From Candidatus Lindowbacteria bacterium RIFCSPLOWO2_12_FULL_62_27 (GTDB lineage Bacteria > Lindowbacteria > 2-12-FULL-62-27), in NCBI GenBank assembly GCA_001784175.1, contig MFPR01000002.1, forward strand, positions 1 through 64,000: a DNA stretch of 64,000 nucleotides. The letters are read 5' to 3'. Of the stretch, positions 1 to 64,000 are shown in pieces. Each line of letters opens with the position of its first letter. Within the stretch, counting starts at the first letter, position 1. The notes beneath the pieces were generated by a model. It saw only the letters and a program-made list of their open reading frames with translations, did no database searches and was not told the DNA's origin. The translations under genes were made by a program, and so were the position numbers.

Positions 1-11
1 CTCATCTCACC

Positions 12-2393
12 TTGCACCAGATGATTATGACTCACAACCTCGAAAATTCACCCACAGGAAAACCGGAAGAGGCTAAAAAATATCTCTTTTTCTTATTGCT
101 GTTCTCTGTTTCCTGTTCCCTATTCCCTCTTCCCTCCCATGCTCTGTCGATCATGTACCCCGGCGAAGGTCTGAAGACCATCGCGTCGTCAGCGGGCGTT
201 GAAGTGAAGAAAGTCCTCGACGCGGACAATGACGCCAGCCGCGCGGCAAAAGGCGTGGTTGAAACTCTCGACCCGAACACGTGGGCGACGCATTTCGACA
301 ATTTCGACATGGACCTCACGCTCTCGGCCTATCACAACACCATCGACGGCAACCGCGCGCGCTCGTTTCTCAAACCGGGCACGCAGACCCAGGAGCAGGC
401 GAACATCAGCGGCAAGAAACGCTACGCGAACTTCGGCGGAGGGGACTTCGAGTTCAAATCCGCCATCCGCTCGACGGACGATCGGCAGGTCGACGCGGTG
501 AAACGCACACGCCTGCAGGGGCTGTACGGCATGTTCAGCCGCCCCGACGACTACTCGCTCCGGCTTGGCAACGTGAGTGGCTCGTTCACATCGTACTCGC
601 TGTCGTCGAGCGCGAATGTGGGGGCGCACCTGACGAAGGAATTGGGCGGGAAAAACATGTTCAAAGAAATGCAACTCTATTTCGGCCGGCCGACGCGTCA
701 CATCGAAGGCAGTTCGTTCACGCGGTACGTCGGAGGAATGCGCCTGTCGGACCTCAAGATGGAAGGCTGGGACGAGCTGGACAAATTCGGGCTGTCCTAC
801 GTCAAGACGAAGGACATCGTGGACAGCATCAAGGACACCAGCGCCCGCCCGGCGAACGCGGTGGAGAACCAGGTGGTGTCGGCGGACGCGAGTTTCAAGT
901 TCACGGACGACTTCACGGTGCAGGCGGAGTTTGCGTACGCGAGGACGGACCCGAACACACAGGCAAGTTTGGCGGACATTCTGCGGGGGCACGCGTACAA
1001 GGTGAACGGGGCGTACCGGGCCAAACCTCGACTGGGACTTGACGCGACGAGCATCACGTCCTCGTTCGAGGAGGTGGACCCCGACTTCCGCTCGACAAGC
1101 GGCGGCGGCTCGCCGGACGCGCGGCGCGTGACGATGGGCTTGAACAGCGGGATGAAGCTGTACGGCAACCTGCCGGACGTGTCGATGTCGTACAGCGGTA
1201 ACTCGAGCCGGAACAATCTGGAGGGCCAGCTGGCGCGCCGGACGACATCGACAGTTCACAATTTCAATTTCTCGTTCAAGCCGTTTCAAAAGAAAACGAC
1301 ACCCTCACCCCAACCCTCTCCCTCTAAAGAGGGAGAGGGGGCCAACGGCAGTAACCCTCTCCCCCTTGGGGGAGAGGGCAGGGTGAGGGGGACGCTTGAG
1401 CTGTGGCAGAACTTCCAGAAGAACGCAAACGTATCGACCTCGTTCGGACAAAACATATCAAAGGCCAGCGACAATTCGACCAAGAACGCGATCAACAACC
1501 AGAACTATCAGCTCTCCACGTCGGCCGGCCGGCACACGTTTTCGACGTTCTACCGCTACCAGATCACGCAGGAGAAGACAGCGGCGACGGGGGACCGGCG
1601 AAACGCGAGCAACGGATTGACGTACGGCCTCAAAGAAATCATGTGGAAGACGTTCCTCTATCCGCAAAAGCCTTTCTCGACCGACCTCACGCTGAACGCG
1701 ACGCGCACGCGCGACAAATCCATCGACGTGGCCGGCCGGTCGCACCAGCGGCAGTACGGGGTGGGGACGCAGACGAAAGTGAACGAGACGGAGCGGCTGG
1801 ACGTCGACTACAGCCTGGGCCTGACGGACAACTACAACGTGAACAGCGACATCCGGACGATGAACTGGAAGTGCGCGTATGTGGTTCAGAAGTTCATTCA
1901 GGAGGACGGGAGTTTCACTTTGTCCTATTCGTCCAATAAGACCGAGGAAGAGGTGACGACGCAGAACTACCGGGAGGCGGTCTGGCGCGCAGACGCGAAC
2001 CTCAAATGGGGCGGCCCGGCGCCGGAAGTGGTGGCGGCGAGGGACGCGGCGGAAGGCGCGGTGAAGGCGATTCTCGCCGTCTACTCCGAGGAAGACATCC
2101 TGAAATTCATGCAGTTGGTCAGCAAGAATTTCAAAGGCGACCGCATCGTCTTCGAGAACCAGGTCCGCGCGCTGTACGACCGCGTGGACGCGATCACGTA
2201 CGAAGGCGTGTGGGCCTCGACGTTTGTGCCGGGCGACAACGTCCTTGAAATCACCTTCCGCTGGCAACGCCGCTGGCGCGTCTACGCGACCGGCGCCGAG
2301 GAGACGGCCACCGGCGTCGCGCTGTTCCGGCTAGAAAAATCGGGTGACAAGTGGCTGATTCAGGAAATTCGCGAAACCAGTCCCCTGTTCTGA
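12..2393 (+). CDS. Exported beta-rich protein of unknown function
   Basis: The reading frame opens at TTG 12; ATG 21 or ATG 27 are equally possible starts and there is too little upstream sequence to judge a ribosome site. Residues 24-42 form a hydrophobic signal-peptide core ending in a Ser-His-Ala cleavage-type site, so export is likely. Residues 95-660 are dominated by alternating polar/aromatic stretches rich in Ser, Thr and Tyr, as in outer-membrane barrels, but I recognise no family. The last 125 residues (starting with an EED-rich helix and ending WLIQEIRE) resemble the NTF2/SnoaL-like fold; this is a weak inference. Residues 431-460 are encoded by a palindromic repeat (see 1302-1389) and read as a Pro/Gly/Glu-rich insert. 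The next gene starts 18 bp later, so the two are probably co-transcribed. A surface or outer-membrane location is inferred only. Confidence 0.7.
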   Translation: MHQMIMTHNLENSPTGKPEEAKKYLFFLLLFSVSCSLFPLPSHALSIMYPGEGLKTIASSAGVEVKKVLDADNDASRAAKGVVETLDPNTWATHFDNFDMDLTLSAYHNTIDGNRARSFLKPGTQTQEQANISGKKRYANFGGGDFEFKSAIRSTDDRQVDAVKRTRLQGLYGMFSRPDDYSLRLGNVSGSFTSYSLSSSANVGAHLTKELGGKNMFKEMQLYFGRPTRHIEGSSFTRYVGGMRLSDLKMEGWDELDKFGLSYVKTKDIVDSIKDTSARPANAVENQVVSADASFKFTDDFTVQAEFAYARTDPNTQASLADILRGHAYKVNGAYRAKPRLGLDATSITSSFEEVDPDFRSTSGGGSPDARRVTMGLNSGMKLYGNLPDVSMSYSGNSSRNNLEGQLARRTTSTVHNFNFSFKPFQKKTTPSPQPSPSKEGEGANGSNPLPLGGEGRVRGTLELWQNFQKNANVSTSFGQNISKASDNSTKNAINNQNYQLSTSAGRHTFSTFYRYQITQEKTAATGDRRNASNGLTYGLKEIMWKTFLYPQKPFSTDLTLNATRTRDKSIDVAGRSHQRQYGVGTQTKVNETERLDVDYSLGLTDNYNVNSDIRTMNWKCAYVVQKFIQEDGSFTLSYSSNKTEEEVTTQNYREAVWRADANLKWGGPAPEVVAARDAAEGAVKAILAVYSEEDILKFMQLVSKNFKGDRIVFENQVRALYDRVDAITYEGVWASTFVPGDNVLEITFRWQRRWRVYATGAEETATGVALFRLEKSGDKWLIQEIRETSPLF
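1302..1389. repeat. Palindromic repeat doublet inserted in frame inside a gene
   Basis: Two perfect hairpins sit inside an outer stem. CCCTCACCC (1302-1310) pairs with GGGTGAGGG (1381-1389). Inside it are a 12-bp stem with a 2-nt loop (1314-1325 with 1328-1339) and an 11-bp stem with a 2-nt loop (1355-1365 with 1368-1378). A related copy lies at 29145-29195 and a half-copy hairpin at 30092-30111, both in non-coding DNA. The 88 bp keep the host gene open, adding about 30 residues. Confidence 0.85.
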
Positions 2394-2411
2394 ACAGCCG
2401 CGGCCAATACA

Positions 2412-3437
2412 ATGGCAGATAAACCCTCCGACGGCGTAAAGCCCCCTGATCCCAAGGGAAAACCGGCCAAATCAAAATCTAAATTCGACCTGCTGGCCGA
2501 CCTGGCCGACCGATCCAGCGCGGCGGAGAAATTGCTGGACGATGACCTTTCGCTGGACATGGCCGTCAACGCATCCAAGGCGGCCGGAGGACTCGACCCG
2601 ACCGCTCCGCAGCCGCTGAAATCCGCCGCGAACGTCGCGGGAAGAATCAAGGCCGCCGTCCAGATCCTGAAGGACGACTTCTCCCTGAAAACGCTGGAGC
2701 AGGTCATCACGCTATTCAAGGGCTCCAACAAGACGCTCGACAAAATCTTCGACGTGCTGGGAAAGATCCTCAAAAAACTCGGAGCGATTCTGTCGGGCAA
2801 GTGGATATGGACAGCCGTGGAGACATGGCACGAGCGGGAAAAAGCGAAGTTTGCGCTCCGGCAATCCACCGCGGAGGAGGACGTTCGGCTGGAAAAGCCG
2901 CGCCTCCTGAAAATGCTCGATCGGGTGGACGACTATCGAAAGAAGCAGGCGAAGGCGGAAAAAGTTCACGGCCTGTTCAAAAAAATCTGGAACTGGATCA
3001 AGCGGCTCTGGGAGCACAGTCAGGCCGTGGCCGCCAAGACGGTCGTGGCCGTCAAATCCTCCGCAGTGGCGATGACCGTCACAGCGTCCGTAGCCACAGC
3101 CGGAGTCGTCGGAACGGTGTATGTGGCCAAGACGGCGCTGGACGCATCCTCGAAGTCTGTTGCACAGATGCCCGAACATCCAGCCCAAATCGCTTCGACG
3201 GATACCGGCAAAATCTCACCCTCTTTCCCGCCGACGGACCCGATGCCCGTTCCTTCGCAGGTGGCATCCGCTCCGGCAGCCACCGCCTCTCCATCCCCAC
3301 CCGCCACCTCCGAGGCATCCCAACCGGTCGAAGAAAAATCACCCCCAGACGCCCCCGCCACCGGCACGACCCTTCAGGAAGGCGAATACACCATCGAGGA
3401 TCTGGAAAAACTTGGGATCGTTGTAAACGAGAAATAG
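2412..3437 (+). CDS. Hypothetical protein with one central membrane segment
   Basis: 341 residues, ATG start 18 bp after the preceding gene. The first ~210 residues are soluble, charged and largely helical: a Lys/Pro-rich start, then amphipathic stretches and a basic region rich in Lys and Trp just before the membrane segment. Residues 216-239 are an Ala/Val/Thr-rich hydrophobic segment. The following ~90 residues are Pro/Ser/Ala-rich and disordered-looking, and the last 20 (EYTIEDLEKLGIVVNEK) look folded. No signal peptide is visible, so the N-terminal half should be cytoplasmic and the Pro-rich tail should cross into the periplasm. No family recognised. Tight spacing links it to the exported protein upstream, suggesting a shared envelope role, which is inference. 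Confidence 0.65.
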   Translation: MADKPSDGVKPPDPKGKPAKSKSKFDLLADLADRSSAAEKLLDDDLSLDMAVNASKAAGGLDPTAPQPLKSAANVAGRIKAAVQILKDDFSLKTLEQVITLFKGSNKTLDKIFDVLGKILKKLGAILSGKWIWTAVETWHEREKAKFALRQSTAEEDVRLEKPRLLKMLDRVDDYRKKQAKAEKVHGLFKKIWNWIKRLWEHSQAVAAKTVVAVKSSAVAMTVTASVATAGVVGTVYVAKTALDASSKSVAQMPEHPAQIASTDTGKISPSFPPTDPMPVPSQVASAPAATASPSPPATSEASQPVEEKSPPDAPATGTTLQEGEYTIEDLEKLGIVVNEK

Positions 3438-3566
3438 AGGGCGTAAAGCTCTTCCAAGCGGCACCCACCCACCCGGTTACGGGCGTTCCCATCCTGACAG
3501 TTGCCAGACGGCGTCAGAAGATTTAACATTGCGAGACAGGCGGAATAGAAGTAATAAATATGCCTT

Positions 3567-3588
3567 CGGGTACAAATCGGGTACAAAT
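3567..3588. repeat. Tandem 11-bp repeat upstream of tRNA-Lys
   Basis: CGGGTACAAAT occurs twice in perfect tandem, about 50 bp before the tRNA-Lys gene. The rest of 3438-3636 is AT-richer than its surroundings and holds no ORF I would support. A weak promoter (TTGAAT 3602-3607, 17 bp, AGAATT 3625-3630) could drive the tRNA. Confidence 0.6.
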
Positions 3589-3636
3589 TCGAGGGTGGTT
3601 TTTGAATTCATTTGTAACGCATTGAGAATTAAGCGC

Positions 3637-3709
3637 GAGCCCGTAGCTCAGTCGGTAGAGCAGCGGCCTTTTAAGCCGTGTGTCGAGGGTTCGATTCCCT
3701 CCGGGCTCA
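3637..3709 (+). tRNA. tRNA-Lys (UUU)
   Basis: Full cloverleaf by eye: acceptor GAGCCCG (3637-3643) pairs with CGGGCTC (3702-3708), discriminator A at 3709. The D-arm begins GCTC at 3646, the anticodon stem GCGGC/GCCGT encloses loop CTTTTAA with anticodon TTT at 3670-3672, and the T-arm is GGGTTCGATTCCC. CCA is not encoded. Confidence 0.97.
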
Positions 3710-3722
3710 TACAGGGATGTAT

Positions 3723-3790
3723 TGTCCCTGTTGCCTCAGACTCAGGATTTGCCAGGGATGGCAAATCCCCCAGCCCAAGCAACAGGGACA
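3723..3790. repeat. Nested inverted repeats directly 3' of tRNA-Lys
   Basis: TGTCCCTGTTGC (3723-3734) is perfectly complementary to GCAACAGGGACA (3779-3790). Inside, GGATTTGCC (3745-3753) pairs perfectly with GGCAAATCC (3760-3768). A further ACAGGGA (3711-3717) can pair with TCCCTGT in the first arm. No T-run follows, so it is not a standard intrinsic terminator; it may be a small mobile palindrome, a processing signal or a cruciform. Confidence 0.75.
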
Positions 3791-3833
3791 CTCCGGCGCC
3801 TATACAGCGCCGCAGGAAAAATTTTCCCGAGGC

Positions 3834-3861
3834 TTGACAAAGGTTCCGGCGGATGTAGAGT
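3834..3861 (+). promoter_or_regulatory. Sigma-70-type promoter for the CBS-PAS-HTH gene
   Basis: TTGACA (3834-3839), 16-bp spacer, TAGAGT (3856-3861). Transcription would begin near 3868. This excludes the GTG at 3862, which opens the longest frame, as the translation start and favours ATG 3931. Confidence 0.6.
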
Positions 3862-3930
3862 GTGATCGCGTTTGTCGAGTCGGACCATTTCCCAAAAAAC
3901 ATCGCTTCGGGGGACAACCCAATTCCATTT

Positions 3931-4797
3931 ATGGATGAACAGATTGAATTGACGGTCGGCCAGACGCTCCAGCTCTTTTACAAATTCGGACTCTCCGTCC
4001 TGCCCATCGTCAACGACCGGGCGGAGCTGATCGGCACGTTCGAGAAGTCGGACGCCGTGAGTTTGGGCACGTTGCGGTCCCGGCTCGAAGAGAAACTCGG
4101 CGACCACCTCGGGCGCCTCATGGTCCCGGGCGGGCCGGCGATCGAGCGGAGTTTGAAGCGGCTGCTCTTTGAGAAGGCCCGGTCGGTGCCGGTTCTGTCG
4201 AAGGATGGCCGGCTGTCCCATTACTGGCACGTGGGGCAGGAGACGATCGAGTCGGAACTTCCGATGCCCTACCGCGACCTGTTCTTTGCGCTGGTCGGGG
4301 CGCTTCAGCGGCCGGTGGCTGTGGTGTTTCAGGAACCGAGGGCGGGCGAGGTGGTCAGCGGGGCCTTTCAGAAACGCCTGGGGATTCCCCGGGACCGGGT
4401 CCGGTCCTGGCTGGATGAAATTCGATGGCAGGGCGGCAGCCAGGACGCCGGCATCGCGTTTCATCGGGACGAGCATGATCTGTCCGTCCTTCTCATCCGC
4501 TCGCCCCTGCGTCTTCGGGACCAGCATTTCGGCTGGTGGATCGAGACCCGCGAGGAATACGAGCTGGCGGCCGATTGTCTCTGCGCGGAACGCACCGCGC
4601 CCTCCGGCCGGCTCCGCGGCAAGGTGGGCGCGCAGGGTCTGCGCCGCGTGGTGCAGTTGTTTGAGCAGTACATGTTGAAGCAGGGCATGGCCCGTTCGGC
4701 CGGCGACCTCCGGCGCCTGACGGGCCTTCTGGGGGTCTCGCGGCAGAGCCTGCGCTACAAACTGAAAAAGCACCGGCTGGCTTCGAAGAAAAAATGA
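3931..4797 (+). CDS. CBS/PAS-like sensor protein with Fis-type HTH
   Basis: 288 residues from ATG 3931; the frame is open back to GTG 3862, but that codon overlaps the promoter -10 box. Order of parts: a CBS-like region (residues ~5-100, with LSVLPIVND and ELIGTF as in CBS motifs), a degenerate PAS-like domain (~120-225, ending in the typical sPL.LrdqhfG pattern), and a C-terminal Fis-type helix-turn-helix (LLGVSRQSLRYKLKKHRL) like the DNA-binding end of NtrC-family activators. There is no AAA+ ATPase domain, so it cannot act as a normal sigma-54 activator and is more likely a direct transcription factor or a signalling adaptor. It overlaps the next gene by 4 bp (ATGA), so the three genes 3931-6281 form one unit. 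Confidence 0.75.
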   Translation: MDEQIELTVGQTLQLFYKFGLSVLPIVNDRAELIGTFEKSDAVSLGTLRSRLEEKLGDHLGRLMVPGGPAIERSLKRLLFEKARSVPVLSKDGRLSHYWHVGQETIESELPMPYRDLFFALVGALQRPVAVVFQEPRAGEVVSGAFQKRLGIPRDRVRSWLDEIRWQGGSQDAGIAFHRDEHDLSVLLIRSPLRLRDQHFGWWIETREEYELAADCLCAERTAPSGRLRGKVGAQGLRRVVQLFEQYMLKQGMARSAGDLRRLTGLLGVSRQSLRYKLKKHRLASKKK

Positions 4798-5549
4798 AAG
4801 AATTTTCTGCGCTCTTTAAAAGTTCAATCGAAGGGTCTTTCGAGGATTTCTCGGCCCAGTTTTTGCGGCATCTCAGGCTTCTCCTCGGAAACGTCACCCG
4901 TTTCGAGGAGGTGGAAGACAGGCAGCTCGAAGGGATCGCCCGCGAGCTGGCCGATCCCGAATCGATCACCGTGCTCGAACACGGCGAGGGGGGGAAGACG
5001 TCGGATCTCCTGCTCCTCCCACTGAAGCTGGGGTCCGGCCGCGTCCGGTACGTCGTGGCGGAGGGGTCGCTGCGGCACGTCAACGTGGACGAGCTGCACA
5101 TGCTCAAATGGCTCTATGAAATCCGGCTCGACACCGACGCGAGGATTCAGGGGTTTCGGGCCGGCGCCGTCTATGACTGCGACCAGGGGATTCTCTCTCG
5201 CACGGCGATCCGGCAGATCTTTGAGATAGAAAAATCCCGCGCGGAGGATTTCGGGTCCGGGCTCGGATTCCTGATTCTGAGGCTCCGCCAGGACCGCTTT
5301 CAGGAGGCGCTCGAAACCGTCCGGCAGCACTCGCGCCGGACCGACTACCTCTTCAGCCTTGACGCCGCCCGCACCGGCGAAGTTCTGCTGCTCCTGGTGG
5401 AATGCTCGGCCTTCGGAAGCGAGGCGATCCTGCAGCGGCTGAAGAAACTCCTGGAATCCCGGCTTCTGTCCTCCGGATATTCGATCTATCCCCAGCAGGG
5501 CGAGACGGTCGATGAGCTGATGTCGGAGGCCGAGGGGGCGCTGGTCTGA
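4794..5549 (+). CDS. Degenerate GGDEF-like regulatory protein
   Basis: 251 residues, ATG overlapping the previous stop. The first ~115 residues are a predicted alpha/beta sensor-like region with no family recognised. Residues ~125-250 follow the layout of a GGDEF domain: helix with EIEKSRA, strand FLILRLRQDRF (where active cyclases have LLxLDIDxFK), helix TVRQHSRRTDYLFSL, strand EVLLLLVECS, helix SEAILQRLKKLLE, and a final GYSIYPQQGETVDELMSEAEGAL that matches the family's closing G.A.YP..G.t.eLl..Ad.AL. The GGDEF signature and metal-binding Asp residues are absent, so no cyclase activity is expected; a binding or regulatory role is inferred. The next gene begins at the base after its stop. 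Confidence 0.65.
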   Translation: MKEFSALFKSSIEGSFEDFSAQFLRHLRLLLGNVTRFEEVEDRQLEGIARELADPESITVLEHGEGGKTSDLLLLPLKLGSGRVRYVVAEGSLRHVNVDELHMLKWLYEIRLDTDARIQGFRAGAVYDCDQGILSRTAIRQIFEIEKSRAEDFGSGLGFLILRLRQDRFQEALETVRQHSRRTDYLFSLDAARTGEVLLLLVECSAFGSEAILQRLKKLLESRLLSSGYSIYPQQGETVDELMSEAEGALV

Positions 5550-6281
5550 ATGGCCGAACTCAACGAACTTTTGTACCGCCTGGCGGCCGCGCCGAGGGCG
5601 CTGTCGGATCTGGAGAAGGACCTCCACCTGTTCATGTCGGAGCGGCGAATGCACGCGACGGTGCATTTGAACGTGCCGCCGGAAATTTACACGCCGGAGC
5701 CTTCGGCGTTTTTGGAAAGCGACGTTTTTCATCAGCGCGCGTTTCCGCTGGCGGCGGGCGATGTGGCGCTGGGGCAACTGAAGGTCTGGTCCTACCGGCC
5801 CCTCGAATCGACGCTGCTCGTGGAGGTCGAAACCTATGTCCATCCCTGGCTCCTTGCGTTCCGGCACCGGCTCCTGACGCTGGTGGGTCAGGGCAACCCG
5901 TTCGGCCGGCGGCAGTTCACGGCCACGGAGGTCGATTTTTACAAGCGGAGGCTCTGGTACGAGATCGAGCGCGGCAAGCGGTACAACGTGTTTCTGACCT
6001 ACTTTCGGACGGCCTTGCGGACCACGCCGGGAATTCACGAGGAGCGGATCGGGGACGCGCTCCACCGGATCCTCAGGCCCTTCGAACCCTCGCTCTGCCT
6101 CCTGCCGGGCCGGGTCGATTTTCTCAAGATCGGCCAGGCCGCCGCCGCGGCGGAGCGGTTCGTGCCGGAAGTGGAGGAGGCGTTCCGGCGGATTTCATGC
6201 GAGGCGCATACGATCGACCGGTGGACGTTCCCGAAGGATTTTTTCGAATACGAGGAATGTTTGGAAAAAATACAACTCTGA
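5550..6281 (+). CDS. Second degenerate GGDEF-like protein
   Basis: 243 residues, ATG immediately after the upstream stop. The N-terminal ~130 residues are of unknown type (HLNVPPEIY, then a strand-rich stretch). From ~residue 130 the pattern FYKRRLWYEIERGKRYNVFLTYFR recalls the beginning of GGDEF domains (helix, strand, then the position of the metal-binding Asp), and helices and strands follow in matching order, but every catalytic signature is lost. It looks like a more diverged relative of the upstream gene's C-terminal domain. It belongs with the two genes before it and probably ends this transcript, as the repeat at 6291-6336 and rho follow. Function not known. Confidence 0.55.
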   Translation: MAELNELLYRLAAAPRALSDLEKDLHLFMSERRMHATVHLNVPPEIYTPEPSAFLESDVFHQRAFPLAAGDVALGQLKVWSYRPLESTLLVEVETYVHPWLLAFRHRLLTLVGQGNPFGRRQFTATEVDFYKRRLWYEIERGKRYNVFLTYFRTALRTTPGIHEERIGDALHRILRPFEPSLCLLPGRVDFLKIGQAAAAAERFVPEVEEAFRRISCEAHTIDRWTFPKDFFEYEECLEKIQL

Positions 6282-6290
6282 TACTTTGGA

Positions 6291-6336
6291 GAAGACAGAA
6301 GACAGAAGACAGAATACAGAAGAAAACAGAATAACA
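6291..6336. repeat. Simple repeat of GAAGACA/GAATACA units
   Basis: Imperfect 7-base units (AGAAGACAGAAGACAGAATACAG type) fill the space between the upstream stop and the rho ribosome site. The same repeat occurs at 43709-43750, where its opposite strand encodes part of a signal peptide. Confidence 0.8.
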
Positions 6337-6350
6337 GGAGGTATACAAGC

Positions 6351-7610
6351 GTGGAATTATCGGAACTTCAACAGAAAACCATCAGTGAGCTGATCCAGAT
6401 CGCCAAGACCGTCAAGGTCGACGGGTACAGCGGTCTTCGCAAACAGGATCTGATTGTCAAGATCCTGGAGATGGACGAGACGGTCAAGCAAAAGGACGAG
6501 GTCCGGGGCGAAGGCGTCCTGGAGGTTCTCCCGGACGGCTACGGATTTTTGCGGTCGCCCAAGTACAATTACCTGACCAGCCCCGACGACATTTATGTTT
6601 CCCCGTCGCAGATCAAGCGGTTCAGTCTCCGCAAGGGCGATACCGTGACCGGCCTGGTGCGTCCTCCGAAGGACACCGAGCGGTTTTTCGCGCTGCTGAA
6701 AGTCGAGAAGGTGAATTTCGAGAATCCCGAAAAGGCGGGCGAGCGCGCGCTGTTCGACAACCTGACGCCGTTTTATCCGACGAGGCGCCTGAACCTGGAG
6801 TTCAAAGCCGTGAATTACCTCACCCGGATCCTCAACATGTTCACGCCCGTCGGCAAGGGCCAGCGCGCCCTGATCGTCGCGCCGCCCCGTACCGGCAAGA
6901 CCATCATGTTGCAGGACATCGCCAACGCGATTTCGACGAACCACAAGGAAGTCTATCTGATCGTTCTTCTGATCGACGAGCGTCCGGAGGAAGTGACCGA
7001 CATGGAGCGCAACGTCAAAGGCGAGGTGATCTCGTCGACCTTCGACGAGGCCGCCAAGCGCCACACGATGGTGACCGAAATGGTCCTCGAAAAAGCCAAG
7101 CGGCTGGTCGAGATGGGCCGGGACGTCGTGATCCTCCTGGACTCGATCACGCGCCTGGCCCGCGCCTACAACCAGGTCGTCCCGAGCAGCGGCAAGGTCC
7201 TGTCGGGCGGCGTCGATTCGAACTGCCTGCAGTTTCCCAAACGATTCTTCGGCGCGGCGCGGTCGATCGAGGAGGGCGGCAGCCTCACGATCATCGGCAC
7301 CGCCCTCGTCGAAACGGGCAGCCGGATGGACGACGTGATTTTCGAGGAGTTCAAAGGCACCGGCAATTCCGAAATCGTGCTTGAACGCAAACTCTCCGAC
7401 CGCCGCATTTTCCCCGCCATGGACATCAAGCGCAGCGGCACCCGCAAGGAGGAGCTGCTCCTGTCGGAGGAGGAGCTCAACAAGCTGTGGATCCTCCGCA
7501 AGGTCCTTTTCGACCAGCTCGGCTCGCAGGAGTGCATGGAGCTGATTCTTGAGAAGATCAAGATGACGAAGACCAACAAGGAATTCCTGGCCTTGTTGAA
7601 CAAAGGATGA
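6351..7610 (+). CDS. rho: Transcription termination factor Rho
   Basis: 419 residues, the usual Rho length. GTG start with AGGAGGT at 6336-6342, 8 bp upstream. Domains in order: Rho N-terminal SAP-like helices (1-45), cold-shock RNA-binding domain with the RNP1-like DGYGFLR (residues 64-70) and [10 protein letters not shown], and the RecA-type ATPase with Walker A PPRTGKT (around 182), [12 protein letters not shown], Walker [17 protein letters not shown] and the Q/R-loop region [12 protein letters not shown]. The hexamer loads on C-rich nascent RNA and terminates transcription using ATP; all key residues seen are intact. The stop overlaps the next gene's ATG by 4 bp. Confidence 0.98.
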
Positions 7611-8473
7611 TCTCTCTCACCGTTCTCATCCCCGCCTACAACGAGGCGCCCGTGATCGGCGAAGTCGTGCGCGGATGCCGGGAGGCGCTGGCGGGCCAGG
7701 TGTCGGACATCGAAATTCTGGTCGTCGACGACGGCTCGACCGACGGAACCGGCGCCGCCGCCGAATCGGCGGGCGCCCGCGTCGTTGCCCAGCCGATCAA
7801 CCGCGGGTATGGCCGGTCGATCCTGACCGGGATCGAGCATGCGAAGCACAACTGGATCGGCCTCATCGACGCCGACGGATCCTATCCGCCCACCGCCTTC
7901 CGCGATCTTCTGCCGTACGCCGAAAAATACGACATGGTGGTCGGCGCGCGCACGGGATCGGTCTTCTGGGGATCGGCCCTCAAATTGCCCGCGCGCATGA
8001 TGTTTCATCAGCTCGCCGAATTCGTCACGGGCCAGAAAATCCCCGACCTCAATTCCGGCATGCGGCTCTTCCGCAAGGACCATGCCGCCGCCGTGGAATT
8101 GAAATTCAGCCAGGGCTTTTCGTTCACCACCACCCTCACCGTCGCCTATCTGTCCGAGCACCGGACCGTCCGGTTTGCGCCCATCCCCTATCACCGGCGA
8201 ATCGGCCGGTCCAAGGTCCATTATTTCCGCGACACGCTCCGGGCCGCGCAGATCCTGATCCAGGCCGTGGCGTTTTACAATCCGCTCAAGGCGCTTTTGC
8301 CGTTTGTTCTCCTGCAGGCCGCGCCCGCGTTTCTGTTTTTCGTCATCTGGTTCATCGGCGGGTCGACGCGGGTCGCCCCCTTCGCGGCTTCGATTCTCCT
8401 CGTCGGCGCCTGCGTCACGGCCGCCCTCGCCATGGCCATCGACGTGTTTCGAACCGCCTCCCGGAAAAAGTAG
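7607..8473 (+). CDS. Polyprenol-phosphate-type family 2 glycosyltransferase
   Basis: 288 residues; the ATG overlaps the rho stop (ATGA). The GT2 fold is clear: VLIPAYNEA at the N-terminus, [10 protein letters not shown] for nucleotide-sugar binding, [10 protein letters not shown] as the DxD metal site, and [10 protein letters not shown]. The layout matches DPM1/GtrB enzymes that transfer a sugar to a lipid-phosphate carrier. Two hydrophobic segments near residues 225-250 and 258-280 anchor it in the inner membrane, as in GtrB-type proteins with C-terminal helices. The sugar and acceptor cannot be told from sequence. Translational coupling to rho is unusual in general but clear here. Confidence 0.9.
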
Positions 8474-8475
8474 GT

Positions 8476-8739
8476 ATGTTCTGGTCGGCGCTCGGCCTGA
8501 TTCTGACCGGCACGGTGTTTCTCCTGATCGAGGTGTGTCTCTATCCGGGCAAAATCATGAACGCGATCCTGGGCGTGGGGTTTCTGGGCTGGGGCATGTA
8601 TTTGTTTCTGGAGCATTTCCCCCCCTGGCAAGGCCAGTTGGCGCTTCTGGCGACGCTCGTTGTGGTGTCGGTCGTCCTGATCGTGGCCCTGCGGATCAAA
8701 ACGGTGTGGCAGATGTCCAAGGAAGAATCGTCGAATTAA
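8476..8739 (+). CDS. Small NfeD-like membrane protein
   Basis: 87 residues, ATG two bases after the glycosyltransferase stop with a weak GTAGGT site. It contains three hydrophobic segments (about 3-20, 27-45, 55-75) and ends in a short charged tail. The phrase [29 protein letters not shown] resembles the membrane part of NfeD proteins (E-x-x-x-PG followed by Gly-rich helices), here without the OB-fold domain. Probably co-transcribed with rho and the glycosyltransferase. No specific role can be given. Confidence 0.7.
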
Positions 8740-8779
8740 TTTGACTCCGACCGCGTTCAGTCATACCATTGGAGAATTT

Positions 8780-10288
8780 ATGTCGAAGACTCGGGTTGGT
8801 TTTCGGTTTTTGATGGGCGTCTGTTGCCTGCTCATCCTCATGGGTCCCAAGGCGTCGGCCGAGACCGAAGAGGAGCGGCGGGAGCGGGTCGAGCGGACCG
8901 AGCAGATGAAGCGCACGGAGGAGGTCACCGGCGTCACGTCCCGCATGTGGTCCAAGATCTCCAAAAAACTCGGCTGGTATGTCGACTACGGCGGCACCGC
9001 CCGGTACACCTACACGGGCGGCGACGAGGGCGACCGCAACTACGCGTCGCCGGATTCGCAGGAGTTCTCCAAGGATTATGAACTGAACACATTCCTCAAC
9101 CTGACGGACCTACGGAGGGTTTCCAAGTTCTACACGCGCCTGCGAACCACCTACACCGAACGCAAGAAAAATTCCGCGACGACCAAGGGCAACGAGTGGA
9201 CCGAGCTTGAGGTCGACGCGCTGTATTACGAGCGCAAGTACGTGGGCGGTCCCACGCGAACGACCCTGACGCTGGGCCGGCAGTCTGTTTCGGTCGGCCG
9301 CGGCATCGCCTATTCGGCGACCGCCGACGGCGTCCAGACCAGCACGACGCTCGCCAAGGGCCAGATCGTGCTCTTCGCCGTGCGGGCCGACCGCTCGCCC
9401 GACGACGCCGATCCCGGCAACCTCAGTCCGCCCAGCCGCGGCCGAACGAAGCGGGACTTTTTCGGCGCAGAAATGAAATGGAACTGGGGCCAGTATCTGA
9501 ATCCCTATTACTATTACGTCGAAAACAACGACCGTAGCCGCAACGAGATTGACCCGTTCAGCAGCGCGACACAGATCGACGCGAATCTCACTCATATTTA
9601 TGAGCCCACCTTTTACGGCATCGGCGCCAACGGTTCGATCACGCCCCGGCTGTCCTATTTCGCCGAATTCATCCGCGTCCAGGGAACCACCACCTCCGTC
9701 GGCAACCGGGGCGACACCACGACGGTTCAGTCGCGCGCCTATGACGCCGGTCTCAAGTACCGGTACGCCTCCGTTTACCAGCCGACGTTTTCGATCGAGT
9801 GGGCCTACGGCAGCGGCGATCCGGACCGCCAGAGCACCGTCAACAGCACCCTCTACGGCAACACCGCCAACGCCGACATGGCCTTCCGGCCCTTCGGCGG
9901 TCTGGGGCTGGGATACGCCCTCGCGCCGACGCTGGCGAACATCAAGGTTCGCAAGTACAGCGCCAGTTTCATGCCCTTCACGCAGGCCCGTCTGGAGCGC
10001 CCGCGCAAAATCCGCGTGACGGTGGATTATTACAAGTACCGCAAAGATCAGGACGCGGGTCCCACGTCCGATTTTGATATTCCGTCGGACCAGTTCTCCA
10101 AGAAAGAGATTGGCCGGGAGCTGAACGCCGAACTGTCCTGGAAAATTTACACGGATTTGTCTCTGAACGTCCGCTGGGGAAAATTCGCGCCCGGCAGCGG
10201 ATACGACATCTTCGCGAACGGCGTCCAGACCCGAACCCGCGCCGTGCCCGAAATCTACTGGAGGTTCCAGTGGTCGCTCGATATTTGA
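8780..10288 (+). CDS. Alginate-export-like outer-membrane beta-barrel protein
   Basis: 502 residues. Start chosen at ATG 8780 because GGAG lies at 8771-8774 and a signal peptide follows directly (hydrophobic core FLMGVCCLLILMGP, Ala-Ser-Ala cleavage site); the frame is open 13 codons further upstream. A short charged helical stretch (EEERRERVERTEQ) follows, then from residue ~55 a long run of amphipathic strands ending in an aromatic residue (WRFQWSLDI), typical of barrels inserted by the BAM machinery. The segment LTLGRQSVSVGRGIAYS resembles the AlgE/alginate-export porin family, in which a GRQ...G motif precedes the long barrel. The substrate is unknown. It overlaps the next gene by 19 bp. 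Confidence 0.75.
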   Translation: MSKTRVGFRFLMGVCCLLILMGPKASAETEEERRERVERTEQMKRTEEVTGVTSRMWSKISKKLGWYVDYGGTARYTYTGGDEGDRNYASPDSQEFSKDYELNTFLNLTDLRRVSKFYTRLRTTYTERKKNSATTKGNEWTELEVDALYYERKYVGGPTRTTLTLGRQSVSVGRGIAYSATADGVQTSTTLAKGQIVLFAVRADRSPDDADPGNLSPPSRGRTKRDFFGAEMKWNWGQYLNPYYYYVENNDRSRNEIDPFSSATQIDANLTHIYEPTFYGIGANGSITPRLSYFAEFIRVQGTTTSVGNRGDTTTVQSRAYDAGLKYRYASVYQPTFSIEWAYGSGDPDRQSTVNSTLYGNTANADMAFRPFGGLGLGYALAPTLANIKVRKYSASFMPFTQARLERPRKIRVTVDYYKYRKDQDAGPTSDFDIPSDQFSKKEIGRELNAELSWKIYTDLSLNVRWGKFAPGSGYDIFANGVQTRTRAVPEIYWRFQWSLDI

Positions 10289-10821
10289 TCCGTCTGCCGG
10301 CGTTGATGTGGGTGTTGGCATGTCTCGTGGGAACTCCGGTGGATCTTTGGGCGGAAGACACGAAACCGGCGGCGCCGGCGGCGTCCAGCAAGACCATGTT
10401 TTATCGTCTCCTGGCCCAAAAACCGGCCGCAACGGTCGAGGACGCCATTCGGGCGCTGGCGCGATACAAGGGCGGTGCCCAGGAATTGAAGCCCTTGGCG
10501 GAGGAACTGTCATTTCTTAATTCGCAAGAGATTCGTTTCCCGAAAGACATCGTGCGCCGCAAGGATATGACGCTTACCATGGGCAGCGCCGCGCACATGC
10601 TGATGAAGGCCGTGGGGATCAAAGGCAAGAGCATCATGTACCAGATGCTTCCCGATCAGCAGCGGTACGCGATGCGGGAGGCGTCCGAACAGGGCATCAT
10701 CCCGCCGGCCGCGTTCGTAGGCCAGACCCTCAGCGGCAACGACCTCCTGGGAATGCTCGTCCGGGTCAACGAAATCGTCGAAGCGGAGAGGAAGGCAGCG
10801 GAAAAAAAGGATACAGAGTAA
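10270..10821 (+). CDS. Small exported protein of unknown function
   Basis: 183 residues from GTG 10270, with GGAGG at 10260-10264 supporting this start although it lies inside the previous gene. A signal peptide is evident (basic VARYLIR, hydrophobic core, cleavage near LWA-ED). The mature part begins with a Pro/Ala linker and is then mostly helical with several Lys/Arg-rich stretches and a conserved-looking centre (DIVRRKDMTLTMGSAAHMLMKA). No family recognised. The overlap with the barrel gene suggests a periplasmic partner of that protein. Confidence 0.7.
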   Translation: MVARYLIRLPALMWVLACLVGTPVDLWAEDTKPAAPAASSKTMFYRLLAQKPAATVEDAIRALARYKGGAQELKPLAEELSFLNSQEIRFPKDIVRRKDMTLTMGSAAHMLMKAVGIKGKSIMYQMLPDQQRYAMREASEQGIIPPAAFVGQTLSGNDLLGMLVRVNEIVEAERKAAEKKDTE

Positions 10822-10856
10822 GGGATTTCATGCTTATTCCTTGGCTCGTAGCCGAT

Positions 10857-10872
10857 TGTGACCAAGATCACA
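10857..10872. promoter_or_regulatory. CRP/FNR-family operator palindrome
   Basis: TGTGA-N6-TCACA, an exact match to the E. coli CRP half-site consensus, with further symmetric flanks (T before, A after). It lies 78 bp before the ATG of the FecR/thrombospondin-repeat gene. Relative to the -10 candidate TATACT (10896-10901) the centre is near -42, the class II activator position; relative to TATTAT (10906-10911) it is near -53. Confidence 0.65.
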
Positions 10873-10882
10873 AACTTTTTCC

Positions 10883-10911
10883 TTGCTTTGTTCTATATAC
10901 TACAATATTAT
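10883..10911 (+). promoter_or_regulatory. Promoter of the FecR/thrombospondin-repeat gene
   Basis: TTGCTT (10883-10888), 17-bp spacer, TATTAT (10906-10911). An alternative -10, TATACT at 10896-10901, lacks a good -35 but would fit direct activation from the adjacent CRP-type site. Both point toward ATG 10950. Confidence 0.5.
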
Positions 10912-10949
10912 ATAGGCACTCGTCACCACAAACCAGAAGGGGTGTGTCC

Positions 10950-13900
10950 ATGTCCGTTTTCAATAAGAGAATGCTCGGAATGCTCTCCATAGCGGCTCTT
11001 CTTACATCTGCCGGTCCAGGGTTTTCGGAGGAAAAGGCCAAGCCGGAAGTCAAAGCGATGGTCGGCAAGTTCTCGAAGTTGCAGGGAACGGTGGAGGTGC
11101 AGAAATTCGGAACCCAGAAATGGGTGACCGCCACCGAAGGGATGGCGATCGGCTCCGGAGACCAGGTCGCGGCCGGGATCGACGGCAAAGCCCAGATCAT
11201 CTTCGCCAACAGCAAGACCGATGTGGAACCCCTCGCGCAGTTTTCCGTGGGACGGAACTTTGAGACCAAGGAAAATTATTCGACTGAAATCTTCCTGAAG
11301 GTCGGCAAGCTCGTCGCCGACGTCGACAAGAAGAGTGGAAAAACGAACAAGTTTACGGTGACGACGCCATCGTCCGTCGCGGGCATTCGCGGCACCGTGC
11401 TCGAGGCCGCCTACACGCCGGGCGTCGGCGCGGTCAATACCATCAGCGAAGGCGCCGGATATGTCATGCCGGTCCAGCCAGACAAACTCCCCCCGGCCAT
11501 TCAACAGATATTGAATATTCCGCCGCCGGTGGAAGCGCGCGAAGCCGCTGCAAAAGCGGCGGAGAAGGCGGGTGCGCCGGCGGAAGTTGTGGCCCAGATC
11601 GCGGCGGGTGTGCCGCCGACGGAGGAAGCTCGCGCCGTGATGGCGCAGATTGCGGTGGCCGGCGGAGCGTCGGCGGGCGCGGCCGCGGCGATCGAGCAGG
11701 GGTTCGCGTCGTTCGCGGCCTTTGCGCCGTCGCTGACCATTCCGGAAGGCCCCGTGGCCGGCGCGGACGTCGCGCCGATTGCGGCGGGTGGTGCGCCTGA
11801 GGCTGCGCCGGCAGGCGGAGCGCCCGAGGCCGCCGCGGCGCCGGGTGGAGAGCCCGCGCCGGGCGCGGCCCCTGAACCGGGCGCGGCGCCGGGTGGAATT
11901 GAAGCGCCGGCTGCGACGGGCATGGAAGCTTTTGTGGCGCTGGGCGGCGGCGCGCCGGGCGGGGGTCCGGGCGGTCCTGCGGGGATGGAAGGGTTTGGTG
12001 GGTTTATTGGATTTACTCCTGCTGGTGGTCCGGCCGAAGGAGGAGCGCCGGGTGGAGGAGAGCCCGCGAATCCGATGCAGGCGATGGCGGATCTCTTGGC
12101 GACGGTCGGTCTGGGTGGTGATCGGCCCGGAGCGCCGGCGCCGGAAGGTCCGGGCGGTCCGGGTGGCCCCGGCCCTGTGGGCGAGCCGGGAGCGCCGGGA
12201 GGACCTGGAGGACCGGGAGAACCGGGCGCGCCGACAGGCGATCCGGGTGTAGGCGGTCCGCCGATTGGCGAGGGTGTGCCGGGCGGAGGTCCGGGCGAAG
12301 GTCCGGTGGGAGAACCACTCATCGGCGGCCCGGGCGAGCCAGTGGGAGGTCCTATTGATAATCCGTTTGGTCCGATCGGTGGCCCGGGAGAAAATCCGTT
12401 CGGTCCGGTCTTTGAACTCGGGAACGGCGACCGGGGGATATTGCCGGAAAATCGCGAACCCGGCGGCCCGGCCCCCGGACCCATCATAGAGGGTCGTGAT
12501 GTCGTAGGCCCCGGAGGCGGAGGATTGCCTTTTGCGCCTGTCCCCCTCGTAGTACCTGGCGGGGATCTCAGCAAAGCGCCCGATGTGGACCCGAACCAAC
12601 TGCACGGGAATCTTCCGGACCGTGATTTTGACGGTCTGCCGAACGAATGGGAGGAGGCCAACGGCCTCAATCCCGATGATCCTTCGGACAAGAATCTGGA
12701 CGCCGACGGGGACGGGTATCCGAACATCGTCGAGTACGTGAGCCAGACCAATCCGCAGGACGGCGCGTCCCAGCCGACCGCCAGCAAAATTGCTGAGAGA
12801 ATCGCTTCCGGCCTGGCCGGCGCGGCGGCGTTTGTGATGAATGAGCGTTTGGATCTCGACGCCAGCCTGGGGCCGAATTTCTTCGCTGCGGCCACCTATG
12901 CGCCTTCCCACGACCGCGATGGAGACGGGATTCCCAACGACCAGGAGGTACTGTATGGATTGAATCCGGACGATAGGTCCGACGCCGGACTGGATCTTGA
13001 CGGAGATGGCTTTCCGAACATCGTGGAATTTCAGCTCGGGGTCGCGCCCAACAACGCCTCGGATGTTCCGGACCGCACCGAGCTGTCCTCGCTGACGGCT
13101 GCGGGTCCGCTTCCGCCGGCGATGGACTACATGATCAACAATTTTCTCAACCTCGACGCCACCTTGGGCCCCAATTTCTTCAACGTGACGTCCTACGCCC
13201 CCAGTTTCGACGTCGACGGGGACGGGATGCCCAACGACTGGGAAGTCGCCAACGGTCTCAATCCCAATTCGCGGGATGACGCCGACGACGACGGCGACGG
13301 GGACGGGTTCCCGAACATCGTCGAATATCAGGTGGGAACCAACCCCGCCAGCGGAGTATCCGTGCCCTCGGCCACCATGGTGTCAACGCTTCTGGCGGCG
13401 ACGGCGCTCACCCCCACGGCGGATTACATGCTGAACGAATTCTTCAACCTGGACGCCACGCTGGGCGCCGACTTCTTTACGGTGACCAGCTACAATCCCG
13501 ATTTCGACGGGGACGGAATGTACAATCAGTGGGAAATCGACAACGGTCTTGATCCTAACAACGCGACCGACGCTTCCAGCGATCTAGACGGAGATGGATA
13601 CACCAATCTGGACGAGTTCCAGGGCCATTCCGATCCTGCCAACAATGCCCTTGTTCCATTTTCTGAAATTACCTTCTCGGATGACGACGGGGACGGGCTG
13701 CCCAACGAATGGGAGTTGAGCCACGGTCTGAATCCCGGCTACCCGTTTGACGCCTCGGGAGACCTCGATGGGGACGGATTCACCAACATGGACGAGTTTT
13801 TCTCCGCCTCCGACCCCCTCAGCGCCGCGTCCACGCCGGGCTCCAACCCGGACGTCGACGGGGACCTTCTCCCGAACAGTTGGGAACTGGCGTGGGGATT

Positions 13901-15488
13901 CAATCCCAATTCGGCCGATGGATCGCTCGACGCGGATGGGGACGGGTACACGAACCTGCAGGAATTCCAGATGGGGACCGACCCGCGCAATCCGTCGTCG
14001 AATCCAGGCGCCGGCGGCGGGACCACCGGCGCCGACGACGATTTCGACGGGATGCCGGACAATTGGGAAGTCGCCAACGGATTTAATCCCATGAGTTCTT
14101 CGGACGCTTCGGCTGACGCCGACGCCGACGGATACACGAACCTGCAGGAATTCCAGATGGGAACCGATCCAAGAAATTCCGCGTCCAATCCGGGCGGCGG
14201 GACAACCAGCTCGGACGGCGACGACGATGGCATGCCGGACAACTGGGAAATCGCCAACGGATTCAATCCGGGAAGCGCCACGGACGCCTCGTCGGACGCC
14301 GACGGCGACGGGTATTCCAACCTGATGGAGTTTCAGAACGGCACGAATCCCCGAAGCTCGACCTCGGTGCCCAGCGGCTCCAGCCCGGACGGCGACGCTG
14401 ACGGCATGCCGGACAACTGGGAGGTCGCCAACGGATTCAATCCGGGAAGCGCCACGGACGCTACGGCGGACGCCGACGGCGACGGGTACTCCAATCTTTT
14501 GGAATTTCAGAACGGCACGGATCCGCGCAACACCGCATCGAATCCCGGAACCACCACCACGGTGGCGGACGCCGATCATGACGAAATGCCGGACAACTGG
14601 GAAATCGCCAACGGATTCAATCCCAACAGCGCGTTGGACGCCGCCGGCGACGCGGATGGCGACGGATACAAGAACGTGTCGGAGTTCATCGACGGCAGCA
14701 ACCCGCAGAGCGCGGCTTCCAAGCCGAACCGACCGTTCCAGGATCAAGACATGGACGGAATGCCGGACGCGTGGGAACTGCGATTCGGTCTCAACCCGAC
14801 GAGCAACGATGCCGCCGGCGACGCCGACGGCGACCTCTACTCCAATCTGGATGAATTCACCGGAGGCTCGAATCCGAAACAGCCCACGGGACCCGGGGCG
14901 GCGCCCAACGGCGCCGACGACGACATGGACGGGATCCCGAATTCCTGGGAAGTGGTGTTCGGCCTGAATCCGGCCAGCGCGGTTGACGCTTCCACCGACG
15001 ACGACGGCGATGGTTTCACCAATCTCGAGGAGTTTCTCAAAAAGAGCGATCCCCACAACAAGTTTGTCGTGCCGCCGTACTCTCACGGCATTGTTCAGTT
15101 GCCCGGCGTCCGCGACAACACCTGGGGCGTCATGTATGACGAGCATACCGACGGCTTCCGGCGGTATTTCGCTCCTGACCGCGCGAACGTCGCCGGCAGT
15201 CCGGACTTCCAGCACCCCTCCCTGGCCCATCCGCGGGAGGGACTCGGCTACATCAACGAGGGCGGCACGGTGCCGGCCGGATATACGGGCGCCGGCTCGA
15301 CCATCTCGGATGGCGACAACGACGGCCACTCGCCCCAGGCGGCGTTCATGGGAACCGCGTTTCACGATCCGGACGATGGCAACTTCGGCTCGCCGTCGCC
15401 GCAGCACCCATTTGCGCAGCCGCATGACATCGGCGCCGGCGAATACCCGTCGTCGTGGGCAAACAACCCGAACCCGTTTCATCACTAA
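10950..15488 (+). CDS. Exported FecR-domain, Gly/Pro-rich, thrombospondin type-3 repeat protein
   Basis: 1512 residues from ATG 10950 (AGAAGGGG just upstream; the frame is open 40 codons further but that stretch overlaps the promoter). A signal peptide (core MLGMLSIAALLTSAG) is followed by a FecR-like domain (about 28-165: WVTATEGMAIGSGDQV, FTVTTPSSVAGIRGTVLEA). Then comes an Ala/Glu-rich helical region, and a ~200-residue collagen-like tract dominated by Gly-Pro-Gly and Gly-Gly-Ala (about 270-530). Twelve calcium-binding thrombospondin type-3-like repeats of ~45-95 residues follow (about 550-1370), and a C-terminal ~140-residue part with Gly/His/Pro-rich segments. FecR domains are often surface or peptidoglycan-facing in such proteins; calcium-stabilised stalk function is inferred. 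Probably CRP-regulated. No sorting domain is evident. Confidence 0.85.
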   Translation: MSVFNKRMLGMLSIAALLTSAGPGFSEEKAKPEVKAMVGKFSKLQGTVEVQKFGTQKWVTATEGMAIGSGDQVAAGIDGKAQIIFANSKTDVEPLAQFSVGRNFETKENYSTEIFLKVGKLVADVDKKSGKTNKFTVTTPSSVAGIRGTVLEAAYTPGVGAVNTISEGAGYVMPVQPDKLPPAIQQILNIPPPVEAREAAAKAAEKAGAPAEVVAQIAAGVPPTEEARAVMAQIAVAGGASAGAAAAIEQGFASFAAFAPSLTIPEGPVAGADVAPIAAGGAPEAAPAGGAPEAAAAPGGEPAPGAAPEPGAAPGGIEAPAATGMEAFVALGGGAPGGGPGGPAGMEGFGGFIGFTPAGGPAEGGAPGGGEPANPMQAMADLLATVGLGGDRPGAPAPEGPGGPGGPGPVGEPGAPGGPGGPGEPGAPTGDPGVGGPPIGEGVPGGGPGEGPVGEPLIGGPGEPVGGPIDNPFGPIGGPGENPFGPVFELGNGDRGILPENREPGGPAPGPIIEGRDVVGPGGGGLPFAPVPLVVPGGDLSKAPDVDPNQLHGNLPDRDFDGLPNEWEEANGLNPDDPSDKNLDADGDGYPNIVEYVSQTNPQDGASQPTASKIAERIASGLAGAAAFVMNERLDLDASLGPNFFAAATYAPSHDRDGDGIPNDQEVLYGLNPDDRSDAGLDLDGDGFPNIVEFQLGVAPNNASDVPDRTELSSLTAAGPLPPAMDYMINNFLNLDATLGPNFFNVTSYAPSFDVDGDGMPNDWEVANGLNPNSRDDADDDGDGDGFPNIVEYQVGTNPASGVSVPSATMVSTLLAATALTPTADYMLNEFFNLDATLGADFFTVTSYNPDFDGDGMYNQWEIDNGLDPNNATDASSDLDGDGYTNLDEFQGHSDPANNALVPFSEITFSDDDGDGLPNEWELSHGLNPGYPFDASGDLDGDGFTNMDEFFSASDPLSAASTPGSNPDVDGDLLPNSWELAWGFNPNSADGSLDADGDGYTNLQEFQMGTDPRNPSSNPGAGGGTTGADDDFDGMPDNWEVANGFNPMSSSDASADADADGYTNLQEFQMGTDPRNSASNPGGGTTSSDGDDDGMPDNWEIANGFNPGSATDASSDADGDGYSNLMEFQNGTNPRSSTSVPSGSSPDGDADGMPDNWEVANGFNPGSATDATADADGDGYSNLLEFQNGTDPRNTASNPGTTTTVADADHDEMPDNWEIANGFNPNSALDAAGDADGDGYKNVSEFIDGSNPQSAASKPNRPFQDQDMDGMPDAWELRFGLNPTSNDAAGDADGDLYSNLDEFTGGSNPKQPTGPGAAPNGADDDMDGIPNSWEVVFGLNPASAVDASTDDDGDGFTNLEEFLKKSDPHNKFVVPPYSHGIVQLPGVRDNTWGVMYDEHTDGFRRYFAPDRANVAGSPDFQHPSLAHPREGLGYINEGGTVPAGYTGAGSTISDGDNDGHSPQAAFMGTAFHDPDDGNFGSPSPQHPFAQPHDIGAGEYPSSWANNPNPFHH
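12610..15060 (+). repeat. Twelve thrombospondin type-3-like calcium-binding repeats
   Basis: Each unit follows DxDxDGxPxxWE...GLNP / DADGDGYxNLxEFxxGTxP. The first units are separated by ~45-residue spacers containing LDATLGPNFFxVTSYAP, repeated three times; later units are nearly head-to-tail. Units near 13.9-14.5 kb are highly similar at DNA level as well (for example the GCAGGAATTCCAGATGGG segment twice), suggesting recent duplication. Confidence 0.85.
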
Positions 15489-16644
15489 AAAGCGGATTCG
15501 GGTCTGCCACGTCATCACCCAGCTTGAGCTGGGCGGCGCCCAGGACAACACGCTCACAACGGTTGAGCGTCTTCCGGCCGAGCATTACGAAACCCATCTC
15601 ATCAGCGGACCCGGCGGCCTTCTGGACGACCGCGCGCGGCGGCTCGGCGAGCGGTACCGCGTCGCGCCCCACTTGGCGCGGCCGGTGTGCCCGTGGAGGG
15701 ATGTTGCGGCGTTCCTGGAATTGAAACGGCTTTTTCGAACCGGCCGTTATGACATCGTTCACACGCACAGTTCAAAAGCCGGCGTCCTCGGTCGCCTGGC
15801 GGCGCGCGCGGCGGGTGTGCCTCTGATTTTCCATACGGCGCATGGCTGGGGATTTCATGCCGGCCAGCCCGCCCCGGTGCGAAGTCTTTTCGTCTGGTGC
15901 GAGCGCGTGTCGTCGAGGGTGACGGACAGAATCGTCGCAGTTTCCGAGGCGACTGTGAGAAACGGCCTGGCGGCGGGAGTCGGCCGGCCGGCGCAATACC
16001 GGATGATCCGGAGCGGCATCGATCCTCGGCCGTACCGGGAGGCCACGGACGTGGCGTCGATCCGGCATAAAATGGGATTCGATCCGGCGCGGCCTCTCAT
16101 CACGATGGTGGCGTGCCTGAAACCTCAAAAATCCCCGCTGGATTTCATCGACCTCGCGGCGCGGGTGCGTTCGAAACTGCCGGGCGTCCAGTTCGCGCTG
16201 GCGGGCGACGGAGAATTACGCGTCCCCATCGAGGCGTCGATCGAGCGGAATCGTCTCGGCGACACGGTGCGGCTCCTGGGATGGCGGTCCGACATTCCCG
16301 ATCTCATCCGCGCCTCCGACCTGACGGTCCTCACCTCGCGCTGGGAGGGCCTGCCTCGCGTTTTCCTCGAATCCCTCGCGGCCGGCGTCCCGGTAATCGC
16401 CACGCGGGTGGACGGCGGCCCCGAAGCGGTGACCGACGGCGTGAACGGTTTCCTGTTCCCGCCGGGCGACACGCCGGCCATGGCGCAGCGCGTGATCGAA
16501 CTGATGGAGAACCCGGCCGGACGGTCGGCGCTCCGGGAGGGCGCGCGGTCCTCTTGGAAGGACGACTTCGACATCCGGCACATGGTCGGCCAAATCGACA
16601 GGCTCTATCAGGAGCGAGTTTCCGGCGTATTTACACGGACGTAA
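15424..16644 (+). CDS. Family 4 glycosyltransferase
   Basis: GT4/GT-B enzyme. The N-terminal Rossmann half begins RVCHVITQLELGGAQ, with a DIVHTHSSKAG motif; the C-terminal half carries LITMVACLKPQKSP, the nucleotide-sugar site SRWEGLPRVFLESLAAGVPVI and the EX7E-type glutamates. It retains a donor sugar, likely UDP- or GDP-linked, for surface polysaccharide synthesis. The start is a problem: the homologous part begins at ~15487, immediately after the upstream stop, but no ATG, GTG or TTG lies in frame there. ATG 15424 adds ~20 residues of Thr/Arg-rich sequence and overlaps the previous gene by 65 bp; ATC 15481 would give a family-like N-terminus. No ribosome site supports either. Confidence 0.85.
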   Translation: MTSAPANTRRRGQTTRTRFITKKRIRVCHVITQLELGGAQDNTLTTVERLPAEHYETHLISGPGGLLDDRARRLGERYRVAPHLARPVCPWRDVAAFLELKRLFRTGRYDIVHTHSSKAGVLGRLAARAAGVPLIFHTAHGWGFHAGQPAPVRSLFVWCERVSSRVTDRIVAVSEATVRNGLAAGVGRPAQYRMIRSGIDPRPYREATDVASIRHKMGFDPARPLITMVACLKPQKSPLDFIDLAARVRSKLPGVQFALAGDGELRVPIEASIERNRLGDTVRLLGWRSDIPDLIRASDLTVLTSRWEGLPRVFLESLAAGVPVIATRVDGGPEAVTDGVNGFLFPPGDTPAMAQRVIELMENPAGRSALREGARSSWKDDFDIRHMVGQIDRLYQERVSGVFTRT

Positions 16645-16671
16645 CGAGCGTGATAAACAGACGCATCGCTT

Positions 16672-16764
16672 GGAGGGGTGGCCGAGTGGCCGAAGGCAAT
16701 CGCCTGCTAAGCGATTGAACGCTTAATAGGTGTTCCCCGGGTTCAAATCCCGGCCCCTCCGCCA
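16672..16764 (+). tRNA. tRNA-Ser (GCU)
   Basis: Type II tRNA with long variable arm. Acceptor GGAGGGG (16672-16678) pairs with CCCCTCC (16754-16760), discriminator G 16761, CCA encoded to 16764. The anticodon loop CTGCTAA carries GCT, and the T-arm is GGGTTCAAATCCC. Elements closely match other bacterial Ser-GCU genes. Confidence 0.96.
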
Positions 16765-16771
16765 ATTTAAT

Positions 16772-16858
16772 GGAGAGGTAGCCAAGTGGACGACGGCGAC
16801 GGTCTTGAAAACCGTTGGGCCCTTGCGGGTCTCGTGAGTTCGAATCTCACCCTCTCCG
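16772..16858 (+). tRNA. tRNA-Ser (UGA)
   Basis: Type II tRNA, 7 bp after the previous one. Acceptor GGAGAGG (16772-16778) pairs with CCTCTCC (16851-16857), discriminator G 16858. Stem ACGGT/ACCGT encloses loop CTTGAAA with anticodon TGA (16806-16808). A long variable arm and GAGTTCGAATCTC T-arm follow. CCA is not encoded. Confidence 0.96.
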
Positions 16859-17002
16859 TCTTCCGAAAATGGAGGGATGCCCGGCGCCCGTCCGACGGCA
16901 TACGGCCGCCCGCCGGCACCTCTCCATATTTACATGCGTCCTCCGGTGTCCATCCATCCCGTCCCAAGGCATGAATGCGATCTCCGTTATCTCGGTATAT
17001 CT

Positions 17003-17203
17003 TTATCGTTTCCGCCGGGTCTTGATCGCCCACGCGCACAGGTTGCGGCACGCCCCGCATCCGCGGATCTTCCAGCAGGGGACCAGCGACCACATTTTCG
17101 CCAGCGTGCGGCGGTGAAATCCGTGCTTGCGGACCAGGTGCAAGAGACACCGGGCCTTGGTCACCTCGGCGTCGTCGTACTGCCGGAACACCGCGCCGCC
17201 CAC
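17003..17203 (-). CDS. Small basic Cys-rich protein (possible)
   Basis: 66 codons from GTG 17203 (an in-frame GTG 17191 is an alternative), between two serine tRNA genes. The protein is strongly basic, with His/Arg-rich helix HLVRKHGFHRRTLAKMW followed by a Cys cluster C-x5-C-x2-C-x3-C (CWKIRGCGACRNLC) that could bind zinc, and a basic tail. The composition looks protein-like rather than a tRNA shadow, and the ORF lies outside both tRNAs. No family recognised and no strong ribosome site. It may be a small nucleic-acid-binding protein. Confidence 0.45.
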   Translation of the reverse strand: MGGAVFRQYDDAEVTKARCLLHLVRKHGFHRRTLAKMWSLVPCWKIRGCGACRNLCAWAIKTRRKR

Positions 17204-17216
17204 ACGACCTCATCTT

Positions 17217-17305
17217 CGGAGAGGGAGGGATTCGAACCCTCGACCCCACTTGCGCGGGGTACACGCTCTCCAGGCGTGCCCCTTCGTCCACTTGGGTACC
17301 TCTCC
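17217..17305 (-). tRNA. tRNA-Ser (GGA)
   Basis: Type II tRNA on the minus strand. The acceptor GGAGAGG reads from 17305 to 17299 and pairs with the complement at 17224-17218, with discriminator G at 17217. Stem CACGC/GCGTG encloses loop CTGGAGA with anticodon GGA. Long variable arm, T-arm AGGGTTCGAATCCCT. Together with the two genes upstream this gives GCU, UGA and GGA serine tRNAs within 640 bp. Confidence 0.96.
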
Positions 17306-17328
17306 ATGGTCAAATGAAGGCGCTCGTA

Positions 17329-17357
17329 TTGCAAGTTACCACCCGGCGCTATATACT
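17329..17357 (+). promoter_or_regulatory. Promoter for SRP RNA
   Basis: TTGCAA (17329-17334), 17-bp spacer, TATACT (17352-17357), placing a transcription start near 17364, about 20 bp before the paired 5' end of the SRP RNA. It lies between the divergent tRNA-Ser and the RNA gene. Confidence 0.65.
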
Positions 17358-17384
17358 CGCAACTTTGGAGGCCTGAAAAAAACC

Positions 17385-17675
17385 GGGGGGTGTGCTAAGC
17401 GGGGAGGTAGCGGTTCCTTTGTCCGTTCTGCGGGCTGCCTGCAATCCGCTTCAGCAGGGCCGAACTCCTGAGCGAAGGCTTGACGGCAAAATGCAGGCGC
17501 CGACGGAAAAGCGTTGAAGTTCGGGCCCCGCGGGGCGCGCGCCGGTGAACCGGGTCAGGTCCGGAAGGAAGCAGCCCTAAGCCGATACGAGCGTTTGCGC
17601 GGGATCACCTGGATGGAGCCGGCCCGTCGGAAGGCCGGTTGGGCCGGAGGGTCGAAGCCAGGTGCACACCCCCTT
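17385..17675 (+). ncRNA. ffs: Signal recognition particle RNA, large bacterial type
   Basis: The universal domain IV core GGTCAGGTCCGGAAGGAAGC is at about 17554-17573. The 5' part carries the Alu-domain signature GTGTGCTAAGCGGGGAGGTAGCGG followed by GCAATCCGC, and 5' GGGGGTGTGC (17386-17395) is perfectly complementary to 3' GCACACCCCC (17664-17673), closing the long helix 5. This makes it the ~290-nt form with an Alu domain, as in Bacillus, Thermus and many deep lineages, rather than the ~110-nt 4.5S RNA of most proteobacteria. It works with Ffh and FtsY in co-translational targeting. Exact ends are uncertain by several bases. Confidence 0.93.
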
Positions 17676-17686
17676 TATACTTCTGA

Positions 17687-17734
17687 GATTTTAGATTTTG
17701 GATTTTAGATTTTGGATTTTGGATTTTGGATTTG
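17687..17734. repeat. AT-rich simple repeat GATTTTAGATTTTGG
   Basis: Alternating GATTTTA and GATTTTG units fill the gap between SRP RNA and the dnaX ribosome site. It is much more AT-rich than its surroundings and adds spurious Phe/Trp codons if the dnaX frame is read upstream from ATG 17698. Confidence 0.8.
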
Positions 17735-17745
17735 GAGGTAGGGCT

Positions 17746-19296
17746 GTGTCAGAAGGGCACCGGGTGTTTTCGCTGAAATACCGGCCGATGACGTTCGAGG
17801 AGATGACGGGCCAGCCGCACGTGCGGCAGACGCTCGTGAACACGCTCTTTCGGCGGCATGTCGGCCACGGCTACATTTTCTCGGGGCCGCGGGGCGTCGG
17901 GAAAACGACGGCGGCGCGGCTGTTTGCCAAGGCGCTGAACTGCGCCGAGGGTCCGGGCCCGAAGATCTGCAACCGGTGTCCCGCCTGCGTGGAGATTTCG
18001 GGCGGAAACAGTCTGGACGTGATCGAGATGGACGGGGCGTCGAACCGGAAGATCGAGGACGTGCGCGCGCTCAGGGAGAATGTCCGGTTTGCGCCGACCA
18101 GCGGCCGCTACAAGATTTACATCATCGACGAGGTTCACATGCTGACGCAGGAGGCGTTCAACGCGCTGCTCAAGACGCTGGAGGAACCGCCGGAGCATGT
18201 CGTCTTCATTCTGGCGACGACCGATCCGCAAAAAATTCCCGAAACCATCCATTCCCGCTGCCAGGAACTCGAGTTTCACCGCCTGTCCCCGTCGGACCTC
18301 GAGGGGCTGATCCGGGCGGTGTGCCAGAAGGAGAAGATCAGCATCGACGTGGAATCCGTCGGCAAGCTGGCGGAGTGGGCGGACGGCAGCGCGCGGGACG
18401 CGCTGGTGGCGCTGGAGCAGGCGGCGGCCTATTCGGAGTCGGACGTCCGGGAGGACCAGATCGACCGGCTGTTCGGCTGGGTGGACCAAAAGACGATCGA
18501 TACCGTGGTGGGCGCCGTGTGGGCGGAGGACCGGCCGAAGATGTTCGAGGTGTCGCGCCGGATCGAGGACGAAGGCAGGGACATGACGCACTTTCTGGTG
18601 CAGCTGGCCAAGCGCCTCAAGCAGATGTGGCTGGCGGAGGCGGACAGAACAGCGCCGGCGGCGCCGGGGGCGCCGGCATTCGACCCTGACTCGCTTTTGC
18701 GGATGATCTCATCCTTGCTCGAATCGGAGCGCAATCTGCGCTCGACCCGGCAGCCCGGGCTGTTTCTTGCCATCCAGCTGATAGATTTGATCGAACTCAA
18801 GCGCCAGATGCCGGTGAGCGAGGTGGTTCGGCGCGTGGAGCAACTCGAAAGCCGCCTGCGGTCGGCGCCGGCTGCAGGGGGCGGAGGCGTCGCCGCTGAC
18901 GATTCCTCGCCGGCGGCGCCGCCCAACCCCGGGGTGAATGTGAATCAACTCTGGTCGAAGTTGGTGGAGGCGTTGAGCAGCTCGCAGGCGTCGCTGGCCT
19001 CCCATTTGAAGGAAGGCCGGCCGGTGGAGTGTTCGGCCGCCAAGAAAACATTGACGGCCGTCTACGGCCGTCAGCGATCGATCCAGCAAAAACAGATATC
19101 GGCCGACAAGAACGCCGCGCTCATCGACGCGGCGCTGTCCCGCCTCATGGGATCGGCCGGCTGGCATCTCGATGCGCGGATCGAGACGTCGGGCGACGCG
19201 CCGGGCGCCGCAGGCCGGGGCGTCAAGGATATTCCATCGCGAGTCCGCGCGGGTGCGGAGCTGCTCGAGAGCCGGGGCGTGGCGCGGCGTGAGTAA
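17746..19296 (+). CDS. dnaX: DNA polymerase III subunit gamma/tau
   Basis: 516 residues from GTG 17746, preceded by GGAGG at a good distance; an in-frame ATG at 17698 lies inside the AT-rich repeat and is rejected. The clamp-loader ATPase has Walker A GPRGVGKTT, the zinc-binding Cys cluster (NC...CNRCPAC), Walker B IYIIDEVHML and sensor-1 FILATTD, then domain III and a shorter tau-like C-terminal part (Ala/Gly/Pro linker at ~395-415, then a final folded region). It loads the beta clamp and bridges polymerases. No clear slippery frameshift site is visible. It overlaps the downstream gene by 8 bp. Confidence 0.97.
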   Translation: MSEGHRVFSLKYRPMTFEEMTGQPHVRQTLVNTLFRRHVGHGYIFSGPRGVGKTTAARLFAKALNCAEGPGPKICNRCPACVEISGGNSLDVIEMDGASNRKIEDVRALRENVRFAPTSGRYKIYIIDEVHMLTQEAFNALLKTLEEPPEHVVFILATTDPQKIPETIHSRCQELEFHRLSPSDLEGLIRAVCQKEKISIDVESVGKLAEWADGSARDALVALEQAAAYSESDVREDQIDRLFGWVDQKTIDTVVGAVWAEDRPKMFEVSRRIEDEGRDMTHFLVQLAKRLKQMWLAEADRTAPAAPGAPAFDPDSLLRMISSLLESERNLRSTRQPGLFLAIQLIDLIELKRQMPVSEVVRRVEQLESRLRSAPAAGGGGVAADDSSPAAPPNPGVNVNQLWSKLVEALSSSQASLASHLKEGRPVECSAAKKTLTAVYGRQRSIQQKQISADKNAALIDAALSRLMGSAGWHLDARIETSGDAPGAAGRGVKDIPSRVRAGAELLESRGVARRE

Positions 19297-21349
19297 GAAG
19301 AAAGCGCCGTACGCGCGGCTGTCGGGTCTGGCGAAGGAGATATTGGATGCGTATGCCGAGATCGAGGGCGCGACGCCCTCGACGGTGGCGGGAGAAATCC
19401 GGAACAACAGCGTCCTGATCAGCTATTTCGCGATCCGGCGCGGCGACCGCGAGAAGATTCTGGGCGCGGACCACGTGCGGGGGCTGCTCAAGTCCAACGA
19501 GCCTCTGCAGCGCGCCGCCGCGGCCGCCGCCGCAAATGAAGTGTTGGGCCCGAAGGCGACCGAGCTGTTGACGCCGCTGCTTCGGGATGCCCACCCGGTG
19601 GTGGTCGAATCGGTTCTGGACACGCTGGCGTCCGGCGTGACGCGCACGGAAACCGGCAAGGCCCTGGTCGAAGCGCTGCCGAAGATGACCGTGTCGAACC
19701 GTCACAAGGCGATGACCCTATTGGGCAGGCTGAAATACCGCGCGGCGGTGGGCGTTCTGGAGGAGGCGTTCCGTCGCCGGGACGGCGTTGATTCCCCGGT
19801 TGCCTGTCGCGCCCTGGCCGCGATCCAGGGCCGGTCCTTTACGGACGGCATCACCGAATTTCTGTATCCGGACAATCCGATCGAACTGCATACGGCGATC
19901 CTGGAGTGCATGGCGGACAATCCGGCGCCGGTCTATTACGCGAAGGCCACCCAGCTTTTGAAGGCGCTGCGGAACAAGGCCGCCGTGGCGGAAGTGGTCC
20001 GGCGAATTGCGCTCTGGTCGAACCAGGGCGTGGACCTTGCGATCACGCTGCTCGGAAACGCCGACATCGCCCTTGCGGATGCGGCGCAGGCAGGCTTGGT
20101 GCGCCATCTGCGCGCCACGGGCACGCTCCCGGCCGGATTTCTGCAGCGCCTGTCGAAGTCGCTGACGGACCGGGACGGCGCGCGTCCGGCGGCTGCGCCG
20201 CATGTGGCTCTCCCGCCGCCGATCGAGTCGCTGGAATCGAGGCTGTCGGAAACATTGTTGTCGCGTCCGGACGCGGATTTCCAGCAACTGTTCCTGATGG
20301 CGCTGAACGCCGAGAAACGGTTTCTGGCGCCGAAGCTGGTCCAACTGGCGGTGTCGCGGTGGGGCGAGGCCTTTTCGAAAGTGGTCGATCAGGCGCTGCA
20401 GCTTTCGAAGGAGGACGCCGTCCAGGTCCGCGCGCGGCTTCAGCAGCGTCTCGCGGCGCAGATGGAGCAGGAGAGCGCGGCGATGACGGTGGCGCGGATG
20501 ATCGAGAGCGTCGGCGCCGCGGACCTCAAGGCGCCGGTGAAGGAGATCGCGCGCCATCTGGACACGCCGAGCCTTCCGGTGCAGATGGCCGTGATGGAGG
20601 CGCTGATGGTGATCGGCGGCGCGGCGGAGGCGGCGGAGATCGAGAAGAGGATCGGCGGCGCGCACTGGATGCTGAAACGAAAAATTGCGTCGGCCCTGTC
20701 GCATCTCTGCGCGGAGAACCCGCCGGCCGGCCTGTTCAAGCTGTGCGAGGATCCGGAACCGCTCGTCCGGATTTCCTCCGTGCGGTCTTTGGAGGGGATC
20801 CGGCACGAGAAGGCGTACAACATCCTGCTGAAATCTCTCAATGACCCCGACGAGCGCGTGCGGTCGGCGGCCTGTGCGGGCCTTCGGGGATTTCCGGATC
20901 GCAAGGAGGTCGTGGACCGGCTGAGGGACATGCTGGAGGACAAGGACGCGCGGGTGAGGGCGAACACGATCGAAAGCATGGATGCGGTCCTGGGCCGCGA
21001 TCCGGACGAGCTGCGGTTCCGGATCAAACCGTATTTGAGCGACCCCAACGCCCGCGTGGTGATCAACACCGCCAAGGCCTTGTTCTCGGGCGATCCCGAT
21101 CTCGCGTACCCGGTGCTGGAGTCGTACCTGCGCGCGCCGGATCCGAATCTACGCGCGGGCGCGATGTGGGCCCTGGGCCAGCTGTCGCGTCCGGACGCGT
21201 ATCTTTGCCTGCATTTTCATTCCCTGCGGGAGAAGGATCCCTATGTTCTGAGTTTTGCGGGCCGGGCCGCTGCGCGCATGGAAGGCCGGCCATTTTATAA
21301 AGATGCTTATTACGTGCTGCAGAGCACTCGTACAGGAGGTACGGCATGA
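19289..21349 (+). CDS. HEAT-repeat protein
   Basis: 686 residues from GTG 19289, overlapping dnaX. No signal peptide or membrane segment; it should be cytoplasmic. Most of the length consists of ~35-residue helical repeats of the HEAT/PBS-lyase type (for example [41 protein letters not shown] and [16 protein letters not shown]), forming a solenoid that usually binds proteins. Ala/Arg-rich linker regions separate groups of repeats near 295-330. It sits between dnaX and rpmH with overlaps on both sides, so its expression is tied to replication and ribosome genes, but the partner is unknown. Confidence 0.8.
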
Positions 21350-21480
21350 AACCGACATTCAGGCCACACGTTTTGAAGCGAAAGCGCAAGCACGGGTTCA
21401 GAAGGCGCATGAAGACGCCCGGCGGCCGGAACGTTCTGCGCCGCCGGCGGGCCAGAGGCCGCAAGCGGCTGTCTGCGTGA
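21346..21480 (+). CDS. rpmH: 50S ribosomal protein L34
   Basis: 44 residues, very basic: starts [18 protein letters not shown] and ends RGRKRLSA, the typical L34 pattern. AGGAGGT at 21334-21340 is 5 bp upstream, and the ATG overlaps the upstream stop by 4 bp. Family members are 44-50 residues. The stop overlaps the GTG of rnpA (GTGA), the classic arrangement of this locus. Confidence 0.97.
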
Positions 21481-21812
21481 GCCGTGTGGCGCGGTTGCCG
21501 GCCGGCGCGTTCGACCGGGTCTACAAGAAGGGCCGGCGGGTTTCGCATTCGTCATTGGTGTTTCTGGTATCAGACCCGGAGGCGCCGGAGGCGCTGATCC
21601 GGCTCGGGGTGGTGGTGGGCCGCCGTGTGGCGCGTGACGCCGTGCCGAGGAACCGATTGAAGCGGATTCTTCGCGAGTCATTCCGTCATCTGGCCGGCGC
21701 GCATATTCCCGGGCCGGCGGACTGCATCCTGCTGGCGCGTGGGTCGGCCACGTCGTTGAAAACGCGCGCCGCCGCGGACGCCGTGTTGCGCCGGCTCTTG
21801 TCGAAACTCTGA
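21477..21812 (+). CDS. rnpA: Ribonuclease P protein component
   Basis: 111 residues from GTG 21477, overlapping rpmH. The hallmark basic helix is present as [13 protein letters not shown], preceded by [11 protein letters not shown]; the N-terminal part [20 protein letters not shown] is also typical. It binds the catalytic RNase P RNA and helps cleave 5' leaders of pre-tRNAs. Length and motif order are normal. The next gene starts 2 bp after its stop. Confidence 0.97.
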
Positions 21813-21814
21813 TC

Positions 21815-22030
21815 ATGGCCGCACGCGTTCTTTTGCTGCTGATCCGAATCTACGCCGTCGCGTTTCGTCCCCTGACGGCGATGTGGGGCGGTTGCCGGTT
21901 TTATCCAACATGTTCGGACTACGCGTCGGAAACGATTCGCCGGCGCGGCGCGGTCCGGGGTCTTGGGTCGGCGCTCTGGCGGCTTTTGCGTTGTCATCCG
22001 CTGTCGCGCGGGGGGGTGGACCTTCCATGA
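21815..22030 (+). CDS. yidD: Membrane protein insertion efficiency factor
   Basis: 71 residues. The YidD signature [13 protein letters not shown] is intact, followed by the amphipathic helix and the [10 protein letters not shown] motif at the C-terminus. YidD sits on the inner membrane face and assists Sec/YidC-dependent insertion. It lies in its usual place between rnpA and yidC, and its stop overlaps the yidC ATG by 4 bp. Confidence 0.96.
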
Positions 22031-23709
22031 ACTCGGAGGACCGGCGGCTTCTTCTGGCGTTCGTTCTGTCGCTGATTGTTTTTGCGTCATATCAAATGTT
22101 TCTGGCGTACAAGTATCCGCCGCCGAAGCAGGTTTCCGGGCCTGGCAAAGCCGGTGAAGACACAGTCGCTCCGACTGCGAGTTTGAAGCCGATTGAACTT
22201 GCATCACCGCAGCCGATCCCCATTTCGCCTGTCGACACAAGCCTTGCGGAAGAGACGACCGTTCTCAGCGGGAATGGGATTGAATTGACCGCCACCAACC
22301 TCGGTGCGGGTCTGCGGCAAATCCGCCTGCCGGGGATCGCGAGGCTGCCGCACCGGGACACGCGGGACGTGATTTTGGTGGACGAAACGTGGCGGGCGCC
22401 CTGCGTTGGGCTGCGCCTGCCTGGCACAGAAATCCAAAGATACAGGAAGGACGGCGGTACGGAGCGGCAGGTCCGCTATGTGTACGAAGCCGTTTCCCCG
22501 CAGGGGTCGCCGCTGTACCGCGTCGAGCGCACGATAGAACTCAGCGGCCGGCCCTACGAGGCGCGGCTGGAGACGCGGCTTCGGAATCTGACCGCCGCGC
22601 CGGTCGAATTCGGCATCGATTCCTCCCATGCGCTGGGACTCCTGCTGGCGCCGCTGCCGCGCAAATCCTTCCGGACGGATCTCGACATCCATGAGCTGTT
22701 CTTGAAACTCGGCAAGGACATCGAGCACTGGCAGGAGCAGTCGCCTGGTTTTTTTGACCGGCTCTTCGGCCGGGCCAGCCCGTCAGCGGAGCGGCGGTCG
22801 GAGGTCCTCGACGGCGTGCTGCGCTGGATCTGCGTCGGCGACCGCTATTTCACGGTGTCCTTGATCCCCGACAGCGCGCTCACGCGCGCGATGCTGTCCA
22901 TGGACGGCCCGACGCTGACCGCGGAGGCGCAGTACGGTGTCCTGACGGCGCCGCCGGGCGGAACGCTGACGCTGCGGGAGACGCTGTATGCGGGGCCAAA
23001 GAATCCGGAGTATCTGACGCAGTACGGAGAAGATCTTCTGGACATCATGAAATTCGGCTGGTTCGACTGGCTGGGATTCTGGATGCTGCGGCTCATGAAC
23101 CTGTTCCACAAGGCGATTCCCAACTACGGCGTGTCGATCCTTCTCCTCACGTGCATCGTCCGGGTGGTGCTGTATCCGCTGACGTACAAATCGTATGCAT
23201 CGATGGCGAAGCTCAAGGAACTGACGCCGAAGATGAAGGTGATTCAGGACAAGTACAAGGACAACAAGGAGAAGTTGAACAAGGAGCTGATGCGGCTGTA
23301 CAAGGACAACAAGGTGAACCCGGCCGGCGGGTGCCTGCCGATTCTGCTTCAGATTCCCGTGTTTATCGCCTTCTACAACATGCTGCAGTACGCCATCGAA
23401 CTTCGCGGCGCCTCCTTTTTATGGGTCCTGGACCTTTCGGAGCGGGACCCCTACTACATTCTGCCGGTCCTGATGGGCGCGTCGATGCTGATCCAGCAGA
23501 AACTCACGCCGTCGCCGGACCCGAACCAGGCGAAGATCGGCATGATGATGACGGTCATCTTTACGTTTCTCTTTCTCACCTTCCCGGCGGGCCTCAACCT
23601 CTACTGGTTCGTCTCAACGGTGCTGGGCATCTGGCAGCAGAAGATCATCGAGCGGAAACTGAAGCCTGTTTCGGCGGCCGCGCCCGCGCAGCCCGCAAAA
23701 TCCGCCTGA
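22027..23709 (+). CDS. yidC: Membrane protein insertase YidC
   Basis: 560 residues. The first transmembrane helix (residues 8-28) is followed by the large periplasmic beta-sandwich domain (about 60-340), so this is the long Gram-negative form. The conserved insertase core (about 360-535) has [23 protein letters not shown] with the hydrophilic-groove Arg, the cytoplasmic coiled hairpin [18 protein letters not shown], and [12 protein letters not shown], and it ends [17 protein letters not shown]. It inserts membrane proteins alone or with SecYEG. The last 65 bp overlap the convergent trpC gene, an unusually deep tail-to-tail overlap. Confidence 0.97.
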
Positions 23710-24457
23710 TTCGCAGGGGATCGCGGAGGAGGGCCGTGCCGATGAGGACGGCGTCGGCGATCCCGCGCAGCGGGACGAGGTCCGAGGGCCGGCTGTAGCC
23801 GCTTTCGGCGATGGCCACGCAGGTACGCGGGACGAGCGGCAGGAGGTTGAGGGCGACGGCGAGGTCGGTTTTGAGGGTGGAGAGGTTTCTGTTGTTGACG
23901 CCGATGATCCGCGCGCCCGCCGCCAGCGCCGTTTCCAATTCCTGTTCGTCGTGGACCTCCACGAGGGCCGCCAGTTTGAGCCATGTGGCGAGCCGGAGGA
24001 GCCGGCGGAGTTGCGCGGGACGGAGCGCGCGGACGATGAGGAGGACGGCGGAAGCGCCGAATGCCCTCGCTTCGTAGATCTGGTATTCATCGACGATAAA
24101 ATCCTTTCGAAGGACGGGGAGCGGCACAACGCGCGCGACGTTTTGGAGGTCCCGCACGGACCCGGCGAAATGGTCCTGCTCGGTGAGGACCGAAAGCGCG
24201 GCCGCGCCGGCCCGGTGGTAGGTGCGTGCCATGGCGACCGGATCGAGGCCGCGGGCAAGATTGGGCGAGCTGGGGGACGAGCGTTTAATTTCAGCGATGA
24301 TCGAGAGCCGTGTTTTACCGCGAACCGCGCGGGCAAAATCGGAGGGGCGGATTGCGGCGGCCCACCGAGTTATGAGCCTGAGGGGGAATTTAGTTTTTCG
24401 TTCCTGAAGTCTCTTTCGAACGGATGCAAGGATGCGGGTCAGGACGTCCTCAGGCAT
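23645..24457 (-). CDS. trpC: Indole-3-glycerol-phosphate synthase
   Basis: 270 residues; TIM barrel converting CdRP to indole-glycerol phosphate. Visible catalytic motifs: IAEIKRSSPS near the N-terminus (substrate-binding and catalytic Lys), ALSVLTEQDHF, LRKDFIVDEYQ with catalytic Lys, ALVEVHDEQEL (catalytic Glu), IIGVNNRNL and AESGY. The start lies 8 bp inside trpD. The C-terminus is ~20 residues of Arg/Pro/Ala-rich sequence beyond the barrel and overlaps yidC in the opposite strand. No trpF, trpB or trpA follows, so the later steps are encoded elsewhere. Confidence 0.96.
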   Translation of the reverse strand: MPEDVLTRILASVRKRLQERKTKFPLRLITRWAAAIRPSDFARAVRGKTRLSIIAEIKRSSPSSPNLARGLDPVAMARTYHRAGAAALSVLTEQDHFAGSVRDLQNVARVVPLPVLRKDFIVDEYQIYEARAFGASAVLLIVRALRPAQLRRLLRLATWLKLAALVEVHDEQELETALAAGARIIGVNNRNLSTLKTDLAVALNLLPLVPRTCVAIAESGYSRPSDLVPLRGIADAVLIGTALLRDPLRIRRILRAARARPPKQASVSAR

Positions 24458-25496
24458 GGCTTTTCAGCCGTCCGGCCGTCTCAATTATTTTTTCAAGATG
24501 CTTCGCGGCCTGACCGGAGGCGAGGTGTGACAGCGCCGCCGTGGCGCCTTCGGCCACCGTCGAGACTCGGCCAACCACCAGGAGCGCCGCGGCCGCATTG
24601 ACGGCGACAGCCGTCTGATCGGATTCGGCGCCTTTGCCGGACAGGACTGCGCTCGCGCGCGCCACAGCCTCGCGGACATCCGACACCTTCAAGCGGTCGG
24701 GCGCGACCGGCGGGACGCCGAAGTTGTGCGGCTCGTACTGCACTTCCGTAATGTCGCCTTCCTGAAAGAAACAGGCGGCGCGGGTTTTCCCGCAGGGCGA
24801 AATCTCGTCGAGGGCCGGCTCGCCATGGACGACCATGGCCGATTTCAATCCCAGCCCTTTCAGAACTTCCGCGAAGGGCCGGACGCGTTCCGGCGCCGGC
24901 ACGCCGACGATCTGATGGTGGACGCGGGCCGGGTTGGCGAGCGGCCCGAGGAAATTGAACACAGTGCGGACCTGCAGGGCCTTGCGGACCGGCGCGATCG
25001 ATTTCATGGCCGGATGGTAGAGCGGCGCAAAGAGAAAGGCGAATTGCGTCTCCCTGAAGAGTTGGGCGGACGCATCGGGGGAGAGGTCGAGCGGCAGTCC
25101 GAGTCCTTCGAGAACGTCGGCGCTTCCGCAGGACGAGGACACGGACCGGTTTCCATGTTTGACGATGGGCACGTTCATGGATGAGAGGAGGATCGCCGAG
25201 ATCGTGCTGAGATTGAGGCTGCGCGATCCGTCTCCGCCGGTGCCGCAGGTGTCGAGGGCCTGGCGCATGTCCTCGGGCAGCGCGACCGCGTGCGCGCGCA
25301 TCTCGCGCGCGAGTCCGAGGATTTCGGTGACGGTTTCGCCTCTGACGCGGAGCGCCGCCAGCACCGCGGCCTTCATTTCCGGCGGCGCGTCGCCGGTCAG
25401 TCCCTCAAAGAGCGGCGCGGTTTCCCCGGGGTCAAGGGACTTGCCCTGCAGCAATTTCTCGAGGAGCGCCTTGAATCCTAGATCTTGTTTTTCCAT
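24450..25496 (-). CDS. trpD: Anthranilate phosphoribosyltransferase
   Basis: 348 residues from ATG 25496; a 39-residue extension upstream is open but lies within the previous gene. The PRPP-binding motif DTCGTGGDGSRSLNLST is intact, followed by VKHGNRSVSSSCGSADVLE, the family's second signature, and later FNFLGPLANPARVHHQIVGV. It transfers phosphoribose from PRPP to anthranilate. The 5' end overlaps the FecR-like gene by 19 bp and its 3' end overlaps trpC by 8 bp, so the whole set is translationally linked. Confidence 0.97.
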   Translation of the reverse strand: MEKQDLGFKALLEKLLQGKSLDPGETAPLFEGLTGDAPPEMKAAVLAALRVRGETVTEILGLAREMRAHAVALPEDMRQALDTCGTGGDGSRSLNLSTISAILLSSMNVPIVKHGNRSVSSSCGSADVLEGLGLPLDLSPDASAQLFRETQFAFLFAPLYHPAMKSIAPVRKALQVRTVFNFLGPLANPARVHHQIVGVPAPERVRPFAEVLKGLGLKSAMVVHGEPALDEISPCGKTRAACFFQEGDITEVQYEPHNFGVPPVAPDRLKVSDVREAVARASAVLSGKGAESDQTAVAVNAAAALLVVGRVSTVAEGATAALSHLASGQAAKHLEKIIETAGRLKSHA

Positions 25497-27091
25497 ATTT
25501 TTACGAGGTCCTTGAGGCTGATCGAGAGATATTTTTTCTGCCGCTTGTAATAGATGGCCTGTTCGAATCGGGAGAGGTTTCCCAGAAGATCCCGGGCTTC
25601 GACGCGGACCCACCAGATGCGGGACCGGCCGCGCGGGGGCGCGGTGGTTTCGGTGCGGCCTTCGAGCCGGAGTTTGGACACGCGATGGAGGGGAATCTCG
25701 ACGCGTTCGCCGGCATCGCTTTCAAAGATGGCGAGTGCCGGCAGGTCGAGTCCGATGCCGAGATCGACGACGTCGGCCAGCACGTAGAACCGTTCGGCCG
25801 GGCCGCGTGTTTCAAGGCCGACGTTCAGGATTTTCGGCCCCTCGACGTCCTGTTGGACCAAAAGAGTTCCGAAGGGCTGATCATCGAGAAAAAACTCGAA
25901 GGTCCGCGCCGTTGCCGGCGGCACGGCGATCCGCGTGTCGCCGGGCGGCAGGCGCCTGCCATCCAGCCGTACCTCGGCGCGGGATGAAGCATTCCGGAAG
26001 GGCAGAATGTCGGTGCGGACAAAGAGCCGGCGCTCGATTTGTTCCGGCGGCGCCTCCAGCCACCAGGCGAAATGGTCGGGATCGGACAGGAGCGCCATCG
26101 CGCTCGCCCCAGGTCGAATATCGGCAATGACGAGCCCGTAGGGGAGATCGGGGGCGATTACAAACGAGCCGCTGTCATCGGAGACCGTCCGGACGTGATG
26201 CCATACCACTTCAGCGCGCGGGATCGGGGGGCTGAACTGGCCACGGATGCGGCCCGTCTGTATCCAGTCCGCGGCCCGCACCTCGGGCGGGCCGGAGAGG
26301 ACTGTTGTCCGGAAGACCGGTCCGGGCGGTCCGGCCAGTCCGGCGCGATTGACGGAGGAGACTCGCAAGAATTTTGTCCCGTCGGACAAGTCCGTGATCA
26401 CGACAGGCTCATCCGGCCGAACAATAAAATTTTCCGCCGCCTGCCAGAAAGTTTCGTGATCCGAGACTTCGACCCGGATGGCGCCGGCGGAAATCCGCTC
26501 GTCCATGCGGACCGCCGTCAGCGTCAGGGGCGGTTCGACGACCTCGTCCGGCGGGCGGATGACCGGCGGCGGAATGAGGCGCGCGCGCGAGATTTCGCCG
26601 GAGGAAGAAACGCGGAGGCCGTCCTGGGCCGCAAGAGTGAAGGTTTTGTCATCGGCCGAGACGACCGCGCGGCCTTCAAAAACGCGGATCGTCGATTCGA
26701 GATCGGGCGCGTGCAGAAAAGTGGCCGTTCCTTGCACGACAACGGATGCCCTGCCCAACTCGACCGTGATGGCCGAATCGGCCCGGACCTCGAGATGGCC
26801 GCCCCGGAGCGCGCAGTGGTCTGCCGGCGCATGGCCGAGCTCCAAGTCCGCGCCGTTGGCATCCGCGGATTCCAGGATGAGCGTTGCGGTCCCCCACGCG
26901 AATTGAATTCCTCCCGCGCGCGGAATCGAAACGGCCCGCGCGCCCGTCCATCCGCCGGTGTGGGGCGTCCGAAGCACGCCGTCTGCGCCTTTGATGAGAA
27001 CCTCGCCGGTCGATTCGACGGTGGCGATCGCGATGGCCGGGCCGGTCAGCGGGAGGAGGCCGGCGAGGAGCGCGCGAAAGAGGCCTAGCAC
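25478..27091 (-). CDS. Exported FecR-like protein embedded in the trp operon
   Basis: 537 residues from GTG 27091, overlapping trpG by 7 bp and trpD by 19 bp. A signal peptide (LFRALLAGLLPLTGPAIAIA) is followed by a FecR-like domain (about 20-180: GEVLIKGADGVLRTP, LELGHAPADHCALRGGHLEV, STIRVFEGRAVVSADD). The middle and C-terminal parts are beta-rich segments resembling Ig/FN3-type modules, with repeated Pro-rich turns and a basic last 25 residues. It has no evident link to tryptophan synthesis and looks like a surface or periplasmic protein co-expressed by position only. Codon use matches its neighbours, so recent transfer is not indicated. Confidence 0.75.
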   Translation of the reverse strand: MLGLFRALLAGLLPLTGPAIAIATVESTGEVLIKGADGVLRTPHTGGWTGARAVSIPRAGGIQFAWGTATLILESADANGADLELGHAPADHCALRGGHLEVRADSAITVELGRASVVVQGTATFLHAPDLESTIRVFEGRAVVSADDKTFTLAAQDGLRVSSSGEISRARLIPPPVIRPPDEVVEPPLTLTAVRMDERISAGAIRVEVSDHETFWQAAENFIVRPDEPVVITDLSDGTKFLRVSSVNRAGLAGPPGPVFRTTVLSGPPEVRAADWIQTGRIRGQFSPPIPRAEVVWHHVRTVSDDSGSFVIAPDLPYGLVIADIRPGASAMALLSDPDHFAWWLEAPPEQIERRLFVRTDILPFRNASSRAEVRLDGRRLPPGDTRIAVPPATARTFEFFLDDQPFGTLLVQQDVEGPKILNVGLETRGPAERFYVLADVVDLGIGLDLPALAIFESDAGERVEIPLHRVSKLRLEGRTETTAPPRGRSRIWWVRVEARDLLGNLSRFEQAIYYKRQKKYLSISLKDLVKIWKNKI

Positions 27092-27657
27092 AGCTTGAGG
27101 AAATTCCGCACGATGTCGAGGCCGACGTGGGTCTCGATCGATTCAGGGTGAAACTGCACGCCGAACGTCCTGTGTTTGGACACTTCCAGAGCCATCACAT
27201 ATTTCCCATCGGCGGTTTTGGCCGTGACCGTGAGCGGCGGCGCCACGGTCTTGTGGGTCACGACGAGCGAATGGTATCGGGTGGCCTGAAAGCGGCGGGG
27301 CAGGCCGGAGAAGAGCCGGGATGGACGGAGGACGCGGATGACGGATGTTTTTCCATGGACGATGTCCCCGGCGCGGACGACCCGGGCGCCGAAGGCGATG
27401 CCGAGGGCCTGATGGCCGAGGCAAACGCCCAGGATCGGGATGCGGCCGGAATACGCCCGAATGAGCGGCACGCAGATTCCCGCGGTTTCGGGCCGGCCGG
27501 GTCCGGGGGAAAGGATGATTCCGTGCGGCCGGAGCCGGCCGACGTCCTCGACCGTCAACTCGTCGTTCCGAGCGACGCGGACATCCTTTCGGAACGTGCC
27601 GACATACTGGACGAGGTTGTAGACGAAGGAGTCGTAATTGTCGATGACCAGTATCAT
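27085..27657 (-). CDS. trpG: Anthranilate synthase glutamine amidotransferase subunit
   Basis: 190 residues. The class I amidotransferase triad is present: Cys in GVCLGHQALG, His in FHPES, and Glu two residues later; the oxyanion motif SPGPGRPE is intact. It supplies ammonia to TrpE. Its ATG overlaps the trpE stop by 4 bp. Length is normal for a stand-alone TrpG, so it is not fused to TrpD here. A pabA-like dual use in folate synthesis cannot be excluded. Confidence 0.96.
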   Translation of the reverse strand: MILVIDNYDSFVYNLVQYVGTFRKDVRVARNDELTVEDVGRLRPHGIILSPGPGRPETAGICVPLIRAYSGRIPILGVCLGHQALGIAFGARVVRAGDIVHGKTSVIRVLRPSRLFSGLPRRFQATRYHSLVVTHKTVAPPLTVTAKTADGKYVMALEVSKHRTFGVQFHPESIETHVGLDIVRNFLKLC

Positions 27658-29090
27658 TTTGACGCGGCCATCTGTTTGGCGAGGTGGACGGCGCGGAGGA
27701 GGGCGCGGGCCTTGTTCTGGGTTTCCATGAACTCGCGTTTGGAGATGGAGTCGTGGACGATGCCCGCGCCGGCCTGGACATAGGCGACGTTGTTTTGCGC
27801 GAGGATGGTCCGGATCGTGATGCAGAGGTCCATGTGGCCGCCCGCGCCGAAGTACCCGACGGCGCCGGCGTAGGGTCCGCGCCGGGTGGGTTCGAGTTCA
27901 TCGATGATTTCCATGGCCCGGATTTTGGGCGCCCCGGTCACGGTGCCGGCGGGAAAAGCGGCGGCGAATACGTCGAAGGCGTCCTTGCCGGGCCGCAGGA
28001 TTCCCTCGACCTGGCTGACGAGGTGCATGACGGCGGAGTATCGTTCGATGGTGAAAGCCTCCGTGGTCTGAACAGACCCGAACTGCGCGACGGCGCCGAC
28101 ATCGTTTCGGCCGAGGTCGACGAGCATGAGGTGTTCGGCGCGTTCTTTGGGATCGGCGCGGAGTTCCCGTTCGAGGTCGCGGTCCTCGGCGTCGGTCCGG
28201 CCCCGCCGCCGGGTCCCCGCGATCGGCCGGAGATACACCTTGCCGGATTTGAGCTGTACGAGTATTTCGGGCGACGAACCGACGAGCGAGAAATCGGGGT
28301 ATTTCAAATAGAACATGTACGGAGAGGGATTCAGGGCCCGGAGCGCGCGGTAGAGCCAGAAGGGGTCGCTGCGGAACTCCGTCTGAAACCGCTGGGACAG
28401 CACCACCTGAAAAATATCGCCGGCCCGAATATAGGATTGCGCCTTGCGCACCATCCGGTCGAACCGTCGCCGGGACATGTTGGATGAAACTCCTCCATTC
28501 CGGCCGGCGTCTTCGGCTGTCTCGAACAGTTCAAAGCCTGTGCGAGTCTTGCGGATTTTTCGAATCAGCGCGTCCGCATAGGCCTTGGCGGCCGCCTCCC
28601 GGCCGCGGCGGTGGTGAATGAAGAGGCTGATGCGCTGGAGCAGGTGATCAAACGCGACGAGGGCCCGCGGCAGGACGAGCATGGTGTCGGGGATGTCGAG
28701 CCCGCACGGCGGCGCGTCGGGCAGGCGCTCGAGGAGCCGGACGATGTCGTATCCGATGTATCCGACGAGCCCGCTGGAGAGCGGATAGTCGGGGTCGGCG
28801 GTGACGTTCTGGAAGGTCTGTCTGAAAAATTCGCGGAGGGTTTCCAGCCCCCTGTGATCGAGGCTTTCAAATACGGCCCGGTCCCGGGTCGGATCGAGGA
28901 CGCTGACGCGATTTGCGTCGATCCGGACAACGCGTTCGGGATCGAGCCCGACAAAGGAATACCGCCCGACCCGTTCGCCCCCCACGACGCTTTCGAGGAG
29001 AAACGAATACGGCCGGTTGGCGAGATGCTTGTAAAACAGCACCGGCGTCACGGCGTCCACTCTGATATCCCGGCGATAGACCTGGTACAT
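27654..29090 (-). CDS. trpE: Anthranilate synthase component I
   Basis: 478 residues; chorismate-binding fold. The feedback-tryptophan motif SFLLESV is near residue 30, and the catalytic region includes the conserved RPIAGTRRRG, HLMLVDLGRND, FPAGTVTGAPK and AGAGIVHDS. The intact LLES element means inhibition by Trp is likely. The ATG has no ribosome site upstream; instead a promoter -10 box ends 8 bp before it, so the mRNA may be leaderless. It heads the operon trpE-G-(FecR)-D-C and follows flagellin with a palindromic repeat in between. Confidence 0.97.
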   Translation of the reverse strand: MYQVYRRDIRVDAVTPVLFYKHLANRPYSFLLESVVGGERVGRYSFVGLDPERVVRIDANRVSVLDPTRDRAVFESLDHRGLETLREFFRQTFQNVTADPDYPLSSGLVGYIGYDIVRLLERLPDAPPCGLDIPDTMLVLPRALVAFDHLLQRISLFIHHRRGREAAAKAYADALIRKIRKTRTGFELFETAEDAGRNGGVSSNMSRRRFDRMVRKAQSYIRAGDIFQVVLSQRFQTEFRSDPFWLYRALRALNPSPYMFYLKYPDFSLVGSSPEILVQLKSGKVYLRPIAGTRRRGRTDAEDRDLERELRADPKERAEHLMLVDLGRNDVGAVAQFGSVQTTEAFTIERYSAVMHLVSQVEGILRPGKDAFDVFAAAFPAGTVTGAPKIRAMEIIDELEPTRRGPYAGAVGYFGAGGHMDLCITIRTILAQNNVAYVQAGAGIVHDSISKREFMETQNKARALLRAVHLAKQMAASK

Positions 29091-29097
29091 AGCGGGA

Positions 29098-29126
29098 ACT
29101 ATATCAAAAATCGGGGAGGCTGAAAA
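29098..29126 (-). promoter_or_regulatory. Promoter of the trp operon
   Basis: On the minus strand TTTTCA (29126-29121), 17-bp spacer, TATAGT (29103-29098). Seven bases separate the -10 box from the trpE ATG, so transcription should start at or beside the start codon. No leader peptide, attenuator or T-box is possible in this space. Confidence 0.6.
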
Positions 29127-29144
29127 CAGAGAACCGCCGGAACC

Positions 29145-29195
29145 CCCTCACCCTGGCCCTCTCCCCACAAGGGGGAGAGGGGAGGGTAGGGTAGG
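29145..29195. repeat. Second copy of the palindromic repeat, between flagellin and trpE
   Basis: CCCTCACCC (29145-29153) is followed by a CCCTCTCCCC/GGGGAGAGGG hairpin with a short loop (29157-29182) and a degraded outer arm (GGGTAGGGTAGGG). It matches the element at 1302-1389 but with one hairpin only. It begins right after the flagellin stop on the minus strand, so it may also act as that gene's terminator hairpin. Confidence 0.75.
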
Positions 29196-29197
29196 GA

Positions 29198-30061
29198 TTA
29201 AAAGCGGAACAGCTGCAGGACGTTTTGCGAGACCAGGTTGGCCTGTGCGAGCATGGCGGTGGAGGCTTGGAGGAGAATCTGCTCCCTCGTGAAGTTGACG
29301 ATTTCTGCGGCGACGTCGGCGTCGCGGATGGAGCTTTCCGTCGCCAGGTGCGCGTTGGCCTCGATGTCGACCATGTTCTTGGCCGTCTCAAGCCTGCGTT
29401 CGACCCCGCCGACCCGCGCGCGCCGGGAGAGAAGCCGGCTGATGGAACTGTTCAGCAGGAGGACCGCGTTGGAGGCTTTGAGCTGGGAGGTGATATCAAG
29501 TCCGTTCACGCCCAGTGATTTGGCCGAGGTGGTCGAAAGAAAGGTGCTCAACTTCGCGCCGCTGTAGGCGCCGACATGAAACACCAAACTTCCCACAAAG
29601 GACCCGCCGCCGATGAGCGCGCCGGTGGGGCCGATGGAGGAGAATGCGCCGTTGAGGAGCTTGATTCCGTTGAACCTCACGGCCGTCGCCAACCGGTCGA
29701 TTTCTGTGATGAGGGTGTTGATTTCGGTCTGGTTCTTCTGGCGGTCGCTGGTGGACAGCGCGCCGTTGGTTGATTCGATCGCCAGGTCGCGGATGTCCTG
29801 GAGAATGCCGACGGATTCTGTCATTCCGTCGAAGGCTGTCTGGATGAAATTGGTGGCCAGGGTGATGTTCTGAGATGCCTGCTGCAGCGCCCGGACCTGC
29901 GTGCGGAACTTGTCAGCCAGCGCGAGTCCGGACGGATCGTCGGACGCGCGGTTGATGCGGTATCCCGAAGCGAGCCGTTCGAGGGCCCGGGTCAGGAGCT
30001 GATTGTGGATTCCGATGTAACGCTGGACGGAAAAAGCGCCCAGATTGGTGAGTGTCGCCAT
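29198..30061 (-). CDS. fliC: Flagellin
   Basis: 287 residues, short flagellin. The N-terminal D0/D1 region has LERLASGYRINRASDDPSGLALADKFRTQVRAL and the C-terminal region ends DADVAAEIVNFTREQILLQASTAMLAQANLVSQNVLQLF, both diagnostic. The centre is only ~110 residues, so the filament should lack D2/D3 surface domains. ATG 30061 has a strong GGAGG site. A consensus sigma-28 promoter lies ~200 bp upstream. No other structural flagellar genes are in the window, so the rest of the apparatus is elsewhere. A symbol hag or flaA would be equally fair. Confidence 0.95.
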   Translation of the reverse strand: MATLTNLGAFSVQRYIGIHNQLLTRALERLASGYRINRASDDPSGLALADKFRTQVRALQQASQNITLATNFIQTAFDGMTESVGILQDIRDLAIESTNGALSTSDRQKNQTEINTLITEIDRLATAVRFNGIKLLNGAFSSIGPTGALIGGGSFVGSLVFHVGAYSGAKLSTFLSTTSAKSLGVNGLDITSQLKASNAVLLLNSSISRLLSRRARVGGVERRLETAKNMVDIEANAHLATESSIRDADVAAEIVNFTREQILLQASTAMLAQANLVSQNVLQLFRF

Positions 30062-30091
30062 GGTCAGGTTCCTCCCTCCGTGGAATAAAAT

Positions 30092-30111
30092 CCCTCTCCT
30101 TCCGGAGAGGG
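30092..30111. repeat. Hairpin related to the palindromic repeat, in flagellin 5' UTR
   Basis: CCCTCTCC-TTCC-GGAGAGGG, a perfect 8-bp stem with a 4-nt loop, about 30 bp upstream of the flagellin start codon and just before its ribosome site. It is half of the element seen at 1302-1389. It could affect flagellin mRNA stability or translation. Confidence 0.6.
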
Positions 30112-30256
30112 CCGGCGTTTCAAATCATAGATGTCTTGTGGCGTTGATCCCCGAACTTACTTGCTGATAACCCGATCCTGCTGGGGCGGACGGCTGGCGG
30201 CAGACGCCTCGCATCTTTCCGGGTGCGGCATATATTGCAAACAATTCCTAATCATC

Positions 30257-30283
30257 TTATCGGCGTGTTTGGGTGAAACTTTA
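30257..30283 (-). promoter_or_regulatory. Sigma-28 (FliA) promoter of flagellin
   Basis: On the minus strand TAAAGTTT (30283-30276), 11-bp spacer, GCCGATAA (30264-30257): an exact match to the FliA consensus. Transcription would start near 30250, leaving a ~190-nt 5' UTR that contains the hairpin at 30092-30111. Confidence 0.9.
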
Positions 30284-30310
30284 GGGGAAAATCAAAAGAA
30301 ATTGAAAATC

Positions 30311-30859
30311 TTACCGGAAGCTGGCCGTGGCCAGGGGGAGATGGGTCGAACCTGAGGGGGACAGGAGGCTTTCGTAGAGGCCGACGCTGGAGAAGCGGGC
30401 CGCGAGGGGGTCAAAGGCCGGCAGTAGGTCCGGCGGCGGCGCGGGGCCGCGCCGGACTCGACTGATGGTCAGGTGGGGGTGATAGGGGCGTGGTTCCGGA
30501 GGAATGCCGTGGCCGGCGAGCCAGCGTTCAAGGCATTGAAAGAGGGCCAGAAAGGGGTCGGGCGGGGTGACTTGGAGAAACAGAACGCGGGGATTCTTGA
30601 GATTCGGAAATGCGCCCAGAGGGCCGATTTGCGCGGCGATCCCAGGCAAGGATTGGACGGCCGATTCCCATCCTTGAAGTTTGAGGAGTCCGTCCGCCGA
30701 AGTTTCCCCGAGGAACCTGAGCGTGATGTGAAGGAGACCGGGGTTCACCCACGAGACTTTTCCGCCTCTGAACACCGGGCGAATGATCCCGAGATACTCC
30801 GCGACCTTTGCCCGACTCTCCGGGTCGAGCGGGAGTCCGAAGAAAAGTCTTTTACTCAG
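30311..30859 (-). CDS. thpR: RNA 2',3'-cyclic phosphodiesterase
   Basis: 182 residues if started at CTG 30859. Both catalytic HxTx motifs are present as HITL and HLTI, defining the 2H phosphoesterase (LigT/ThpR) family; the N-terminal LFFGLPLD also matches. The family-like N-terminus can only be included by starting at CTG, which overlaps the upstream TGA in the same 4-bp way as the ATGA junctions elsewhere in the window; the first GTG (30775) would remove the first strand and helix. So a CTG start is likely. Role: opening of 2',3'-cyclic phosphate ends, possibly in tRNA repair. It lies between the TPR gene and the flagellin promoter. Confidence 0.85.
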   Translation of the reverse strand: MSKRLFFGLPLDPESRAKVAEYLGIIRPVFRGGKVSWVNPGLLHITLRFLGETSADGLLKLQGWESAVQSLPGIAAQIGPLGAFPNLKNPRVLFLQVTPPDPFLALFQCLERWLAGHGIPPEPRPYHPHLTISRVRRGPAPPPDLLPAFDPLAARFSSVGLYESLLSPSGSTHLPLATASFR

Positions 30860-32787
30860 GGTTGCAGCATGACGCTGAGATCAACGTCGAGGTCCCCCTG
30901 CTTGGAGATGAGGCGGTCGAAATTCTTTTTAGGGACGGCGCTGTCTTTCCGTCCTTGGGTCACGGCGATCTGGGTGGCTTTGAAATAGAAACGCAGCGCC
31001 TGGTCACGGTTGCCGAGCAGCTCATAGATGACCCCGCGGTTGTTTTGGATGGCGGTGGCCCGGCTGCCCTTGGACTGCATATTCAGGAGGATGGTCTCCG
31101 CGAGTTCCATTTGTTTGAGGTGGATGAGGCACGCGGAGACGCGAAAGAGGAAGGGATCGGTTGGCGCGATGTTGGCGAGGAGCGGCTTCCAGGCCTCGAG
31201 CGCCTCCCGGTGCCGCCGCAGCCTGAAATAGGCCTCGCCGAGGGTGCGGAAGAAATCCTTGTCCTCGAACTTGAGGGTCCGCGCCTGCTCGAGATACTTG
31301 AGTCCGGCCTCATACTCGCCATAGGTGTGGACGAAGATTTTCCCCATGAGGACGTAGAGGGGCGCATACTTGGGATTAATGACGCGAATGCGCTGAAGTT
31401 CCTCGATGGCGGTGCGGATGTTTCCGAGTTCATAGTTGGAGACCGCGCGCAGATGGTACATGTCGAGGGTGGGGCTGGGGGCCTCTTTCAGTGTCCGTGT
31501 GATCTGCTCGCCGGCGAGGTAATACTTTCCGAGTCCGATCTGGCTTTTGGCAAGGAAGTACCCGGCTTCCCACAGGGTGGGATCCTTTTCGAAAGCCTGT
31601 TTGAGGTATCCTTCGGCGGCGGAGAATTTCTCGTCCGAATAGTAGATCTTGCCGAGGTCGAGCAATTTCTGCGCCTCCGGAATATCCTTTTTGACCTCGG
31701 TCAGTTGATGCTGGAGGGTGAGGGCCTGGCTGTAGTTTTTGAGATCGATGTAGATGTCGCGCGACAGCTCGAGGGCCGGCACGTAGTTGCGGTCGCGCGC
31801 GAGGACGTCCGCGATGCGGCGCTGAGCCTTGGGGATGTCCTGTTTCTTGTAGTAGGCGGTGGCGAGGAGGGTGAGGGCCTCGAGGTTGTCGGGGTCGATG
31901 ACGAGCGTATTTTTGGCGTTGTTTTCCGCCTCATCGATGCGCCCCTGGAGGATGTAAATGCGCGCGATCCGGTTGAGGGCATGGACGTAGACAGGCGCGA
32001 TCTCGAAGGCCTTACGGGCGAAGCCGAGGCTATGGGGGATATCTTTGTTCTCGAGCGCGATGTCGGACAATTTCATGAATTTTTCCTTCGTCATTCCGAA
32101 CGTTTCGGACTTGAGGAGGTGTTGATCGGCGTCGGCGTAGCGTTTTTCCTTCACGGCGGAGACCAGGAGGTGGTAGTAGTAGGCGCGAAGGGACGGCTGG
32201 ATGAGGTAGGTGAAGAAGAGGAAAGAAAGGAGCGCGGCCGCGGCGATGCCGAGGGAGGTTTTGGCGTAAAACCTCTTGCGCTTTTCCGACAACTTTTCCG
32301 GCTCGACCACCACGACTTCCTCGACCCCCGGTTTGGCCGGCGCCTGGTAGAGGGTGGTGATATCGGCCGGCGCGACGGCGATGGGCTCGCCCGGCACGGG
32401 CGCGACTTGGGTTTCGGGTTCCTCCCAGGCCTCCTCGATTTCGTCGAAGGTGGCGGCGGTGACGGGTTCGGCGGGCGCAGCGAGGGCGGATGCGAGGGCG
32501 GTTTCCATGTCCTCCATCTCCATCTTTTCCTCGGCGAGTTTGGCCTCCTCCTCGGCCTTGGCGGCCTCGACGTGTTCGGTGAGGGAAGCGGAGGAGAGAA
32601 GCTGTTCGAGGTCGGCGGCCATTTCATCGACCTGGGACATTTTTTCCCCGACGGCGTCGCGGGAGGATGCCGAGGGCGCGGCGGACTTCTTTTCCTTTTC
32701 CTCCTCCTCGGCCTTCTTGGGCGCGGGCTCAGAAAGCCCGGCCATCAGGTCTTCAAGCGCTTTTTCGTATGCGTCCTTTTCCGCCAT
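30856..32787 (-). CDS. Membrane-anchored TPR protein
   Basis: 643 residues from ATG 32787 with AGGAG upstream. An acidic, Ala/Glu-rich N-terminal region of ~175 residues (likely cytoplasmic, partly coiled-coil) is followed by one transmembrane helix (about 183-203: SLGIAAAALLSFLFFTYLI) and then ~430 residues of tetratricopeptide repeats (patterns such as A...Y...G....A......L..DP) in the periplasm. TPR solenoids mediate protein contacts; the partner is unknown. A sigma-28-like -10 box (32828-32835) and the neighbouring flagellin and zinc-ribbon gene suggest a flagellar or motility link, which is inference. Confidence 0.8.
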   Translation of the reverse strand: MAEKDAYEKALEDLMAGLSEPAPKKAEEEEKEKKSAAPSASSRDAVGEKMSQVDEMAADLEQLLSSASLTEHVEAAKAEEEAKLAEEKMEMEDMETALASALAAPAEPVTAATFDEIEEAWEEPETQVAPVPGEPIAVAPADITTLYQAPAKPGVEEVVVVEPEKLSEKRKRFYAKTSLGIAAAALLSFLFFTYLIQPSLRAYYYHLLVSAVKEKRYADADQHLLKSETFGMTKEKFMKLSDIALENKDIPHSLGFARKAFEIAPVYVHALNRIARIYILQGRIDEAENNAKNTLVIDPDNLEALTLLATAYYKKQDIPKAQRRIADVLARDRNYVPALELSRDIYIDLKNYSQALTLQHQLTEVKKDIPEAQKLLDLGKIYYSDEKFSAAEGYLKQAFEKDPTLWEAGYFLAKSQIGLGKYYLAGEQITRTLKEAPSPTLDMYHLRAVSNYELGNIRTAIEELQRIRVINPKYAPLYVLMGKIFVHTYGEYEAGLKYLEQARTLKFEDKDFFRTLGEAYFRLRRHREALEAWKPLLANIAPTDPFLFRVSACLIHLKQMELAETILLNMQSKGSRATAIQNNRGVIYELLGNRDQALRFYFKATQIAVTQGRKDSAVPKKNFDRLISKQGDLDVDLSVMLQP

Positions 32788-32827
32788 CCGGTTCTTCTCC
32801 TGCGATGATGGTATACCTCTACGTTAC

Positions 32828-32854
32828 TTATCGGCCAGATACATCCTATAGTAC
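32828..32854 (-). promoter_or_regulatory. Possible sigma-28 promoter of the TPR gene
   Basis: On the minus strand GCCGATAA (32835-32828) is an exact FliA -10 box ~40 bp before the TPR ATG. At the right distance (11 bp) the -35 region reads GTACTATA, which matches TAAAGTTT poorly. An overlapping sigma-70-like site, TTGACT with TATAGG about 15 bp later, is also possible. Confidence 0.4.
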
Positions 32855-32874
32855 AGGCGGGCGGGAGTCAAAAA

Positions 32875-33606
32875 TCAGAGATACAGGAGGCGGTGGCAGA
32901 TGTCGCAGCGGGAGAGGGATAGGCGTTTTTTCATGTTGATGACGATCTGGTGCGAGACCGGCGAATTGCAGGCCGAGCAGTAATAGGTGTTGTCTTCGGC
33001 GGAGAGCCTGGAGAGGATGCGGCCTTCCGGCAGGGCCGCGCGGAGTTTCTTGTATTCTCTGAGGGCGTCCTCCGGCAGCGCCTGGAGGCGCGTCTGGGAG
33101 TCAACGTTCGCGGCTTGGGACTGGTCCTGGAGGGCCTTTTCGGTGGCGGCGAGGGCGTCGAGTTCCAGTCGGATCTCCTTTTTTTTCAATTCGGCGGCCT
33201 GTTTGTCGCGTTTGACGAGATTTTTAAGTTCGGAGATCTCGTCCATGAGGAGGAGGATTTTCTCCTCGAGTTTGCCGCGCTCGGCGTTGGCGAGTTCGAT
33301 TTCCTCCTTGAGGGCGTCGTATTCCTTCTGTGTTTTGACGCTGTTGAGCTTGACCTTTTTGTCGGCCTCCTGGGTCTGGGAGGTTTTGCAGTCGAGTTCG
33401 AGGGTGGAGATGGATTTTTCCTTGACAGAGATCGACTGTTCCTTCTCGGACAGGGATCGGTCCAATCGCGCAAGTTCGGCATTGAGCCGCTCGCGCCGCG
33501 CGGGTATTTCCTTCAGGCGCTCGTCGATCTCCCTGCGTTTCTGATCCAGTTCCTCAATGGCAAGGAGAAGCGAGAGGTCCGGCAAAGTCTGAGGTTTCGT
33601 AGTCAT
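32875..33606 (-). CDS. C4 zinc-ribbon coiled-coil protein, FlgZ/CdsZ-like
   Basis: 243 residues. Residues ~15-175 form a long antiparallel coiled coil rich in Glu, Lys and Leu; the C-terminal zinc ribbon has CSAC (around 210) and CDIC (around 235), the four-Cys arrangement of the PF02591/CdsZ family. The Helicobacter relative HP0958 (FlgZ) binds the flagellar sigma factor RpoN and flagellin mRNA; in other bacteria the family has been tied to translation and ribosome states. Here it lies close to flagellin and upstream of a possible flagellar-regulated TPR gene, so a motility role is plausible but not shown. Normal family length. Confidence 0.85.
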   Translation of the reverse strand: MTTKPQTLPDLSLLLAIEELDQKRREIDERLKEIPARRERLNAELARLDRSLSEKEQSISVKEKSISTLELDCKTSQTQEADKKVKLNSVKTQKEYDALKEEIELANAERGKLEEKILLLMDEISELKNLVKRDKQAAELKKKEIRLELDALAATEKALQDQSQAANVDSQTRLQALPEDALREYKKLRAALPEGRILSRLSAEDNTYYCSACNSPVSHQIVINMKKRLSLSRCDICHRLLYL

Positions 33607-33655
33607 ATGCGTTTTTTTTCAAACAGCCTCTATATGAAGTACGGGCCACCCTCCC

Positions 33656-33729
33656 TGGGCCCGGCAGGCCTCGAACCTGCGACCGGGGCATTATGAGTGC
33701 CCTGCTCTGACCGACTGAGCTACGGGCCC
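33656..33729 (-). tRNA. tRNA-Met (CAU), elongator type
   Basis: Minus-strand cloverleaf: acceptor GGGCCCG (33729-33723) pairs with CGGGCCC (33663-33657), discriminator A at 33656. Stem GGGCA/TGCCC encloses loop CTCATAA with anticodon CAT. The acceptor pairs G1-C72, so it is not the initiator. It resembles elongator tRNA-Met most, but tRNA-Ile2 with lysidine-modified CAU cannot be excluded by eye. Confidence 0.92.
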
Positions 33730-33846
33730 TATAACTGAACAGTTTGCCTTTCCGGGGCGAAAAACACAATGAGGATTTTCACTAACCTGTATACCGGGGA
33801 GTTCAGACGATATGGAAACCGCCTGAAATCAGGTAAGGTATCCTGC

Positions 33847-35628
33847 ATGGAGAAGGCGACAGGCGGGACGGCGATGCGAAATTTGCGATTCAAGCAGATC
33901 AGATATGACCTCAAGAAAAAGATAGCGGTGGTTCTGGGCGGGATGGTGCTGGTCAGCACCGCCCTTCTGCTTATTTTTTCTTTTTTCTGGAGCCATTACC
34001 AGGAGAAGCTGTTTATCCGGAAAAGCGTCCTGGCATCCGTGTCCGGCGTCCGCGCGTTCATGGCCAGACAGAACAACTGGAAATCCGTGACCAACCTGCG
34101 GGAACTGAGGCTCATCCTGAAATCCGTCATCGACTCGAATCCCTACATCTACCAGGTCATCGTCTATGACGATGCCGGCGGCGTGGCCACCTACATGTCA
34201 AAGACCGAATCAGAAGAAACGGCGCCGTCCGACGCGCCGCGCGCGGAGCTCGACCGGCAAAACAGGGACCGGGGATATGCCTTCGTGACCGTCCGAGCCT
34301 ACAAGCGCCGATCCCTGCTGGGGTACGTAAAGGCCGAGCTGAAGCCGGAGCGGATGGATCTGGAGACGACCGTGCTGCCGAGCGTGCTGGTGATCGTGGT
34401 CATGCTGATTCTGTGTCTGTCCCTGACCTATTACTGGGCAGCGCGGATCTCGAGGCCGCTCAGGGAAGTAATCCAGGTTGCCGACGAAGTCGCCGAGGGA
34501 AAGTCGTTTCGCGAAGTGAAGGCTTCGGGTTCGGACGAAGCCGGTGTGATTGCCGGGCTGTTCAACGACATCAACCGGAGGCTCCAGCATCGCATCGACG
34601 ATCTGGAAAAATTGAACCGGCTGGCCATCGACATCAACTCGGAGCTTGACCGAGTCCTGCTGCACAACATCATCGTCACGAAATTCGCGGAAGCCACCGG
34701 CGCGCGCAAAGTGGCCCTGCTGCTCTGCGGCGCCGATCAGAAATCGCCGAGCGTCGCCGCCGGCATCAACCTGATCAATCCGAAGGTTTCCCTGGACATG
34801 GACGGCGGTCTGGCGGCAAAGGCGATTTCGACCCGGGGCCATGTCCAGACCGGCGACATCAGCGGGCATCCGGAACATGCGCTGTTCTACGAAGACAAGG
34901 CGCACATTCCGTCCAACGCCTGGTATCTGGTCCTTCCCCTGACCGCGCAGGGGAAGATTCTCGGGGTGGTGATTGTCGGGGAGCCGGAGCACGCGACCGA
35001 CCACGGCTATGACCGCGAAACCGTGTACTTGTACCAGACGTTCGCGACGGCCGCCGGCAGCGCGCTCGAAAACGCGCGGCTGTATGAACTCGCCATCACC
35101 GACGAGCTGACCCGCGTCTACATCCGGCGGTTCTTCAATCAGCGCCTGACGGACGAGATCGATGCGTCCACGAAGAACCGGACGCCTCTGTCCCTCCTGA
35201 TGCTCGACATAGATCATTTCAAAAAAGTGAACGATACCTACGGCCACCAGGTGGGTGATGTTGTTCTCGTAGCGCTGGCCCGCATCCTGACCCAGACCGT
35301 CCGATCGATCGACGTCCGGGAAGCCGAGCGGCGCCGGGACATTGTCGCCAGGCTGGGCGGCGAGGAATTTTCGATCATCCTGCCGGGCACTTCCCTGTCC
35401 GCCGCCGCGGCCGTCGGCGAGAGAATCCGCGCCGCGGTCGAAACCTATCAGGACCTCAAATTCGAGGACGGCGGCGTTCTCACCTTCACCGTCAGCATCG
35501 GCGTCGCCGAATGGCCGGCCGGGCAGTCAGGCGAGGATCTGATCCGCGCCTCCGACGAAGCGCTGTATGAAGCGAAGCGCGCCGGCCGAAACCGCGTCGT
35601 CGCCTCCAAGCTTCAGGAGGCGGGGTAG
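33847..35628 (+). CDS. Membrane diguanylate cyclase (sensor-HAMP-GAF-GGDEF)
   Basis: 593 residues from ATG 33847 (AGGTAAGG upstream); ATG 33769 and ATG 33874 are alternatives. Topology: TM1 (about 25-48), periplasmic sensor (~50-180) with VYDDAGGVATYM, TM2 (~183-205), HAMP (RISRPLREVIQVADEVAEG), GAF domain (~265-440) and GGDEF domain. The cyclase is intact: LDIDHFKKVNDTYGH, GGEEF active site, and an RRRD inhibitory I-site five residues before it. It makes cyclic di-GMP in response to a signal and is probably product-inhibited. It is the only catalytically complete cyclase in the window, in contrast to the two degenerate ones at 4794-6281. Likely monocistronic; the next gene is convergent 17 bp away. 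Confidence 0.95.
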   Translation: MEKATGGTAMRNLRFKQIRYDLKKKIAVVLGGMVLVSTALLLIFSFFWSHYQEKLFIRKSVLASVSGVRAFMARQNNWKSVTNLRELRLILKSVIDSNPYIYQVIVYDDAGGVATYMSKTESEETAPSDAPRAELDRQNRDRGYAFVTVRAYKRRSLLGYVKAELKPERMDLETTVLPSVLVIVVMLILCLSLTYYWAARISRPLREVIQVADEVAEGKSFREVKASGSDEAGVIAGLFNDINRRLQHRIDDLEKLNRLAIDINSELDRVLLHNIIVTKFAEATGARKVALLLCGADQKSPSVAAGINLINPKVSLDMDGGLAAKAISTRGHVQTGDISGHPEHALFYEDKAHIPSNAWYLVLPLTAQGKILGVVIVGEPEHATDHGYDRETVYLYQTFATAAGSALENARLYELAITDELTRVYIRRFFNQRLTDEIDASTKNRTPLSLLMLDIDHFKKVNDTYGHQVGDVVLVALARILTQTVRSIDVREAERRRDIVARLGGEEFSIILPGTSLSAAAAVGERIRAAVETYQDLKFEDGGVLTFTVSIGVAEWPAGQSGEDLIRASDEALYEAKRAGRNRVVASKLQEAG

Positions 35629-35645
35629 ACCAGGCCAAGGGATTT

Positions 35646-36296
35646 TCACTTGTTGCGGATGAGGGAATTCTGGAGGCGCTGGATTTCGTCACGGAGTTCG
35701 ATTCCTTCCCGGGTCGGTTCGACGCGGTCGGCGGTGATGTGGTAGAGGGCGAAGACGCTTTCGCCATAGACGTTTTCTCCGACCCGGATGCGTCCGGAGA
35801 CTTCCAGGGGCATGTCCTTGGCGAGTTTTGTGCCGCGACCGTCCGGGAAGGTGACGAAGATCATTTCGTTCATTTTCGGCATGATGCCGAAGCAACAGGC
35901 CTGCTGATTGGGGAGCAGGATGAAGGATCGGACCGTTCCTTCGGAGAAATCGATGGGCATCATGTAGCCGACCAGGGAGACCTTCTCCCCGTCGAGCGCC
36001 CGAACGGGCGCGGGGATCAGTTTTTTCTGCCTCAGGCGGGCGATGGCCGTTTCGGGGTCGGTGAAGATGTCCTCGTTGGAGATATCGTAGGTGAAGCCGG
36101 AGATATGGCTGAAGGCCAGTTTCCATCCGTCGCCGGCCTTGGCCAGCGTGTCGATGAGGCTGGTGTCGCGGCGCGGCGTCTGCTGAGAAATCTTTGGGTG
36201 CGTGTCAGCGGCAGACGGCGGCTTCTGCGCTGCCGTTGCGGGTCCGGGCGCCGCGAGGAAGCACGCTGCGACGAAAGCCGCTGTTGCCCGCATCAT
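35646..36296 (-). CDS. DUF3299-like exported protein
   Basis: 216 residues with a signal peptide (TAAFVAACFLAAPGPATA). The core after residue 70 has the DUF3299 pattern VSLVGYMMPIDFSEGTVRSFILLPNQQACCFGIMPKMNEMIFV, in which a Cys-containing segment sits between strands; the family is seen next to MacB/LolCE-type ABC genes, as here. It may act with the transporter in the periplasm. Its ATG overlaps the permease stop by 4 bp, and it ends the minus-strand operon. Confidence 0.8.
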   Translation of the reverse strand: MMRATAAFVAACFLAAPGPATAAQKPPSAADTHPKISQQTPRRDTSLIDTLAKAGDGWKLAFSHISGFTYDISNEDIFTDPETAIARLRQKKLIPAPVRALDGEKVSLVGYMMPIDFSEGTVRSFILLPNQQACCFGIMPKMNEMIFVTFPDGRGTKLAKDMPLEVSGRIRVGENVYGESVFALYHITADRVEPTREGIELRDEIQRLQNSLIRNK

Positions 36297-37543
36297 GAAA
36301 CCGGGGCGAGATGGGCTGCCACGTCGGTGGCGTAGGCTTTAATGGCCGGGACGATGCCGACGGCGCCGCCGAGCGCGACCGCGCCGATGGGACCGAGGAT
36401 GAGGGCGGGGTGGAAGTAGAGCGCGTCGAGGACGACGCCGGTTTGGGCACGAATGACCGCGGCTGCGCCGGCCAGGAGCGCGCCGTAGACGAGGAAGCTT
36501 GCGGCGGCGCCCAGGGCGGTGATGGCGGCGGATTCGATGACGACGGCGGAGAAGACCGTTCGGCGCCGCGCGCCGAGGGCGCGGAGGATCGCGAAGTCCC
36601 GGCGGCGTTCCTGGATGGTGTTGTAGACGCCGGCGAACACGGTGGCGCCGGCGACTCCCACGATGAGCCATGCGACCATCTGAAGGATGCGGTACATCCA
36701 GCCCATTTTATCAAAGAGTTCCGCCATGACCAGCCCGATGGGCCAGGCAAGGGTGGCGACACGACCCTGCCGGTTGATGGACTGATCGAGCATGAAGCCG
36801 GCTTGGGGGTTGCGGAGTTTGAGCATGACGGCGCTGACTTCCTTGTGCTCAGCCGGAATTTCCTCCCCGGGTCGGGGCTGGTAGGTTTCACCGGTTCCGC
36901 GGAGGACATGTCCGGTCATATGAAACACACCATCGATGGGAATCCAGATGACGCGATCGGATGGGGAATGGGACGTTTGAAGGACGCCGGCGACGACAAA
37001 TTCGTCGGCGTGGCGCATGTTCTCGTCGAAGTTGACGCCATGAAAGGGGCTGAAGACCGATCCGACGCGGAGTCCGGTTTTTTCGGCGACGACCTGTCCG
37101 ATGACCGCCTCGTTTTTCGCCGGGTCAAAGGCCCGGCCGCCCGGCGCGAACTGGAATTGTGAAAAGAGGTCGCCGATGGTTCCGACGATTCGAAAGCCCA
37201 TGAAGTTGTCGCCGACCGCATACGGGATCGCCAGGCGCACCCGGGGGTCCCGGCGGATGGACTCGTAGAGGGACCAAGGGATGTTGCCGGGGGAGGTTTC
37301 GAGATGGAAGACGGTGTTGAGGACAAGCTGGATCTGGCTGCCGCGAGCGCCGAGGACGGCGTCGAATCCGACGGGTCCGCCGGTGAATGCGCGATAGGTC
37401 TGAGCGTTGATGCTGAAGACGGCCATGAGGAGGCCGACGGCCAGCGCAACGGATGCGGCGGTGACGAGGGTCGACACGGCGTGCTGCCGGAGGCTTCGCC
37501 GGACGATGAGCGTAATTGCGCGGAGCGTGGCCCCCGTCATCAT
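36293..37543 (-). CDS. ABC transporter permease, FtsX/MacB type
   Basis: 416 residues from ATG 37543, which overlaps the ATPase stop (ATGA). Topology typical of FtsX/LolC/MacB permeases: one N-terminal transmembrane helix (~20-42), a large periplasmic domain (~45-280) and three C-terminal helices (~285-310, 330-360, 380-405). The C-terminal FtsX motif RRRDFAILRALGARRRTVF is clear. It probably moves a lipoprotein, toxin or peptide, or transmits mechanical force, rather than importing a solute. One permease gene is present, so the complex is likely a homodimer. Confidence 0.88.
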   Translation of the reverse strand: MMTGATLRAITLIVRRSLRQHAVSTLVTAASVALAVGLLMAVFSINAQTYRAFTGGPVGFDAVLGARGSQIQLVLNTVFHLETSPGNIPWSLYESIRRDPRVRLAIPYAVGDNFMGFRIVGTIGDLFSQFQFAPGGRAFDPAKNEAVIGQVVAEKTGLRVGSVFSPFHGVNFDENMRHADEFVVAGVLQTSHSPSDRVIWIPIDGVFHMTGHVLRGTGETYQPRPGEEIPAEHKEVSAVMLKLRNPQAGFMLDQSINRQGRVATLAWPIGLVMAELFDKMGWMYRILQMVAWLIVGVAGATVFAGVYNTIQERRRDFAILRALGARRRTVFSAVVIESAAITALGAAASFLVYGALLAGAAAVIRAQTGVVLDALYFHPALILGPIGAVALGGAVGIVPAIKAYATDVAAHLAPVS

Positions 37544-38223
37544 GCTGATTTGGCCGAATCCATCGCGCGGTTCATGGCGGCGAGCGAAACGACCGACTCG
37601 AACCCGGCCAGAATTTCGCGATCGTGCGTGACGAGCAGGAGCGCCGCCCCGGTTTCCGCGCATACTTCCCGGATCAGCGCCAGCGCCTCCCGCGCGTTGG
37701 CCGGGTCGAGATGGCCGGTCGGCTCGTCCGCCAGGACGAGGCTGGGTTGGTTGGCGAGCGCGCGCGCGATCGCGACGCGCTGCTGCTGCCCGCTGGACAA
37801 CTGCCGCGGCCGGTCGTTCAAGCGATCGCGGAGTCCGACGCGATCGAGGAGCGCCCGGGCGCGAGGCGGGTCCATGCCGCGTCCGAAGGCCATGGCGAGG
37901 AGAACGTTTTCGATGGCCGAGAATCCCTGGAGGAGGTTGAAGGTCTGGTGGATGTATCCAATGGATCGCCCCCGGCATTTGTCCCGGCCCGCCTCCGACA
38001 GCTTTGCCATGTCCCGCCCGCCCACCAGGATTTGTCCGGCGTCGGCCGCGAGAATGCCGGAGATCAGGTTCAAGAGCGTCGTTTTGCCAAGCCCGCTTTC
38101 TCCCATGACGGCCGTCTGGGCGCCGGCGGGGAGATTGAATCTCTGGATGTCGATGACCGGGCGCAGGCAAGCGTCCGGCGACAAAAAGCTTTTCTTTAGT
38201 TCAAGTAATTCAAGAATGTCCAT
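37540..38223 (-). CDS. ABC transporter ATP-binding protein, LolD/MacB type
   Basis: 227 residues from ATG 38223; the frame is open 29 codons further, but those codons lie in the previous gene and read as Ser/Pro/Thr shadow sequence. Walker A MGESGLGKTTLL, Q-loop IHQTFNLLQGFSAIENV, signature LSSGQQQRVAIARAL, Walker B LVLADEPTGHLD and H-loop THD are all intact. The LLQGFSAIEN stretch is typical of the LolD/MacB group. It drives the FtsX-type permease encoded next. The 5' end overlaps the acyltransferase gene by 14 bp. Confidence 0.95.
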   Translation of the reverse strand: MDILELLELKKSFLSPDACLRPVIDIQRFNLPAGAQTAVMGESGLGKTTLLNLISGILAADAGQILVGGRDMAKLSEAGRDKCRGRSIGYIHQTFNLLQGFSAIENVLLAMAFGRGMDPPRARALLDRVGLRDRLNDRPRQLSSGQQQRVAIARALANQPSLVLADEPTGHLDPANAREALALIREVCAETGAALLLVTHDREILAGFESVVSLAAMNRAMDSAKSA

Positions 38224-38797
38224 GCGAGTCGGCCGGCTGGCCGCGGTAGCGGAGGACGCGGGCGGGGTTGCCGACGACGATGGCGTTGGGTTCGACGTCC
38301 TTGATGACAACCGACCCCGAGCCGATCACGGCCCCCCGGCCGACGCGGACGCCCTTGCCGATAAAGACGTTGGACCCGATGAACACGTCGTCCTCGATGA
38401 TGACTTCCTTGCCGACGCGGCCCTGCGTGAGGATGGGAATGCCGGGGTCATCGAAGACGTGGTCGTCGGACATGATGGTGGTTCGGTGACCCATGAGGAC
38501 GAAATTGCCGATGCGGATGCGGCCGTAGGCGTTGAAGTGGCAATACTCGTTGATCCAGCAATTTTTGCCGATGGCGAGCCGCCATGGGTAGTAGACGGTG
38601 AGGCCGTCGCGGAGCCAGGAGAATTTCACGTCGGCGCCAAACAGCCAGAGGACCGCGAGCCGCAAGAAATCACCGACGGGCGACGGCAGGAATTTGACGA
38701 TGCCGAACAGGTTGTGAAAGAGACCCTGTCGAATGAAGGCCGAAACGGGCACCGTTGAAAAGAGCGTGCTGTCGCGATCTGCGTCTTTGGAGATCAC
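38210..38797 (-). CDS. Hexapeptide-repeat acyltransferase
   Basis: 195 residues. The C-terminal two thirds are a left-handed beta helix with repeating [LIV]-G-x4 hexads (IGKNCWINEYCHFNAYG, IGNFVLMGHRTTI, IGSNVFIGKGVRVGRGAVIGSGSVV) and the family end IVVGNPARVLRYRG. This matches WcaF/Maa-type O-acetyltransferases that modify sugars of surface polysaccharide using acetyl-CoA. A catalytic His within the hexads is plausible (SDDHVF). It lies beside a GT2 gene, consistent with a polysaccharide role. Confidence 0.85.
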   Translation of the reverse strand: MISKDADRDSTLFSTVPVSAFIRQGLFHNLFGIVKFLPSPVGDFLRLAVLWLFGADVKFSWLRDGLTVYYPWRLAIGKNCWINEYCHFNAYGRIRIGNFVLMGHRTTIMSDDHVFDDPGIPILTQGRVGKEVIIEDDVFIGSNVFIGKGVRVGRGAVIGSGSVVIKDVEPNAIVVGNPARVLRYRGQPADSHGHS

Positions 38798-38818
38798 GAC
38801 AGAGATAAAAGCATAAAA

Positions 38819-39523
38819 TCACGCAAAGCGCCAGAAGATGAGCGTCCCCAGGGCGCGGAGTCCGTCCCAGGCGGTGATTTTTTTACCCTCGGCGCGCGAT
38901 CTCGGCGTGTAGCGGATCGGGACCTCGAGGATGGGAACGCGGCGCCGGAGGAGTTTGGCGGTGATTTCGGGTTCGATGTTGAATCGATCCGAGCGCAGGT
39001 CGAGGTCCAACAGGATCGCGCGTTTCATCATCTTGCAGCCGGTTTCCATGTCGGAGATGCGGCGGCCGTAGAGGAGAAAGACGACGGCGTTGAGGAAGAG
39101 GTTGCCCCAGTAATACAGGACGGAATATCGCGGGTTGTCCGTGAGGTTCCGGCTGCCGAAGACGACTCCGGCCCGCCCCTGGCGGATCGGTTCCATGAGC
39201 GCGGGCAGGTCGGCCGGATCGTATTCGAGGTCAGCGTCCTGGATGACGACGACGTCTCCGGTGGCGGCGCCGAGCGCGGTGCGGACGGCGGCGGCTTTGC
39301 CGAGGTTGCGGTCGTGGCGGAAGATTCGGATGTCGAACCGCGGCGCGAGGCCGTGGGTTTCCGCGTTCTGAAGGATGCTGAAGCTGTCGTCGGATGACGC
39401 GTCGTCGACGAAGATCAGCTGCACCTCCGTGTCCGGCATGGTGAGGCGGTCCAGCCGGCGCAGAAGTTCCGGGAGGAGGCGGGATTCGTTGAAGACGGGG
39501 ATGAGGATGGAGAGGCGGATCAT
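38819..39523 (-). CDS. Family 2 glycosyltransferase
   Basis: 234 residues from ATG 39523, which overlaps the comEC stop (ATGA); the upstream 110 codons in this frame are shadow sequence. Family 2 motifs: LSILIPVFNES, VDDASSDDS, the DxD site IQDADLEYDP, and ETGCKMMKR as in DPM1-like enzymes. There is no transmembrane extension, in contrast to the paralogous GT2 at 7607. Substrate unknown; probably transfers a sugar to a lipid-phosphate carrier or nascent polysaccharide. Confidence 0.9.
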   Translation of the reverse strand: MIRLSILIPVFNESRLLPELLRRLDRLTMPDTEVQLIFVDDASSDDSFSILQNAETHGLAPRFDIRIFRHDRNLGKAAAVRTALGAATGDVVVIQDADLEYDPADLPALMEPIRQGRAGVVFGSRNLTDNPRYSVLYYWGNLFLNAVVFLLYGRRISDMETGCKMMKRAILLDLDLRSDRFNIEPEITAKLLRRRVPILEVPIRYTPRSRAEGKKITAWDGLRALGTLIFWRFA

Positions 39524-41610
39524 TCTTCGAGGGATTCCTGGAGCGCAGTGGTGTGGGTCCAGCGGGTATTGTCCAAGCGGCAGATGCGGAGGCGGCCGTC
39601 GATGGAGGCGGCGAGCGGGTCGGGGATGCCGGCCTGTTCGAGGTCCGCGAAGATTGGTTTGAGTTTTTCCGGCGAGATCGCGCCGGCCAGAAACACGTGG
39701 TCCGGGTGGAGGCCATCGGGTATTTTGAGTGTTTCGCCGGCCACCGGTTTGGCGGCAAGCCACGTTTGTGTTTTCGCCCGGGTCTTTTTGAACTGTATTT
39801 TGTCGGGCTTTCCGAATTCGGAATAGACCACACGGAGTCCCTGGCCTGTCCATACGAACCCGCCGTCCGGCGGGACGTGGAGTCCATCGACGGGCGTTTT
39901 CTGATCGACGAGTTTGAATTCATTTTTCAGAATCTCTGTCGCCTGCGGTTGAGCCTCGATGTTATCTATCCGCGTCACTCCCGCTCTCAGCCATTCCTGG
40001 ACCATCGGTTTCAGCGCCGAGCCCGTCTCACCGGGTGGCAGGTCCACCCGGGCAAAGAGTATCCGGTTGCCCTTTCTCAGGTCGACGTACGGCACGCGGT
40101 CGCCGCCCATTTCGATGCAGAACGGCGCGACGCTGTTTCGGGCGAGCGGGAAGAGGGCCAGGCAGAGGAGGAAGCCGGCGCTGCCGATGGCCCAGTTTCG
40201 GGGCGTGCCGGGGATGAGGAACAGGAAAAAGGTCCAGGACGCCAGAAACGGAATCAAAAACCAGAGCGGCAGATGGCCGAAATTCGATGAGATGGACAGA
40301 AGTTCCGGCAGGTCGCCGAGGAAGTAGAGAGTCGCCTCGAGGCAGACATCGCCGGCCGAGAAGACCCAGCCGGCCAGGGCGGGCGAGACCCCCGCGAGCG
40401 CGGCGCCGACGGCTGCGAGGCCGATCAGGAGGGTGAAGAGGGGCAGGAAGACGAGGTTGGACAGCACGGAGAGGAGGGACCACCTGAAAAAGAGGTGCGC
40501 GGTGAGCGGCGCGGTGAAGACCTGGATCATGAGAAGGGGCAGTACGGTTTTTGTCCATGCGGGCGCTTCGACGAACTGATTGCGAGTTCTGTCGAAGAGG
40601 GGTCTCAGCGCGATTGCGCTGAGCGAGATGCCGAGGATGGCGAGGTAGGAGAGCTGGAATCCCAGGTGCCCGAGGTGTTCGGGAAAGGCGATGAATTCGA
40701 TCACAAAGGATGCGGCGGTGATGTGAAGGAGCCGGACGGGCCGGTTGAGGAGTGTGGCGAGGAGCGTGAGGGTCGTGGCGATCGCCGCGCGAACGACGGA
40801 GGGCTGGAGGCCGACGATCACGCAGAATCCGACGACCGCCGCGCAGGTGAGGGCCGCCGCGGCGGTGCGATCCAGAAGGGGCGCGAGGAGGAAAAAGAGC
40901 ACGGCCGCGAGGAGCGTGGTGTGCATGCCCGACACCGCGATGATGTGCGTGAGCCCGTGATCCTGAAGGATGCGGAGCGTTCGCGGATCGAGGTCCGAGC
41001 GTTTGCCGAAGAGTTCAGCGCGAGCGAATGCCAGGAATGCGGGCGGCGGCCGGGCCTCGATGAGTGCCCGGTCGATCCGGTCGCGAACGGCCAGACACAC
41101 CCGGCGGATTTGCTCGATGGGTCCGGGCGCCACGACCGGCCCAACCAGGGGTTCCCAGTGAGCGGGCACGAGCCGGCGGCCGTGCGCGACGCCATCGACG
41201 AGGATGGTCTGTCCGAGGGCCGGCGCCGATTCGAGGTTGCGCAGGGATAGGATCATGTGCAATCCCGTGTGGGGCGGCCGGGCCAGCTCGACCGACGCAT
41301 GGCGTTCGAGATAGGGATCGGACAGAACGCGCACGGCGAGGCCGTCCACCGGCCCATAGAGCTGCGCGAACCGGCGCTCCTCCAACTCCAGGGACTGCCG
41401 GGTGAGCCACAGGCCGAGGATCGCGGCGGCCATGAGGATGAACAACCACGCGGCGTGTTGGAACAATTTTTGAACATGCGCGCCGACCGCCAGCACGGCA
41501 AAGACGGCGAACAGAACAGCGACGGAATCGCCGGGAACATGGAGAAAGAATCCGAGCGATCCGCCGATCAGGAGGGCGACGGCGAGTTTGGGGAGAAAGG
41601 CTTTTGACAT
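39520..41610 (-). CDS. comEC: DNA internalisation protein ComEC/Rec2
   Basis: 696 residues. An N-terminal soluble OB-like region between hydrophobic helices is followed by the competence domain with many transmembrane helices (about 190-510: GLTHIIAVSGMHTTLLAAVLF is the family hallmark). The C-terminal ~170 residues occupy the position of the metallo-beta-lactamase domain but lack the HxHxDH metal ligands; where they are expected the sequence reads RIDNIEAQPQATEIL. So the channel part looks functional but the nuclease-like domain is inactive or reduced. Together with comEA immediately upstream this suggests natural DNA uptake. Confidence 0.93.
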   Translation of the reverse strand: MSKAFLPKLAVALLIGGSLGFFLHVPGDSVAVLFAVFAVLAVGAHVQKLFQHAAWLFILMAAAILGLWLTRQSLELEERRFAQLYGPVDGLAVRVLSDPYLERHASVELARPPHTGLHMILSLRNLESAPALGQTILVDGVAHGRRLVPAHWEPLVGPVVAPGPIEQIRRVCLAVRDRIDRALIEARPPPAFLAFARAELFGKRSDLDPRTLRILQDHGLTHIIAVSGMHTTLLAAVLFFLLAPLLDRTAAAALTCAAVVGFCVIVGLQPSVVRAAIATTLTLLATLLNRPVRLLHITAASFVIEFIAFPEHLGHLGFQLSYLAILGISLSAIALRPLFDRTRNQFVEAPAWTKTVLPLLMIQVFTAPLTAHLFFRWSLLSVLSNLVFLPLFTLLIGLAAVGAALAGVSPALAGWVFSAGDVCLEATLYFLGDLPELLSISSNFGHLPLWFLIPFLASWTFFLFLIPGTPRNWAIGSAGFLLCLALFPLARNSVAPFCIEMGGDRVPYVDLRKGNRILFARVDLPPGETGSALKPMVQEWLRAGVTRIDNIEAQPQATEILKNEFKLVDQKTPVDGLHVPPDGGFVWTGQGLRVVYSEFGKPDKIQFKKTRAKTQTWLAAKPVAGETLKIPDGLHPDHVFLAGAISPEKLKPIFADLEQAGIPDPLAASIDGRLRICRLDNTRWTHTTALQESLEE

Positions 41611-41611
41611 A

Positions 41612-42226
41612 TCAATCGACCGTGATCAGGGCTTCGAGCCACTTGTAGGTTTTCCGGCCGACGCCCCGGACGCGCATGAGGTCCTCTTTTTTTCGAAACG
41701 GGCCGCGCGTGTCCCGGTCGGCGACGATTCGGCGCGCAGTTTCCGGGCCGATGCGCGGGAGGGTTTGAAGGGCTTCAGCGGATGCGCGATTGATGTTGAT
41801 TTTCGGGGGTCCCGCCTCCCCGGCGAGCGCCCCGCCCGGCGCGGCCGTGGACCGGATGCGGACGCGCTGGAGCGCGTCGTCGGACAGGGCGACGCGCCCG
41901 GCGACCATGCGGAGGTTGGCGGGCACATGGACTTCGTCGCCGTCCTGGAGCGCGCGCGTGTAATCGGCATGATCGATGTAGGCGTTGGGTCTGGGCCGGA
42001 CGATTTCAAAGAGACCCTTGAGGCGTGTTCCCTCGATCAATTTGATCGGGCCGGCGCGTTCGACCTCGCCCGTCACGATCACGGCGATGGTGCGAATGTT
42101 CCCGGCGGACTCCGGGCCGGCGGACCGGGGCTGCCGTTGTTCCTGCGCCGTCGTGTAGACAGCGGGCAGGGCGGGCGGATGTGCGCGCAGGACCGCGAGG
42201 GCGGCGCCGGCCATGAGGATGGCCAT
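41612..42226 (-). CDS. comEA: ComEA-like DNA-binding competence protein
   Basis: 204 residues. An N-terminal membrane anchor (residues 3-15) is followed by an SLBB-like region (about 45-105: AVIVTGEVERAGPIKLIEGTRL) and two helix-hairpin-helix motifs (KININRASAEALQTLPRIGPETARRI and DLMRVRGVGRKT). This is the full SLBB-HhH form found in Bacillus, less usual than the short single-domain form of many Gram-negatives. It binds incoming double-stranded DNA outside the inner membrane and passes it to ComEC. One base separates the two genes. Confidence 0.92.
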   Translation of the reverse strand: MAILMAGAALAVLRAHPPALPAVYTTAQEQRQPRSAGPESAGNIRTIAVIVTGEVERAGPIKLIEGTRLKGLFEIVRPRPNAYIDHADYTRALQDGDEVHVPANLRMVAGRVALSDDALQRVRIRSTAAPGGALAGEAGPPKININRASAEALQTLPRIGPETARRIVADRDTRGPFRKKEDLMRVRGVGRKTYKWLEALITVD

Positions 42227-42270
42227 CGACGCCTTGGAGAGATGCGACTGGCGGTGCCGGGGGTTCTTGC

Positions 42271-43767
42271 TCAGAGAAAGAATACTTTGTAGGCGAGTTC
42301 AGTACCGATGCTGTAAATTTCTTCCGGAGATTTCTCGACGGTGGTCTGGCGGGTTTTCCCCGTTTTGGTGTCGAAGACGTATGTATCGATGCGGAGCCGG
42401 CCGTCGGGGAGATCGGAGAAGAACCCGAAGATGACCTTGTTGGCGCCGAGGATTTTGGCCCACTGGCCGCCGGAATTGGTGGTGACCTGCTGGTTGCCTA
42501 TTTTCTGCGCGACCTCCACGCGGTCGATCATGTCCCATCGCTGCAAGAGTTCGTTGTAGACCATGTCGGCGATCCCGAGTTCGAGCCACGCAAAATCGCT
42601 TCGGCCGGTGAGGTTGACGAAGTTGGCGACGGCGACGCGGCTGGAGGTGGGGACGTCGGATATCGACAGTTTCTGTTCATACGACATCGCCTCCATATCG
42701 GTGGGCGCCGCCGCGGACGGGGAAAAAAACTGGGAGTACGCCGGCGCTGTGGACTTGGGGCCGCCGAGTTCGAAGGCGAGGGACGCGAAGCTGGTGTTGC
42801 CGCCGCCGTCGGGTTCGTGGCGGAGCGCGTAGTCGAATTTGAGGGGCCCGAACCGGAGCCCGGCGCCGGTGGAGAAGGTGAGGGTCGACGCGGAGAAATC
42901 GCGTTTGATTCCGCTGCGGAGCGCGAGCCCGTAGAGGGTGGGCGCGCGGCGCGTCTGGAGATACTTGAAATACCGGTCGCGCGGCGAAGTCCCCGTGGCG
43001 CCCTCGTCGAGCCGGTAGGATTTCCAGACCCACATTTCGCCGCCCAGGATGCCGTGCTGGAGCGATTCCTCATCGTCGCCGGCGACATCGACCAGGAGGC
43101 GTCCCTTGTCGGAGAATTCGTACTGGAGACCGAGCCTGTAAATGAGGAGGAGGTCTTCGGTGAGGCCGGTTTTCCAGTCGACGTTTCCCGTGATGTTTTT
43201 GAGGGACAGGCCGATCGCGAGTTTCTGGGTGAGGCGGAACAGCGCGCCGACATCGACGCCGTAGCCGGACCCCTGGCCGCCGCCCGCCGTCAGGTTCGAG
43301 GTGATGTCATAGTATTTGAGGTTGGCGCCGAGGTAGAAGTTCCGGATCAGGAAGGACCGGGCCACGCTGTAGACCATGGTGGTTTCCTTGTATTCGAGCC
43401 GTCCGAGTTCCGCGAAGAGTCCGGCGGAGGAGAAATCGAAGGATATCTGATTGGTCGCGTAGGACAGCCCGTGGACGGTTTTGCCCCACGGCACCACAAA
43501 TCCGAGGTTGGTCTGGGTGATGTAGTCGAGGCCGTAGAGGTCCGTATAGAGGGAGGTGAACTGAAACCGGTCGACCGCGCCGATGCCGGCGGGGTTCCAG
43601 AAGATGGATGCGATGTCGCCGTAGGCGGCGCCGTAGGCTTCGCCCATGCTCTGGGGGGTGACGGAGAAATACTCGTCGTATCCGCCGAGGGCGTGGGCGG
43701 GGCCGGGGAGAATACAGAAGACAGAATACAGAAGACAGAAGAGAAACAGGCATCGTTGGTAATTCAT
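42271..43767 (-). CDS. PorV-like outer-membrane protein fused to a CsgG/FlgO-like domain
   Basis: 498 residues from ATG 43767 (weak ribosome site). A signal peptide (CLFLFCLLYSVFCILPGPAHA) is partly encoded by a simple repeat. Residues ~25-345 form an outer-membrane barrel of the PorV/UPF0164 type, with the hallmark ...GAAYGDIASIFWNPAG near its N-terminus. Residues ~370-498 resemble CsgG/FlgO/TolB-N-type domains (RVAVANFVNLTGRSDFAWLELGIADMVYNEL, later GANKVIFG). PorV proteins in Bacteroidota bind and release the C-terminal sorting domain of type IX secretion cargo. Here the gene directly follows one whose product ends in such a domain, so they probably work together. The added soluble domain is not part of ordinary PorV. 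Confidence 0.8.
   Translation of the reverse strand: MNYQRCLFLFCLLYSVFCILPGPAHALGGYDEYFSVTPQSMGEAYGAAYGDIASIFWNPAGIGAVDRFQFTSLYTDLYGLDYITQTNLGFVVPWGKTVHGLSYATNQISFDFSSAGLFAELGRLEYKETTMVYSVARSFLIRNFYLGANLKYYDITSNLTAGGGQGSGYGVDVGALFRLTQKLAIGLSLKNITGNVDWKTGLTEDLLLIYRLGLQYEFSDKGRLLVDVAGDDEESLQHGILGGEMWVWKSYRLDEGATGTSPRDRYFKYLQTRRAPTLYGLALRSGIKRDFSASTLTFSTGAGLRFGPLKFDYALRHEPDGGGNTSFASLAFELGGPKSTAPAYSQFFSPSAAAPTDMEAMSYEQKLSISDVPTSSRVAVANFVNLTGRSDFAWLELGIADMVYNELLQRWDMIDRVEVAQKIGNQQVTTNSGGQWAKILGANKVIFGFFSDLPDGRLRIDTYVFDTKTGKTRQTTVEKSPEEIYSIGTELAYKVFFL
43709..43750. repeat. Simple repeat of GAAGACA/GAATACA units, coding strand for a signal peptide
   Basis: The same repeat as at 6291-6336. Read on the minus strand (TTCTGTCTTCTGTATTC type) it encodes the hydrophobic Leu/Phe/Cys core of the PorV-like protein's signal peptide. 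Confidence 0.7.
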
Positions 43768-43823
43768 GCGCAGGAATATTGTGTACGGGATAAACAGTGA
43801 AGTCAAGGCGGCCGGAGCGTGGT

Positions 43824-46800
43824 TCATTTTACTACAGCAATCGGCACGATCTGGACCTTGCCGTTGATTTCGAGGCGCATGAGGTAGACGCCGTTTTTGA
43901 CGACCGTGCCGTCGTCCTTGCGGCCGGTCCAGGTGAGCGCGTCGCCCTGCTGCTGGATGTTGGCCATGGTCTGTCCGCCGACGCCGAAGACGCGGAGTTT
44001 GGCGTCCGCGACGCCGGGCGGGACCTTGAATTGAACCGCATCGTCCGCGCAGTGGATGGGGTTGAAGGTCGGCTCGTTGCCGGCGTCCGGGCAGGTGAGC
44101 CGGACGGTGGCACCCTCCTTTTCGACGGTGAGGACGTTGGAATACTGCGTGAAGTTGCCTTTGGCGTCGACGGCGATGACGACGAAGGTGTCGCGGTTGG
44201 TGGCCGGTTCGAGGGGTATGCGCGAGAAGATGGCGACCTCGCCGGACACGGGGACCGACGTGAAGACCTTCCCGTTCCGGAGAATCTGCGCGCTGACGAT
44301 GGCGAGGTCGCCTCCGGTCGTGGCCCGGGCGGTGATATCGATGAACGGCGAGAGCGTCTTGAATGCGCCGAGGTTGGGATCGGGGCTGACGATGGTGATG
44401 GTGGCGTTGTTCTGGAGGTCGACCTTGAAGGTGCGTGTATTGAGGCTGCTGGGCAGTTCGATGTTGTTCGAATCGTCCCTGGCGATCGCGATGACCTTGA
44501 CGGTGACCTCGCCGGCGGGCACGCCGAGCGTGACGGAGGTTCGCCACGAGTATTTGTCGGTGAAGTCGGACGTGCCGGGTTTGATGGTGACGATGTTGGA
44601 GAACCCGCCGTTGATCTGGAGCGGTATATCGAGTCCGAGGTCGGCGCGGAAGAAGCTGAGGGACACGGACGCCACCGAATCGGACCTGGGATTGCCGATG
44701 TCGAAGGACGACCCCGCGATCGTCACGCTGTCGAACTTGCCGAACACGGTCCCCTGGAGCGGCTGCTGGATGGCGGTGATGGGCGGGGACAGGTCGAGAA
44801 TGAGCGCCGGCGCGGTGACGTTGACCTTGACGGAGGCCTGGGCGGACTTGTTGGAGAACGGATCGAACGCGAAGACGGTGATGGTGTAGTTGACGCTGGG
44901 CGCGACGGTTTCGCCCTTGTCATTGAACATGTTCCAGGTCATCTGATTGGTCTGCGCGGGCTGCGTGAGCGGCGGAATGGGCGTGAGGAGCCGGACGACG
45001 GTGTCGAAGGGATCGGTGACCTTGACGGTGACCTGCGCGTTTTTGGAGAGGACATAGGAGATGGTGGCCATCCCGAGGGAGGGGCTGCCGAGGATGATGG
45101 TTTCGGGGTTGACCCGGAGATTGGCGATGGTCAGCTCGGACTTGTCGACCGTGATCGATGAGAAATACTCGGCGAGGTTACCGGCGTTGTCGATGACGCG
45201 GATCCGGCCCTTGTAGACGCCGTCGGTGGTCCCGGGCGACGGCTGCCAAGTGACGGAGTAGTTGCCGTCGCCTTTAAAGGGCGGCGTGATGCCGAGCGTG
45301 GTGACGGCGTTCCCGGCCGCGTCCTCGACGGTAAAAGAGGCGTTCCCGACCTTGGTGAGGAGCTGGAACGTATTTTTGGCGGCGACATCATCGCGTTCGT
45401 CGGTGACGCGGAATACGGCGTCCTTGACGGACTTGAAGGGCAGCCCGACGGTGAAGACGGTGCCGCCGAGGGTGCCCTTGGGGATGGTGATGGCGTTGGA
45501 GTTGATGCCGTTGCCGAATTCATCGAATCCGGTGATGGTGACGGTAATGGCGTTGGCGACGACCTCCACCGGAACGATGATGAGGTCCGTCGGTCCCGTG
45601 AAGGCGAAGGGCCCCTGCCCGCTGACGAATCCCTGGCCGATAAAGACGTTTCCGCCGGAGGACCACTCGTAGAAGATCGTCCCCACATTCTGGGCCGCGC
45701 CCAGGTTGGAGGCCTTGAACGAGATGTTGGTCCGGTCGTTCAGCCCGATCGGGTTGATGGGATTGGGGATGACCGTGACGTTGGAGATGACGGGCGGCGT
45801 GAGGTCGATGCGGAAAGAGACATTCTGCGCGATGGCGTGGTTTCCGCCGCTGTCGACGGCGGTGATGACGAACGTGTAATCGCCTTCGGGGAAATTTTTT
45901 CCATAGAACGTAAACGAGTTCTGCCCGACGAGGTACTGGCGGGAATCGGTGTTGTCCGGCCCGTTGGTATTCGGCCCGAGCGGCGTCGTGTCAACGCCCA
46001 GGGGAATCGTCAGGAGCGACAGGTCCTTGGCCTTGATGGTGAAGAAGCATGTGGCGACCTCGTTGAGCGTGAAGGTGACCGTCGCCTGATCGGCGATGCC
46101 GTCATTGTTGGGGCTGAAGGGATTGGGCGTGATGCGGACGTTGGAAATCTGCGGCGGGATCATGTCCGCTTCGCCCGGATTATAAGTGACCGTGACCGTG
46201 TCGGACGGAATCCCCACAAATCCAAAGCGGTCGAGCGGTTCGGAGACGAACGTATACACGCCGGGCGTGTCCAGCGTGAAGAGCCTGCTCCAGGCCTTGG
46301 CGCCGGACGCCTCGTAGAAGGCGAACTGCGCGCCGGCGTCTGGGCCCTTGACGCCGACGCGGATGCGGACGATGTCATTGGGGGACGCGTCGGTGTCGGC
46401 GGCGACGCCGTTGATGAGGATCTGCGCGGCGTTGACCTGGGTACCGGTGGCCGGCGTGTTGATCCTGGAGCTGAGGGTGCTGCGGACGAATTTCTGCTTC
46501 TGCAGAGGCGCGATGAGGGTGGTGTCGATGGTGAGGACGTTGTTGACCGAGTCAAAAATCTTGATCCTGACCGTAATGGGCAAAGACTCGGCGGCGGCGT
46601 AGTGGAAGGCCCAGTAGTAGGTGTCGTTGGCGGTATTATCGGCGACATCCTCGTCGACGAGCGGGAAGATGAGCGTGCCGACCTTCGTCGCGACCACCTT
46701 GCTCGATCCGGGGAACCGGACCTCGTTGGCGCCGTTGTAGACGTAGGGATTGGTGTCGGCGACGTGCGCGAGCATGACCTTGTCGGCGCCGAGGGTGTAT

Positions 46801-49800
46801 CTCCACGCGTAGAGGCCATCGGGGTCGTCGACCCAGAAATCTCCGGCGACGCCGCCGAAGGCGCCCGGATAGTCATCGTTGATGTGATAGGAATCGGCGG
46901 CCTCCTCGTCCAGGAGCCCGTCGCGGTCGTTGTCGACGCCGTCCCCGGCCACCATGGCGGGCATGTCTGACATCCCGTCGGCCGCGATGCTGACGCGGAC
47001 GGCCGTGACGCGCGTGCGGCGGGTGACGTTGCCGTTGGGGATGGTGGCGTCGGCGACGCCGTGGATGCGGAGGCCGAAGGTGTCCTGCGTGATCTGGACG
47101 GTGGATGAGGGCTTGCTGGAGTCGATGGTGAAGACGACCGTATCGTAGGCGGTGTTGCCCATCCCGTCGGTGGCGCGCACGACGAAGGTCCAGACGCCGT
47201 CGGCGAGGTTGAGGGTCGAGAGCGCGAAGGAGAACATGGCCGCGCCGGTATCGGGCGAAGCGAAGAGCTGGAAGGATCCGGCGTCGGGCGCGACGGCATT
47301 GCCGGCCTTGACGGCGTACTCGAGTTTGGCGATGCGCCCGTTGTCGGACGTGACGCCGCGGATGATGGTGAGCGGGATGCTGGTGTCGGCGGTGACGGTC
47401 GAGTAGAGGCCGGCGAACTGCGTAACGGCGTTTTGTTGTGTCACAAGATTTTTGACCCCCGTGATGGACCCGCCGGTGTTGGCGGTGGCGAGGAGGAGGT
47501 TGGGGTTCTTGACGGATCCGGAGAGGTCGATGGCGTCGACGACGATATTGGACAGCTTGGCTTCGGAGGTGGCCTGCGGCATCGCCTCGGGCTTTTCGTC
47601 TTCGGCGCGTCCCAGCGACAGGAGGAGGATGCGCCGGTTGGTGGCGGTGGCGTTGGTCCGGATGAGGGACACGGCGTTGTTGATGGCCGATGGCAGGAAG
47701 GACTGAACGCCGGTGATGGTGACATTGTCGTTGATGGACCGCTTGAGCAGGTCCTTGTCGGCCGTGAACGTCTGGAGGACCTTGATCTGGGTCGGGTCGC
47801 TGAAGGACACGATGGCCGCCCGGACCTTGGCGGGCATGCCGTCGATGATGCCATTGGCCACGACCTTGGCGGCCTGCAGGAGCGAGATCGTGTCGGAGGA
47901 CAGGATGCCGAAGACGTTGGACATTCCCGTGGTCGCGTCAAAGACGATCACGACGTCGAGCGGGTTCGTCACGATGGCTTCGGGGAAGATGATATTGGAG
48001 AGCAGCGCGCCGTCGCCGGGGAAGGTGATGTCGACGGCGGGCGGCGTGAAGTCGCTGACGCTGGTGATGCGGGCGGACGCGGCCGACAGGCGCGCGCCGA
48101 GCGTCTGGGTGGCGTCCTCGAAGATGATGTCGTTGGGTTCCAGCCTGACCACGAACGCGTCGTCCCGGCCGATGGTGGAAGAGGTGCGGATGAGGACGAA
48201 GAAGTCGTTCCCGGCGAGCGGCCCGAGGTCGGTGTCGGGAATGGCCGAGTCGGCGGCGCCGGCGGCCCGAACCTGGAGGGTGGTGCGGTAAGCGCCGCCG
48301 AATCCGGTCCAGGTGATCGGCGCGGTGACGGGCAGGATGCTGTCGGCCGCGTCGTAGAGGCCGGTTTCGGCGCCGTTGTCCACAGCGATCGCGATGCCGG
48401 ACTCGGCGTGGAGATCGGACGGCGAAAACCCGCCGAGGTCGTCAATCCGCACCGTGACCTGTTTGAGGTAGGGACCTGTCGTGTCGTCCCGGACGTTCAG
48501 GCCGAAGACCGAGACGTACCCGGATGCGCTCGGGACGGCGGTGTCGGACGGAATGACCGACGCCAGTTTCGCCGAGATTTCGAACAGGACCGTGTCCGTA
48601 TAGACGGCGGCCTGCGGGAAGACGCCGTTATTGAGCACGATGCCTCCGGCCGGAATGTAGGCGCGGAAGGACTCCTTGTATTTTGCCGACGCGCTGGTGC
48701 GAATAGCGACGAAGAAGTCGGCGCCGGCGTCGCTGATGGTCGTGCCGGTCGGCAGAAGGGCCGGGTTGTTAAGCGAGATGGTGAAGGTTTCAGCCTTGTC
48801 CCAGGTCGGCAGTCCGCCGAGGTCGAGGCGCTGATCGAATGGATCGAGCTGTCCCTGGATGAGGCCGTTGTCCTGATAGATCGAGATGCCGCTCGCGTTC
48901 GTGTTCGAGAGCGCCGCCAAGTCCATGCTGTCGAATCCGCCGCTCTTGTCGAAGGCCACCTTCACGGACTGGAGCCGGCCGCCGCCCGAGGGATCGGAGA
49001 TGTCGAGCCCGAAGAGCGCGAGGGAATCGGAAGGCACGGGGACGCTGCCGGAGAGCATGGGCGTCGGGACGACGCTGATGCGCGGTTTGACGGTGACGGT
49101 CACGGCCGTGTCCGTGACGTTGCCGGCCGCGTCCTTGATCCGGAGATTTACGGTGAGGACGGACTTGCCCGATGTGTTCAGGTAATAGGCCCAGCGCGCG
49201 TGGCTGTCTGGCAGAGACCCCCGGGCGATGTCCTCGTCGACCAGAGGATAGAGGACGGCGCCGGTCGGCGTCTGAACGCCCCGGGTGCGGCCCTCGTTCA
49301 ACACCATGTTTCTGCCTGTGTACTTGACGAACGGCACGCTTTCCGCGACGTCCATCAGGAAAATCTCGTCGATGCCCGGCTCGAAAATCCCAGCAAGGCC
49401 GATCGGGTCGTCCGCCCAGAAGTCGCCGGCGGCGGCGGGCCCGAAGACGTTGAGCCAGTCGTCGTTCATATTGGGCGAATCGGGCGCCTCGTCGTCCATG
49501 ATGCCGTCGCTGTCGTTGTCCTTGCCGTCTCCGGACATGATGGTTTTCTGGAATGTGACGCCGCCGTCGAGGCTGACCTCGACGGACGAAACGCCGGAGA
49601 CGATGCCGCGCGGCGAGGAGGTCGCGTCGGCGAGTCCGGCGAGCCGCAGGGATCCGCTGTCGTCGTTGACCTGCAGGGTGGTGGTGGGCTTGGTGGAGTC
49701 GAGGGTGAAGAGGACGGTATCGGTGGATTCGTTGTTTTTCTCATCGCCCGCCGTGATTGCAAAGACGTAATCGCCGTCGGCAAGCCCGAAGGACGAAACG

Positions 49801-52800
49801 GGGATCGCGAAATTGGCGGTGGGACCCAGGTTGATGGGCAGGGAGAAGGGTCCGAAGTAATTCGCCGGGTTGGCCTTTTCGGCGTACCGGTACTGGATGC
49901 GGTTGACGGCGACGTTGTCCGAGGCCGACCCTTCGATCTTGGCGGTTCTCGACACCTCGGTGACCACGGTCGATGAAATTCTCTCCGCGATCGCGGCCAA
50001 AGCGTCCGGCAGGTTCAGCACGGTTTTCGTCTGGGAGGTGGTGATGGATCCGAGCAGACCGAAACTCGTGGTGGTGGTCACGGTCTTGCTCACGTACAGG
50101 TCAAAGGCCGACCCGCCGGTGGCGTTGGCCAGCGGCAGCAGTTCCTTCTCATTGTCCGGCGTGAGATCCAGTTTCAGGCTGAGTTCGCTGATGACGAAGA
50201 CCGACACACCGGCGTTGGCGATGGTGTCGGCCACGTCAGTGATTTTCAATTTGCTGAGGCCGTCGCCGTCCGACACGTCGTGGGTGGAGGCGTCGGTAAC
50301 GAGCACGAAGAACCTGCGGCTGCCGGACTGGAAGGGCAGCCCGAGGGCGGCGGCGAGGGCCTCGAGGGCGGATTCGGCGGGAATGACGCCGTCCGGCGTG
50401 GCCTTGGGATCGCTCTTGGCCGTCAGGGTCAGGACGTTGTTCTGGAACCGTGAGAGGTTGGAAGTGATCCCGAAATTGACGAGCGACGGCGAGTCGACCT
50501 TCTCGTCCTTGAACGTGATCAGTCCCAGATTGACGGACAGGCCGCTGTTGATGAGCGTCTGATAGAAGGCGGCGACGCTGTCGCGGAAGAGGTCGATGTG
50601 CGCCTGCATGCCGGTGGTGATGTCGAACACGAACACGACGTCCGCGATGGCCGCCGCGGCCGCCGTCAGGTTGTTCGTCATGATGGTCTTGGCGGTCGGG
50701 AACGTGACGGAGATCGCGGGCGGCAAAAGATCGACGGCCTTGGAGGCGACGATGGTTTTGCTCACGGCCGATTTCTGGCTGGCGCCGGAATCGAAGTGGA
50801 CCGCGCCCGCGTCCAGGGCGACCTTGAACTGGTCGCCGATGCTGAGGCTGTTGGAGGTGCGGACGACCACGAAGAAATCAGCGCCGGCGTAGGTGTCGTC
50901 GTCGTCGTGCGGCAGGGCGCGTCCGGCGGCGGGCAGGACGAGTTTGTATTCGTAGTTGCCGCTGGCGTTGATCTTGACGTTGGTCACGCTGGAGGCCAGA
51001 GAGACGAGGAGACTGTCTTTGGTCCGGTCGAAGACGCCCGTGTCGGTCCCGGCGGCGGTGCTGGTGCTGTCGAGCCAGAGTTCAACGGCGTAGAGGTCCT
51101 GGATGGAGAAGTTGGCGACGGGGATGAGGGTGACGATGATGGAATCGAGCCGCAGCCCTTTGCCGAGGTCGCTGATGTTGAGGCCGAAGATCGCGCGCGT
51201 ATCGTCGAGGGTCATTGAGTCGCCGGCGACCGTAGTGTCGATGATCGCGAGTTTGGGCAGGATGCGGATGCCCTTGAGCGCGTCGGTGGTGTCGGCTGCG
51301 GTGGCGGGCCCGTCGCTGAACTGGACGCCATTGGCCGGGATATTGAGGGTGAATGAATCGCCGGGCGTGGTGTTCGGGGAGGTGCGGATGACGACGAAGA
51401 AGTCGGCGCCGGCGTCGATGCCGGTATCGGACGACGGGACAGCTTGGGGCGTCGAGAGTGCGACCGTGATGGCGTGTCGGCCCTGCGTGGGCGTGTTGGG
51501 CATCCAAGCCGGCGCGCCGCCGACCGTCATGAGCTGGTCGAGCGCGTCGAGGGACCCGTCGACGACGCCGTTGTCCTTGTAGATGGACACGCCGTTTTTG
51601 ATGAGGACCGGCTGGAGGATCGAGTTCATGTTGGTGTCGGCCTCGATCGTGATCGCCTGGAATGTCTTGCTGGACGTGCCGATCATATTGAGCGCCCAGA
51701 GCGCGATGCCGGGGCTGGAATCGTCGATGCTGGCCGGCGAGAGGTCCGATATCTGGAGTTCGACGGAGAACGCGAACGCGTAGGTGAGCGTGGCGGTGTT
51801 TCCGGCGTTGTCCTTGAGGGCGACGGTCAGCGTGTAGGTATCGTTTTCGGAGATCTGGTCGATCGGGTCGGCCGCGAGATCAATATAGAAGGTATCGGCC
51901 GCGCCGAAGTTGTGGACGCTGCCGTTGGCTTTGACGACGCCGGCAGAGTTCTTGAGGGTGACGGTGCTGAGGACGGTGTCGCCTCCGCTGGCGACCACGC
52001 GATTGGCGTCGACCAGGAAATAGGAATCGGTGACCTGGACCACCACGCGGTCGATCGATTTGCCGTAGGGCGTGGTCGAGATCTCGCCGTCGACGCCGCC
52101 GCTCCGTATCTTGACGGACGCGACGCGCGGCGCGGTGTCGTCGAAGAGGATGGCCGTCCGGGTGTCCTCCGACTTGTTGCCGCTCAGGTCCTCGAGGTGG
52201 AACCACAGGGCCGCGCGGGCGTTCCGGCCGCCGGCCGCGAACGTGAGGGTCTGGCTGCCGCCGGTGATGGCCTGTCCGGGTGGGCTGAGCCGCTGATCCG
52301 CCGCGTCTCCATATATCCCGTTGTTGTTCATGTCCATCACGACATCGACCCAGGACACGCCCGGGTTGGTGTTGATGCCGGCGAGGGAGTCGGCGGTGTT
52401 GACGGTGAAGGTCAGGGCGCGGGTCGTGCTGCCGGAATCGGGGCTGGCGCTATTGACGAAGGGTCCTTTCGAGTCATACCGGAACTTGCGCGTGTAGGTG
52501 GCCTCGTTGCCGTTCTGATCGACGGCGATGAGATTGAAGACGTAATCCCCGTTCTCGGCGTCCGTATCCACCGGGCTCGCGAACCGGAGGGTGAAAGAGT
52601 CGGCGCTGGAGTAACGCGTGACGCCGACGTCGGACGCGAGCGTGGAATTCTGGACGCTGGACCGGTCGCGGCTGTTGTTGGCGTCGACCTTGCCGTTGTA
52701 CGGCGGCGTCGTCCCGAAAATGAAGGTGGAGGGCGACGTGTCGGTGAGAAACGTCGTGACGGACGTGACGGTGGTCCCGGTGGCGGACAGGGGCCCGAAG

Positions 52801-55800
52801 ACCTTGATCTCGGAGGCGGTGGCCCACGTGATCGCGGGGTCGCCGTTGAGGAAGACCGTCTGCGGTTGCGGCGGCGTCACGTCATAGACGAAGGTCCACG
52901 AATCGACGCGGGTATTGCCTGCGCTGTCCGTGAGGGTGACGCGCCCGATGTACTGTCCGTCCTGGGACCCGATACTGGAGAGCGGCGTGAGGAGCGTGAA
53001 TGTGATATTGCTGCCGCTGACGATTTTGGCGTTGAGGAGGCTGCGCTGAACGTCATTGGTATCGATCGCGTTCATGGTATCTCCAACGTCGTAGAAGAGT
53101 TCGAGTTTGGTGGCCTGCATATTGGCGCCGAAATCGTCCTGGAGGGCAAGCGAGATGGTGGTGACCTGCGTAGTGATCTTGGCGTTGCGTCCGGGCGTGG
53201 GATCGACGAGGGTGGGCGCTGTGCCATCGAAGAGGAACTGGCGCGAGTCGGACGGAGTTTCGACGTTGCCGGCGTTGTCGGTCGAGAAAACCTGGACCGT
53301 ATAGATTCCTGAACTGGTGACGACCTGCGTTCTGTCCAGGATATATTTGAAGTTCGACAGGCTGCCGGTAATATTCTGTAGTGTGGAACCCGCGAAGGGC
53401 GCACTGCTGCCGCTGGGCCGCGTAATGCGGATGGTGTTGGCCGCAACCGATCCGCCGCCGTATTCGGTGACCGTCCCGCTGACGGCGATGTCCGTATCGC
53501 TGAAAATCTTCATACTGACGCCATTGAGGATGATGGAATTCTGAGCGGGCACCGCGGCCTCGTTCTGAAACGCGACGTTGTCGATTTTGGTCTGCGGCGG
53601 CGTGAAATCCGTGAAAATATAGAGGAACTGGTCATTGGGTTTGAAGTCAATGGAAACGGTCGAGTCACCGGCGACAATCATGATGGTATCAATCTGGCTG
53701 AACTTGCTTGAAGTGATCTTGCGGCCCAGGAAGCCTGAGTCGGTGACCGTGAGTGTTTCCTGAGTCGTGCCGCCCAAAATCGAGATCTGGACCGTCCCGC
53801 TCAAGTTGTTGCTTGCGATGACATAGAGTTCGGTCGCCCGCGGGAGGGTCTTGGGCAGCGTGGTGGAAACCGAATCGGTCTGTGCGATCAAATTGGCGCC
53901 GTTGAACTTGAATGTGGCCGAATCGGGCGCGCTGCGGTTGCCGGCGGTGTCCTCGGCGATGCAGAAGACCTCGTTGGTGCCGGACACGGTGATGGCGATA
54001 CTGCCGGAATAGGCGCCGATGGAGGTGGCCGAAAATCCCGTCGTGGCCTGTGACCCCGCCACCACCGGAAACACGAGGCCGCTGGCCTCGCCAAACCCGG
54101 AAATGGAGTGTGCCGTTTGGATGGACGCGATGTCGGGCTCGGTGATGGAGGGCGCATCCGGTCCCTTGTTGTCGACGAGGACCTGCCCGGCCGCCGTCTT
54201 GATCTCCTTGGTGAGTTCGTCGACCGCCGTGATCTTCCAGTAATACGTCTGCTCGGCGTTGACCGTCAGGACTGACCCCGTGTCGCTGGTGCCGTTCCAA
54301 GAGAAGAACTTGGCAGCCGGGAAGACCGCCAGGGCGGTCGGCGCTGGGCGGTAGACAGGGATGGAGTCGGTCTGTTTGGCGAAGACCTCAAAGATCACGG
54401 TGGCGGTATTGGCCGCGCCGTCGACCTTGTAGGTGATGAAGGCTTGGTCGTTGCGCCCGTCCTGCCGCTGCGGGGAGATGGTCGGGAAGGACACGGAGAC
54501 GCCGGTCATGGAGAAGGGCGTGTTGTCGATGATGACCTCGCCGGCGACCTCGCGGGCCAGGCCGTTGTTGTCGACGGCCGTGATGACGTACCGGTAGGCG
54601 CCGTCGGACTGGTTCGATCCGTCCCACGCGATGATGGCGTTGGATGTGTCGCCGGTGAAGGGCCCGAAGGTCTTGACGGTGGCGCCCGTGTTCTTGGACA
54701 CCATGTCGACCCGGACTTTGTCGGCCCCGGCGGTCTTGAAGCTGAAGACCGTCACGTCGTCGTCGCCGGGCGTGGTGCCGGGGCTGAACGGGCTGGGCAG
54801 GGCGCTGGCGATGAGCGTGATGGCCGGCGGCGTCACGTCCTTGACGGCGGTCGCGCGGCCGGTCGACTGGTTCTTGGACCGGTCGGTCACGCGGATTTCG
54901 AAGGTATAGGTTCCTTCGATGACGATGTTGCCGTTCTTGTCGAGTCCGTTCCAGTGGATGAGGTTCTGGCCGGCGGTCTGCGCGATGCCGGTGTCATGGG
55001 GTTCGGTGTCGAGGAGGTTGCCGGCGGCGTCGAGGATGATGAGCAGGGCGGTGTCGACGTTTTCCGAGAGGACGTAGCGGACGTCAAGCCCGTCGTTTCC
55101 GAAGGGCGCCGGCGCCGCGATGATATCGCTGATGACCGGCGCGACGACGTCAGCGACGGCGGTGTCGAAATTGAATGAGACCGAGTCAGTGGTGGGGCCG
55201 GTGTTGCCGGCGTTGTCGACCGCGTAGGCGTCGATTTTCCAGAGGCCGGGCACGAACCGCGAGTCGCTGAAATTGAGCGTGTAGCTCCAGCTTGACGTCC
55301 CGGCCGCCAGGGAATCGTTGACCTTGGAGTAGACCGCGCCGTAGGGCGAGGTCGGCGCGAAGACGCGGACGAAGACGCGACCGACGGCGCTGGTGGTGTC
55401 GGCCGCGACGCCGGTGACGGCGATGGGGCTGGCGTTGAACTGCGCGTTGTTGACCGGGTTGACGATGATGGCCGACGGATTGTCGCGGTCGTAGACGAAG
55501 GTGACCGTGTCGTACAGGAAATTGCCGGCGCGGTCGACGGCCTGGATGATGAGGGTGTAGGTATCGACCTCGGCGGCGTTGTCGATGACGGTGGCGCCGG
55601 TGAGTTTCACGCCGATCGTGTCGGTGCGCGTATCGAAGAGGATGGTGCCGAGACTCTGGCCGGCCGAATTGCGCAGGATCACGAACGTCGATTCGACGGC
55701 GTTGGCCGAAAAGCCCGTGACGCCGGACGTATCGCCGTTGGGGCTGGTTGTGGTGTCGTCGAGGTCGACGCCGACGAAGACGATGCTGTCGCCGAAGACT

Positions 55801-58800
55801 TCCTTGCCGAAGAACGTGTCCTCATACTGGGTCGCGGCGATCCCGTGGGAGATCAAGTAATTTTTTACCGCCGGTTTCTTCGTGTCGTACAGGACGATCG
55901 CGGTGTCCTCGCGGAAATTTCCGGCGTTGTCGTACACGGTGGCGACGAGGGCGTAGTATCCGTCCTGCGTGCCGTCGGTCTTGCGGTTCAGGCCGAAGGT
56001 GCTGGTCGTGGGGTTGAGGTTGAACTGCGCGCCGATGTCGCCGGCGTCGATCCCGTCGCCCTCGTCGTCCCAATACCACCGGAAGGTGGGCAGGAGGGCG
56101 CCGGCGGTGGGAATCTGCGCGGGCGTATCGGACAGCTCGACGGTGACGGCTGCGAGGGAATTGACGAACTTGCCGGTGTCCGGCGTAATCTTGATGTTGG
56201 GCGCCGAATCGTCAAAGACGAACCGGCGGTCGATGGTGGTGTCGTTGCCGTTCTTGTCGCGGGCGAAAATCAGCAGTTCATAAAGGCCGGGCGGCGGGGT
56301 CGAATCGGCGGGAACGATGTAGAAGGAATCGCTGATCTTGGTGACCGTGAAATTGAGGGACTTGCCGGTCGTGAGGTTCGTGAGGCTGAGGACGGTCGTA
56401 TTGGTGGTATCGACGCCGCCGACATATCCGCTGGGGCTCGTGTCGGCGAGGAAGACGGTGATGGTTTCGACGGAGGTATTGAACGCGACGGACGCGTCGA
56501 GGGTCTTGGCCGGATCGTTGTTCCGGAACGTCTGCAGGGCGTAGGGGTCGGTCGTGTCGAGAATGAATATCCGCGTGTCGGACAATGTGTTCCGGGCCTT
56601 GTCGCGCACGTCGATCTGGATGAGGTACGTGTCATCTTTCGAGCCGTTGGCCGGCAGGGAGATCACGGGCGTGAAGATGAGGTCGGTTGAATCGGAGGTG
56701 ACCGTGCCGCCGACCACGAGGTCGTTGTTGTCGATGATCGCGTCGCGGTCGAGGTCCTCAAAGAGCTGAATCCGCGCGCCGCCCTGGACTTCGGTGAAGA
56801 GCGAGAAATCGACGCCGGAGAGGGAGTCGACCGGCCGGATTTTGATCTGCGACAGGCTCGACTTGCTCGCGAAGGTCGAGGGATCGACGACGCCGAGATT
56901 GGATTTCGCCACCATGCTGGGCGATGTCGTCGAGAGCGAGGGTTTGGACTGGTCGAAGATGACGACGAGGTCGTCGTCGTTGCCGAACGTGCCGGAGGCT
57001 TCGACGTTGCCGGCGTTGTCGACCGCGAGTCCCTGGATGCGGAAGGACCCCTCGCCGCCGTTGACGAAGGTGGAGATGGGGATGTTTCGGACGCCCCACG
57101 TGTCCTGGCCGTCGCTCAGGGGATTGCGGGCGGTGTCGGTCGTGATCGTGACCGAGGTCCACGTGCTGTCGGGCCGGAGGATCCGCCACTGGACCTGCTT
57201 GAGGTCGGACTTGCCGCCGACCTGCGGCACGCGGCCGAAGATGTCGATGGCGACGTCGGTGGCGTTGAAGGGACTGCTGTTGCCGCCGGTGGTTTTGGCC
57301 GTCGTGACGTCGGCGTCGGGCGCGACGGTGTCGACGCGGAAGAAGACGATCTGGTCGTTGGACCGCAGGTCCGCCTTGACCGGCGCGTCGCTGTCGCGGG
57401 TGGCCGCGACGATGACGCTGTCGAATGTCTTGAAGACCTGCGCGCCCGTCACGATCTGGCCGCTCTTGGTGCCGGTGTCGATCGTGAGGGTGTCGACGAG
57501 GAGCGCGCCGTTGGCGTCGCGTCCGAAGACGACCACGAGGGTGGCCGTGTCGACGTCGTCGAAGACGACGAGCACGGCCTGGCTCACGCGCGGGAGGGTC
57601 TTGACGTTGGAGTCGATCGAAACGAACCCGGCGGTGCCGTATCCGCCGACATTGACGAGGCTGAACCCGCCCTTGCCGGACACCAGGCTCTTGTTGCCGA
57701 CCGTGTCGGTGGAGGTGGCGGTAAAGGTGTTGTTGCCCTGCGGCACGAGTACGCCGGCGATGGAGTATTCGCCGGTCGCGGCGTTGGCCGTGGCGGTTCC
57801 GACGGAGGAATCGACGCCGTTCAGGAGGACGTGGATGATCCCGCCGGGCGCGGTGAATCCGGAGACGGTGACGGTGAGCGTGGAGAGGGCGTTATTGTCG
57901 GTGTTGACGATCTGCGGCGCGTCGGGCCGCAGGTTGTCGACGTTGAACTGGCCGTCGCCGGTGCGGATTTCCTTTGTTTTCTCGTCGACGGCCGTCAATT
58001 TCCAGAAGTATGGATTCTCGGCGTCCTGCGACACAAATGACCCGGAGGCCTTGCCGTCCCAACTGAAGAATTTGGTAGACGGAAAGACCGTAAGGGTGAC
58101 GGCGTCGGCCACGATGGGCGAGGTGTCGGTCCGTTTGGCGAAGACCTCAAAGCGGACGGTTGCCGTTTCGTCCGCGCCATCGATCTTGTAGGACACGATC
58201 GCGTTGTCCTTGAGGCCGTCCTGGTTCTGCGGGGAGAAGGTCGCGTTGGAGACGCTGAGGTCCGACAGCGTGAAGGGCGTATTGTCGATGCGGAGTTCCC
58301 CGACGACGCGGGCCGTGAGGCCGTGCCCGTCGATGGCGGTGATGATGTACTGATAGGTCCCGTCGGCCTGGAAGACGCCGGATGAGTTTTTGCCGTCCCA
58401 CACGATCTTGCCGGCGGTTGTGTCGCCGGTGACCGGACCGAAGGTCCGTACGGTGAGTCCGGTGGTCTTGGAGATGATGTCGACGCGGGAACTCTGGGCC
58501 AGGAGCGTCGAGTAGACGAACTCGGTCTGGTCCTGCTCGCCGGGCGTGGAGTTGGGCGAGAAGGGCGTGGGCGTGGCGGACTGGGCGAGTGTGACCTGCG
58601 GCGGCGTCACGTCCTTGATGCCGGTGGCCTTGCCGGTGGTCACATTGTTGGACAGGTCGTACACGCGGAGCGTGAAGAGGTAGGTGTCCTCGATGACGAT
58701 GCTGCCGTTTTTATCGAGTCCATTCCAGTGGATGAGGTTCTGTCCGGCCGTCTGGTTGACGAGGATCGTGTCCTCGCGGATGAAGGCGAAGGCGGAATTG

Positions 58801-61800
58801 GTCACGGTCAGGACGGCGGTCTCGACCGATTCGGACAACACATATTTCAGATCCGCGCCCGCGTCTCCGAACGGCGTCGGCTCGACCACGATGTCGGAGA
58901 CGGTCGGGCCGACCACGTCGGTCAGGCGGGGGTCATAGACCACGTAGAGGGTGTCGGACATGCTTCCGGTGTTGCCCGCGTTGTCGACCGCGTAGGCCTC
59001 GATGTTCCACACGCCGATGGTGTCGCTGAGCGCTTTGAAGTCGACGGTGCCGAGCCATGAGGCGGCGCCGATGGCGAGGGAGTCGGCGCCGTTGGCGTTG
59101 GTGGTGACGTTGACGTGCGCCGCCGTCGCGATCCCGCCGGTGTCGCGCGGGGCGAAGACGCGGAAGTAGACGCGCGCGACCGTTCCGGTCGTGTCGGTGG
59201 AACTGCCGCTAATGGCGATGGGTCCGGCGCGGAACTGGGTATTGGTGATGGGGCTGATGATGCGTGTGTAGGGTGTGTCGACGTCGAAGACGAAGGACAA
59301 GGTGTCCTCGGCGCGGTTGCCGGCGGCGTCGATGGCGACGTAGTGGAGGTCGTAGTCGCCGACCTCCGCGAGCCCGTCGATGACGCTGCCGCCGGTGAGG
59401 ACGCGGGCCATGGTGTCGACGCCGGTGTCGGCGACGAAGGTCCCGAGCTTGACGCCGGCCTTGCGGAAGATCAGCTCGACGAAGGTCGAGTCGGTGGTCT
59501 GCGTGCCGTAGCCGACGATGTCGGCGGCCCGGTTATAGTTTTTGACCGCAGCGGCGGAGGCGGTGTCGACGAGGTTGACGCCGACCATCACGATACTGTC
59601 GTTGAATCCGGCGCCGGACGTGAACGAATCATAGACACTCGCGGACTTGCCGTGCGTGATGATGAACGCCTCGACCGTGGGCTTGACGGTGTCGTACCGG
59701 ACGATCCGGGTGTCCTCGCGGAAGTTTCCGGCCTTGTCGAAGGCGCCGACGACGATGGCGTAGTCGCCGTCCTGGGACCCGTCGGCGAGCCGGCCGAAGT
59801 TGACGGTGCTGCTGTCGGCGTTGAGGGTGGCGGACGAGAGCACTTCGGCGGCGGTGAAGACGCCGTCGCCGTCGGCGTCGTAGTACCACCGGATCCGCGG
59901 CTCCTGGCCGGAAGCGGTCGACACGCCGGACACGGCGTCGGCGAGGACCACATTGACGGCCGAGAGGGAACTCACGCGCGCGCCGGTGTCGGGCGTGACT
60001 TTGATCGAGACCGAATCCTGATCGAACAGGAAATTGCGTCGGATGTCGACCAGGTTGCCGTTCTTGTCGCGCGCGCGGACGCTGATGAAATAGGCGCCGG
60101 AGGCGGGCGTCGAATCGACGAGTTCGACGAACAACTGCGAGCCGGCCCGAACGGTCGTTCGAGTCGCGATGGCCTGGTTGGTGGAGAGATTGAAGAACCC
60201 GCTGAAGTCGCTGTTGACCGTGTCGATCCCGCCCACGTATCCGCTGGCGCTCGTGTCGGCCAGCTCCACGCTGATCGTGTCGAGGAACGTCGAGATCACG
60301 GCGCTTTCGGCGATCACCTTTGCAGTTGCGGGCGGCTCGCTGCCGGGCGTGTCGCCGAGGTGCCACGCGACGGCGAAGGGCTTGGTGGAATCGAGGATGA
60401 AGCGGACCGTGTCGGCCAGTATGTTTTGCGCGTTGTCGCGGCTGTAGATCGGCACGAGGTACGTGTCGTCCCGCGTCCCGTCGCCGGGCAGGGGCAGGAA
60501 GAAGGTGAGGGTGACGGTGGAGTCGGCGTTGGCGACGGAGGGCGTGCCGCCGATCTGGATATCGCCGCCGTCAATGTTCCCGTTGCCGTTTTTGTCCTCC
60601 CATACCTGGATGGTGGTGATCCCGCCTGTCGTGGTGGTGAGCCGGGCGTCCATGCCGGACCCGCCGTCGGCCGGCTTGATCGAAACCGCCGCGAGGCCGG
60701 TGTCCTGGAGCGCGTTGTGGACCGGGCTGGATGAGCCGATGGTCGGCGGGGTCTGGTCGTAGATGAACTCGAGATCGTCCTGGTTTCCGCCGTCGTTGGC
60801 GACCTCCTGGTTGCCGGTGGCGTCGACGCCGACGGCCTGCACGCGGTATTTGCCCTCGCCGCCGCTGGTGAGGACGGTGGCGGCGAAGGTGGCGACGAAG
60901 GTGTCGTATCCGAGGCTGCCGTAATTGACGGTGATGGAATCGGCCTCGGTGAGCGCGGTCCAGGTGTTGGTGGGATTGCGGACGCGGATCTTGACCTTGG
61001 CGGCCTCCTTGGTCGGCGTGATCCGGCCGAGGACGCGGACGTTGCCGGCCGTCAGATTGATCGGCGCCTGCTGGCCGCTCGTCGCCTCGTAGACGGTCCG
61101 CACGTCAGCGTTCGGCGAGACGCTGTCGACCTTGAAGAAGACGATCTGGTCCTCGGCCCGCAGCTCCACGCTGTTGGCCGGGGTGCTGTCGGTCTGCCTG
61201 GCCACGGCGATGGTGTCGAAGCGGGTGAAGAGTTTGGACCCGGTGGCGATGGACCCGCTGGAGGCGTTGGTGTCGATGGTGAGGGTGTCGTAGTCGACCG
61301 CTCCGTTGACCAGCCCGCCGATGACGACGCGGAAGGAGGTGTCGATCGTGTTGGTATGGCGGAGGATGATGAGCGCCTTGGACGCGCGGGGCAAGCCCGT
61401 TTCGCCGCCGAGCGCCGTTATCGCCAGGCCGGTTTCGCTGACGCCGACGAGAGACACGCCGGAGAGGCCGGTCAGTTTGCTGATGTTGCCGACGGAATCG
61501 GCGGCCTGGGCGTAGACGATGTTGTTGCCTTCGCTGAGGGCGACGGTGGTGAAGGTGAAGAGCCCGGTGACGTCGTCGGCCTTGGCGGTGGTCGTGAGGA
61601 GCGTGCCGTTGACGTTGAGCTGGATGGTGTTTGAGACTTCGGCGACGCCGGTGACGGTCGAGACGAGCGCGGTCTTGAGCGCGGTATCGTCGGCGGTCGT
61701 CATCTTGGGCGCCGGCGGCCGGGTCTGGTCCACGGTGACTCTGGCGTCGGCCGTGACGACATCATTGAGGAGCGGGTCCATCGCCGAGAGTCTGATCTTG

Positions 61801-64000
61801 TAGGTCCCGTCGGACACCACAGTGTCGCCGTCGCGGGTTCCGGACCAGGTGAAGGAGTAGGTGCCGGTCGCGCTGGGCTTGTTGATCTGCGTGTCCTGCC
61901 GGATGGTGCGGACGGTGCTGTCGGTCGAATCGAGGACCTGGAGGGTGAGGAGGGCGTCCTTGGTGATCTCGAAGGAGATGATGGTTTCGTCCCTGTTGAA
62001 ATCGCCGTTGGGGCTGATCTGTGCGTTGGTGAGCGCGAAGTTTTTGATCTGGAGCGTGGCGCTCTGGGCTTTGAGTTCGCCGGTCTTCAGAGAGAGGTTC
62101 CCGGACAGGTCCTGCACGGTGACTTTGACGTCGTAAATCCCGTCCGGGATGCCGCTCGGGCCGGCGGTTGAGATGTAATTGCCGGTGCCGTTGAAGACGG
62201 GCTGGAACGAGAGGTCGGACTGTTTGGCCCCGTCCTTCTTGAACAATTCCACCCGCATGTTGCCACCGGGCCGTGTGCGGAGTTCGAAATCGGTGTTGAT
62301 CACCCGTCCGCTGGCGCTGAGCCGGAGGACGCCGGTGACGCCGGTGATGGTGGCGAATTCGGTATTGACGTCCGCCACCGTATTGACCTGACTGCCCTCT
62401 TTGATCGTGACGACCTCGGACTGGATCGTCTGGCCTTTGGCATTTGTCCCGAGGACCTGGAGATCAACGCTGGCGTTGATCAGTTGCGTGGTCACGACGA
62501 TCTGGAGTTTGGTCGGCGTGGTCGGGTTGACGGGTCCGGCGGTGGGCGTGAGGGCAAACCCGGACGACACGCCGTCGTAGAAGACATTGAAGCGTTCGAG
62601 GAGTTCCGCGGATTCGACATTCGACACGCTGATGCTGATGGTGGCGACGTCGTTCAGGTTGTCGCCGTTGGGCGAGAAGGGGCTGGGCGCGATTCCTGTG
62701 ATGTTGACGATCGGCAGGAGGGTGTCGAGCCGGACCTGGCCGAGTTTCTGGGTGGCGACGTTTGCGGCGGCGTCTCGCACCGAACACCAGACGTCGTAGG
62801 TATTGTCGGCGACGCCGCCGCCCCACGAGAATTTGGCCTGCCCGCCGGTGCGGAACTGGTTGAGGACGACCGTATCGATGGCGTTTTTATCATCGAGGGA
62901 CCCTGCGGCGGTGATCACGACCGTGCAGAAGGCGTCCTCGGAGAGCGTGAAGATGAAGTCGACCGTATCGTTGACGCCGTCGCCGTTGGGCGAGAAGGGG
63001 CTGGGCGCGACGGAGACGTTCGAGATGTTGGGCGCGAGCACATCGGCCGCCGCGGTGTCGTATTTGACGAAAGTGCTGTCTGTCGGGTCCTCGGCATTGT
63101 TGCCGGCGTCGATCCCCTTGGACACGATGAGAACCGTGGTGACGGACTGGACGCTGAATTTGTTCCACTGGATGAAGTAGGTCCAGTTGGTGGTCCCGAC
63201 GGCGGTGTCGTAGACGAAGGTGTCGCCGTAGGGCGCGGTGGTGTCGAATCCGACGAGGACGGTCTTGACCGACGAGGTGGTGTCGAAGGCCGATCCGGAG
63301 ATGGTGACGTCGGTGTTGAAGATCTTGTTGTTGGGCGGATAGGCCATCGTGGTGACGGGTCCGCGCTTGTCGAAATTGAACCGCCGTTCCGTCGTCGAGA
63401 TCAGGCCGGTCAGGTCGCGCGCCGTGACCACGATCCGGTAGTTGCCCTCCTCGGTCACCGCGTCCAGGCTGTCGGACAGCGTCAGTTTCATGACGCTGTC
63501 GCCGATGGTCGTCCGCGCGCCGTCGATCTTGGACGTGCCCTTGTACAGTTCGAGCGTGCTGATGGAGAGGTTGACGCCGGAACTGTCGCGGACGACGACG
63601 CCAAGGGTGACGATGCTGTCGGTGAAGGACTCGTTGTCGTCGATCGTGTCGCCCTGGTCGGCGCGGAACCAGAGGGCGACCCGGGGTTTAAGCGTGTCGA
63701 GGAAGAAGGTCCGCGTGTCGTAGGCGACGTTGCCGGCCTTGTCGGTGGCCGTGACCACAAACCGGTAGGACCGGTCGTAGGCCCCGGTCGTGTCGAACGC
63801 GGCGGCCAGGGTGAAGGTCAGTGTATTGGTGGCGGCGTCGAAGCTGGATGATCCGCCGATGTTGGTGCCGGCGGAATCCGTGAGCAGGACGGAACTCAGG
63901 GTTCCGTCGACCCCCGCGACCTTGTCCGTGCCGAGGGACAGGGCGTCGTCGCCGAGTGTGACGGTGATCTTTGTGAGCGCGCCCGTGAAGGTGTCCTTAC
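43824..64000 (-). CDS. Giant Ig-like/vWA repeat surface protein with Por-type C-terminal domain (5' end outside window)
   Basis: 6724 residues visible; the frame is open to the window edge, so the start and signal peptide lie beyond it. The protein is a chain of bacterial Ig-like modules, many with the FlgD/cadherin-like phrases SPFSPNGDGVND, DNAGNxxED and IHWNGLDKNG. About three super-units of ~1260 residues (DNA 51780-62050) are followed by two units of ~890 residues (46480-51760), each with two beta modules, a vWA-like domain (visible residues ~4450-4640 and ~5350-5520) and a GDGxDNDxDGxxDxE calcium-type loop. The vWA metal sites are DxTTG rather than DxSxS. The last ~85 residues (FNPIHCADDAVQF...WTGRKDDG...NGVYLMRLE...IVPIAVVK) match type IX sorting domains. 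Likely secreted or cell-surface adhesin or stalk. No frameshifts seen in 20 kb. Confidence 0.9.
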   Translation of the reverse strand, partial: KDTFTGALTKITVTLGDDALSLGTDKVAGVDGTLSSVLLTDSAGTNIGGSSSFDAATNTLTFTLAAAFDTTGAYDRSYRFVVTATDKAGNVAYDTRTFFLDTLKPRVALWFRADQGDTIDDNESFTDSIVTLGVVVRDSSGVNLSISTLELYKGTSKIDGARTTIGDSVMKLTLSDSLDAVTEEGNYRIVVTARDLTGLISTTERRFNFDKRGPVTTMAYPPNNKIFNTDVTISGSAFDTTSSVKTVLVGFDTTAPYGDTFVYDTAVGTTNWTYFIQWNKFSVQSVTTVLIVSKGIDAGNNAEDPTDSTFVKYDTAAADVLAPNISNVSVAPSPFSPNGDGVNDTVDFIFTLSEDAFCTVVITAAGSLDDKNAIDTVVLNQFRTGGQAKFSWGGGVADNTYDVWCSVRDAAANVATQKLGQVRLDTLLPIVNITGIAPSPFSPNGDNLNDVATISISVSNVESAELLERFNVFYDGVSSGFALTPTAGPVNPTTPTKLQIVVTTQLINASVDLQVLGTNAKGQTIQSEVVTIKEGSQVNTVADVNTEFATITGVTGVLRLSASGRVINTDFELRTRPGGNMRVELFKKDGAKQSDLSFQPVFNGTGNYISTAGPSGIPDGIYDVKVTVQDLSGNLSLKTGELKAQSATLQIKNFALTNAQISPNGDFNRDETIISFEITKDALLTLQVLDSTDSTVRTIRQDTQINKPSATGTYSFTWSGTRDGDTVVSDGTYKIRLSAMDPLLNDVVTADARVTVDQTRPPAPKMTTADDTALKTALVSTVTGVAEVSNTIQLNVNGTLLTTTAKADDVTGLFTFTTVALSEGNNIVYAQAADSVGNISKLTGLSGVSLVGVSETGLAITALGGETGLPRASKALIILRHTNTIDTSFRVVIGGLVNGAVDYDTLTIDTNASSGSIATGSKLFTRFDTIAVARQTDSTPANSVELRAEDQIVFFKVDSVSPNADVRTVYEATSGQQAPINLTAGNVRVLGRITPTKEAAKVKIRVRNPTNTWTALTEADSITVNYGSLGYDTFVATFAATVLTSGGEGKYRVQAVGVDATGNQEVANDGGNQDDLEFIYDQTPPTIGSSSPVHNALQDTGLAAVSIKPADGGSGMDARLTTTTGGITTIQVWEDKNGNGNIDGGDIQIGGTPSVANADSTVTLTFFLPLPGDGTRDDTYLVPIYSRDNAQNILADTVRFILDSTKPFAVAWHLGDTPGSEPPATAKVIAESAVISTFLDTISVELADTSASGYVGGIDTVNSDFSGFFNLSTNQAIATRTTVRAGSQLFVELVDSTPASGAYFISVRARDKNGNLVDIRRNFLFDQDSVSIKVTPDTGARVSSLSAVNVVLADAVSGVSTASGQEPRIRWYYDADGDGVFTAAEVLSSATLNADSSTVNFGRLADGSQDGDYAIVVGAFDKAGNFREDTRIVRYDTVKPTVEAFIITHGKSASVYDSFTSGAGFNDSIVMVGVNLVDTASAAAVKNYNRAADIVGYGTQTTDSTFVELIFRKAGVKLGTFVADTGVDTMARVLTGGSVIDGLAEVGDYDLHYVAIDAAGNRAEDTLSFVFDVDTPYTRIISPITNTQFRAGPIAISGSSTDTTGTVARVYFRVFAPRDTGGIATAAHVNVTTNANGADSLAIGAASWLGTVDFKALSDTIGVWNIEAYAVDNAGNTGSMSDTLYVVYDPRLTDVVGPTVSDIVVEPTPFGDAGADLKYVLSESVETAVLTVTNSAFAFIREDTILVNQTAGQNLIHWNGLDKNGSIVIEDTYLFTLRVYDLSNNVTTGKATGIKDVTPPQVTLAQSATPTPFSPNSTPGEQDQTEFVYSTLLAQSSRVDIISKTTGLTVRTFGPVTGDTTAGKIVWDGKNSSGVFQADGTYQYIITAIDGHGLTARVVGELRIDNTPFTLSDLSVSNATFSPQNQDGLKDNAIVSYKIDGADETATVRFEVFAKRTDTSPIVADAVTLTVFPSTKFFSWDGKASGSFVSQDAENPYFWKLTAVDEKTKEIRTGDGQFNVDNLRPDAPQIVNTDNNALSTLTVTVSGFTAPGGIIHVLLNGVDSSVGTATANAATGEYSIAGVLVPQGNNTFTATSTDTVGNKSLVSGKGGFSLVNVGGYGTAGFVSIDSNVKTLPRVSQAVLVVFDDVDTATLVVVFGRDANGALLVDTLTIDTGTKSGQIVTGAQVFKTFDSVIVAATRDSDAPVKADLRSNDQIVFFRVDTVAPDADVTTAKTTGGNSSPFNATDVAIDIFGRVPQVGGKSDLKQVQWRILRPDSTWTSVTITTDTARNPLSDGQDTWGVRNIPISTFVNGGEGSFRIQGLAVDNAGNVEASGTFGNDDDLVVIFDQSKPSLSTTSPSMVAKSNLGVVDPSTFASKSSLSQIKIRPVDSLSGVDFSLFTEVQGGARIQLFEDLDRDAIIDNNDLVVGGTVTSDSTDLIFTPVISLPANGSKDDTYLIQIDVRDKARNTLSDTRIFILDTTDPYALQTFRNNDPAKTLDASVAFNTSVETITVFLADTSPSGYVGGVDTTNTTVLSLTNLTTGKSLNFTVTKISDSFYIVPADSTPPPGLYELLIFARDKNGNDTTIDRRFVFDDSAPNIKITPDTGKFVNSLAAVTVELSDTPAQIPTAGALLPTFRWYWDDEGDGIDAGDIGAQFNLNPTTSTFGLNRKTDGTQDGYYALVATVYDNAGNFREDTAIVLYDTKKPAVKNYLISHGIAATQYEDTFFGKEVFGDSIVFVGVDLDDTTTSPNGDTSGVTGFSANAVESTFVILRNSAGQSLGTILFDTRTDTIGVKLTGATVIDNAAEVDTYTLIIQAVDRAGNFLYDTVTFVYDRDNPSAIIVNPVNNAQFNASPIAVTGVAADTTSAVGRVFVRVFAPTSPYGAVYSKVNDSLAAGTSSWSYTLNFSDSRFVPGLWKIDAYAVDNAGNTGPTTDSVSFNFDTAVADVVAPVISDIIAAPAPFGNDGLDVRYVLSENVDTALLIILDAAGNLLDTEPHDTGIAQTAGQNLIHWNGLDKNGNIVIEGTYTFEIRVTDRSKNQSTGRATAVKDVTPPAITLIASALPSPFSPGTTPGDDDVTVFSFKTAGADKVRVDMVSKNTGATVKTFGPFTGDTSNAIIAWDGSNQSDGAYRYVITAVDNNGLAREVAGEVIIDNTPFSMTGVSVSFPTISPQRQDGRNDQAFITYKVDGAANTATVIFEVFAKQTDSIPVYRPAPTALAVFPAAKFFSWNGTSDTGSVLTVNAEQTYYWKITAVDELTKEIKTAAGQVLVDNKGPDAPSITEPDIASIQTAHSISGFGEASGLVFPVVAGSQATTGFSATSIGAYSGSIAITVSGTNEVFCIAEDTAGNRSAPDSATFKFNGANLIAQTDSVSTTLPKTLPRATELYVIASNNLSGTVQISILGGTTQETLTVTDSGFLGRKITSSKFSQIDTIMIVAGDSTVSIDFKPNDQFLYIFTDFTPPQTKIDNVAFQNEAAVPAQNSIILNGVSMKIFSDTDIAVSGTVTEYGGGSVAANTIRITRPSGSSAPFAGSTLQNITGSLSNFKYILDRTQVVTSSGIYTVQVFSTDNAGNVETPSDSRQFLFDGTAPTLVDPTPGRNAKITTQVTTISLALQDDFGANMQATKLELFYDVGDTMNAIDTNDVQRSLLNAKIVSGSNITFTLLTPLSSIGSQDGQYIGRVTLTDSAGNTRVDSWTFVYDVTPPQPQTVFLNGDPAITWATASEIKVFGPLSATGTTVTSVTTFLTDTSPSTFIFGTTPPYNGKVDANNSRDRSSVQNSTLASDVGVTRYSSADSFTLRFASPVDTDAENGDYVFNLIAVDQNGNEATYTRKFRYDSKGPFVNSASPDSGSTTRALTFTVNTADSLAGINTNPGVSWVDVVMDMNNNGIYGDAADQRLSPPGQAITGGSQTLTFAAGGRNARAALWFHLEDLSGNKSEDTRTAILFDDTAPRVASVKIRSGGVDGEISTTPYGKSIDRVVVQVTDSYFLVDANRVVASGGDTVLSTVTLKNSAGVVKANGSVHNFGAADTFYIDLAADPIDQISENDTYTLTVALKDNAGNTATLTYAFAFSVELQISDLSPASIDDSSPGIALWALNMIGTSSKTFQAITIEADTNMNSILQPVLIKNGVSIYKDNGVVDGSLDALDQLMTVGGAPAWMPNTPTQGRHAITVALSTPQAVPSSDTGIDAGADFFVVIRTSPNTTPGDSFTLNIPANGVQFSDGPATAADTTDALKGIRILPKLAIIDTTVAGDSMTLDDTRAIFGLNISDLGKGLRLDSIIVTLIPVANFSIQDLYAVELWLDSTSTAAGTDTGVFDRTKDSLLVSLASSVTNVKINASGNYEYKLVLPAAGRALPHDDDDTYAGADFFVVVRTSNSLSIGDQFKVALDAGAVHFDSGASQKSAVSKTIVASKAVDLLPPAISVTFPTAKTIMTNNLTAAAAAIADVVFVFDITTGMQAHIDLFRDSVAAFYQTLINSGLSVNLGLITFKDEKVDSPSLVNFGITSNLSRFQNNVLTLTAKSDPKATPDGVIPAESALEALAAALGLPFQSGSRRFFVLVTDASTHDVSDGDGLSKLKITDVADTIANAGVSVFVISELSLKLDLTPDNEKELLPLANATGGSAFDLYVSKTVTTTTSFGLLGSITTSQTKTVLNLPDALAAIAERISSTVVTEVSRTAKIEGSASDNVAVNRIQYRYAEKANPANYFGPFSLPINLGPTANFAIPVSSFGLADGDYVFAITAGDEKNNESTDTVLFTLDSTKPTTTLQVNDDSGSLRLAGLADATSSPRGIVSGVSSVEVSLDGGVTFQKTIMSGDGKDNDSDGIMDDEAPDSPNMNDDWLNVFGPAAAGDFWADDPIGLAGIFEPGIDEIFLMDVAESVPFVKYTGRNMVLNEGRTRGVQTPTGAVLYPLVDEDIARGSLPDSHARWAYYLNTSGKSVLTVNLRIKDAAGNVTDTAVTVTVKPRISVVPTPMLSGSVPVPSDSLALFGLDISDPSGGGRLQSVKVAFDKSGGFDSMDLAALSNTNASGISIYQDNGLIQGQLDPFDQRLDLGGLPTWDKAETFTISLNNPALLPTGTTISDAGADFFVAIRTSASAKYKESFRAYIPAGGIVLNNGVFPQAAVYTDTVLFEISAKLASVIPSDTAVPSASGYVSVFGLNVRDDTTGPYLKQVTVRIDDLGGFSPSDLHAESGIAIAVDNGAETGLYDAADSILPVTAPITWTGFGGAYRTTLQVRAAGAADSAIPDTDLGPLAGNDFFVLIRTSSTIGRDDAFVVRLEPNDIIFEDATQTLGARLSAASARITSVSDFTPPAVDITFPGDGALLSNIIFPEAIVTNPLDVVIVFDATTGMSNVFGILSSDTISLLQAAKVVANGIIDGMPAKVRAAIVSFSDPTQIKVLQTFTADKDLLKRSINDNVTITGVQSFLPSAINNAVSLIRTNATATNRRILLLSLGRAEDEKPEAMPQATSEAKLSNIVVDAIDLSGSVKNPNLLLATANTGGSITGVKNLVTQQNAVTQFAGLYSTVTADTSIPLTIIRGVTSDNGRIAKLEYAVKAGNAVAPDAGSFQLFASPDTGAAMFSFALSTLNLADGVWTFVVRATDGMGNTAYDTVVFTIDSSKPSSTVQITQDTFGLRIHGVADATIPNGNVTRRTRVTAVRVSIAADGMSDMPAMVAGDGVDNDRDGLLDEEAADSYHINDDYPGAFGGVAGDFWVDDPDGLYAWRYTLGADKVMLAHVADTNPYVYNGANEVRFPGSSKVVATKVGTLIFPLVDEDVADNTANDTYYWAFHYAAAESLPITVRIKIFDSVNNVLTIDTTLIAPLQKQKFVRSTLSSRINTPATGTQVNAAQILINGVAADTDASPNDIVRIRVGVKGPDAGAQFAFYEASGAKAWSRLFTLDTPGVYTFVSEPLDRFGFVGIPSDTVTVTYNPGEADMIPPQISNVRITPNPFSPNNDGIADQATVTFTLNEVATCFFTIKAKDLSLLTIPLGVDTTPLGPNTNGPDNTDSRQYLVGQNSFTFYGKNFPEGDYTFVITAVDSGGNHAIAQNVSFRIDLTPPVISNVTVIPNPINPIGLNDRTNISFKASNLGAAQNVGTIFYEWSSGGNVFIGQGFVSGQGPFAFTGPTDLIIVPVEVVANAITVTITGFDEFGNGINSNAITIPKGTLGGTVFTVGLPFKSVKDAVFRVTDERDDVAAKNTFQLLTKVGNASFTVEDAAGNAVTTLGITPPFKGDGNYSVTWQPSPGTTDGVYKGRIRVIDNAGNLAEYFSSITVDKSELTIANLRVNPETIILGSPSLGMATISYVLSKNAQVTVKVTDPFDTVVRLLTPIPPLTQPAQTNQMTWNMFNDKGETVAPSVNYTITVFAFDPFSNKSAQASVKVNVTAPALILDLSPPITAIQQPLQGTVFGKFDSVTIAGSSFDIGNPRSDSVASVSLSFFRADLGLDIPLQINGGFSNIVTIKPGTSDFTDKYSWRTSVTLGVPAGEVTVKVIAIARDDSNNIELPSSLNTRTFKVDLQNNATITIVSPDPNLGAFKTLSPFIDITARATTGGDLAIVSAQILRNGKVFTSVPVSGEVAIFSRIPLEPATNRDTFVVIAVDAKGNFTQYSNVLTVEKEGATVRLTCPDAGNEPTFNPIHCADDAVQFKVPPGVADAKLRVFGVGGQTMANIQQQGDALTWTGRKDDGTVVKNGVYLMRLEINGKVQIVPIAVVK
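46480..51760 (-). repeat. Two ~2.6-kb super-repeats carrying vWA-like domains
   Basis: Each unit reads, in order: two beta modules with GADFFVVIRTS-type strands, a vWA-like domain opened by VVxVFDxTTGM, an Ig-like module, and an aspartate-rich block (GDGKDNDSDGIMDDE and GDGVDNDRDGLLDEE). The corresponding starts are at about 51760 and 49090. The two copies are clearly homologous but diverged at protein level. Confidence 0.75.
51780..62050 (-). repeat. About three ~3.8-kb super-repeats of Ig-like modules
   Basis: Anchor phrases recur in the same order and spacing: a SPNGD/SPQNQD/SPQRQD module (near 62030, 58235 and 54480), RPPAPKMT/RPDAPQIV/GPDAPSIT (61720, 57920, 54150), then NDQIVFFRVDTVAPDADV, SGYVGGVDTTN, DNAGNFREDT, IAVTGVAADTTS and TAGQNLIHWNGLDKNG. 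The third copy is truncated after the fifth or so module. Spacing is ~3760-3800 bp. Confidence 0.75.

Follow-up and report, generated by a model that had tools for sequence, protein, structure and literature searches.

Type IX secretion has been stated to be restricted to Bacteroidota or to the FCB group (PMC12618676, PMC11285876). All type A tails (C-terminal domains, CTDs) use one PorV, which is described as a shuttle that is in excess or recycled (PMC12618676), and the tail of type A cargo is removed by PorU (PMC12618676, PMC10202324). Dedicated barrels are described only for type B tails, whose PorP/SprF barrels are encoded directly downstream, and PG1035 and SprB seem to be anchored via such barrels (PMC12618676, PMC9143113). 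In the attachment complex, the CTD of PorU stays on PorV and the CTD of PorZ on PorQ, both uncleaved, and it has been suggested that cognate PorV-like barrels shield the tail from cleavage (PMC10202324). PorV-family barrels are small, FadL-like proteins that act with SprA in solved type IX secretion system (T9SS) structures (PMC10994853). In the open-access literature we found no paper describing type IX secretion in Lindowbacteria, and none describing dedicated PorV paralogues. Giant open reading frames are known from Omnitrophota, where a protein of 39,678 aa has been reported; these resemble the gene described below in that their products are tens of thousands of residues long and their phylum is uncultured, and differ from it in that the sections of that report available to us mention neither a type IX tail nor a barrel partner (PMC10066038).

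The window analysed here, the whole stretch of 64,000 nucleotides from the genome of an uncultured groundwater bacterium assigned by kinship to Candidatus Lindowbacteria, has points in common with each of the type IX arrangements. With type A cargo and PorV it shares an Ig-like CTD, a PorV-family barrel and a SprA translocon; however, in Bacteroidota a single PorV is described as serving every type A cargo, with cleavage by PorU, whereas this genome has roughly one PorV-family barrel per divergent tail, and PorU was not found in it. With type B cargo and PorP/SprF it shares the cargo-then-barrel gene order, a dedicated partner and the proposed anchoring of uncleaved cargo by a barrel (PMC12618676, PMC9143113), but the barrels here belong to the PorV family, the tails are type A or PorZ-like, and the type B model TIGR04131 is silent on the window tail. 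With PorZ-PorQ and PorU-PorV, in which an uncleaved CTD is bound to a PorV-family barrel (PMC10202324), it would share that mode of binding; those are two fixed parts of the machine, whereas this genome pairs many large cargos in this way without the protease. On balance we favour the reading that the pair is a unit of a type-IX-like system in which every cargo has a PorV-family receptor of its own and, probably, remains uncleaved and anchored on it.

The giant protein, its tail and the downstream barrel

The features of the locus are as follows.

43824..63998 (-): 3' part of the gene for a putative giant surface protein (the cargo), identified by a single stop and third-position GC
43827..44063 (-): predicted CTD (sorting/anchoring) of the giant protein, Ig-like, divergent type A or PorZ-like, identified by own-genome profile, AF2 and Foldseek
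43768..43823 (-): gap of 56 bp between the giant stop and the barrel start, with one weak sigma-70-like match inside
43690..43767 (-): predicted Sec signal peptide of the barrel protein, MNYQRCLFLFCLLYSVFCILPGPAHA, read by eye from the sequence
42646..43689 (-): outer-membrane beta-barrel of the PorV family, presumed to be dedicated to receiving and anchoring the giant's tail, identified by NF033709, paralogue profile and fold
42274..42645 (-): TolB N-terminal-like alpha/beta domain, C-terminal to the barrel and presumably periplasmic, identified by TolB profile and fold

The giant frame ends at a stop codon at 43824-43826 on the (-) strand, comprises at least 22,131 codons (about 2.3 MDa of protein) and extends past the window end, remaining stop-free for ~46 kb beyond it (contig to about 110,200), up to an N-gap near the contig end; the N-terminus of the protein is absent from the contig. 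As third-position GC is 0.85-0.91 along the whole frame, the frame is coding throughout. The first-pass annotation was right about the frame, its coordinates and its same-strand layout with the barrel gene, and the frame proved even longer than described, leaving the window. Pfam domains of the protein include Ig-like (Big_13), FlgD_ig and two VWA domains, a predicted set typical of a large adhesin.

The last ~80 residues contain the motifs FNP, LRVFGVGG, W.GRKDDG, NGVYLMRLE and VPIAVVK, in agreement with the type A-like C-terminal pattern that had been described. Against curated models, the tail scored 15.6 bits with TIGR04183 (cut-off 23), 15.1 bits with CHU_C and 20.0 bits with FlgD_ig (PF13860; cut-off 27), its best Pfam match; internal FlgD_ig domains of the giant protein, unlike the tail, do pass the PF13860 cut-off. 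TIGR04131 gave no match to the tail at E up to 10. With a profile built from the 28 tails found by TIGR04183 in the same genome, the tail matched at E 7.9e-8, the window protein's sole match below 1e-3; in the tree the tail has a very long branch. The AF2 model of the tail (pLDDT about 80 over model residues 61-110) had PorZ 5m11 as its best Foldseek match in the PDB (E 2.3e-4), with other T9SS CTDs next and FlgD lower, and in a fold comparison PorU, NucA-CTD, mirolase and PorZ scored Z 8.3-8.5. Streptococcal protease Ig domains match this fold as well as T9SS CTDs or better, so the Ig-like fold is not specific by itself. The C-terminus of PorZ was a better match than TIGR04183 for two of the three PorV-linked tails tested in this genome. 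The earlier assignment of the tail to type IX sorting domains therefore stands in part: a type-IX-like CTD, beyond a plain FlgD Ig domain, is supported by fold (PorZ first) and by the own-genome profile, and membership of TIGR04183 at its curated cut-off is not. A plain FlgD Ig domain was also considered as the identity of the tail and was rejected by its C-terminal position, its recurrence and its pairing with a barrel.

The barrel gene runs on the (-) strand from an ATG at 43767 to the last base of its stop at 42271; the 56 bp that had been noted between the giant's stop and this same-direction gene were confirmed from the coordinates. Its product matches NF033709 (PorV_fam) at E 1e-12 with 48.4 bits, under the cut-off of 90, and a profile of the genome's own PorV paralogues at E 2e-24, in agreement with the PorV type originally assigned. 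We read it as a divergent PorV-family protein that is clearly related to the paralogues passing the NF033709 cut-off. The barrel's AF2 model is of poor quality (mean pLDDT 52.8), with about 13 long strands at low confidence, and its fold matches are supportive only; in the PDB it matched chain F of 8gl6, a T9SS complex, best (E 1.5e-6), with a poor superposition. The domain fused to the barrel had been called CsgG/FlgO-like, an identity that was replaced by TolB-N: the domain matches the TolB profile at E 9e-4, and its model superposes on TolB/Pal 2hqs_B with Z 12.9 and 2.4 Å over 116 residues, a match that is again supportive, the AF2 model being poor. Five PorV paralogues bear other C-terminal extensions, which look helical and TPR-like when read by eye.

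Tail-barrel pairs in the genome and in other lineages

In the genome of the window (G000; 94% complete, 44 contigs), 28 proteins match TIGR04183 above its cut-off, the window tail not among them, and all 28 matches lie ≤12 residues from the C-terminus save that on C26, a partial match ending 49 residues from the end. The own-genome profile found 36 tails in the loci examined, all C-terminal, and no internal domains below 1e-3; since these loci had been selected around tails and barrels, this specificity is not genome-wide. There are 18 PorV-family barrels, 12 of which pass the NF033709 cut-off by themselves or together with adjacent pieces. Fifteen are encoded directly downstream of a tailed gene, one (C26) directly upstream and two are unpaired, so that 16 pairings were observed where about 0.2 would be expected by chance. 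The arrangement had been called unusual; in the sense of unique this is not borne out, as the same layout occurs at 16 of the 18 PorV-family genes here and in several other lineages. A further PorV-family fragment at C30:10418-11065 (L048) corresponds to a barrel's C-terminal half. Its end is almost the same as that of the barrel at C30:59064, and it is probably a decayed copy or pseudogene.

Pairing is associated with tail class: 15 of 17 divergent tails are paired with a PorV-family barrel versus 1 of 19 canonical type A tails (Fisher 5e-7), and 18 of the 20 unpaired tails are canonical type A. Across the genome, distances between barrels correlate with distances between their tails (Mantel r 0.76, p 1e-4).

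For six of the 19 canonical type A tails, the next gene encodes an alginate-export-like (PF13372-type) barrel in place of PorV (L059, L058/L037, L057, L063, L070 and L053), and at locus L045 the order is tail, PorV and then an alginate-export-like barrel. There may be a second kind of tail-barrel pairing in this genome, with the alginate-export-like barrel as partner. The window itself encodes such a barrel at 8741-10285 (+), followed by a small protein of unknown family at 10270-10818 (+); L045 also has an alginate-export-like barrel adjoining a similar small protein, the likeness of the C-termini being judged by eye.

The window genome belongs to a very small group: the comparison set consisted of 60 genomes taken as relatives, only two from the family of the window genome (JACQOF01, a groundwater MAG, and JAHFCY01, deposited as Candidatus Lindowbacteria) and the rest sharing only the domain. 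The window pair is kept at 73-74% identity in genome G002 and at about 28-30% identity on a MAG contig of a distant relative (L126), where the cargo and barrel genes overlap by 4 bp (ATGA). In the other genomes, including the two close relatives, 51 of 77 sampled PorV-family genes follow a tailed gene, and several of the remainder follow a C25 (PorU-like) protein whose tail match lies just beyond the 20-residue rule. The first-pass annotation had thought it possible that the module lies outside Bacteroidota, and the phylum of the window genome is indeed not Bacteroidota.

Within each of five genomes (that of the window and four others), distances between PorV proteins correlated with those between their tails (r 0.70-0.82). 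Whole-operon duplication can also give rise to correlated divergence. The correlation weakens away from the C-terminus in four of the five, in G020 from 0.82 to near zero, and shows no such fall in G055; the fall is greater than co-duplication of whole genes predicts.

Export machinery and the proposed role of the barrel

The genome encodes one SprA homologue, which scored 70 bits against the curated model TIGR04189, under the cut-off of 200, and aligned over its full length with a profile built on 12 clear SprA proteins of other genomes (E 8e-99; hhalign probability 100 over 1533 columns). A phmmer search of this protein against PDB sequences gave nothing, so its homology was rested on profiles. 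SprA, PorV and tails co-occur across the 60 genomes (p 1e-8 to 5e-15). Sov/sprA and porU had both been named as genes to look for; the former has this full-length homologue, and for the latter no PorU-type C25 peptidase (PF01364) was matched in the window genome or in G002. The same PF01364 search gave matches in 26 of the 60 genomes, most other SprA genomes being positive and G001 weak, and in several genomes the coordinates place C25 genes just upstream of PorV. Models of the PorL/PorM motor (GldL/GldM) had no match in the window genome, and GldM was silent in all 60, those with a clear SprA included. As the genome is 94% complete in 44 contigs, these absences are not final.

Under the reading that we favour, the giant protein would reach the periplasm by Sec and cross the outer membrane via the single SprA homologue, and the barrel encoded downstream would take up its C-terminal Ig-like domain, as the pairing and the correlated divergence suggest. 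The tail would probably be left uncut, because no PorU-type sortase was found, and the protein would remain attached to the cell surface through the barrel next to it, much as PorQ retains PorZ and PorP/SprF retain type B cargo, with the TolB-N-like domain facing the periplasm and tying the anchor to the envelope. The around 20 tails of this genome that have no PorV neighbour count against this reading, as do the scores of the window tail and barrel under the curated cut-offs, the very long branch of the tail, the poor barrel model, whole-operon duplication as another possible source of the correlated divergence, and the lack of GldL and GldM matches, although the GldM model matched in none of the genomes searched. 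The wider proposition, on which we are evenly balanced, is that type IX secretion exists outside Bacteroidota in a form that works without a sortase. Every large cargo would have a particular CTD variant and a PorV-family barrel to itself, which would handle it and afterwards anchor it permanently; such barrels would often bear a periplasmic extension (TolB-N-like here; helical and TPR-looking in the five paralogues).

It is less likely, though still worth weighing, that the barrel is a dedicated shuttle only, which draws the tail from SprA and passes the cargo on, like the PorV of Bacteroidota; the cargo would then be cleaved by another protease or released. The published role of PorV as an excess or recycled shuttle for type A cargo (PMC12618676) and the canonical type A tails of this same genome fit such a role; however, the C25 sortase was not found in the window genome, the paired tails resemble the uncleaved CTD of PorZ, and one barrel gene per cargo gene suits a stoichiometric partner better than a recycled one. 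We regard it as improbable that the barrel is itself the export pore of the adjoining giant protein, as in two-partner secretion, with SprA uninvolved. The gene order does resemble a cargo-pore pair, and G020 and G029 have paired tails and barrels with no SprA match, but the completeness of these two genomes is 92-93%, and a very divergent SprA may have escaped detection in them; SprA co-occurs strongly with PorV-family barrels in the 60 genomes, and the small, FadL-like barrels of this family work with SprA in the solved structures (PMC10994853).

UPF0164 barrels exist in bacteria that lack type IX secretion, the tail matches FlgD_ig best among the Pfam models and the window encodes a flagellin too, but an ordinary adhesin with a FlgD-like Ig end, lying by chance beside an unrelated FadL/UPF0164-type barrel, is very improbable and is contradicted by recurrence: the pairing is found at 16 of 18 barrels, is kept in other genera and lineages and shows correlated divergence, and the tail profile gives no match below 1e-3 to the giant protein's internal FlgD_ig domains.

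If the one-barrel-per-cargo pairing is real, it would extend the type IX system to another phylum, provide about 16 natural tail-barrel pairs in one genome from which recognition rules could be drawn, allow a direct test of the published idea that cognate PorV-like barrels protect the tail from cleavage (PMC10202324), and explain the surface retention of a protein of >2 MDa.

Neighbouring genes and a repeat

The flagellin gene of the window (Flagellin_N and Flagellin_C) lies at 29201-30061 (-); the organism is therefore probably flagellated and may have a true FlgD. On the 3' side of the barrel gene, at 39520-42226 (-), are a helix-hairpin-helix (ComEA-like) gene and a ComEC-like competence gene. 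Many predicted genes of this genome (at L034, L045, L047 and other loci) begin with EILDFRFWILD, suggesting that an interspersed DNA repeat lies close to the starts of genes.
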